A stretch of DNA of 47,619 nucleotides from Priapulus caudatus. Taxonomy: Eukaryota > Priapulida > Priapulimorpha > Priapulimorphida > Priapulidae. How positions within the stretch are numbered: the stretch's first letter is position 1; each line of letters begins with the position of its first letter. A program made the translations under genes and the position numbers. The stretch is taken from NCBI RefSeq assembly GCF_000485595.1, contig NW_014577587.1, forward strand, positions 298,133 through 345,751, written 5' to 3'. The notes beneath the pieces are model-generated. The model was not told the origin of the DNA. It saw nothing but the letters and a program-made list of their open reading frames with translations, and searched no databases. Below, piece by piece: positions 1 to 47,619 of the stretch.

Positions 1-364
1 ATTGGGCAGCGAATTGACTCTAATGGCACCACCAGGGGGCGCTGTTCGCGCTTCGCGCGTATACCGGGCTGCAGTGCGTCAAGAGCGTATTAAGAAGGCT
101 GCTTAGTGGATAGATGTGCTGAAGGGAACGGACTAGGAACCCGTCTATTCCTAGATCAGCTGAGTGAGCAATGATAGATGAGTCGCGATCATATAGTGAC
201 GCCCACATCAACCACGTGGGCGTAGGTAGGGCATAGTTCATTGTAGTGTTGCTCCTTTACCCTGAATAGTGCTAGATCACGATCACAGCTAGGCTTGAAG
301 ATTCAATAAAAAGTATGCTGTAGTATATGCTGTTTACATTATGTAGCAGCTGATCTAATATTAG

Positions 365-696
365 CAAGAGCGTATAAAGAAGGAACACGCGAGGTTTCCC
401 CAAGTTATCTCAAAGCGAGAGACAGTCGCAGTCAGCAGGTATCTCGAGTCGGTTTTCGGCGAAAATACCAGATTTTCACCGCTTATTATCTCAGCATGGG
501 GACTAGGAACTAGGGTTAGGGTAGTCCCTCTCGTAGGGACATGCGGTTTGTTTTATATTAACAAGGTAGGACAGCTGATCAATAATACTGCAAAGAATCG
601 TCAAAGTAAAACGGGGAAAGTTTATTAATTCGACTAATACTGCAACATGCTTTTAGCATTTCACCGTTGTACGCTCTCCTTCTTTATACGCTCTTG
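365..696. mobile_element. MITE-like inverted-repeat element nested in repeat copy 1
   Basis: The element is bounded by CAAGAGCGTATAAAGAAGG at 365-383 and its exact reverse complement at 678-696. The interior is about 330 bp with no coding potential. The same element is found in repeat copy 2. This is typical of a miniature inverted-repeat transposable element; the superfamily cannot be told from the ends alone. Confidence 0.7.
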
Positions 697-1249
697 ATAT
701 TAGCTATTCCACTATGGCATGTGCCAGTACGACTCAAAAGCGGATGCACGCGAACGTGAGATAAACGTATTTTCTTGGCATGATTTTGCAAAAACGGGTG
801 TTTGAGGAGGGTATATATAGAGCGCTATATGAACAGCCTTATAAATTGTTATATAACCGTGCTTCCATATAAATGAGCTGTGCAATATTGCCAACAGAGC
901 AAGTATGGCGAAGGTTGTTTTTGTCGGTTACGACAACGTATAACCTGTTTCAGGCATGTTCATAAGTGCATGTTCGCCTATCTGTGCAAAACTCGATCGA
1001 CATTAAAATCCCGATTTAACATATGCCGATTAGACTGACGATTGGCTTTGACTGTTGAGGCTGCGTTTAGCTTTGGCCCTTATAGCTATAGTGATCACCG
1101 ACTTAAGAAGCCGATCTAGAAAGCAATTTCTCGTACTAGTGGCGCGAATTGATGTGAAACCGGTGCGTCGCTATCTCAGTTCTTTGTGCCTCATCATAAA
1201 ACGTTATATACAGAGCGTGCGTGTAATTCTGTAGTACACATGCACCCAT

Positions 1250-1440
1250 TCAAGCGTACGTGCGTACAAGCATGCGCACATGGGTATGTGTTAGTGCGTG
1301 CCAGTGTGCGTGTCTGCGTGCGTGCGTGAGTGCGTACGTGTGTTTGTGCGCGCGTGCGTATGTGTGCAAGCGTACATACGCGCTCGTGTGTGGTATTACC
1401 GTGTTAGTGCGTAGTCTGTAGCAATGTGCGTAGTCTGTAG
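1250..1440. repeat. Degenerate GTGCGT-rich simple sequence
   Basis: Alternating purine-pyrimidine words (GTGCGTGC, GTGTGTTT, CGCGCGTGCG) fill this part of the repeat unit. The same stretch is present in copy 2 at about 11150-11320. Confidence 0.6.
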
Positions 1441-1499
1441 CAATGTGTGGAGTAGTGCGATTTTGAAATTGCGCAGCGTCACGCTGTTTTCAAAATTTA

Positions 1500-1643
1500 G
1501 TGATAGAGAGAGCGAGTTATGGAGATAATCTGTGTAAGAGGGGAAGAGCGATTGTTGGATAGTACGAGGGGTGATAGAGAGAGCGAGTTATGGAGATAAT
1601 CTGTGTAAGAGGGGAAGAGCGATTGTTGGATAGCACGAGGGCT
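1500..1643. repeat. Tandem duplication, 72-bp unit x2
   Basis: Two nearly identical 72-bp units, each starting GTGATAGAGAGAGCGAG, stand head to tail directly after the end of the 1.4 kb repeat. They differ at very few bases. A GA-rich stretch with no recognised gene follows, to about 1860. Confidence 0.85.
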
Positions 1644-1900
1644 GATAGAGAGGGTAGGAGAATGTATTGAGATGTAGAGAGAGTAAGGGGAAGGGTGTGG
1701 TGAGTAGTGTGAGGAATAGGTAGAGATAGTGTAGTATGTGTGTGTGCGTGTGAGGTATATGATGGAAAGAAGAAAATATGGAGATGGAACGGGCATAGAA
1801 TAAACTGATGGTGAAAGAGAAATTAGAGCGGAGATAAATAAGAGAAAAATAGAGCTTGTCTGTGGTACGTACTGTAAAAATTCTATGATTCAACGATTTT

Positions 1901-2002
1901 TAGCGAATTTCTGACCAACACACCATGCATATATATCATATATATATACATTTGTGTGCGCGCGCGCGTGTGTGTGTGTATGTGTTGGTCAGAAATTCGC
2001 TA
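1901..2002. repeat. Perfect 22-bp inverted repeat around an AT/GT core
   Basis: The word TAGCGAATTTCTGACCAACA at 1901 returns as its reverse complement ending at 2002; the match is 22 bp, with about 58 bp of TATATA and GCGCGTGTGT between the arms. It could be a very short MITE or a stem-loop. Confidence 0.75.
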
Positions 2003-4328
2003 AACAATCGGTGTCAGTTGATTTCGGGACAGGTATAATTCCCCAATTCATTTATTATCTGCATGGGAAACGAGTTGTGCCGACAGACAGGCGTTTTATT
2101 TGTTCTTATAACTGCGTGTCCGGGCATAGCAAGAAGTGTCTTTGTTCTTTTTTTCGTTCTTACGTCTGCAATGTAAGTAGTTAGCAGCGCAACATCTGCC
2201 CCTGGTCCACGCAGCGTCACTCCGTAGTCGTTTACGCTTCTAATTCTGTTTATGTGAATGAGGCAAGTGGGAGAGGAACCGGTTCAATCGGCTTGTTATG
2301 CTTGTGAATGGATTTAGTACGCTTCTGGCATTCTCTGACCACCAATCACCGAGCGCCCAAACTTGCTAACTGACGCAGTCAAACCGGTTGCACTGGCCGG
2401 CCTCGTTTGGCCACACAAAGAGTGCGGTGACAAGATGTGAAAATGCGATATGTGTGCTGGGATGACGCCGGTCTAACTTTCTGGGATGATGGGTTGGGGC
2501 GCGAATAGCTGGGATGGGGGCTTTTTGTCCCATCAGTCGGCGAGGGTAGTCTTACGTTTAAGCGATTGCAATACGATGCCACGCAATCCGTCTCCCGTGA
2601 CTGCATGCTTAACTTAGGTAGTAAGCAGAATGTTTGGTTCAAAGGTGTTAGTATATCCCCCTAGCCAAGTGTCGATACTGCCAACCGTGTTTCAAATTTG
2701 GCGCGTCGCGCACTCGAGCATATTTTTCACCGGGGTACATTATTTAGAGTGGCCATCGCAAGATTTCTGTAAACGCGTAGGGTCTTTTTTTCCAACCCGG
2801 GACAGTCTATGCTGCAGTCTGCGCAGCGGCAGAATCAGTCGTTTGTCTCTCACACAAAGCGACCAGAGTGTCGAGCCATTCGTGGTTGCCCGTTCGCTCA
2901 CTGGCAGGTTTGCTGTCGTTATTTGAACCGGTGCTCCGAGGCGCAGCGTTAAAGGCGTCAAGATAGCCATTTTATCCAGAGATCGGGTCAGTGGCTGTAC
3001 GACTGCGCGGGCGGGCGCGATATTACGCAAACTTCGGGGTTTCGGCGGACTGTCGGACGTCTCATAGCGAGACATGTGTTGTTGCTCTTGACACCAGAAG
3101 CTACCGTATCGAATTGCGTGTGCTTCCTGGAGGCAGGCCTGCTGTGTGGCCTTCCCATGCCACTTGCTGCGGGAGGCAAATAGACTGTATACGGTCACGG
3201 ACTCAACTAGTGGGTTCTAGTCGCGACTGCTCTAGGCTTGCGTCTTGAGTGTTATGTGTGGACAATGAATGACACGTAATTCACAGTGACGTTGGTTTAT
3301 TTCGATACGGGTGTGATTCAAGTGCCAAGAAGGTTATTTGCGGTGCGAAGGAGACCAATTCCTGTGGATGACTGTGTTTCTGGTGCATGTAGTTGAGAAC
3401 CATGACTAGATCCACACTCATCCACAGTAAGTGGTAAATGTGACAGCGCGCAGTGAAAAACAAGGGAATTATGTAGAATATCGGTAGTTCAATGTTTATA
3501 TCCGTGTAACCTAGTATGGATGCGTTGTACTATATATGCTCATTCAATTGCAATTAATTTACTTGTTCCATAAAATAATGTTAAATCTAATTCCGTATAT
3601 ATGATATTCACATGATTCGTATGATATGACGATGGCTTACGCAAATGCAACTTGTAATAATTAATAATTCTATGGTACTGAGAATATTAGTTAATTGAAA
3701 ATAGGCCTAACTCACGAAATTTTGTGTATAAAAGTAATAAACACTCTATTATGTGTATTCTAAATATTGTCTTGATATTTTTTTATATATATTTAGATGC
3801 GGTATGAGATACAGTAAGTAGCAAGGACGGGTCACATACCGGACACTTGTAGTGAACTCGTTTTTCACGTCAGCCGCTCGATCGGTGCCTCGGTCGTTGC
3901 ATACCATAAGTGTACCCATCCCACTTCCAGCATGCACTTGCATGCCTATACAAATAGCAGTAGCGGTATGCGTAATGTACAAGCAATGCACATATGACAG
4001 CAAGCATATATATATATTATTATATATATATGGAAATTGTGGCAACGCTTCTCTAGTATCCCGTCTCATCTGGATCGGCCTCCATAGTTTAGCGGTTGAT
4101 CGGCCTCCATGTGTTGGAGGGAGGGGGGCTTTCTAGTGCGCATTCGAGGGCGCTGCTTGTAAATCTTTGTTCGGGGTGTGTGTGCGGAGACGGCCCCACC
4201 CCCTCTGCTAGTAGGGTGCTCCCGCACACCAGCTGCTGCGGCCGAGTGTCCCATTCAGTTTGTGTGCTCTAGCGAAAAGATCACAAGGTTAGCATTGGCG
4301 GTAATATTCGCTTCGGGAAGATGCTTTT
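2003..4328. other. Stretch without a recognised gene
   Basis: Several open frames of 60-150 codons lie on both strands, the longest on the minus strand at 2740-3198 (152 codons). None shows a recognisable domain or convincing splice continuation. GC content is higher at 2400-3250 than in the surroundings. I see no tRNA, rRNA or transposase here. Confidence 0.5.
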
Positions 4329-4768
4329 AGCGCCCCTGGTGGATGTATGCCCTATAATGGCCTAGATGACCCTGCACATTAAAACCGCGTTAAGAGAGAC
4401 CTCTTAAGCTATATCTATTTTTTAAATATCATATTACCAAAAAATAGCGATGAAACTTCACGAGCGTGCATTCAATTGGATAGGATAGTTTTTTTTTAAT
4501 GCGGGAGCATTGGTGAATAATGTAAAATTGTGTAAACAAGCACAGTACGTCGGTTTATATTCAAGTTGATTTCAGCGCACATGCAGTTTGTTATCTTGAT
4601 GTAGATAATACGATAAATAACACGAAGTGAAACAATATTAACAAATTTTAAAATTGTAACAACAGTAATTGTGTACGTGATAAACGTGATGTACACGCTG
4701 CCCATACGTACGCTGTACGCGCGTAATTAGATTCGCAGGTAATAGTGTCACAGGAATAGATTGCCGGG

Positions 4769-4840
4769 TCAGCTTGGTCGGTGAATACCCGATAGGTGTG
4801 CTAATTCTTCATCACCGGGTATACATTCGTCCAAGTTTGC
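4769..4840 (+). ncRNA. microRNA-type hairpin 1, miR-35/36-like seed
   Basis: A foldback of about 72 nt. The 5' arm (AGCTTGGTCGG...ATACCCGATAGG) pairs with a 3' arm that contains TCACCGGGTATACATTCGTC, starting at 4812. Nucleotides 2-8 of that arm read CACCGGG, the seed of the miR-35/miR-36 family of nematodes and flatworms. The CTTGG/CCAAG base and the ATACCCG/CGGGTAT core pair well, with small internal loops, as in a Drosha/Dicer substrate. It is the first of five such hairpins on the same strand. The open frame that overlaps it appears to be a by-product. Expression is not shown by sequence. Confidence 0.8.
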
Positions 4841-4904
4841 ACGGCTATATATACGTACACGGATACAGGAGTTACAGGATACGGACTACACCTCCGTTTG
4901 TCAG

Positions 4905-4980
4905 AACGCCTTACTCGGTGCATGGGTTCCCGGTAGGTGGCGCTGCGAGCATCACCGGGTACACATTCATCCCAGGCTGG
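4905..4980 (+). ncRNA. microRNA-type hairpin 2, miR-35/36-like seed
   Basis: The second foldback in the cluster. Its candidate mature arm, TCACCGGGTACACATTCATC, starts at 4952, 140 nt downstream of the equivalent point in hairpin 1. The 5' arm (GGGTTCCCGGTAGGTG) pairs with CATCACCGGGTAC across a loop of about 11 nt. Its outer 5' stem looks less regular than in hairpins 3-5. The seed CACCGGG is unchanged, while the loop and outer flanks differ between copies. This is the pattern expected of selection on the mature arm. Confidence 0.78.
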
Positions 4981-5079
4981 TGTTTCTCGTCTGCCCTGCA
5001 AGGAGATTTCATCGCAAGTACTGCCCATACGATGAATACCCGTATTACAGTACCGCTGAATGAAGCAGATTATATGGTG

Positions 5080-5152
5080 AAACTACTGGGTGCGTGTGCG
5101 TCCGGTAGGTGTCACTGCGAGCATCACCGGGTGCACATTCATCCCAGCTGGA
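5080..5152 (+). ncRNA. microRNA-type hairpin 3, miR-35/36-like seed
   Basis: The candidate mature arm TCACCGGGTGCACATTCATC starts at 5124. The 5' arm CTGGGTGCGTGTGCGTCCGG pairs with it almost throughout: the CTGGG base, TGTGC/GCACA and CCGGT/ACCGG are matched, G-U pairs fill between them, and there is a one-base bulge. The loop is about 10 nt. This is one of the cleanest precursors in the cluster. Confidence 0.82.
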
Positions 5153-5251
5153 TCTACCGCTGCAACCGCCCACATCGTATGCGCGCGCAAAATTAATAAT
5201 TATAATGATTGATATAGCCAGACACATTGGCGGCGGGAATTTCGCAGACCT

Positions 5252-5322
5252 CATGCTTGGGTGATGGGCGTCCGGTCGGTGTTGTGTGAAACCATCACCG
5301 GGTGCACATTCATCCTAGTATG
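5252..5322 (+). ncRNA. microRNA-type hairpin 4, miR-35/36-like seed
   Basis: The candidate mature arm TCACCGGGTGCACATTCATC, starting at 5295, is identical over 20 nt to that of hairpin 3. The 5' arm starting CATGCTTGGGTGATGGGCG pairs with it over about 30 positions without a length difference, using several G-U pairs. The spacing from hairpin 3 is 171 nt. Confidence 0.82.
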
Positions 5323-5435
5323 TTCTGCAGTTGCCTCATACTTTTAGACGATGGTGTCACCTGATTAGCCTGCGTATGCGTGTAAGTGGGTGGTTAGATT
5401 TGTGGAGCCTCTGCACGGAGGATTGTGAAAGTACA

Positions 5436-5515
5436 GCAATCTAACTTGGCGGGTGGGTGCCCGGTAGATGTCACGTATAAACGTCACCGGGTGAACATTC
5501 GTCCAAGTTAGTTGC
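5436..5515 (+). ncRNA. microRNA-type hairpin 5, miR-35/36-like seed
   Basis: The candidate mature arm TCACCGGGTGAACATTCGTC starts at 5484. The base of the stem is long: CTAACTTGG at 5441 pairs with CCAAGTTAG near 5510, and GCAA/TTGC extends it. The core CCCGGT pairs with ACCGGG. No further CACCGGG hairpin follows downstream, so the cluster ends here within the window. Confidence 0.82.
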
Positions 5516-5522
5516 ATCTATA

Positions 5523-6350
5523 CGTCGATCGCGAGCTTCATATGAGTCCAACTAACAGTGTGTGAATATGTTTGACTACTATTGCGTTAAAACTGGGAGA
5601 CGAACGATGTGAACATTAACGCGTGATTTAATTTCGGCCATCATTTTACCGTCTAGTAGTGTAAAAATCGTTATAATCTTATGCATCCTATTTATAATAT
5701 TTATGAACGATTTTCCTAAGACCACCGAAAATTGTTACAGAACTATAATTCATAACTCGTCTCTCTAGTCTGAATCGCGTTCTCATATAGATAATGTTAT
5801 GTTATCAGGTCATGTCATCGACAGTACTATATATACCTTATAAAACCATGAGATGTTACTCGCATTTTAATTTGTATAACCACAATAATTTTTATATATT
5901 TCTTTATGTTCCTTATTTGTCTTTATTTTATTTTATATATATATTTTTTCTTTTCTTATAGATTCACAGAGGTGGTGATCGAATAATTGGTGTTGAACCA
6001 ATTAACCTGTCGCCGCAGCATATGAAGCCATCACAGAGAAGCCATGCGTCTGCTGCTAAGCGTGAAACACGCCATTGCACGCGAACGTCCTACGACTATT
6101 CGCGATACTTCACGAACACCAGTTTAGCGTTATATTGATGTATGTATTAATAACTACCAAAGATTAATAACTATAGCGCGATTAATAACAATAATAAATA
6201 TCTAAAATATAGAAGTATAATAATCTTAATATCTAAGTATATATAGATAGTATAGCATGCCATATGAATTGTAAATTGTGTGTTATACCGAAATTCTTTA
6301 TTGTTTTGAATTTTTCCCCAATTTCACATGTTGATATCGCCAGATCCCCA
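5523..6350. other. AT-rich stretch without a recognised gene
   Basis: This region lies downstream of the hairpin cluster and upstream of the CT tract. It is AT-rich. A pyrimidine-rich run ending TTTTCTTATAG at 5950-5960 could serve as a 3' splice site on the + strand, but I could not tie it to an exon. It may belong to the primary transcript of the hairpins. Confidence 0.4.
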
Positions 6351-6360
6351 TGCATAAACT

Positions 6361-6386
6361 ATCCTCTTTCTCGCTCTTTCTCTCTC

Positions 6387-6420
<34 letters not shown>

Positions 6421-6898
6421 GTTCTGTCTCTGTCTCTGTCTCTCTCTTCTCTCGTTCTGTCTCTGTCTCTCTCTTCTCTCGTTCTGTCTCTGTCTCTCTT
6501 TTCTCTCGTTCTCTCTCTTTTTTTCTCTCTCTTTCTCTCTCTCTCTCTCTCTTTTCTCTCTTTCTCTCTCTCTCTCTCTTTCTCTCTCTTTCTCTATCTT
6601 TTCCCCCTCTAAGACGCAGACCCCCTCCCATCCCTTTGTCTTGCTCTCCTCTCCTCTCTCAATCTATTCTCTCTCTTTCAAATCTACTCTTAATTTCTCT
6701 CTTTTTGTCTCTCACCATCTCTGCACTCTCTCTTTCCTCTCCATGTCTTTTTGTTCGTCGCCCCCTTTCTTCTCCCTCTTCCCACCCAGATCTACCCTTT
6801 TTTCTCTCTCTTCTCCTCTCTCTCTCTCTTTCTGTCTCTCTCTTTCTCTGTCTTTTCTCTCTCTATTCTCTTTTCTTTCTGTCTCTCTCTCTTTTTGG
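6361..6898. repeat. Long (CT)n polypyrimidine tract
   Basis: About 540 bp of almost pure pyrimidine on the + strand, mainly CTCTCT with TTTCTC and CTGTCT variants. The long open frames on both strands here (Ser/Leu-rich, Arg/Glu-rich) are products of the repeat and not genes. Confidence 0.95.
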
Positions 6899-7567
6899 TA
6901 ACTCTAGTTTGCAATAACATTTTAGCAACGGTTAGCACACACTATTTACTCTCAAAAAGAGAGAAAATTCTCAAAAAGAAACAAACCCAAATATAAAATG
7001 GATAAAATCTAAGAATCTAAGCTCCTTTGTGTGATATTTCGTTATTTTAATAAAGACGTGACAAGAGTATTATGTTGTATTTTCTTATTGATATTATTGA
7101 AAGTCATCAGAATGCGTACGTGATATAATACATGTATATACATGTAAGAAATTAACCTAAAATTTAAATAAATGCTATATCCTCTTTCACTTGCTTTTCC
7201 CGTCATCTCTCTGAACACCTCCTCCATACGAGCATCAGCAACCTCACCCATCTCATTCTTTCTAAATTCACCTACTCGTTTCTATCTATTACGGCATGCA
7301 TCTCATCTATTAAATCATGCGAAATGTCCTCTTGTCGTATCAACTCTGACTGTCGGTTCCTTTTACATACGCATGCACATACCTTCCTCTCGAATCTTTG
7401 CTTTGCCAATTCTCCTGTAATAGCACTCGCACATGCAAAAAGAAAATGCGCGACAGGCACGCATCCCGCTAGCAACCCGGAAATGCCGAGCTCCTAATAC
7501 GTGATAAATACATTCAATTAATGGATCCAGCTTCGAATCATAATTAATAGATCACACATACACACAG

Positions 7568-7907
<340 letters not shown>

Positions 7908-7945
7908 ATGGCACGCGCACGCGCGACGACGCACCACATACATAC

Positions 7946-7948
<3 letters not shown>

Positions 7949-8032
<84 letters not shown>

Positions 8033-8086
8033 ACACACAACACACACACAATCAACACACACACAATCATGCACACACACACAACA

Positions 8087-8117
<31 letters not shown>

Positions 8118-8122
8118 CAACA
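7949..8122. repeat. (CA)n microsatellite, interrupted
   Basis: Over 80 bp of pure CA is followed by CA runs broken by AATCA, ATGCA and ACCAC. The Cys/Val and Thr/His open frames across it are artefacts of the repeat. Confidence 0.95.
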
Positions 8123-8558
8123 CACAGCAGGGGGAGAAGGAAAGAGGGAGAGAAGAGAGAGACAGGCGTGCACCACGCACACACGTTGTAGGCACGTATA
8201 CTGCTATTGCTATTTGACGTGTAATGTGTTTTTACTTTGGGGTGGGTACACACACACGCAGTTCACAGACAGATAGACACACATGCAGAGAGATATACTC
8301 AGCACACACGCACAGAGAGAGAGAAGAGAGACAGGCGCGCACACGCCCGCCCCCCCCCCCCCCACACACACACGCACGCACATATATACACACATGCACT
8401 ACTGATCAAATGATTTCTTTGACCGTGACCTACGGCTACAGACCGTTTTCTATATCATTGAGCAATGTTACGTTTCATATGACATTTGATATTTTATATG
8501 ACAGATGATTGATGGAAATGCTACAGCTCTGATAAGCTCTTAGCTCTGGCCCTGTCAT

Positions 8559-9855
8559 AATGGCCCTGTCACACATTGACGATTTAGCCAGCGTTATGCC
8601 GGACGTATCAAAATTTCTCTAACGCTGGCATACGCTGAACTATCAATGTTTTTTTCAATTTTGGGCGTATACATAGCGTATTCATAACGAGTTTTGGACG
8701 TATACTTAACGTATTAGTAACGTATATAGTACGTTTCGATAATTTATAGATAACTTATACCAACGAATGCTTAGCGTGTTGCCGGCGTTCACAACTTATG
8801 CCCAACGATAGTCTAAAGGCCGCCGCACACCAGCCGATTTTACAAACGATGAAGCGATAAAGCGATGAAGCGATGAAGCGATGAAGCGATGAAGCGATGA
8901 AGCGATGAAGCGATGAAGGCGATGAAGCGATGTAGGTGTGCGGCGCACACCTCGATAATTTCTTCAATATTTATCGCACACGATTTTCCTGAGGTCAGCG
9001 CGCACACACCACAAAATCGCGTCCAAATAATCGGTTCAAAATCAAACATGTTTTTTTGGAACGATCACGCACGATAAAAAAAAATCGTCTACAAATGAAC
9101 GCGCACACCTACATCGTTTCATCGCTTCATCGCTTCAATCGCTTCATCGTTTGTAAAAATCGGCTGGTGTGCGGTGGCCTTAACTTATGCATAGGCGCGC
9201 GGCGCGCTGTATCGCCGACGATCAGGTGTCGTAGCCTATAAAAAGGCTCCCGCTCGACGATTCAAATCATAAACGCACTAGACATCGCAGTATCAACATC
9301 ACCTTCGCAGTATCAACATGCCAATACCATTTTTATATACCAATTCCCTTAAACGCTGCCAATACGCCATTATACGCTAGCTGTAGTTAGAAACACGTTC
9401 AGTAAGTTCTGTGGTCGTCCGCGACACGTCAAATACGTCAATATGCGTTGGAGACAAGTTACACATAGGTTCAAAGCACGTTACTCATAAGTAGAAATAA
9501 GTTTCGGGTAGCGCTAGACATTATCTCGACGTATTTCGACTTATGAGTAACTTACAAGTAACGTGTGTGAACGTGTGTCAACGATCGCATAACTTACCTA
9601 CAACTTATGGCCCGCGTATGCGGGACGTATGGGCATACGCTGGCATACGTCGGAAAATTTTGAACATGCTCAAAATTTTTCGCCGACCTCGCCGTACTAC
9701 GACGTATACCAGCGTGCTTCAGCGTGCTTCAGCGTGCTCTTAACTTATACAAAGCCTTACCCATAACTTATTCGACGTACGCGCAGCGTATTCACCAAAT
9801 TTTTGATACGTCCGGCATACGCTGGCTAAATCGTCAATGTGTGACAGGGCCATTA
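8559..9855. mobile_element. 1.3 kb non-autonomous DNA transposon
   Basis: The left end AATGGCCCTGTCACACATTG and the right end CAATGTGTGACAGGGCCATT are exact inverted copies. The inverted match continues inward through GACGATTTAGCCAGCG and GCCGGACGTATC, about 50 bp in all. TA flanks both ends, which would fit a TA target duplication as in Tc1/mariner-type elements. The interior is full of ACGTAT-type words and has no transposase frame. A second element is inserted inside it. Confidence 0.8.
8814..9183. mobile_element. MITE nested within the 1.3 kb transposon
   Basis: The ends are AAAGGCCGCCGCACACCAGC (left) and GCTGGTGTGCGGTGGCCTT (right). The inverted match runs on through CGATTTTACAAACGATGAAG for about 45 bp. 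Just inside the left end lies a tandem array of GCGATGAA, about ten 8-bp copies; two to three copies stand inverted at the right end. It has no coding capacity. Confidence 0.8.
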
Positions 9856-9998
9856 GCTTTAGCTCTTAGCTTAAGCTCTTAAGCTCTAGCTCTTAAGAAT
9901 GTGCCATTGTGGACGGCGTAATAAACAGTCACATACTTATATAATGACCAGATGACGGGAATGAACTGGCCAATCAGAGTAGTACACGGCAATATCAA

Positions 9999-11372
9999 CA
10001 AGAGCGTATTAAGAAGGCTGCTTAGTGGATAGATGTGCTGAAGGGAACGGACTAGGAACCCGTCTATTCCTAGATCAGCTGAGTGAGCAATGATAGATGA
10101 GTCGCGATCATATAGTGACGCCCACATCAACCACGTGGGCGTAGGTAGGGCATAGTTCATTGTAGTGTTGCTCCTTTACCCTGAATAGTGCTAGATCACG
10201 ATCACAGAGCTAGGCTGAAGATTCAATAAAAAGTATGCTGTAGTATATGCTGTTTACATTATGTAGCAGCTGATCTAATATTAGCAAGAGCGTATAAAGA
10301 AGGAACCACGCGAGGTTTCCCAAGTATTCTCAAAGCGAGAGACAGTCGCAGTCAGCAGGTATCTCGAGTCGGTTTTCGGCGAAAATACCAGATTTTCACC
10401 GCTTATTATCTCAGCATGGGGGATCGTAGGGACATGCAGTTTGTTTTATATTAACAAGGTAGGACAGCTGATCAATAATACTGCAAAGAATCGTCAAAGT
10501 AAAACGGGGAAAGTTTATTAATTCGACTAATACTGCAACATGCTTTTAGCATTTCACCGTTGTACGCTCTCCTTCTTTATACGCTCTTGATATTAGCTAT
10601 TCCACTATGGCATGTGCCAGTACGACTCAAAAGCGGATGCACGCGAACGTGAGATAAACGTATTTTCTGGCATGATTTTGCAAAAACGGGTGTTTGAGGA
10701 GGGTATATATAGAGCGCTATATGAACAGCCTTATAAATTGTTATATAACCGTGCTTCTTAATATGAGCTGTGCAATATTGCCAACAGAGCAAGTATGGCG
10801 AAGGTTGTTTTGCGTCGGTTACGACAACGTATAACCTGTTTCAGGCATGTTCATAAGTGCATGTTCGCCTATCTGTGCAAAACTCGATCGACATTAAAAT
10901 CCCGATTTAACATATGCCGATTAGACTGACGATTGGCTTTGACTGTTGAGGGCTGCGTTTAGCTTTGGCCTTATAGCTATAGTGATCACCGACTTAAGAA
11001 GCCGATCTAGAAAGCAATTTCTCGTACTAGTGGCGCGAATTGATGTGAAACCGGTGCGTCGCCATCTCAGTTCTTTGTGCCTCATCAATAAAACGTTATA
11101 TACAGAGCGTGCGTGTAATTCTGTAGTACACATGCACCCATTCAAGCGTACGTGCGTACAAGCATGCGCACATGGGTATGTGTTAGTGCGTGCCAGTGTG
11201 CGTGTCTGCGTGCGTGCGTGAGTGCGTACGTGTGTTTGTGCGCGCGTGCGTATGTGTGCAAGCGTACATACGCGCTCGTGTGTGGTATTACCGTGTTAGT
11301 GCGTAGTCTGTAGCAATGTGTGGAGTAGTGCGATTTTGAAATTGCGCAGCGTCACGCTGTTTTCAAAATTTA
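9999..11372. repeat. 1.4 kb dispersed repeat, copy 2
   Basis: Direct copy of 80-1499, differing by scattered single-base indels and substitutions. It lacks the GGGTTAGGG insertion of copy 1. The nested inverted-repeat element is at 10285-10589. The two copies are 8.5 kb apart with no retroviral coding region between them, which speaks against their being the two LTRs of one retrotransposon. Confidence 0.85.
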
Positions 11373-11447
11373 TGGCACGTAGGCCGAGATAACATGCACG
11401 CAGATGCGAATTGTACATATATATATAACGATCCTATCTATAGTTCG

Positions 11448-11478
<31 letters not shown>

Positions 11479-12475
11479 ATTGACGTGTCCTTACCAGATC
11501 GACAGATCCGGTTTTCATGTGGCATAGCTCACAGTAGTGGCAAGGACAACTTGATGTTTCTTCTCATATGGAACCTGGGTGATATATCATACAAACGTGC
11601 AAGCCTATAACCCTGATTTTTTTTTTTACGATTACGTTGCGTAATCGTACAGTATCGAGCGTGCGAACAGTTGAGCTACAAACGCCAAGATGATACACAC
11701 TAATTACAGAGGCTGTAAGGTACGATGTGGTAAAAATATACTTTATGAAAATGTTACCCTTATTCTTGTTCACAGATTATATACCAGCGATGTCGGGTGA
11801 AATATACTTATGACATTATAAGTGGCATTATAATACCCACATTTGACACTGCTACAATTCTTTCAGGTCTTTATATCGTCTCCATATTACAAATAGTCAA
11901 TAAATGGCAGAAAATAATCCATCGATAAGCGTGCGAGAGTGCGACAGTTTAACTTCCTTCGACTCTGTATATAATCAATCACCAACTTATTGACATATTC
12001 GTCAGCATGTCACGAACAGCATTACTTGCAAACCTGCTGCAGGAATGGTGCGATGGTGGACTCCCGATGTCGACAACGAGTGATGAAGCCACGAAGATGT
12101 TTGACGCCACATTATCGCAGGTGTAGTACTAGTACCGCAATAAATCTCCATAGATGTAATTACCTAATTCATAATAAACATTTCGTAATCGATCATCGGT
12201 TGGACCCAAGTAACCGATGATCGGTTACAATCGGTTACTCGGGTGTTGAATGCCTGCGTGTGCGTAACGTCGTGTGCATGTATGTGCTTGTTTAGCCCTG
12301 TTTACTGTTTGTTTGCACTGTTTACTATTGTTGTGTATAATACATGTATGTTAATAAAGGATAACTTGTATAGTAGCGATGATATCTCTGATTCTCATCA
12401 CTTTTCCAAGTTTTCTTGTTCAAGTTTAAAAGTGTTTTTTTTTCGATTAAATCGATTATGGAGTTTGATAACCAA
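11373..12475. other. Stretch without a recognised gene
   Basis: AT-rich sequence with an (AT)n run near 11448-11475 and a perfect 10-bp stem with a 3-nt loop (TACGATTACG, TTG, CGTAATCGTA) near 11627-11651. Words of the type AACCGATGATCGG recur near 12190-12235 and announce the tandem duplication that follows. Confidence 0.4.
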
Positions 12476-12602
12476 GCGCTTGGTTCGAGCCACTGTTCAA
12501 CCGATGATCGAGTATAATCGATGATCGTGACATCACTAGGCGCTTGGTTCGAGCCACTGTTCAACCGATGATCGAGTATAATCGATGATCGTGACATCAC
12601 TA
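12476..12602. repeat. Tandem duplication, 64-bp period x2
   Basis: Two identical 63-bp units starting GCGCTTGGTTCGAGCCACTG and ending GTGACATCACTA, separated by a single base. Perfect identity points to a recent duplication or an assembly effect. Confidence 0.85.
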
Positions 12603-12948
12603 ATGAACATACTAGAACACGGATGCCAATCAAACATAACTATATGTTTCCCAGGGGATATGCGTACTAGTACGTCGTGAGACGTTACAGTAAATAGCAC
12701 TGCCGCGTATGAAACAGATAAGGTGTTACGTGGAAGAAAGTTCGTACTGTTAAAGTTAGGTTCCTCTAGACAGATTGCTTCTTGATAGAAAGCTAAGAGA
12801 ATATAAAAACGAAGAGTGCCCAGAACTGGGTACTATAACTTCGATAACGTATAAAATATTCTGATAAAAAATCACCCTAAATATATCCCTTCGCACAATA
12901 TTTCTAGAAAAACATGTTTTCTTGTCAATATACTGTAGCAACCATATC

Positions 12949-15235
12949 ATGTGGCATGAAGCAAGATTACAACAATATTTTCTAGTGAATAATCGCATTG
13001 TAGATCGTTATAATAGGCCTATATTCGACACCAGTACGACCAAACACGCATTGAGCTGTTTTCCAATTATACCATCTACTTCAGTACGTTGGATTTCGAG
13101 ATGAGACAAGTGTTGGCGGCATGGCAAAAACAATGGAGAGAATGTTGTCTGCCGACCCTGAATTTGGTAGGTTGGAAGAATAAAGGTCAACGATCAGATG
13201 GTCGCGCCGCGTTCACGATCATAAATCGCGATGATGAATACTCTTAAATAACGTGAATAACCTTGGTTTTAAATTCGTAATTTGGGTTGAATTATTCACT
13301 GTGTGTCATCAGCTACCTGTATGGCAGTGATATTGTCGAAATTAAAGGAAAGGCGAATTGTTTCACCTTTGAATATGTCTTTGATTTTGTTGAAATAGTT
13401 TGATAGAATACTACTAAATCCGAGTTAAATATCATAGATTTGTCTTTGTAAAAAGTATGTTTTGTTTACCTTTATAATTATATATGCTTTCTGTTAACTG
13501 CAGTGATGGGACGAGTGATTGTCAACGGATTGACGGTGGTGGGTATGGGTAAATCGCCTCGCTGGGACAAGCAGCTACGTCAGAGTATCGATGAGATGGT
13601 TAGGTTGGCAGAAACGCGTAAAATCACGAAACGCGAAACAAAGCATGTTGAAGCCATTAAATTGCTATCTGATGGGTAAGTTGAAGCATGAACATGCGAT
13701 TAGTTGTGATGAATCTTGGTAATTGCGATTATAAACAAGACAACTCACGTATCCCCTAACTATCGTGTGTTATGTGAAAACAGCAATTATCAAGACGTCT
13801 TAGTAACAGCCAACGTTAATTGTAGCCACCCATCAAGTGAATTCTGATTTCTGCTTTATTTATCAGTCAGGTTAACGTTATAACATTATTTTCTGTGAAA
13901 CAAAGTATTAAGTTTAAAATTAGTGGTTCGTGATTGCGATGTACACTAACTCTAATCCTAAATTCTAACCTATAGTTTTTGTGCTACCCCACATTTGTGT
14001 ATGTTCACGTACATAGATGTTACTAAAATTCTGTGTGCATTTTGCATCTATTTGAAGGTAAAGAACTACTCAATTCAAAGGGCATCAATTAGTATAGTGG
14101 GTATCATAGTAGCGTTCACGAATGAAGACATACCACATGATTAAGAATATAGTGCTAATAATTATCTATCAATATGATGGTAATCCAGAATGCTAATATC
14201 TTCACAGCTATATGTACGAGGCCACGCAAGTGTGGGAAGACATCCTCGTCGACCATCCGACAGACATATTGGCGTTGAAACAAGGTCAAGACGCGTACTA
14301 CAGGCTTGGCAAACCCGTCCAGATGCGAGATTCCATTGCCAGGGTCTTACCTCATTGGGATGCCTCCATTCCGCTGTATGCGTAAGTATTGTGTGTACTG
14401 ACTGCACATATTCTTACAGTGCAAGCAAACGCTTATCTGCGCTATTCTTTTATGCTAGAAAGAATACATTTAGATATTATTTCAGATATCTTCCTGGATT
14501 CTATGCGTTTGGTTTATGCGAGACTGATCACTGGAACGAAGCAGAAAAGAGTGCTAATAAGGTAGAAAAATTCAATGAAAAGTGCATGAGATTCAAGTAG
14601 TGTGGTTTTTGAGAATGTAATATAACATAACACTAACCCGAGTAAATATGTATCATACACTCCAGTTTCTCTTTCGCTTTTCTTCAAATCTTGCCATTTT
14701 GCGGATGTGTGTATGTAGTACACTGCCACACATGTAAAGAGACGCTGTGAATATTTTGGAACTGGTGCAAGCCAGACACACCTTTTGTATGAAACATCAA
14801 ATATGTCATCTCTTTTTAACTGAATGGACTGAATTAAGATTTTTTTTTACATGACAGGGCATTGAGCTTATTCCAACTAGCTCATGGGCAACGCATGTCT
14901 TAGCTCACGTATACGAGATGCAGGGAAGGACCCAGGAGGGTATATCCCACTTAAGCACAACGCTGGATAACTGGACGGTAAAAAGAGATAACACATATAA
15001 TCTCGCACTTGAGAAAAAAATGCATCAAAATTATCTGTCAATTTCCGTTTTAGGTAATATTACATTACGATTTTGTATCTTCTAGGATCATAGTTCGGCT
15101 CCATTGGCTAACCACATATTTTGGCACTGGGCAGTTTTTCACATAGAAAGGGTGAGTTTTACGTGCCTTCGTTCACCTGTAACTGCGCAATTAGTCACCA
15201 TAAACACGCACGCACGCACGCACGCACGTACGCAT

Positions 15236-15270
<35 letters not shown>

Positions 15271-16844
15271 GATACATAATCATCACAAATACATATTATC
15301 AGGAGCGTATAATGACAAATACAACTATGACAACTATGAGTAATTCCTATTCATGTGTAAACACACTAGACCGTGTAGTAACGTTTACACGAGATTGAAT
15401 TGTTTCATGTGTTTTTATACAGGGTGAATATACAGCGGCTCTGGACCTGTTTGACTCACAAGTAAGCGAATGTACGGTGCGCCAAATTAGTGTAAGGGAT
15501 ATGGGTTGTTTTGCGAAAAATTTCTTGGTTAGTATATATATATCTCCGATTTATGCGAGAGATAAACCTCACATAAAGGGAAATTGTTAATATTGATTAT
15601 CATTCAAGTATCAGGAANNNNNNNNNNATATATATATATATATATATATCAGAAGTAGATAATAGGGAAATTAGGAATAGGGAATAGGGAAATTCCCTAT
15701 TATCTACTTCTGATATACATTGTGTGCGCGTTTACGCAGCATGGTTGAATTCTGCAGGTGTGACAGTCGGGCAGGAGCGCTGGGAGGACGTAGCTGAAGT
15801 ATGCCGACCGCGCCTGGACGAGCACACGAGTGTCTTCAACGATTGCCATCTACTCATGGCATGTCTTAGTGCGAAGAAGAGCAGCGACGTTGATCACCTA
15901 ATCGGGTCCATTAAAACATACGTAATGGAGTACGTTAACATTGGTCTTTCCTTGCGACTTCTGTCAAGATTATGTTTGTCTGTGATAATCTCATATAATT
16001 TAATGGCATGGTTTTATTGCAGGGTGGGCACGGGGACGCAACACAAGCTCTTCGAAACTGTGGGTAAAGCCATGACGAGAAGTTTGGTTGCGTACGGGGA
16101 AGGTCGATACAGTGATGCTGTCCGAATTCTAAATCCACACAGATACAGTATCATTGATATTGGAGGTAGCAACGCGCAGGTAAGCTGGGCTTATACATAG
16201 ATATACTATTTATACGCGTATTATTTGATGGGCTTACTCTGCATGGACTAATAATATAAACACTGTAAGTATATAGGCTTACTAGCGCTTATAAACCCGT
16301 TAATTAACCGTAGAAGGTAACTGTTGTCGGCAGAGCAACTAACTGTCAATGTCTATGAGTTTGCAATATATTAATACGATTGAATGTGCGTTACTGCATC
16401 CTATTACTAAAATGGAGACGGAGAACAATTTTCCACGCGTCTTACGTCAATGCAAAGTACGATAACTAGACGTGGCGTTCTATTATATAGAGAGACGTCT
16501 TCAAGCTCTTTCTCATAAATGCTGCGATACGGTCTAACACTCCTGAACATCGAAGACTCGCAAGGTACGTGTGTGTGTGTGTGTGTGTGTGATCAAATAC
16601 GCGGCGAGTGAGCTCGGGTGCGCTTACCTTTTATAATCGTATTAAGTATTATATACCATTATTAAGTATATAGCATTAATAAGTATACGAACATTTCAAC
16701 TGTTACACCGCAGGTATCCGTGTGAGGTTAAGCCTTGTTTATGCCGCTTGCAGATCACTGGTGATAGAACGCAAAGCGTACAAGCCAGACTCACCGATGA
16801 CAGACCGGCTGATGGAGCGTGTCATGGCTTTACATGATAACTGA
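12949..16844 (+). CDS. TTC38: Tetratricopeptide repeat protein 38 homologue
   Basis: Exons with matched splice sites and phases lie at 13504-13675, 14208-14381, 14486-14561, 14858-14977, 15086-15151, 15423-15461, 15758-15929, 16023-16179, 16491-16564 and 16754-16844 (stop TGA). Family landmarks read in order: DHPTDILALKQGQDAYYRLG, YLPGFYAFGL, ATHVLAHVYEMQGR, FWHWAVFHIERGEY, FNDCHLLMACL, GGSNAQRDVF and the end PDSPMTDRLMERV. These match vertebrate TTC38, a soluble TPR protein of about 470 residues whose molecular role is not established. The first coding exon, ending at 13166 with SADPEF, joins in phase to VMGRVIVNG. Upstream, STTKHA and the continuation LLQYVGFRDE are in different frames, an apparent one-base frameshift near 13051-13056. 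The exon for the MLDVVD-type segment is missing next to a 10-N gap. The start codon at 12949 (MWHEARL) is tentative. Confidence 0.88.
15206..15270. repeat. (GCAC)n microsatellite in a TTC38 intron
   Basis: About 16 tetranucleotide units, with one GTACGCAT interruption, in the intron after the exon ending at 15151. Confidence 0.9.
15604..15613. other. Assembly gap of ten Ns
   Basis: Ten N bases directly before an (AT)n run and a foldback element. One coding exon expected for TTC38 between 15461 and 15758 is not found here, so the gap may hide more than ten bases. Confidence 0.95.
15649..15718. mobile_element. Short foldback element, AGAAGTAGATAATAGGGA family
   Basis: The left arm TCAGAAGTAGATAATAGGGA and the right arm TCCCTATTATCTACTTCTGA are exact inverted copies around about 30 bp. 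It is flanked by (AT)n on the left. The same ends bound elements at 19206-19251 and 27127-27922. Confidence 0.8.
16565..16753. repeat. Last TTC38 intron with a short (GT)n run
   Basis: A (GT)n run of about 22 bp follows the donor GTACGTGTGTG. The rest is AT-rich with TTAAGTAT words. Confidence 0.6.
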
Positions 16845-17875
16845 CTAACGCATAAAAAAGTTTTAAAGTAGAGAGCGCTAAACATTACTATTGCTATTTA
16901 GTTACAACAAATTCGAGCATTTTAGGAGGGAAGTACACACGCGATACCTACTATCACGGTATTATAGTATACTTTATTGATGCTGCGTTAAACTATGAAC
17001 AAACGTCCTGAGCACAATTCACGAGAATCTAAGCACTATTTATGATTAATCGGACTAGCATTCGGCAAATCTAGCTGCCATAAAACGTCCAAGTACAATT
17101 GAATGAAATGTTTACAGTCAGTCTGTATACAAGTACAGTATACGTTGTATTATCGAGAAGAGGGGCACAGAATATAAATACCATAGTTTTAATGTTTTTT
17201 GTCTGCATTGGCACACCCAAGCTAAGTGAGTTAATCCAGAAGAAGAAGAAATGGTTACTACTTAGCTGGAAAACGAGAATAAGCGTGTTTGGTGATAGCA
17301 ACTCACGGCGAGGGGCGTACGTTCTATGTCACCTCGTGCTGTCTAACTGCCTCGTCTGACATGCCCGTGCACTGGTAATGTGATGCAGGATAATGTAATT
17401 TAAAGTCGTTAATGCAAAAAATAATTTCATCACCTAGATCATATTAGTGCTGGGGCTAATAGATTGCGTTGCTGGTATGTTGTTTATTCCGTCGTAAAAC
17501 CTATACATTGAGACAAATGAAATTCTGCGTATTATCCGTAGTAACTTAGCTAAGTCACTGCTAGTAAAGTATATCATAGAAGTAATATTATATTACAGTA
17601 GAAAACAGGTATGGCGTTGGTGTATATATTAGCATATACATTTTAGGATCAGTATATTACGGTATATCTACGCATTATAGAATAAGATTGCGATCAAAGC
17701 ACATTGGACATGAACATTTTTTTCGTTTTAAAGCTTAGGTAAGACTTTTGGTATGCATGTTAGAGATATTTTTATTCTTGAAAATAATAGCTTTTAAATT
17801 ACCTGCATACTATCCCTTAAATTGCAACGCATACGTTTGTTGCAATGCATCACGTGCCGTTTCGCATACCTTGTA

Positions 17876-17877
<2 letters not shown>
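16845..17877. other. 3' flank of TTC38, no gene recognised
   Basis: AT-rich sequence. I find no canonical AATAAA close to the TTC38 stop and no convincing exon on either strand. Confidence 0.4.
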
Positions 17878-17953
<76 letters not shown>

Positions 17954-17966
17954 GGTGTGATGATGT

Positions 17967-18002
<36 letters not shown>

Positions 18003-18095
18003 TGTGTGCAGTGTGTGTGTGTGTTGTTGTGTCGCGTTCGTGTGTGTGTGTGTGTGTGGGGTGTGTGTGTGTTGTGTGTGTGTGTGCGTGCGGTG
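17878..18095. repeat. (GT)n microsatellite, interrupted
   Basis: About 75 bp of pure GT is followed by GT runs broken by GGGG, GATGATGTGG and TCGCGTTC. The Cys/Val open frames across it are artefacts. Confidence 0.95.
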
Positions 18096-18448
18096 CATGG
18101 GCATATATATATATATCACTTGCATAAATAAATTAACAAATATCTCCCACACATTAACATGTGATTACGCGTGCCAAAGCTGGCAATGGTTGTAGTAACC
18201 GCGCAGTCTAGCTGCCTCGGAACTGACCTAGAAATTGAGTATGTATCTCCTACTCCATTATTTGTCATCGAACAATTATTGTCATTAAATTTAGATAAAC
18301 GATATTTTGAGAAACGAGATGTAAACGAGAGCACACGTTGGTGCATACCCATGTAGGCATAGTTGAGCCGACTCCACATTGTAATGACTTGCAATTTTAA
18401 GGTTAGCAGTTAAAAATCTCAACTAGTACATCAATGTAGTCAACATTG

Positions 18449-18679
18449 TCAGGAACCAATAATATTACATAGGTTCACACTTTCACATCCGCACAAAGAC
18501 AGGGCTCCATCACCAGCAAAGAAAACTAATAGGGCACCACCTAGCTGATACAAAGTAAGGTATTTCATACCGTTGGCTATAAAAACTGATCCTGCAACCA
18601 AGCTGCATGATGTACGTTTGTTAAGCCTTATACACGTATTATACGTGTATAATACTCTCGTACTGTTACTATGCATCAT
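18449..18679 (-). other. Possible single-exon membrane protein fragment, unrecognised
   Basis: A 76-codon frame downstream of ITFG1, on the same strand. It starts with MMHSNSTRVL. Its second half is hydrophobic and Gly-rich (LVAGSVFIANGMKYLTLYQL, then GGALLVFFAGDGAL), with a short cysteine-rich tail. An ATCATGCAG inside it could be a 3' splice site. The hydrophobic part looks like one or two membrane helices, but I recognise no family, and it may be chance. It is listed so that it can be compared with transcripts. Confidence 0.2.
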
Positions 18680-19205
18680 GTAATGGACTTGCCAGCATGT
18701 ACTCCATTATATGCTTTTAACTGGCAACTATAACAAATCCAGACATGCAATTCTAGGGAATTCTTCACACATATTTAAAAGCAGGCTCTTGGGCAACGGT
18801 TTTCGTTAACTATTATGTGTGACTAATAAACTTTTCAATTTATTTGCTTTTATCCAATTAGAATATAACGAATAACAGTATCTATAAAACTTACAATCAT
18901 GAATAGTACAGAAGAGATTCCATAGTTTCATATTCAAGGCGTGCAATTTTTTATGCGACATATATAACCAAATTACCAAACATAATCCAATCACTTTATA
19001 TTATGTTATATATTCACATGCGTTTAATTTACCGAGATAATAATAACGTGAACGTAAATGAATTGCTCGTTATTTTAACTAACAACAATGAGATCTAATC
19101 AATTCCTTAGTCCTGAGTCATGCACTTTGCACGTGAAAACGTTGATGATGTCCACTCTGTATCGCAGCATCAACTAGTATCAATAAATGATGTGCTCTTG
19201 ATATT

Positions 19206-19251
19206 TTCAGAAGTAGATAATAGGGAATTCCCTAATATCTACTTCTGAAAT
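19206..19251. mobile_element. Minimal foldback element, AGAAGTAGATAATAGGGA family
   Basis: The two arms TTTCAGAAGTAGATAATAGG and CCTAATATCTACTTCTGAAA stand almost back to back, giving a 46-bp near-palindrome with one mismatch. It is the smallest member of the family also seen at 15649 and 27127. Confidence 0.75.
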
Positions 19252-19976
19252 TTTCCAGCTAGTCAGCTTGTGAAAATGTCTCAACATCTCAAAGAAATAT
19301 TCGTAAATAGCATAGCTGAAGTTCACTGTTTTTTTAGAACAGATATACAAAGGTTACTCGCAGTGCTACAGTGGACTAACCCCCTACTGTAGCATTTACT
19401 GTGAAAGCAGCTGCGGGGCCCCAGGGTTACAGAAACGGAGATAGGCACCGCCCTATGCGCCTGTAGCTGTACACTATTGCGTATGAAGGCGCGGGAAGGA
19501 TTTAATACAAAGGTTACATTACACTTATATATATATAAATATCACATCAATGCCAATTCAGTTAGAATAGTGAATTATAATATAGAAACAATATCATTAT
19601 TATAATACACTATTACCTGCATCTGATTTTTTCACATGTACACCATATAAAAATACTGCCCAGTAACAGCTTTGGTACCCTGTGTACGCTCAGTGTACTC
19701 ATCTATTCAAACAAGCATAACAGGACAGAAATATAAAGATGATTAATAGTGGACTTTGTTCAGTATTATCTGAAGCCTTATAACAACAACAACAACAGTG
19801 TAATAACACCATGCTGTTACGGTCAGGTTGATTGATCTGTGAAACCAATGGTGTAGTTGGTAATATATTCACTAGGAAGATCTCTACTTGGTTTACAATT
19901 TAAATTTTCCTAAATCCGTTTGACAATTCTTTCACTAAATGCAATTTTAACAAATGCAATAAATTAATGTGTGGTC
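19252..19976. other. Region downstream of ITFG1
   Basis: The 3' flank of ITFG1 on the minus strand. It probably holds the 3' UTR. I see no canonical AATAAA on the minus strand close to the stop. No other gene is recognised. Confidence 0.4.
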
Positions 19977-22900
19977 TCACATGGCATCAAAGTGAAAGCG
20001 ATGAGCTTCCTGCAGCCTCTCCTTCCGATCTGCAACCTATATGCAATAATTGGTATTAGTAATAGTAAACCCGGTCTTGAGAAATAACTGACTGCATAAA
20101 AGACACGGATGTTGGTGACACTAAAGTTCAATGTAAATGTGACACTATACGTCAGTCATGGCGCACACATTTACTTTAGAAGTGATCACTTTTTATCATT
20201 ATAATAAAAACGCATTATTACATGCTAGTCTAGATGCTATGACCACTTTCGAGCTATTAGACAAGAATGAGACAAACTATAAAACTTGTGCATGACTGCC
20301 AAGTCTCCCAAAATGCAAGCTTTCTGAATTTACAAAGCATGTTAAATCACACCTAAGGCAAGGTAAACTGCAGAAAGATGAAATCTGAAGTTGGGAATGA
20401 TTTGGTAAATATGTAAATTTACTACTGTATTATAAATGAAATTATTGCTTTCATATATGCTTTGTGATTTTCCATTCCTACCCCATCTGATACATTCTAT
20501 TCTAATTGTTCAAAATCAATTATAGTTATTAATAGACCAAAAATAGCATTCGTCTATTACCTTTTCCCTCCAGTGGAGCACACCAATGATGCCAGCAATG
20601 AATCCACAGATGCCAAGCAGTAACGCACCTGTTATCAATACCAGCTCACTTGGAGTCACGAACAGCTTGATTACCCAGCTGAAAATACGAATGAATAAAT
20701 AAATAAATACGTAGAATCTCCTGATATATATACATATATATATCACTACATAATTTACGATATAAGGGAAAAAACAGGAATTAAAGTTTATAAATGAGAC
20801 ACATCAGCTAGTTAAGGTACAGACGAATAGCAAAACGTAATAAAAGATACTACAAGTTTACTTGGGTGGGTACTACACAGTTATTAAACTCTATGTAACA
20901 AATTGGGACTAACATAATTTCTCCATGCTAAAAGGAGTCTACCCAATTAGCATTTGGCGGATATTAGTACAGCAATACCACCGTTTGATGAAAGTTAATG
21001 CATTCCAGAAAAAGACACTCGTAATGTGGAAAGCCATAATTCAGATCATGTTGCCCCATTGACTTCCATTATATATTTGTAGGATATATTTGTGTTCTAA
21101 TAGATTAGATTACACAGCTTAGCACAACATTCCCTACAGCATTACTGATTCATCTCCCACAAGATCAAATATTACTTATTCAAATAATCTCAAAGATATT
21201 ACACACAGTTAATTAAAAGAGCATGAAGACGTCCACTAAAGAGAAAACTTACTACTCTGCATTGCTATTTGGATGAGGAATGATGATGACTTGAGAATTA
21301 GGAATGATCGTGGTCCACTCATGCTGCCTCACATCCTACAAGAACATAAAGGTGTAACAGATATAGATTTTTCTATTGTGATGCCTAAGGTTCAAGACAA
21401 AGACAGTATAATCACCAGATTAAAAAACACCTGGAACTGAACATAAATCTACTATGTAACAACCATATCAGGTATATAATGATCAGGTTTATAATTAATG
21501 CGTATAAACTGGTAAAAAGGTGGTACTTGGTACTGTTGTTTAGTTGTAATTCCAAGCATATTTTTAAAGTTAGCATATGCACGTAGTTCAATTGCACATC
21601 TAAATAGACATTGTCCGTGACTGTCCACACAGCTCATGCAATCAACTTATACTTGAACATCACAGATAATGCATTATTTCAGAAAGCCTTTTCTGTGCTT
21701 CTCGGCAAAGTATAATACTGGATGGGATTGTAAAACTGGTGGACAGACTGTACTAGGAGCAACTGTTTACCTCGCCTTGAGGATGTGGGATTCCAACACG
21801 TATCGTGTCAACAAAGTTGGGTGTTTGCCCCAGTCCAAACACCGTGTATGGCAACTGTAGAGCGAAGTGTGCAGACTGTGACAGCTGTGTTGCTGTAGCA
21901 AAATTAGAATTGAGTTACAGCAAATATCAACTCAAACAGGCTCAACTACCTTAGAAAATAGGGGCAATGGAATATTTATTTTTTATTTTTACACCAGACT
22001 TATAATGTGACCTGTTTAAATGTAATCTACATCACGAGAAATCCCAGAAAGGCTGTAATGGCAAGCAATATACATCATATAGTAGGTAAGTTACCTCGAC
22101 TAGTCTGTAGAGATCCGTCTGGCCTTCGTGTGTCGTACTTTATCACTGGGCCTGCCTGGTTGACTCCATAAGGCTACATATCCAGTATACGCAATAGAAA
22201 TAAACATTTTCCATGTTGTAAATAGCAATATCACAAACTTTTGCATATTGAATAATAACATGCAACAATTAATATACATATTATCAGTGGGTTGTGTTGT
22301 GCAGAAATTATTTCTATAATATGAATTAAGGCAACTTCTTATGAATAACTCAAGGCAACCACTAGCTGAAACCAATAATAGACCAGATTTCGTTTAAATG
22401 ACACTGTACACTTTTATATACAATAATACAGAAACTTACAACTTTGTAGCCAGGTAGGCAGTCCCTACACATCCCACTCAGAACTGGGAATAAAATAAAT
22501 GGGTTACTAAACAGTACAAGCAATACCTTTTGCGCTGGTTAAACTGCAGGTAAGTTCTTCCAATATGACGAGCGACATTTCAAGTGAAAACGCGTCTGAC
22601 AATTCCTATACGTGTGAACTGGATTTTGACCTGCAAGAAAGGGATGCAACGTACCTATAACCTTGAGAAAACAAGCATCTTCTGTGAGGACATTCAGCAA
22701 TGCATGCAGCTGTGCAGGCTTATCCTCAGATGACTGATGATTTGCCACCAAGATATCCAACACACCCTATAACAAATCATAACCAGATGAACTGACACCA
22801 CACCTAACTCATACCTATTTGCCTAAACAGCAAATAATGAAATAGTCTCCAAATCGTTTCTCAATACGAACTACATTGTAATTACATCGTTTCTCGTTGC

Positions 22901-25900
22901 AATATATAAAACATTCTTCCTGTCATCTTTATCTGCAGTTCCGGCTTATTATCAGAACTCTCCACATTACTTACGTCTTCGTATATGTCATAGAAAGCAA
23001 CTAGGACTGGTCTGTCAATGCTGATCAAAGGATTCATGTCCCATTGCACTTCGAGAGTCCTCCCCACTGGCTGGCATTTGCTCACTGAGCTACTGCACTC
23101 AACATTCAGCAGCAGCACTGCTCGCTGAACAAGTTCTCTGAAACAAGGTACCGAGTAATCATGGCATTGTGAATTGCAATGACTTATATCTGTCTGCTGC
23201 TCAACACCTAGTCATTAAACAGGAAAACGATCCCATAGCACAGATCATGCACATCTACGATACTTCAGGTGTATCCTTCTACGGTAACCTCCAGTCCGGC
23301 ATACCAATTAAGTTTGAGGCACACATGCACACATAGAGATCACTATACTCAAGGTAATCACATATTACATTCACATAAGCATATATCAATTTATATTCAT
23401 CACCACATGTCAGCATAGATGTCTACATAGTATCTAGCAATACAGTTCGTTTATTAGAGAAACTCAAACTCACTAATCACTCACCCATCAATCTCACTTT
23501 GCAGGATTGTCACAGCATCTGGATATCCATCCAAGTTGAAGTCTCCAAACCTGAGGGTCATTCCTCCAGTTGATCGTTCAGTGGGCCTGGCAAAGCCCCA
23601 AGCCTCTTTACCCTTGTTGAACTCTGACACCAATGGTGTCCACTAGAGTAGAATAATTGGAAAGAATTAATTGTCTATCAAAGAGCGTATATGCAGAGCA
23701 TATCACATACATTTTCAAGGCTTTAATAGCTTTATGGTTATCCAAACCCATCACAGCACAATTCTTCAAATTATATTTTCAGATTCCAAATTGGACACAG
23801 AGTAAAAGAGTAAGTAATTGTCATAGAAACTGAAAAATAACTGACATAATATACTATATACTAATTTAACTGACATAGCATTGTGTTGGTAGTAACTATT
23901 AGCATGAAAATATATGTATATCCTATACATATAGCTGTGCATATATTCATGCTATTATTGTATTATAAATAGTACTTTATCATACTATACAACTCATGCC
24001 TATATTTATTATAAACATTAGAGATCAAGTTGCGATGAGTAAACTGCAATCCACCCTATTCGCATTCACATATTATTACTGCCACTTTACATGCCAGTGA
24101 TTGTCTCATTCACATAGATGGTGCAAGATGCTCATAACCAATTAAACGTAAAAGTAATGTAGACAATGTAAATTGATAACATTCGTATTCATTATATGTC
24201 GCTTGCTTATATATTCTTTATACATGAGTGCAAATATTTATTTGATACTATTTTATACAGTATGAGTGCTTGATAAAACATTTCTACTCAATTCAGCTTA
24301 AGCCACGTACTTAACTACCTTTATAAGTGCAAGGAGATTAAATCCCTTGCCCCAAAAATGATTAAAAAAACTCGTGGTTACTGACACATTTCTCATTACA
24401 GTTGTCCAAAGTATCTCACTTTCTCTAGCATGATCCTTACCAGTATATTACAATAATGTCAGTTTAAATTCACTTGCACAGGTACAGGAAATGCCATTGC
24501 ACTAGCCATAGTACACTATGAACATATGCACTATAGCAGCAGTAATGCACTGGCACAGTAACAGGTTACGCTCCTGACAAATGTTCTAGGTACATAAACG
24601 TAATGGCAACTTTATTCAACATTCAGCTATTTTGCAACATTTGCACCTAGTATAATCTCCATCGCAGTGGATTTAAGTCTGTGATGTTAAACTTTGTAGA
24701 ATAATTACATGCATCCTGAGGAGCAGGATTTAGGATTTAAGATGCATGGTTTTCTTTCATAGACAACTGGGCAGCACAAGATGCAAACCGAACTCCAACA
24801 AAAAATGAAACGAACAAGTTGCAGATGTGCATTCATTCTCTGTGCACCAGTGACAAACAGTACCTGGTCTTCAACGTCCCTGGCAATGCTATGCTGCAGC
24901 AACAATGTAAGGAAGCTACACACTTATCACAGACCTGACTGTGGATAACATTGGCAGACCTATCTGTCACCAGGAATGGATAGCACACAACATCCTTCAC
25001 AGTATTGCACATGTAGAATGCCTACCAATAAGTTTCTCGACTATTAATTACTATTTACTATGAGCTCGTCTATGCGTAACAGTAATAATATTGCTTTTCT
25101 AAACCTGAAAACACCACAACATGATAGCCTTATTAGCTTTATGCTAGACCCATGAAATTGTTTGTGGTTAAATGTTTACAAAAGATCAACTGGCTCACAG
25201 AGAAATATTGGGTAGGGTTTCTTTTTTTAAATACTAGTCCTTAAATATAAGAATTTTATGCGGTTAGAGCCGTCAAATCCTTGATACCATTCATCCTTAT
25301 TTATGATAAATGTGTGATCCAGTTAAGTTCACACATCAGCAATCTTAATTGGTACTTACTGACAAATTTGCAAAAGAGAAAACATAGATGGCACTGTCTT
25401 TACAGAAAGCTAGGCCACACACAGGTAGAATGTGCTCCAGATTACCATCACCATCTGTGTTAATGAAAAGTACAGTCTCTACATGAAGTGTAAAATATGA
25501 ATAATATATATATTAAAATACACACACAAATTTTCTAAATGGTGCAACAAATTAAGAGGAAGTAAGAGAACTTAAGAGAAAATTACTAAATACTCTCTTG
25601 TGCCATTAACAATACTAATGCTGAGAGAGTCTATGTTGCCCAGGGTACTGCCGGAACGTACACTGGGTACGGTCCGGTATACCGGAACGTACCCTGGTAC
25701 TATCTAATATGCCGGACCGTACCTCGCCTCCTCCACTAACGAGTCTAGGGAGTCACCTACGCCTACTCTCTAACCCTAACCCTAATCCTAACCCTAACCA
25801 TATCAAATAGTGACCAGGGTACGTTCTGGCAGTACCCTGGGAGACATAGACCCTATGAACAATACTAACCAATATCAGCAAAACTAGACTGCCCAACATG

Positions 25901-27095
25901 GTCATAATGCACACTTGCATCGAAGCTATAGTTGTATTGAAAACTCAAGACTCCATTCTGAAATCAAAAAAGGGGAAAAATATATAAAATACATACCATT
26001 CTGCAATCTGAACGACGAGCGGAAACACTGTTATAGATGCACATTTTTGTCATGCTAGTTTCAAACTGCTCTAAGAATAATGAGACACTTATGAATACAC
26101 TTATGATACACTTATGAGACACTTATGAATACACTTACCATGTTGTACCAAACTTCAAATATGTATTTATCACCATCCATTGTTGTTACAAACAAGTCTG
26201 TAATCACACAAGACAAGAGGATATTATATTCTTAATGGTCAATTAGAACTTCTGTCAACCAGCAATACCAAGATACACACATCTACAATCAACCTAGGCC
26301 CACACTAGTCTAGGGCCACTACGATAAACCCACTAATAGATAACCTAATACCTACCAGCAGTGAAGTCACTGTTGAGATCCACAAAAGCACACGAGTGAG
26401 GAAATGTGAGGGGGTGAGTATGTAAGGTAGAGTTTTTGATGTGTTCAGCCACAAACTTGCTCCGTGTTCTAAAATATACAAGAAGTTATCACACTTAGTA
26501 ACACAAGAGTAAAATCAATGTTTAGCATCAAAGGTACTGTGCACAATAAAGGCAGGACTATATCATTCACTTTCGTGAGCACCTGCAAACCTTCTGAATT
26601 TGAATTTATCTGACTGACACAAATGTAGGGGATGTGAGGCTAACTAAAAGATGCATGTGCTACGATGATATTATTAAACAGAGCCAATAAATAGTAGATA
26701 TGATCACAAACCTATAAATCCAATGAAACCGACCTCCAGTGCTCTTCTCACCATAAAGATCAGGAATCATGTCTGCATCATAACTGAAATGTAAATTGAT
26801 ATAATTTTTTAATTCACATTTTACCTAAATGTATATTTAAATTATTATTGGCAAAACATTGTTGGTCAATTTTCCAAATTTAAAATATGTAATTTTATTT
26901 GGATACATAATGTATAAGTAATGCAAATTAACCTTACTCCATGACTAGTGGTTGATCTCTTAGCTGGTCTTCCAGTTTCATTGGATTCCCATCTATAAAA
27001 AAAGTTTGTAAACATTTAAATTTATACATTTCTATAAGCCTTTAGCATATTGTAGCAAAAGTGAAATGGCTATATAATTCATGCTTATATGTATG

Positions 27096-27128
<33 letters not shown>

Positions 27129-30100
27129 CAGGAGTAGATAATAGGGAGGAGTGTGACATCAATAAACAAGGGAAATTCGTCATTTACTAGTCTTATAATA
27201 CCTACGATTTACTACGCGTAACTCATCCAACTTGAGCTCAAATCAGACACAGTACATTCGCCAATCATCGTGCGAAATCGTTTCCTCGTAGACACCCGCA
27301 ATCCGGAGAATACAGCCTAAAACGTACGACACGATTCTCCGTTCTTTGCCATCAATCCAACGCCATTGCGCGCCTATATTCAAACAAAAGGCAGCTACCT
27401 AACGCGCTATTGCTAACTGAGCAAGGCATGTGGCGTGGGTTGGAGATTAGGCATCACACTCGCGAGATAACCTTTGACCCGGTACACAACTACACAGGCC
27501 ACCTTTGTACATAGCTGGCATGCCTTCACGCACAGCACGCCAACGCATGATTAGCTCGTCGAGTGTTGCGTCGATCTCCAATCTCCCCGCGAGCACAACG
27601 CCACATTCAGCTACCCGAGAGAGCAAACACAGCGACTGCGCGGCAGTGTTGCTGCCTTTTGTCTGAATTATAGGCGCGCAATGGCGTTGGATGATGGCCA
27701 AAGAATGGAGAACGTGTCGTACGTTTTAGGCTGTATCTCCGGATTCGGGTGTCTACGAGGAACGACGATTTCGCACGATGATTGGCGAATGTACTGTGTC
27801 CGATTTGAGCTCAAGTTGGATGAGTTACGCGTAGTAAATCGTAGGTATTATAAGGCTAGTAAATGACGAATTTCCCTTTGTTTATTGAATGTCACACTCC
27901 TCCCTATTATCTACTCCTGATCTATATATATATTATTGTATTATATATATATATATATATCAATACAAACTTTATCATGACTACATATACTGACCTTAAC
28001 AGTATAGCTTTCAATGCTTTTACTGTAGCAATTACCAGCATCAACACCATAATACAGGATTTATGAAAATGTAATCAATTACCAATGGAAATAAGGTTGC
28101 CCCAATATATGCTGACATTAACAGGTGGATTCTTGGTCTGATGATGTTCTGGTACTAGTGTGACTAGAACATCCATTTTTGAATCCCCATCAAAGTCACC
28201 CGGCACAACAGAAGTAAAAAGAGCATTCTCCCTGCAAAAGAAAGTTGTAAATGTGCAATCAGACTCAAGTAAACACAGCAGTTTCTCTACAAAAGAAACA
28301 TAAAATGTACAAGTGGCGCTATATATCTTTACTTTCATTAGAAATTCTTACTAATAAACTTTTACCATTTGATTCAATTGCAAAATATTTATATCACCAT
28401 TATAATTATTGTTGCAATGTCAAAATCTAACTCCTTAACCAATAAGAACTTTATGCCTTACTCAGTCTTGTTCTATTCTTGTTGTGATAGGGATTATAAC
28501 CATCACAGCCACATGTATGCATATTTCACTATTCATGTTCAGTATTTTTGTACTTACTCTGCTTTTATCACAAGGGAAGAGCTCACCAGAAGTGGGGCTA
28601 CTTTATCAGCCAGAAGAATTTCAACAGTTTTGCCTATAACAGAAAATGAGTATGGACAATATAAATTGTGACTTACATAATATAATAATTACTAACATAA
28701 ATGTCGTGATAATTTACACCATGTTTGAGACATTTATAAGCTAGGTTACAAAAAGGTAATATCCACGCTCACTGTTATTCACATGTAATGACCGTAATCA
28801 CGGTTGACTTTAAGGTGCTGCAATCTAAGCACCCACATCATAAATAGTGGATTACGTATACCACATTCGTAACACTGTCAGCTGTTCAATCCAAGCCAAT
28901 TGCAAACTGTGTGAAGGGTGTGGGCATTAATGCAGCACTGGTGACTTTGAACTTTCTGATTAAAAATACTTAAAAGCAAAAAAAGCAGTGTGAGAGCACT
29001 CCAACATCGCATTGCGTGTAATGGGCATATAACATACCTGCCAACCCTACCGATTCGTGCAGTAACCTAGAAGCTGACTACTGCCTACCGACTACTGATT
29101 TTAACTGCCTATCCTACAGCTTTCCACAATTTTGAAAAGAAATCAAAATTGTTTTACACTCGCACGTGGCTATTACTGTTGCTGCGTTGCACACGCATAC
29201 ATCTAAATCTGGTGATCTGCCCGTGTGTTTGTGAGTCTCTAGCCTGTGTCAGATACAGATCTCAGACAGCATACAGATATGAGACAGTGTCCAGATCTCA
29301 GACAGTGTACAGATCTCAGACAGTGTAGAGATCTCAGACAGCATACAGATATCAGACAGTGTACAGATCTCAGACAGTGTACAGATCTCAGATAGCGTAC
29401 AGATCTCACACAGTTTACAGATCTCAGATAGCATTCAGATCTCATGCAGTGTACAGATCTCAGACAGCGTACAGATCTCACACAGTGTACAGATCTCAGA
29501 CTGCATACAGATCTCAGATAGCGTACATATCTCACACAGCATACAGATCTCACATAACGCGCAGACCTCAGATAGCGTACAGATCTCAGATAGCGTACAG
29601 ATCTCAGACAGCGTACAGAGAGCACGTTTGTAATCTGGATCTGGATAGTTTACTGCGTAGCCCACGGTTACGTGGATAATAACGCAGGGCTATAGCTATA
29701 GCCATGGGTGTGACCTATAGCTTGGGTAAAGCCAGATAGTTAGCCTTTAGCCGAATGGCACTGAGGGTGATCACAGCCAGAGTTTTTTTGCGCCCTCAGT
29801 GGTTTTTTTACGTCGATCCCCATTGGCCTTAATTAGTATTACTGGAGACGGGAACGCCATTTTACGTGGTCATCCGAGCCACGGGAGATTCAATCTCCAA
29901 TGTTGAGAGCCAGGTTTTTACACCTTGAGAAAATTCACTGCCCCAGCCGGGGTTTGAACTCACAGCCTTCAGGCTTCAGTGGACAGTGTACGAAGCCTAA
30001 CCACTCGATCTGTAACCAACACTGTAATGTGTCAATACAGATTTCACAATTTTCATTTTGTACCATCTTTTTTCATAAATTTGTCTCCGGGTGCATGTTA

Positions 30101-30926
30101 TTACTATTACTATAGTATTACTTAGTATTAAGCACGCGACTGCGTCACACAGTGGCCTAACCGGGGCTGATAGGGTCTATGTCCCCCAGGGTACTGCCGG
30201 AACGTACGGTACCCTAGGTACAGTCCGGTATACCGGAATGTACCCTGGTACTAAATACTACTATCTAATATGCCGGACCGTACCTCGCCTACTCCACTAA
30301 CGAGTCTAGGGAGTCGCCTACGCCTACTCGATCCCTAAACCTAACCCTAACACTAACCCTAACACTAACCCTAACCATATCAGCTAGATATAGTTACCAG
30401 GGTACGTTCCGGTATACCGGACCGTACCCAGGGTACGTTCCGGCAGTAACCTGGGGGACATAGACCCTATCCTAACCGACTCTACCAGCCTCTATCAGTA
30501 CTATCACTGTATCAGTCTCTGGGCGACTCTATCACTATCAGCCTAACCGGGGTTAAACCCGCTCTCTTAAAATCAGTTGGCAGGTACCTGAGAACAGTAT
30601 ATAGTATACCATGATCATGTATGTCAGGTAGGCATGCTATCATGACATGACTATCACTAGCTCTAGTACTACAGCCCATGTGGCAACAATGGAGATAGGA
30701 TAGAGTAGTGTAGAGTATCACTTCAACACTTGCCTGAATCTTTTATTAGAAACACATCTGTGAGTTTATCGGCATTAAAATCGCCAAACGCGGCTATGAG
30801 GCCATTTATTCCACGTCCATACACATCCTGAGAAACGTCTGTAACAGTAGATGCTGTTGATATTGAGGGAATAACCATAATAAAAATTATACACCAGAAA
30901 AGCTTCATCATATTCTTTTCATTCAT
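19977..30926 (-). CDS. ITFG1: ITFG1/TIP homologue (integrin alpha FG-GAP repeat containing 1)
   Basis: Complete gene of 18 exons, 612 codons plus stop. Exons in transcript order: 30734-30926, 28558-28633, 28083-28231, 26938-26992, 26712-26783, 26356-26468, 26139-26197, 25870-25957, 25360-25454, 23485-23642, 22975-23137, 22655-22766, 22440-22483, 22095-22173, 21771-21892, 21253-21335, 20561-20678, 19977-20036. All phases agree. The protein has a signal peptide (KLFWCIIFIMVIPSISTA), then FG-GAP/calcium-type loops (FGDFNADKLTD, PGDFDGDSKMD, IGDVDGDGNLEHILP, FGDFNLDGYPDA). A single C-terminal membrane helix follows (LVLITGALLLGICGFIAGII). The short tail ends EAHRFHFDAM, nearly identical to the vertebrate tail. 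TIP/ITFG1 is a conserved type I membrane protein with a beta-propeller-like ectodomain. Intron 1 begins with GC instead of GT. Confidence 0.96.
23643..25359 (-). other. Longer ITFG1 intron, nothing else recognised
   Basis: A 1.7 kb AT-rich intron between exons 9 and 10. The 72-codon minus-strand frame at 24705-24923 has no recognised domain, and its segment is not needed for a continuous ITFG1 protein. Confidence 0.5.
25626..25858. mobile_element. MITE with telomere-type repeat, copy A
   Basis: The ends are AGTCTATGTTGCCCAGGGTA (left) and TACCCTGGGAGACATAGACC (right), imperfect inverted copies, with inner words GTCCGGTATACCGGAACGTA. A short CTAACCCTAACCCTAA run lies inside. It sits in ITFG1 intron 8, starting about 12 bp after the exon 8 donor. 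A second copy lies at 30170-30471. Confidence 0.8.
27127..27922. mobile_element. Long foldback element in an ITFG1 intron
   Basis: An 0.8 kb palindrome-like insertion in intron 3. The ends are ATCAGGAGTAGATAATAGGG and CCCTATTATCTACTCCTGAT. The inverted match continues inward for about 250 bp per arm, with scattered mismatches, through GTGTGACATCAATAAACAA, ACTACGCGTAACTCATCCAA and CAATGGCGTTGGATGATGG. A unique centre of about 270 bp remains. Both sides are flanked by (AT)n. Short frames are open at 27447-27701 (-) and 27681-27866 (+), but neither has a recognised domain. The ends are shared with the small elements at 15649 and 19206. Confidence 0.85.
29255..29617. repeat. 18-bp minisatellite in ITFG1 intron 1
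   Basis: About 20 head-to-tail copies of an 18-bp unit of the form GTACAGATCTCAGACAGT, with AGATAGCG and CACACAGT variants. The period is a multiple of three, so long open frames appear on both strands (MYRSQ- and SEICTL-type repeats). These are artefacts. Confidence 0.92.
29690..30015 (-). mobile_element. tRNA-derived SINE-like element
   Basis: Read on the minus strand from about 30013, an A-box-like GAGTGGTTAGGCTTCG is followed about 40 nt later by a B-box-like GAGTTCAAACCCC, the layout of an RNA polymerase III promoter in a tRNA-derived SINE. A non-tRNA body follows (GGGGCAGTGAATTTTCTC, then TTGAATCTCCCGTGG). The family is not identified. Confidence 0.6.
30170..30471. mobile_element. MITE with telomere-type repeat, copy B
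   Basis: The ends are ATAGGGTCTATGTCCCCCAG and CTGGGGGACATAGACCCTAT, apart from one base within the inner part. The interior is shared with 25626-25858, including CTCCACTAACGAGTCTAGGG, and contains a run of CTAACCCTAACACTAACCCT. It lies in ITFG1 intron 1. Confidence 0.85.
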
Positions 30927-31270
30927 GTTTTTTCGTTACATCTTTCTTACGGCTGCCGTATTCGCTCTGAGTCTCTCCATAGCAAACTATGCTGCCATCT
31001 GAGGACCAAAAATGGCAAAAGAGTAAAGCACAGTACTTCTTAAATTTAATTGAAATCTATATATACCTAAGTTTTATTGCTACACAATTTTAAAATATAA
31101 GCATATTTTGTTAGTTTATGTTCATATGTTGTTACATAACTAAGAAAGTAAATTAATTTGCCGAAAATAATTTCTCGAAGTGGACACAGAGGGCGAGACT
31201 AAGCCGCTTGGCGGTGTGTACTTTTAGAATAGTGTGTATTTATTTGAAAAAAGTAAGGCTAATTTCAGAC
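30927..31270. promoter_or_regulatory. Shared upstream region of ITFG1 and NUTF2
   Basis: Only 344 bp separate the two start codons, which point away from each other. Both promoters and 5' UTRs must lie here unless one gene has an upstream non-coding exon. No TATA box is evident at a clear position, as is common for bidirectional housekeeping promoters. Confidence 0.6.
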
Positions 31271-34200
31271 ATGAATCCGAAATTTAACGAAATAGGCAAT
31301 GCATTTGTCCAACAGTTTTACACACTGTTCGACAATGTGGCCACACGTCCTCAGCTTGCCGGTCTATACGTAAGTATCCTTGTACTGTATGTGAGAGAAG
31401 ACTAACGTAGGTACTGCTGCAGTACACTCACACTGTACAGTATGTACAGTAGCGCCATTACTGCGAGTTGAGTACCGAGTAGTTCTGCTAAACACTCAAA
31501 AACACTGTCTACCTAGCGAAGTTACCCTGTTAAATAGAGCTACAATGCGATCCTTTATTTTTCTGTAGAACGTGTCATTAACAATGCGCACAGGGATTGT
31601 ATGGTTCATTTTCATTTTGCAGTTACACCCACTCACGAGTCACGTTACATGATGCGGCTCATGGATAGAGAAGATGTCCAGTCCTATCTTATCAACTAAC
31701 ATCATCCTATCCAATCACCATACTGGACATCATCTCTATCCTTGAACCCATGAGGCTGATTTCATTGCAACACATCACACCAGTCGACACATGCCACAAG
31801 TACTTGAAGTAGTACGATCAGATGTATTTTTGTTTTTACTTTGAACACAACAAAATAGAAGCTGGCATCATCACAAACTCATGAAACTGGCATCAGATGC
31901 CTTGTCGCCTTGATAGGCATTGTTTCACCGTATGCTGGTTTTTAGTAAGGATGCAATCTGACATTTAACAGCAATCTTCATTTCATGCCCAGGAGTAGAA
32001 ATTAACTTTTGAACACGGGAGTCCAACGGACTCCCTACCCTCAAAAAGAGGGAGTCCGCAGCAAAATGAGGGAGTCCGCAGTCTGAAGTTCAAAATTAAA
32101 GATATTAACAATAACGCATGTGCTTATTTTTAAGATTCATGCGGTTGCACATGTGCCAAATTTTCTTTGGACTTTTACTGAAAAAATACGGTAATTCCGC
32201 GAGGCCGTGCTCTGGAACGAACTAGTTAGAATGGCAGAATTTTCAGGGAGTCACACGGACTCCTGCATAATATTATTTAAAATCAGGGAGTCCGACAATA
32301 AATCGGGGAGTATTTGACTCCGGACTCTCGTTAATTTCGCACCCTGAATGCCTGTTATCATGTCTTTAAAACACCGTCAAATCTGTAAACTGATATATTA
32401 ACTGAAACCAAGGAATTACAGAAAATTGCATCATAGGTCAACAGAAATGTTTGTTTGCAATGTCAACTATCAAGTCCTTTGACGATCATTAGTCCCTCAA
32501 ATTCCAGTATGGTATCATACTTCTTGGATAATCCATAGTATCAGACATCCACTGTTGTTTTTAAGCATTTCAAATCAACAATAATGAGCCAGTTATGACA
32601 CCATACAGCTGTGCTGTAAAGTTGTGCAATTAAATTTTTAATTTGCATGTTTTAGACAAGGAGCTCAGGGTTCTCCAAGAGCACTTATAGCCTGGCGGCT
32701 CGCCAGGCTATCGTCGAGCCCCGCCATCCTAAAATGCACCCGCCACTCTAAATATCATAGCCACCATGCTGATGTATACACAAGAAGTTTAAACAATTAA
32801 TACACGTTGTTTATACGCAGAGGCTACGGGTACGGCAGCCGTATCTTAATGTCTTGAGGCTATGGGTACGGCAGACCCACATACAAGTACAAACAGTCAT
32901 CCTATCCCTAACCCTAACCCTAACCCAACCCTAACCTAACCCTAACACTAACTCTAAACCAACTCGGCTATCTTATATACGCATGTTATAGTACCCAATT
33001 AATCTATGGTGTATAACCTTTTGCTTTCAATATTTTGCATCTGAACTGACAATCAATCCCAACCAACTGGTGTAGGCTAGCTGGAACAATAATGTTCATT
33101 TTCATACTTCAAATCCGAGTGTTTTTTAGCTCATCAAGAAATCTTAATCGTAAATTAAATCGTGAATTAATTTCCAACAGCATTATTACAGGGCAGGTAA
33201 CCCAGTCTAACACGAGGTAGAGTAGACTGGTACACTTGCCAAAGATTTCTAAATCCGCAATATAAGCTGTACAGTAATTTTCGTGAAAATTAGCCAGTCC
33301 AGCTCCAAAAGTAGCCAGCCCTGCTGAAAAGTTACCAGTCAGGGACTATGGGACCAGCTGCTATTTCCAACACAGGTATATGTCAGGTTTTCTGATTTAT
33401 GAGAAGTGAGCTCGATTTGGAACCAGCAAACCAGCAAGTTCACCCCTACATTTTGGTATTTTTATTCCATTATTATTTTGAATTTTCCAAAGGCTTTGCC
33501 CATTCAAAACAAGCATTTTCACCCCACATGGAGTGCTTCAAATTTACACACAGAGTGTCCCAGATTGCATCTCAGAGCTTCTACAATTCAAACATTTTCT
33601 GTGGGGCATGCCCCCGGAACCCCCTAGCACTGAGCAGCACCCCCATGCTATCATGAAAAAGCTTGGAGAACCCTGAAGCGGATCATAAAACTAATGCTAT
33701 TTTTAAGTAACCACTATTTATTGCAAAGATTTTCTGTTTAGCATAAATACACACAAATTACATCTAAACCTAATAGTGAAATATTAGGTACTACTACTAT
33801 TGGAGTTTTCTTCTATTAAATTAATAACTATAAAATGCTTTGATCTGCTGTGTGTTGATGAAATTGTGTGATTTTGCTGGCGCCGCAAAAATTGTGCTGC
33901 AACCGTCATTGTAGGAGTTGTATTGCATTTTAAAAGCATGCAGTAATGTTACTTGAAGAACCAGGAGCCCGTTGTCAGAAACAAAATTAGTCTTAACATT
34001 AGTCTTAACAATAACATTTTCTCGTAGACCGTCGACAGCACTTTGTTTCGTATTGTTATCAGGAAATCTGCTACAATTTTTCATTCAGGTAACTTCGCAG
34101 TGTTTCTGTCGACGGTCTAAGAGAAAAAGTTAATGTTAAGACTAATGTTAAGACTAATTTTGTTTCTGATAACGGGCCCATGATCATGAACTTATAACAG

Positions 34201-36222
34201 ATTATCTTTTGCATAAGCTTAACTGTTCTGGGATTAAGTATTCAGAAGATTAATACACATACATGCATATATGTGTGAATCACTCAGGCACTGCTATTCA
34301 TTGAAATATGGGTTCATAATGTGGCTGTTTACTAGGACTACATAAATATGTTAGCTGCAATGTTCAGCCCATTCTTTGCCACAGGGCTGTATATATGCTT
34401 GTTGAAAATGGAAGTTTGGAACTGTTGTCACAGTTCATGTGACAATTAGCATAAGATGAAAACCATTTAAATCTCTGGGTGAGTGCATTATGCATGGGAA
34501 TATAGTTGCAATCCCTTGTAAGTCAAAGAAATTGATCTGATCTGTCACATACATACATTGCATGGTCACCATGAACCACACTATACCACGCAGGAATAAT
34601 TCACTGACTTGCAGATAAATGTGATGGTAAAATTTTCCACCAAGTTAGATAAAAGGTTGATGTATTTAAATATGTGTTTCAAACTGCGATTTGTAGTTTG
34701 CTTTTGAGTAGCGATGCTGTTTCAAACTGCAAATAATTCCCTTATTGTAGTCATTTTGGCTAACGCTCCATTAGGAGTGTTCCCAACTTTGATATCATTA
34801 ATGATTAATGATTAATGATTGATAATCTTAACCCTAACCCTAACCCTAACCCTAACCTAAATGACATTAAACCACAAACTAATATATGACCATGACCATA
34901 TATATATATGTTATTATAATGACCATTAATGACATTAAAGTTGGGAACACTCCTAATGGAGTATCACCCGTCATTTTCACATAAAAACTAAAAAGTTTTC
35001 AAGCTGCCATTTTTAATGTAGAACGTTGTGGTTATTGTGCATCAAACTGACCATTGTGTGCATCAAAACTGCTGCTTGCTGCCTTTAATATCGAACCATA
35101 ATTTTGATGGTTTTTAATGTACATTTTTGTCTAATGGTTTGCTATAGCATTTTCAATAGTCACCAGTATGTGTTTGATCTACTAATAACTGATTTGATCT
35201 TCCAGACTGCAGATTCTATGATGACATTTGAAGGTGCTCAAATGCAAGGAACAACAGCAATCTTGGAAAAAATAACAGTGAGTATAACTGTGGCAGAATT
35301 TGTCACTCTTGTAGTGTACTGCAAACTAGTAATTAACCACTATGATGTGGTCATCAGGTTATGCTACCATACACATACACATGTATGTACAAGCTCATGA
35401 TTGTGCATGGTGTTATCAGTATGATAATGATGAATTTTAATAGTATATATCTTCTTTCTTTTTAGAATTTACCATTTCAAAGTATTGTGCATAGTTTGAC
35501 TACAATTGACTGTCAGCCAACATATGATGGTGGTGTTTCTGTATTAGTGGTTGGACAGCTTAAGGTATGTATTACATACATGCTTCCACAGACGTACTTA
35601 CGCATGCACGCACATACACACACACACACAGACTACTCCTTAAGTACAGTTCCTCACCTATAAGATTGTTTCATAAAAAATATAAACTTATACAACAATC
35701 TGCTAAGTTAAAAATGGGATGCAGTGTTAAAAGATGCATAACAACAAGCATTTCATAATGTGAACCTCATTTCCCTAATGTCTTCCACTATATAATTGGA
35801 AATGTTTGCTTATAAAAAACCTTTTTGCTAAAAATATGATACAGGCACAATTATGAATGAAAATGACCATTTTAAACAGACGTGCTTTGATAATTTATTG
35901 ATGCATTGCGATAGTAAATATGCAAAAGACTAAGATGTACATGTGAGTATGAATCACATAAGGACGCAAGCAGGTAGCACAGACTGCTAAAATGCATCCC
36001 ATAGACACTCTTTATGTATCCAGCCAGCAGATTTATCAATGCCGTATTTATAGGTGGACGTGCTCATCCCTATTCTTGATTACTGTTAATTTTTGCCAGA
36101 CGGACACTGATCATCCCCACGGCTTTTCACAAGTGTTCTTTCTGAAGCCGACGGTCAATGGAACCAGTTTCTACATAGCTAATGAATTCTTCAGGCTATC
36201 GATACACAACGTTCCTTCGTAA
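31271..36222 (+). CDS. NUTF2: Nuclear transport factor 2
   Basis: Complete gene of four exons at 31271-31369, 35206-35277, 35466-35564 and 36100-36222, all joined in phase 0 by GT-AG introns. It gives 130 residues against 127 in human. NTF2 is a homodimer that binds RanGDP and FxFG nucleoporins and returns RanGDP to the nucleus. The opening MNPKFNEIGNAFVQQFYTLF, MMTFEGAQMQG, VVGQLKTDTDHPHGFSQVF and the end FRLSIHN follow the family throughout. The acidic TDTDHP segment corresponds to the Ran-contacting DEDP segment of human NTF2. Human Trp7 and Trp41, which help bind FxFG repeats, are Phe here (PKFNEIG, MTFEG); Phe at the second site is usual in invertebrate NTF2. The first intron is 3.8 kb and full of transposon remnants. 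Confidence 0.95.
31660..31745. repeat. Intronic hairpin
   Basis: GGATAGAGAAGATGTCCAGT near 31663 pairs with ACTGGACATCATCTCTATCC near 31722, one mismatch in 20, across a loop of about 40 nt. It lies in NUTF2 intron 1. Confidence 0.6.
31990..32346. mobile_element. Short element with CAGG...CCTG ends
   Basis: The left end CAGGAGTAGAAATTAAC and the right end GTTAATTTCGCACCCTG are inverted copies apart from the second few bases. Inside, the word GGGAGTCCG and variants recur at least seven times on both strands. The CAGGG-type end would fit a hAT-like MITE, but this is inferred. Confidence 0.55.
32666..33675. mobile_element. 1.0 kb hAT-like non-autonomous transposon
   Basis: The exact 14-bp inverted ends are CAGGGTTCTCCAAG and CTTGGAGAACCCTG. 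Near the right end stands GGGGCATGCCCCCGGAACCC, a subterminal motif often seen in hAT-type elements. The flanking octamers AAGGAGCT and AAGCGGAT agree only partly, so the 8-bp target duplication is not proven. It contains a TAACCC run near 32905-32945 and no transposase frame. Confidence 0.7.
33966..34182. mobile_element. Palindromic MITE
   Basis: Arms of about 75 bp: GAGCCCGTTGTCAGAAACAA on the left returns inverted as TTGTTTCTGATAACGGGCCC... hence ending near 34180. The words ATTAGTCTTAACATTAGTC and TAGACCGTCGACAG are matched on the other arm. About 55 bp lie between the arms. It is in NUTF2 intron 1. Confidence 0.8.
34766..34962. mobile_element. MITE with telomere-type repeat in its centre
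   Basis: The ends CTCCATTAGGAGTGTTCCCA and TGGGAACACTCCTAATGGAG are exact inverted copies. The ATTAATG-rich arms surround a run of four to five CCCTAA units. It lies in NUTF2 intron 1 and is about 200 bp long. Confidence 0.85.
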
Positions 36223-38550
36223 ACACTCGTAGACACTACTTGCAAACTTGACCTTGCGACCTCTGGAACTGGAAACGGCGAGGAACTTACGAACATGTGA
36301 GGCTCTTCATTAACATCTTCAGGTGTTGTTTGTGTGTATAGAGGAAGAAGACGCGCCGGACAGCGCTGCAGAAGCAAAGCCTGCCCAGCTCTCCCAAGAA
36401 CGGCTCTAGCTGCTTCGGCAGAGTCATGAGTGTGTTGAAAGTATTACTGCATGATAACCCTTCCCCCCCACCTACTTTTTCCGAAATTTCTCCGAGTATT
36501 CATCTTGATGATAATTATTGCATATCTTTACCAATCACACGTTTATAAGCTAGATAACGTTATTTAAAAAAGCATACTCCCTGGTTATACTGCAATGAAG
36601 GAGTAAACGTGGTATTTAAATCCTGCACACGTTCTTCATCTTTATTGTATGATTTTATACTGTAATTATTAGGAAAATGTGTTATGTCTGTCAAAATATG
36701 TTCAGGTGAGTAGATTGGCTATATATAGCAATAGTTACATGTGGATATGCTGTGTGGTTTCACTCCTTGCTATAGTCTGTCTGCTTTCAACTTCAACATG
36801 GTGACGGTATTTGTTGCTAGATGAAACTTGAGAAATTTATCATTTTTTTGGGCCATGTTTTTTTCTGCATAGTAGTATGAAATTTTTGCTTTTGGATACA
36901 TTGACATACAGCGAATATTCTATACACTGGTAATGCTATATTTATCTAGCACATTCATTGTTCTATTGGTTTCACACAGAAAGGCAAGTACTCTTTTTCT
37001 ACGATGTGTTTGCAATTTACAAAGTTACATGTGTTATAATATGATGCTCATGATGAAATAGATCTTGCATCAATTTATGTCTGTATTTTCACCAGCAGTT
37101 TATGATAATGTAACCATTAACGATAATTCGGTCTAATTTATGAATGCGGGCTCTAGCATAAAAGGTTTTACCACTTACTCACTTTAATGCGTCATCACTG
37201 GCAGGAAAATGGTCCTTTTGACAATATGTGTGATTTTGTATTCAAAGTAAATTATGGCATTCACATGATGTTAATTAAAAATTCTTATCTGTACATTTCT
37301 ATCAAAAAAATTAGTATCGATTACGGATTTTTATTTGCATGATGTTTTCATTGTGGTAGCTTTTATTAGCAAACCGTAGTAAAGGTATTCCAGCAGGCAT
37401 AAACTATCATGCCTTTAAACGTTGCCTGGTTATGTTCATATATTGAATTATTTTAGTTGAATATTCCCTATTTCATGCTGCTGTAAAAAGTCAAAGGTGA
37501 AGGTTTCCTATTGATTAAGGCGATTATTAAAAAAAGAACCTGCACAGTCGTAACATGTAGTTATATCTTCATGCTCACAGCTAATGTGCAAACATGCTCC
37601 ATATGTTACTTGCTAATGCTAGTTCTGAGATGCAACTCTAACAGGTTGTTTAGTCTATGAACTAGTTAATAAATGGATCCAAAACTGTCAGGTTACTATC
37701 AAAGTGCTGCATTTTTGTATTAATATTAGAAGCACTACAAGCAAGTGTATGTACCTGGTAGTTGAATGGTTCTGGCATGTGCTAGAAATTTGGTATAATT
37801 GCAATATGCGCATAAAATGTTTACGTGTAGAAAGGATCGAGTTTTACAGTGTTTGACACAAAACGCTTTGAATAAAATTGTTGTTTTTCCTAGTAAAATA
37901 TTATGTATTATACGTCCTGAATAAACAGCGCTGGCTTACATGATATGGTATATAACTGTAATGGCGGTCGAAGCACATGCTGAGAACATGCGATATTGTG
38001 ATAATTTATGAAATATACAATGAAGTTTTTGTTCTTGTCTATTGTTCCCGACAAAACAGTGTAGTGATTTTAGCGATTAAATGAGCTTCACGTAATAACT
38101 AAATATATAAAGAGAATCGGAGCCGAATATTAGCATTAACCTGTGCCCTATCTTAAAATATGCATTTTCACTGAAATGATTACACCATAAGATTTTTGCC
38201 AATCAAAAAACACTACTGAAAAAATTCAACTTGACACTATATCTGAAATCCTTTAGTATATCCTTAATATCATATACGCCAATTTTGGTGCTATTACCAC
38301 AAAACAATTCTTTCACATATCTGCCCCCACCATATTGAGTATGAAGTGGAGTGTGTGTATTATTTTTAAACTATACCGTATAGACGTGGTTGTAACCACT
38401 TTACTGGTATCCGCGCATGTATTTACGACCGTGGTTTGAATCTCTAGACAAGTAATATGTGCATATCTACTTTACACATATGATGTTATCATGAATATAT
38501 CTATCTACGCGGACACACGCGCGGCACAAACACATGCACCCCCCCCCCCC
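36223..38550. other. 3' flank of NUTF2, no further gene recognised
   Basis: Over 2 kb of AT-rich sequence with no long frame and no recognisable exon. It holds the NUTF2 3' UTR in its first part; the end of that UTR cannot be placed with confidence. Confidence 0.5.
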
Positions 38551-38607
38551 AACACACACACACACGCGCGCGCGCACATGCACACGCACACACAATAAAT
38601 ACACACA

Positions 38608-38657
<50 letters not shown>

Positions 38658-38800
38658 CACACACACACACCACCACCCACACACACCACACAACACACAA
38701 CAAACACATACACACACTACACAACACACACACACACACACACACCACACACACATCACACACACACACCACACACACACACACACACACAACACACATG
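38551..38800. repeat. (CA)n microsatellite, interrupted
   Basis: CA runs broken by CCACC, AACAA and ATCAC, preceded by a run of ten C. Open frames in it are artefacts. Confidence 0.95.
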
Positions 38801-38835
38801 GATATATGTATTGGAATATATATATATGACATTTA

Positions 38836-39720
38836 AGTAAGGTCCCATATAATTGTGAGCTTCCGATACCTCAGATATACGAGACTTCTCTTCGTGAGAT
38901 TACAGGACAGATGAAAAAACGTCGGCGCACGCAGCGGATCGTATACTCTAAACTCAAAACAATTGCACGTACGCACCGTACACGAAACCAAAGAGCTCTT
39001 AACGAAACTAACACACTTCATGCTACGTTACCAAAACATCAGTTACATCATATTTACATTGACGTGTAGGACGCCTACGTGCGCGCAATTGCCCTTGTTA
39101 GTGAATACCTGCCTTTAGGAGGCATACAACAGTAAGCCTCCGCAAATTGTTCACCGTTGTGCACTATTTCGTCTCTAAAGGCCTTTTTTGGCATTTTTTC
39201 CCGCCGAAATTCGGCATTAGAGTGCAATAATTTGCATCATTATGCACGCAAGTTAGATGCCTCGTGGACGTCTAGAAAGCATTAGAAGTAAAATTGGTCT
39301 TGTTGTGTATTCGTGACATTCCGTCAGGTGGCGTAGCCACAGCGACCGGTTGGGCATTTTTGTGTTTCAATGTGTTCAGACAACTTTGCAGAAATTCGCA
39401 TCATAGAGCTGGCAAAAGTTTTGAGCGGAGCATAGAGCATGAATCTGTAGTTATTTAACATGAATAAAGTGTATGTTGTGTAAGCGAAGTAACAGTGCGA
39501 GTGTTTTTAATTAATTTCTGTTCGATGCTTATTCAGGCCTGCTGCCTATGGACGCCCTCTACTGTTGTTCACCACCTTTAGTGCGCTCCGTTGTGGACGC
39601 CGAGGTTTCTGCTATTGTTGCAGCCTGAGGAAGAGCAGATCGTGAAATCTCACAGTTAAATTATATGACATGTTATTTTTATGTTACGTCTTTGTAGCTG
39701 CCCATATGTATGTTATTTCT
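38836..39720. other. Stretch without a recognised gene
   Basis: No coding frame or clear repeat boundary. A small inverted word pair, TGCCTTTAGGAGGC and GCCTCC, lies near 39110-39140. Confidence 0.35.
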
Positions 39721-39850
39721 ATGTGCGTGTACGCGCCCGCGCGCGTGCATGTGTGTACGTGCACGCGCGCGCGTGTGTGTTTGTGTACGCGCGCGCGTGT
39801 GTATGTGTACGTGCCCGCGCATTTGTGTGTACATGCACGCGTGCACCCAC
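39721..39850. repeat. Alternating GCGCGT/GTGTGT tract
   Basis: About 130 bp of alternating purine-pyrimidine sequence (GCGCGCGTG, GTGTGTAC, GCACGCG), a potential Z-DNA former. Four overlapping Cys/Val/Arg or Thr/His frames are artefacts. Confidence 0.8.
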
Positions 39851-40160
39851 AGACGTAATACATACTGATGTGTGAAGTACACGAGCAAGTAATTATAATC
39901 GCCATATAAATTGCTGAGACGTGAGGCAAACCGTGGTAAGCAATAGCATAATTATTATAGTAAATTGGAAGACGTCATTATTGGTATTGAAAAAACGACG
40001 GCAGTGTATAATTACAATCCTAACTAGTAATTATCTGAGAGTTATCAAACCCATTGGTTCATACGCTCAATGATGGAATGCATGAACCCGCGGCATGGTG
40101 GTAATTCTGCTAATACATTTGCTAGTACATTCAGTGCCAATCCATTTCTCGTTTTCTGAC

Positions 40161-40335
40161 GAATTGCAATAAAAACGAGGCTAGCGACAGTCTTTGCAAA
40201 GACAATGTCAATTAAGACGAGTATGGGCGGCGACAAGGATTGTCAGCGATAAACGCAGACAAGCGACAACAACGTTGGCGATGTCCATTCCCACACACCG
40301 CGTCAGCCACGACGCTGCGGCATATTCTGAGTAAA
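40161..40335. repeat. Dispersed repeat, copy 1
   Basis: Matches 42472-42654 in the same orientation. The best-kept words are AGCGATAAACGCAGACAAGC and CACCGCGTCAGCCACGACGC. It is probably a transposon remnant, without coding frame. Confidence 0.7.
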
Positions 40336-41329
40336 TCTATATTCAAACCTGTTGTTATGCATGTATTGAACCAGTGCCATTGGCTACGGCACATATAAAC
40401 ATTTTTATAGCGAACTACCCGCGTTTACAAGTCTTCTATAATTTCCACAACATCACATTTCTTTTGACATACTTATAGGGCTTACTTACATATAACATAA
40501 ATCTTACCATATATACTATAATTATAAAATAACGTTGGAAGACTTGTCACCTTAACATTACTAAATTGAGTCATTGGAAGAGACACGAGTATGCGCTCTT
40601 TAGATAAATGGGGGATTTCAATATAGTAACAGTTGTTTTGCTCATCCTGGATGTGCATACACAGATTGAACGTTATGCTACACCGTATGGAAATTCTAAA
40701 GAAGCAACGCCTTATACTGATTAAAGACCGCCGAAAGCAATCAACATGACAAATCGTGTAACACGTGATTTCAACAGACTCCGGCTGGCGAACATGCCTC
40801 GTACAGAACAGTTTACTATAATACCCATGTCCCTTACATGTGGAGAACTAAACAAATAAGGAAAATACAAAACCCCAAAGGCTGAAAATAATCTTGCTAT
40901 GCTAATAGTATTTTTTTATTTTTTAACCAAATAAATGTTCTTGCCTTTTTGATCTGCATGATTGGTACTTTTTTGTATAAGGTTCTTTACGTAATGTTTC
41001 ATGTTTAACTATAACTTAAATGTTATTATTATTATGGTATATTTAGGGTCTGGAATTTAATTTTCAAATGTTTAACGTGATAGGGACAATAATTTATATA
41101 TAGTGTGATACTGTGTAGATATATTTTATATGACAATTTTAAATGAGGGATTTTTTATTATTCTCCACTAGATTTTGTATATTTATAAAATATTGACTAC
41201 TAGTGTTCGAAAATTGTGATTATAAATACCATCAATTCCAATTTTACGTTGTCTGATGATATAATAAATTTAGCATGCATAATATAAATTTACATGTAAT
41301 TTATTTATTACTAATAATCATCATCATAT

Positions 41330-41430
41330 CATCATCATATAATAATAATAATAATAACAATAATAATAATAATAATAATAATTATTATTATTATTATTAT
41401 TGTTGTTATTATTAATATTATTATTGAATC
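41330..41430. repeat. (AAT)n/(ATT)n palindromic microsatellite
   Basis: ATAATAATAATAAT on the left switches to ATTATTATTATT on the right, so the tract can fold on itself. Confidence 0.85.
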
Positions 41431-41635
41431 GATTTCATATAAAAAATACCGATAAGTATGTTTCTTCTGTATGCGTAAAGATAGCTCGAGCCATATGCCG
41501 AGGCATAGAGAAAACAGGGCAGACTTGCGGTCTGCCCGCTTTTGTATGATATAAGCGCAAACTGAATATACAATGTGCGTTGTCCTCTATTGTTTATTAA
41601 ATTTATTCAAAAGGTTATTTATATTCATTATTTAT

Positions 41636-41784
41636 ATATTAATGCCTGCTGTTGGGGGCACTATGCTCTCATAGTGTTGCTGAGGGAAGAAATAGTGCCC
41701 AAGCGGTAAACCGTAGCGAGGGCACTATTCCTTCCAAAGCAACACTATGAGAGCATAGTGCCCCCAACAGACAGGCATTAATGT
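41636..41784. mobile_element. Palindromic MITE
   Basis: ATTAATGCCTGCTGTTGGGG at the left returns as CCCCAACAGACAGGCATTAAT-type sequence at the right, and GGCACTATGCTCTCATAGTG is matched inside both arms. The arms are about 50 bp; the inner part also pairs (AATAGTGCCC with GGGCACTATT). Confidence 0.85.
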
Positions 41785-41983
41785 TTTTAGTGCATCACAT
41801 GACTATGCAATCTACTTTTCATGCGTATATACCTTCTTTATACTCCCTAATTTGCCGGTGCATTCGATGTAACAAAACGTTCGACACAAACACAACCGCC
41901 GTTCGAAATTACTCTTGCTTGGCGCCCAGACGCAGGAGATTCGTGACGTAAACACAATGCGTTATAATAACAATGCGTCGCGC

Positions 41984-42018
41984 AAGCGATAGTGCCCGCT
42001 CAGCGGGCACTATCGCTT
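41984..42018. repeat. Perfect palindrome related to the preceding MITE
   Basis: AAGCGATAGTGCCCGCT and AGCGGGCACTATCGCTT stand one base apart, giving a 35-bp hairpin. The words GTGCCC, GGGCACTAT and TAGTGCCTGCTG link it to the MITE 200 bp upstream. Confidence 0.75.
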
Positions 42019-42471
42019 CATAGTGCCTGCTGCGTTATCCAATGAGATTGCAGCGATTTATCACGTCATGCACTCAGACATTATAATACTAATCATATAA
42101 GATTACACAACTAGATCGATACGTTACTGTAAAGTATTACAGTCATAGATAGGATAAACAGAGACTCTTCAAAGATTCTACCCAAAATCTCTGACCAGTT
42201 GCCACAGACACGCGCCAAACCTAGGATTAGAAACTATCTAGGTGTAATACTTTGAAAATAGGTTTAGTAATCGAATTTTAATTGTAATTGCATGTCTTAG
42301 GAATGAGTCAGTGTTTTTCAGTAACTTTAAACTCAACGAAAGCTGCCGGTCCAGGTAAAAACATCTCTGCTAGTTAAGTTATCGAAGGTCTATCAATCGT
42401 ATCTCTTCAATAACGAGACAACACAGTTACATAACTTCTCCGCGCTGCATGGTTTATTATTTTTGTTCGAC

Positions 42472-42654
42472 CGAATTGCAATGAAAACGTGGCTGGGAAA
42501 GCACACGCATATCGGCGACGTATAGTTTAAGACGGATATAAGCGAATGTAAGGATTTTCAGCGATAAACGCAGACAAGCGACAACAACGTGGCGACGTCG
42601 ATCCATCCCTATACACCGCGTCAGCCACGACGCTGCGGCTCATTCTGGGTAACA
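42472..42654. repeat. Dispersed repeat, copy 2
   Basis: Second copy of the unit at 40161-40335, about 2.3 kb downstream in the same orientation. It is more complete on its left side. Confidence 0.7.
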
Positions 42655-42960
42655 TTTCTAATTATACTTGTCGAATCTTTGCTCGACACACCTGTCCAGG
42701 CTATCCTATTTGTGTACACGGAAGCGACAACAACAACGTTATCATCCTAGCCTACGTCTTGATGGAAATGTTACAGCTCGCTTCCCATTCCAGCCGTTTT
42801 AGTAAACTACGCGTTTGTTCTATCAATGCTAGTCGGCGTGCGTTGACTGGTTTTGCGCCTGGTTTTCTAATTGCAACCGCACCTTGCCTGCGGCGTGGAA
42901 TGTTGATTATTTAGCGCGTTCAAATTGATGCCCATAATTCCGCATCACCAAAACGTAACT

Positions 42961-43083
42961 GGGCTATATAAGACGTTGCACGGGAATAGGGGACGAGTAT
43001 TGAGATCCGCGAGTTCAGTACATCATCTAACGTCTGCTGCCATCGTCGCTGCTGCTGCCAGGAAGACACGAAAACATCTCTTG
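42961..43083 (+). promoter_or_regulatory. TATA box and 5' non-coding exon of the ZP-domain gene
   Basis: CTATATAAG at about 42964-42972 is a good TATA box. Transcription would begin near 42995-43000. The transcribed part up to the donor TTG|GTAAGA at 43083 would be a non-coding first exon, spliced to the acceptor CACGTGCAG at 43330 just before the start codon. A TATA-driven promoter would fit a tissue-restricted structural gene. Confidence 0.6.
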
Positions 43084-43348
43084 GTAAGATATATACCTAC
43101 TGCTAAACGAATTCACTTATTGTAATGTAAAAGCATGGAATGACTTTCTATAGAGACAAACCGTTGATAGATTTATAACGGATTAATTTAGATATTCTAA
43201 TTTGAAGTACGATTATAATTATGCTGCACATGTGAGCGTTTATTGCCATCCGGTGAAGCAGAATGTTATGTTAAATGATTTCAACCGTTTTATGTCTTCG
43301 ATTATTTATTTCAATCTTTAACACGTGCAGGTATAAACAGGAAAAGCT

Positions 43349-46300
43349 ATGACGCGACAAATCCTCCTATTGCTGCACATCGTAAGTCTTTCTCGTATCT
43401 GAAGTTTTCATGTTATTAGAATGGAAGCATGGCTTATGTAATATCCGTTGTTTGAGTTGTGCATTGATCTTTATTTATTTATAAATATTTATTTATTTGT
43501 GTATTTAATATCGACTATATAATCGAAATTATTATAAAATAATGAATTAATCGGCTACATTTCGGGTGCATAATCGGGTACATAATCAGCTATATTTTCA
43601 GGAATATAGAACAATTGTATATTCTATATATATTCTATATATTCTAGTATTAAATGCGTTATTTTCCGGTATCGCTTATATAGATAGTGCTATCGTGGGC
43701 AAACGAAGAATACCTTGAACCATATCACGATTACGACCTGACCACCGAGGATCCAGATCACCATTACTACCCGACCACTGAGGAGCCATACCTCCATTAC
43801 TACACTACCACCGAGGAGCCATATCATCACTATTACGAGACAACTGAATATCCAGATCTTCACTATTATGAGACAACTACCTATGACCCATGGCTGCCCG
43901 AGGAACCAGAAGATAACAAACTCGTTGGTATGTATTGGCTGATTAGCGGCAAGCTCCCGTGTGAAAGATAGAAGGAAGACAGATATAATTTACGTTAAAT
44001 TTTACATCTTGAATACATTTCACTGCGTATCTGAATGTGCCTAATCATATTTATCTATTGTATATACCATAATATAGAAGTAAAGGTGCTTAAGCGGCTG
44101 TACAGATCTAATGAAAATGTACATCATTGCAGATGTTGATGTCAACTGTGACATTTACGACCATGAGATGAAAGTTAAGCTCGCATTTGAACACGGGTTT
44201 AACGGAGTTGTCTACACCAGAAATCACTACGGCGATAGCTCATGCAGAGTGTCTGGAGATGGGTCAAATTTCGTAAACTTTGACATTCCGATAGAAGATT
44301 GTGGAACAACCAACAAAGCAATGGTACGCATATTAATAATTAGAATCATGTCGATTCACAGAAAGAAATTTCATTTCTATAACTACGACTATATTAATAT
44401 AATAAAACCCTAATACCTATAGGGACATTTGCAATGTTGTCACTCGTGTCTGATAGTTAATGCGATAACCAACCTAGGGTCTTTCCCTTACTACAGTCTG
44501 ACGAAGAATACGCTTCACACCGAGCTGAGAATGTAATCGTCATTATGAAGCAAGACTGGGGATTTTTGGTCGACTTGGACGAATTTTACACAGTCAGGTG
44601 TGAATTCAGCGGAATGAGAGCAAGAACCGTGAACTACGATCTCGCAGTCCCGTAAGTAGCCTTGTTCCCGCCTCAACCCAGGGGCGGGCTGCAACCCCAC
44701 GTACACACAGAATATGTTAATTACTTGGTGCAGAAATATGCAAATTAATGGGCTATTTCTTATATTACTCGTGATTTTTTTGCGATTTAGATTACAACAG
44801 GATCGTGCTTCAACGCTGGAGACAGCTACTGTTGGGTTGCCTTCCTGCTGGATGCAAATCGTTAAGGGCAAAGATCCACTGGACTACGGAACCAGCGAGT
44901 TGACTTTGGGAGACACTGCTACCCTGGTCGTGTATCTGCACGACAGTTGTAAGTATACATTCCTTTGCAGTGCTATTTTAAAACATATAGTATATACTCG
45001 CTTGTAGGTAATTTCGTACAGTAACTTCAGATATTCGATGCAATTATTGCCGTTTTGTCGAAAATGTAATTTAAAGTCCTGTTAATTTAGCATGAATAAA
45101 TTCCTGCTTCAGATTACTTCGACCTGACTGTCAGCAATTGCTTCGCTTACGATCGTTACGACCATTACGGTGAGAAGCATACAGCAGTTGACCTGATCAA
45201 TGACGACGGGTGAGTATATTTAAGTCGGCCGACATCGTCTGACCGTGATTAGACTTAAGAGCCGTGATTTTTTCTAAAACCCGCGTACGTGTGTCATTGA
45301 TGTTAGAAACGGCGACGTTGTCGGTCGTGCAGCTCTACGAGCTATGACTAAAACCCGCGCGGTTTTTAAAACCTGTGCTCTCATAGAAGTGCATAGCTTG
45401 CCGTCTGTTTGACATTCTAACGACACGAACACGCCCCACACCACCAGCAATCGTACGCTGTTTCAGTAAACGCCGCACGTTTTCGTTGCATAGCACAGCA
45501 TGGTGTGGTGCAGCGGCTCTACCAGCTCGTACAAGAAACCCACCTTCTGGCTGAATCGCAGCACCATCTAGTACTGCAAGTGGTGGATACATAGCCCTAA
45601 CAAGCAGCGGGGCTTTCGTCATCCACGATCACATTGTTCTGTCTACACATATTCAGCTGCGTGACTCAAAATGCGCGGGTTTTAGCAGAGCATGATACCG
45701 GCAATAATTGGGCGGTGCGGTGCGGTTTATGCAACCCGCGTTTTTACAGAAACCACCTCTAAAACCCAGCGTTTTAGCAACAGTGTAGATGCGGTAAACC
45801 CGGGTTTTAGCATAGTGTAGACGCCGCTATAGGCCTATATATATAATTATATATTAACTATATGTATTATATGCTGCAATATCCTACGATTTCATATTTA
45901 ACTGTGTGCGATAAATGTTTATACAGCGGGTTTCATGTATTTATTTGGTTTCTATATTGACAGCATTTGGTTTTCGGCTGTCAATATTAGAAGCCGCCAG
46001 AGAAGACTGGTCATTCAAATGAGATATCCTCTCAGATGCTCTGCTGCAATGACAGGCGCCTGAATGATTGCATCTGAGTTTGTTTCGCCAGGTCACACTA
46101 CTACACCAATGTAGCAGAATCCATGCGCCGACGGCATGTATCTCGCGTTTTACGGGAATTCCGGTTCCCGGACGAACGGAGATATATAACTGTCCAATGT
46201 CAAGTTGTTACCGTTGTGTGGTATACACAATTGCTATCAGGTGAGTCTAACAACAATTTAGAATAACTTAAAAACGTTATATAGTTTACAATAAGACGTT

Positions 46301-46933
46301 ATTGGGTAAATAAAGGCAAACGAATTAAACCAATCCCTGTTTTAAATAAAAACACACACACACACACACACACTATATATATATATATAATATATATTAT
46401 ATATATATCTATATATATTAAATAATACGTTGTGTATCGCTGGGTGACGGTCAGGATGATGGCTCTTGACGATCGTGACCAGCCATTCTGTGCGTGCGTG
46501 CGTGCGTGCGTGTGCTATCAAGAATTAGTATATATAACATGTGATGGTCTTATGCACCTGTCACAATTTTATACATTTTTATTAACAGCCAAGCTGCAAC
46601 GGAGATAGAGTGCACAGGTACAAACGTGAGGTAATGGAAACCACAAATGACGAGAGAAACGCCACGCAGAGCAAGGAATCTGAAGACGTCAGAGAAAGAA
46701 TGGATGTGTACAACAGCGTCACTATTAAACTGCCTAAGCAATCACACTCGGGTTCTGCGGTGTCCGGGGCCAACGCCGACAAAAACGTAGACGTTAAATT
46801 TAACTCCAACATGGGTCAACAAGTCTGCATGTCCAAAGAGAGCTTGACCATCGCGGGGGTGGTTGTTGCTGCAGTCATTGTCATTGCCATGATAACAGTA
46901 ATCTTTGTCTATATTCGTTTAAGACTGACGTAA
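43349..46933 (+). CDS. Secreted/membrane ZP-domain protein with Tyr/His-rich repeats
   Basis: Exons: 43349-43381, 43684-43927, 44133-44323, 44497-44651, 44791-44948, 45113-45209, a C-terminal ZP exon at about 46036-46240, and 46589-46933 (stop TAA). The first six join in phase. The protein has a signal peptide (MTRQILLLLHI, then VLSWA). About five repeats of TTEEPYxHYY type follow, then a ZP-N module with cysteines in VNCDIY, SSCRV, EDCGTT and VRCEF. The ZP-C half includes ATVGLPSCWMQI, LGDTATLVVYL and DLTVSNCFAYD. HRYKRE is a furin-type site, and the membrane helix is LTIAGVVVAAVIVIAMITVI. ZP proteins polymerise into matrices or cuticles after such cleavage. The layout recalls cuticlin-like ZP proteins. 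The exon at 46036-46240 carries frame breaks in its most likely reading. Confidence 0.85.
45230..45835. repeat. Repetitive insertion in a ZP-gene intron
   Basis: The word CTAAAACCCG and its inverse CGGGTTTTAG recur at both ends and inside this 0.6 kb stretch. It is more GC-rich than the intron around it. A 95-codon minus-strand frame at 45335-45622 (beginning MTKAPLLVRAMYPPLAVLDG) is open but matches no domain that I recognise. The stretch may be a transposon with a degenerate gene. Confidence 0.5.
46345..46420. repeat. (CA)n and (TA)n tract in the last ZP-gene intron
   Basis: ACACAC runs are followed by TATATA. A (GCGT)n run of about 20 bp lies further on, near 46492-46512. Confidence 0.85.
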
Positions 46934-47505
46934 GACGCTAGATATCAAAGATGATAAGATCGGACCGTCGAGCCACTGAACCAATTATTAATTACTGTAT
47001 GAACAATTTATGTGCCCAGTCTTATTCTGTGAATTAATAGTTGTATTTCTCATTTTAGTGTCGCTCCAATGAGCATTTGTAAAGAGTAGTTAGAGGATAC
47101 TGTGGGGAGGAAATATACAGTGCATGTAATTATAATCATGAATGGAAACGTCGTAATCCAGTTAAGTGTAAATATTATAAAATTGTATTCTTAAGTATTT
47201 TACAGTGTTTTTATTGTATTTATAAATTTTCCAACTCATGAAGTCTGTATCACTATACAATTGCTAGACAATGCCCTAGTAACGTATAATATGCACACAC
47301 GCATGTGCACGCAAGCACACAGGCACGTGCGCGCGCACGTGCGCACACACACGCGCAGTAGAACAATGGCAGTATAATTATGGCGAACTGAGAGGTAACG
47401 CGCAGCATATGCGATTCGGCAAAATAGCAATAAGATCGAACATATATCGGTATATATATATCACTTGATATATATATATCTATATCCATATGATATATTT
47501 ATCCA

Positions 47506-47509
<4 letters not shown>
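46934..47509. other. 3' flank of the ZP-domain gene
   Basis: AT-rich 3' flank. No canonical AATAAA is evident. A short alternating GCACAC/GCGCGC stretch lies at about 47290-47357. No gene is recognised. Confidence 0.4.

Positions 47510-47566
<57 letters not shown>
47510..47566. repeat. (CT)n microsatellite
   Basis: About 55 bp of uninterrupted CT dinucleotides. Confidence 0.95.
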
Positions 47567-47568
<2 letters not shown>

Positions 47569-47619
47569 CTGATGTCTAAGCTAATGGCGTAATCATGCTT
47601 ACAGCGCTTACAGCGATGC

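What the first reader, a model, noticed from the sequence alone, without database searches (positions are those of the whole stretch)
4769..5515. Five tandem microRNA-type hairpins with the miR-35/miR-36 seed
Five foldbacks of 70-80 nt stand on the same strand within 750 bp. In each, the 3' arm begins TCACCGGGT and continues with A/C-rich sequence ending CATTCRTCC, and the 5' arm pairs with it across a short loop. Seen directly: the seed CACCGGG is unchanged in all five; candidate mature arms start at 4812, 4952, 5124, 5295 and 5484, with spacings of 140, 172, 171 and 189 nt; outer flanks and loops vary, yet pairing is kept in most copies by matched changes and G-U pairs. Known: CACCGGG is the seed of the miR-35/36 family, clustered in C. 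elegans (miR-35 to miR-41) and essential in its embryos; flatworms also carry a miR-36. Inferred: this is an independent expansion of that family, probably cut from one primary transcript.
Basis: partly seen in the sequence, partly recalled or inferred. Interest (0 to 1): 0.9.

Follow-up and report, generated by a model that had tools for sequence, protein, structure and literature searches.

The report
Priapulid worm miR-36 microRNA gene cluster
This stretch of a marine penis-worm (priapulid) genome carries five side-by-side copies of a microRNA gene related to one that nematode embryos need, with a second old microRNA, miR-279, just upstream, which hints that the two microRNA families share an origin.

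Summary
The five hairpins are real. TCACCGGG starts the 3' arm at 4812, 4952, 5124, 5295 and 5484; all five give the same product geometry. Four of five fold better than shuffles; copy 2 does not. Likeness between copies is high in the mature arm (88%) and at chance in loop and flanks: old microRNA paralogues, not a minisatellite. The mature arms match snail miR-36a at 18-20 of 22 positions. The animal is most likely Priapulus caudatus (ITFG1 exons).

MIR-36 and MIR-279 relatives are also clustered in C. elegans (mir-42 to mir-44). The MIR-279 hairpin resembles the five miR-36 hairpins more than any of 3000 pair-preserving permutations, so the families may be paralogues; Echinococcus and mite pairs do not show it. 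Expression, a shared transcript and function are untested. New members of a known kind, with an evolutionary link worth testing.

The parts
3353..3436 (+). MIR-279 precursor hairpin; 5p 3367-3389, loop 3390-3402, 3p mature 3403-3424 (UGACUAGAUCCACACUCAUCCA)
   Evidence: Rfam RF00754 64.6 bits, gathering 56; z -5.47; mature 22 of 22 identical to bgl-miR-279-3p
4755..4853 (+). miR-36 hairpin 1; 5p 4777-4798, loop 13 nt, 3p mature 4812-4833
   Evidence: (z -3.58); 20 of 22 to bgl-miR-36a
4903..4986 (+). miR-36 hairpin 2; 5p 4917-4939, loop 12 nt, 3p mature 4952-4973; weakest fold
   Evidence: (z +0.70 for 4910-4983); 20 of 22 to bgl-miR-36a
5065..5164 (+). miR-36 hairpin 3; 5p 5090-5111, loop 12 nt, 3p mature 5124-5145
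   Evidence: (z -4.01); closest to copy 2 (81% over 80 nt); 19 of 22 to bgl-miR-36a
5229..5336 (+). miR-36 hairpin 4; 5p 5260-5281, loop 13 nt, 3p mature 5295-5316
   Evidence: (z -3.85); 19 of 22 to bgl-miR-36a
5421..5527 (+). miR-36 hairpin 5; 5p 5449-5470, loop 13 nt, 3p mature 5484-5505
   Evidence: (z -6.25); best Rfam mir-36 match, below gathering; 18 of 22 to bgl-miR-36a

Best explanation
A microRNA gene cluster of a priapulid (most likely Priapulus caudatus): one MIR-279 gene followed, 1.4 kb downstream on the same strand, by five tandem MIR-36 genes. The five hairpins are transcribed, probably together, cut by Drosha and Dicer to 22-nt 3p microRNAs that share the seed CACCGGG, and these repress one common set of mRNAs, the copies adding up in dose. 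By analogy with C. elegans mir-35-42, the likely time of action is germ line and early embryo. Shown here: sequence, fold, geometry, family likeness, linkage. Inferred: expression, one transcript, processing, targets, timing.
For: Five copies with an unchanged seed and uniform geometry; four of five fold beyond shuffles; compensated pairs; conservation peak in the mature arm, mean pairwise identity 88% against 57% shuffled, loop and flanks at or near chance; 18-20 of 22 identical to bgl-miR-36a-3p, 14-18 of 22 to emu-miR-36a/b; MIR-279 neighbour above Rfam gathering; five reading frames that overlap the hairpins (the longest 168 aa stop to stop, 4690-5193) match no Pfam family at E up to 1; no further convincing copy in the window. 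Published: miR-36 (CACCGGG) and miR-279 (GACUAGA) are listed as protostome families (PMC4326209 table); C. elegans mir-35-41 lie within 796 bp and mir-42-44 within 307 bp (PMC2486268); the mir-35-42 family is the most abundant in early C. elegans embryos and essential (PMC12324485).
Against: No small-RNA or transcript data. Copy 2 folds no better than shuffles at 74 nt. No Rfam mir-36-clan model reaches its gathering score (best 19.5 against 48). Recalled processing signals are incomplete: CNNC at 15-18 nt after the 3p end in copies 2-5 but not in copy 1, apical UGU in copies 1, 3, 4 and 5, UG at -14 in none. In oyster and Brugia pahangi the dominant arm of miR-36 hairpins was reassigned after sequencing (passages), so which arm acts here is open. 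bgl-miR-36a itself rests on 2 and 5 reads.
Confidence: 0.9

Rival explanations
1. MIR-36 and MIR-279 are paralogous families: an old tandem duplication of one hairpin was followed by a change of seed, and the linkage in this window and in the C. elegans mir-42-44 cluster is what is left of that event. (An addition to the best explanation, not an exclusive rival.)
For: A covariance model of the five miR-36 hairpins picks the MIR-279 hairpin as its best match outside its training set in 47.6 kb, both strands: 24.6 bits, E 5e-6; next stretch outside these six hairpins 13.4. Alignment score 7.2 against a mean of -8.4 for pair-preserving permutations, 0 of 3000 reach it, and 20 other window hairpins (my choice of 53 listed) reach -5.0 at best. 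Mature 3p identity 14-15 of 22, 10-11 of 14 at positions 9-22; among 80 snail matures 279 and 36a are each other's top partner from another family (14, next 10). Rfam's second-ranked row over the cluster is mir-996 of the mir-279 clan on copy 5, 18 bits, E 0.93.
Against: Seeds differ (3 of 7 agree). The pairs in Echinococcus (8 and 9 of 22) and dust mite (6 of 22) show no such likeness. Other between-family snail pairs also reach 14 of 22 or more: 1984/1985, 1175/750 and 34/7 without shift, and with shifts up to 2 also miR-67 with three miR-2 and 100/125. In the 5p arm two of five copies are not better than shuffles. No Rfam mir-36 model hits the MIR-279 hairpin, while mir-978 (26.3 bits) and MIR6151 (19.7) do, so a score in the 20s is not proof. 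Snail and priapulid miR-279 matures are identical, so they are not independent tests.
Confidence: 0.5
2. The five units are a minisatellite or transposon-derived repeat that happens to fold.
For: A 1.4-kb repeat occurs twice in the same orientation, 80-1499 and 9999-11372, on either side of the cluster.
Against: Likeness between units stops at the hairpin edges and is highest in the mature arm; Tandem Repeats Finder reports no array at 4755-5530; no further convincing copy in the window; match to snail miR-36a. The rest of the genome could not be searched.
Confidence: 0.03
3. The five-copy cluster is not an independent expansion but shares ancestry, copy for copy, with the nematode mir-35-41 cluster.
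For: Both lineages have tandem miR-36 clusters under 800 bp (and this window).
Against: Mature arms here keep a mollusc-like 3' half (18-20 of 22) and are 11-14 of 22 to the Rfam mir-36 consensus; in B. malayi no such array is reported: three of four miR-36 paralogues each sit by a miR-2 paralogue, in two groups on a 23-kb scaffold (passages).
Confidence: 0.12

Closest known systems
miR-36a of Biomphalaria glabrata (PMC7328434)
   Same: seed CACCGGG, 18-20 of 22 mature positions, 3p arm
   Different: one mature listed there, with 2 and 5 reads; five tandem genes here
C. elegans mir-35-41 cluster
   Same: tandem miR-36-family genes within 796 bp (PMC2486268)
   Different: seven copies; the Rfam mir-36 consensus differs in its 3' half; no MIR-279 is named in that cluster in the passage seen
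C. elegans mir-42-mir-43-mir-44 cluster
   Same: a miR-36-family gene (mir-42) close to a miR-279-group gene (mir-44), within 307 bp (PMC2486268)
   Different: contains a miR-2-group gene (mir-43), none found here; one miR-36 copy
Brugia malayi miR-2/miR-36 clusters (PMC4019659)
   Same: several miR-36 paralogues in microRNA clusters
   Different: partner is miR-2, not miR-279; no tandem miR-36 array
Drosophila miR-309-6 cluster (miR-6/5/4/286/3/309, PMC10139094)
   Same: miR-286 is in the miR-279 group (PMC2486268), miR-3 has seed CACUGGG (Rfam consensus), one base from CACCGGG; miR-309 acts in the early embryo
   Different: seed differs by one base; that review says the cluster has no counterpart in the worm

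Membership tests
MIR-36 (miR-35/36 seed family) | 3p mature arm that starts UCACCGGG, seed CACCGGG | tested here: met
   five of five
MIR-36 (miR-35/36 seed family) | likeness beyond the seed to published members | tested here: met
   18-20 of 22 to bgl-miR-36a, 16-18 to emu-miR-36a, 14-15 to emu-miR-36b
MIR-36 (miR-35/36 seed family) | hairpin with at least 16 paired bases between arms and a loop of at least 8 nt (MirGeneDB-type criteria, recalled) | tested here: met
   17-20 of 22 paired, loop 12-13 nt; copy 2 weak against shuffles
MIR-36 (miR-35/36 seed family) | reads from both arms with 2-nt offsets and fixed 5' ends | not testable with these tools
   no small-RNA data
Rfam RF00685 mir-36 / RF00794 mir-42 / RF04298 mir-36_2 (precursor models) | gathering score | tested here: not met
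   19.5 of 48, 15.8 of 70, 15.3 of 46 bits; not filed under these models
MIR-279 (RF00754) | Rfam gathering score | tested here: met
   64.6 against 56
MIR-279 (RF00754) | mature UGACUAGAUCCACACUCAUCC | tested here: met
   22 of 22 to bgl-miR-279-3p
Polycistronic microRNA cluster | same strand, under 2-3 kb apart (limits used in PMC3282659 and PMC2486268) | tested here: met
   MIR-279 mature start to first miR-36 mature start 1409 nt; cluster 4755-5527
Polycistronic microRNA cluster | one primary transcript | not testable with these tools
   no RNA data

The most novel reading that the evidence does not exclude
MIR-36 was born from MIR-279 (or the reverse) by tandem duplication and a change of seed before the protostome phyla parted. 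The Priapulus MIR-279/MIR-36 cluster, the C. elegans mir-42-44 cluster and the Drosophila miR-309-6 cluster (a CAC-C/U-GGG seed plus a GACUAGA seed plus, in worm and fly, a miR-2-group member) are remnants of one ancestral embryonic microRNA cluster, so the worm mir-35 family and the fly maternal-clearance microRNAs would be homologous.
Probability: 0.3. Interest if true: 0.8.

Novelty: new member of a known kind. Interest (0 to 1): 0.5.

Why it matters
Priapulids are Ecdysozoa outside the nematodes and arthropods where these microRNAs are mostly studied, and the sequences here have kept a mollusc-like state. A tandem miR-36 array in such an animal, beside MIR-279, would show that repeated amplification of this essential embryonic family is not a nematode oddity, and it offers a concrete, testable origin for a microRNA family through a change of seed. 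If the link to the fly miR-309-6 cluster held, two embryonic systems that a review treats as unrelated would share a root.

Tried and rejected
Sixth TCACCGGG at 2727: not in a hairpin. MIR-2 seed (TATCACAG): 2 matches against 2.55 expected, not pursued. Viral contigs for the miR-36 and miR-279 mature patterns: 0 and 0; uninformative for animals. The taxon looked at first like another priapulid because the TTC38-like gene is 61% identical to P. caudatus (my note says so); ITFG1 exons then matched P. caudatus, so the TTC38 hits are taken as paralogues, which is inferred. Coding sequence over the hairpins: five frames, no Pfam family.

Literature: no held paper has 'miR-36', 'priapulid' and 'microRNA' together. 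The search for Priapulus caudatus and microRNA found 5,930 papers with two of three terms and listed 25; of these only PMC5531438 held the species name, and its passages give no priapulid microRNA. None of the ten paper searches listed a title on a common origin of MIR-36 and MIR-279, but several lists were capped (20 of 753, 25 of 5,930, 30 of 194), of the papers opened I saw passages or one section only, and subscription papers are not held. Recalled, not seen: small-RNA work on Priapulus in papers of about 2009-2011; so these loci may be known in data that I could not reach.

Full report
The sequence. The five sites share TCACCGGGTNNACATTCRTCC. The site at 2727 is not in a hairpin.

The hairpins. 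Each of the five sites is the 3' arm of a stem-loop. Fold z-scores against 200 dinucleotide shuffles are -3.58, +0.70, -4.01, -3.85 and -6.25 for copies 1 to 5. Copy 2 is therefore weak by this test, although 17 of its 22 mature bases pair and a wider extent makes one stem-loop of -32.3 kcal/mol. From the paired positions the expected cuts give, in all five, a 5p arm of 22-23 nt, a loop of 12-13 nt and a 3p arm set at 22 nt; the MIR-279 hairpin has the same plan. The consensus structure has 30 pairs, 7 with a change on both sides; 86.7% of cells pair, against 34-41% with slid partners and 82.3% in column shuffles (2 of 500 reach). Five related rows are few, so this is support, not proof.

The pattern of conservation. 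Mean pairwise identity is 88% in the 22-nt mature arm (shuffled 57%), 66% in the 5' arm (58%), 55% in the loop (51%), 56% in the 5' flank (57%) and 55-59% in the 3' flanks (55-56%). Likeness that stops at the hairpin edges and peaks on one arm is what old microRNA paralogues show; it does not fit a minisatellite, and Tandem Repeats Finder reports no array there. Copies 2 and 3 are the closest pair (81% over 80 nt), so one may be a later duplicate of the other.

No sign of a protein gene here. A 168-aa open frame (4690-5193, +) overlaps copies 1-3 and shorter frames overlap the others; five of these frames match no Pfam family at E up to 1.

The animal. An ITFG1 (T-cell immunomodulatory protein) gene lies on the - strand at about 20.0-30.9 kb. 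The stitched query hit the Priapulus caudatus protein with 83% identity; the other 119 proteins listed (of 724 hits) have 31-39%. Aligning that P. caudatus protein back to the window gave 18 pieces: 5 are 100% identical (residues 1-66, 65-90, 408-444, 527-553, 594-612), and in the other 13 the mismatches lie at the ends of the pieces, where an alignment runs past an exon (read by eye). Against this, a TTC38-like gene at 15.1-16.8 kb is only 47-81% identical in its aligned pieces to two annotated P. caudatus TTC38-like proteins; I take those as paralogues, but a very near relative of P. caudatus is not excluded. A cuticlin/ZP domain at 44.1-44.4 kb fits an ecdysozoan. Priapulida are placed in Ecdysozoa, Scalidophora.

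The family. The five mature arms are 20, 20, 19, 19 and 18 of 22 identical to bgl-miR-36a-3p of a snail (2 and 5 reads there), 16-18 of 22 to emu-miR-36a, 14-15 to emu-miR-36b, and 11-14 of 22 to the 3p consensus of Rfam's mir-36 model. No Rfam model of the mir-36 clan reaches its gathering score, so the assignment rests on seed, mature sequence and fold. miR-36 and miR-279 are listed as protostome families (PMC4326209, passages), although PMC3282659 and PMC3653858 call miR-36 a worm or helminth family (passages).

The missed neighbour. Rfam's only match at gathering level in the window is mir-279 at 3353-3436 on the same strand; its mature arm is identical in 22 of 22 positions to the snail's. 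It lies 1409 nt upstream of the first miR-36 mature start. In C. elegans, mir-42 to mir-44 lie within 307 bp (PMC2486268, passage), with mir-42 in the miR-35 group and mir-44 in the group of fly miR-279, miR-286 and miR-996 (same paper's tables). In B. malayi, miR-36 paralogues sit beside miR-2 (PMC4019659, passages), and in Brugia pahangi work mir-279 sits 1.6 kb upstream of mir-250 and mir-2c (PMC3282659, passage).

A common origin of the two families? A covariance model of the five miR-36 hairpins was run on the whole window without filters. After the five training copies its best match is the MIR-279 hairpin, 24.6 bits, E 5e-6; antisense strands of the training copies score 12.1-18.2 and the next other stretch 13.4. 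The MIR-279 hairpin aligns to the five with mean score 7.2; 3000 permutations that keep its pairs average -8.4 and none reaches 7.2; 20 other window hairpins, chosen by me from 53, reach -5.0 at best. The 3p arms agree at 14-15 of 22 positions, 10-11 of 14 at positions 9-22, with 4-25 of 100000 letter shuffles reaching that. Among 80 snail matures (of 89 in the table; 9 short or duplicate rows dropped) miR-279 is the nearest other family to miR-36a and the reverse, 14 of 22, next 10. Of 3160 unshifted pairs 17 reach 14, 13 of them within one named family; the others are 1984/1985, 1175/750, 34/7 and 279/36a. With shifts of up to 2 positions 23 pairs reach 14, and miR-67 with three miR-2 (15-17) and 100/125 (14) join the between-family ones. 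In the 5p arm 9-13 of 22 agree; three of five copies beat shuffles clearly (43, 45 and 108 of 20000 reach) and two do not (1374 and 1956).

Results against it. The seeds agree at 3 of 7 only. In Echinococcus and the dust mite the corresponding pairs agree at 8-9 and 6 of 22. No Rfam mir-36 model hits the MIR-279 hairpin, while mir-978 scores 26.3 and MIR6151 19.7 bits on it, so unrelated hairpin models can score as high. I had no set of curated precursors for a fair null. I put a common origin at about one in two.

How it probably works. Published for the family: the C. elegans mir-35-42 members share targets through the seed, are the most abundant microRNAs in early embryos, and their joint loss is lethal (PMC12324485, passages); sja-miR-36-3p is abundant in schistosome eggs (PMC3653858, abstract and passages). 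The likeliest mechanism here is the same: five copies with one seed raise the dose of one repressor of a common target set, probably in germ line and embryo. None of that is shown for this animal. Arm choice is open, since the dominant arm of miR-36 hairpins was reassigned in oyster and Brugia pahangi (passages).

Known and new. Both families are known; no held paper that I found describes these loci (with the limits told in Tried and rejected). The linkage resembles that in C. elegans. The idea that the two families, and perhaps the fly miR-309-6 cluster (composition miR-6/5/4/286/3/309; PMC10139094, passages), descend from one cluster is the novel reading. Its basis for the fly is thin: group membership of miR-286 and miR-6 in PMC2486268, the seed CACUGGG in Rfam's mir-3 consensus and a chance-level mir-3 match on copy 4 (15.6 bits, E 9.3). 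The review states that the fly cluster has no counterpart in the worm.

Noticed in passing
80-1499 and 9999-11372: A 1.4-kb repeat, 95.4% identical, same orientation, on both sides of the microRNA cluster; by eye it holds inverted short motifs (AAGAGCGTAT...AAGAAGG and its reverse complement), so perhaps a non-autonomous DNA transposon.
   Followed up: partly
15104-16835: TTC38-like gene (+), 47-81% identical in pieces to two annotated Priapulus TTC38-like proteins; probably a paralogue.
   Followed up: partly
19980-30926: ITFG1 / T-cell immunomodulatory protein gene (-), exons matching the Priapulus caudatus protein.
   Followed up: yes
44084-44410: Cuticlin N-terminal / ZP-N domain exon.
   Followed up: no
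29254-29619: About 20 copies of an 18-bp tandem repeat between two ITFG1 exons.
   Followed up: no
41638-41782: Imperfect (85%) palindrome of about 145 bp; an 84-nt part folds to -52.5 kcal/mol. Perhaps a mobile element.
   Followed up: no
5943-6200: Pyrimidine-rich tract followed by AG at 5960-5961 and AATAAA at 6193-6198 downstream of the cluster; could be the last exon of a spliced primary transcript. By eye only.
   Followed up: no
PMC10722260, table of novel mite microRNAs: Dust-mite novel-miR34 (UCACCGGGUUUUCGACACCGUU) carries the miR-36 seed but is not named so.
   Followed up: partly
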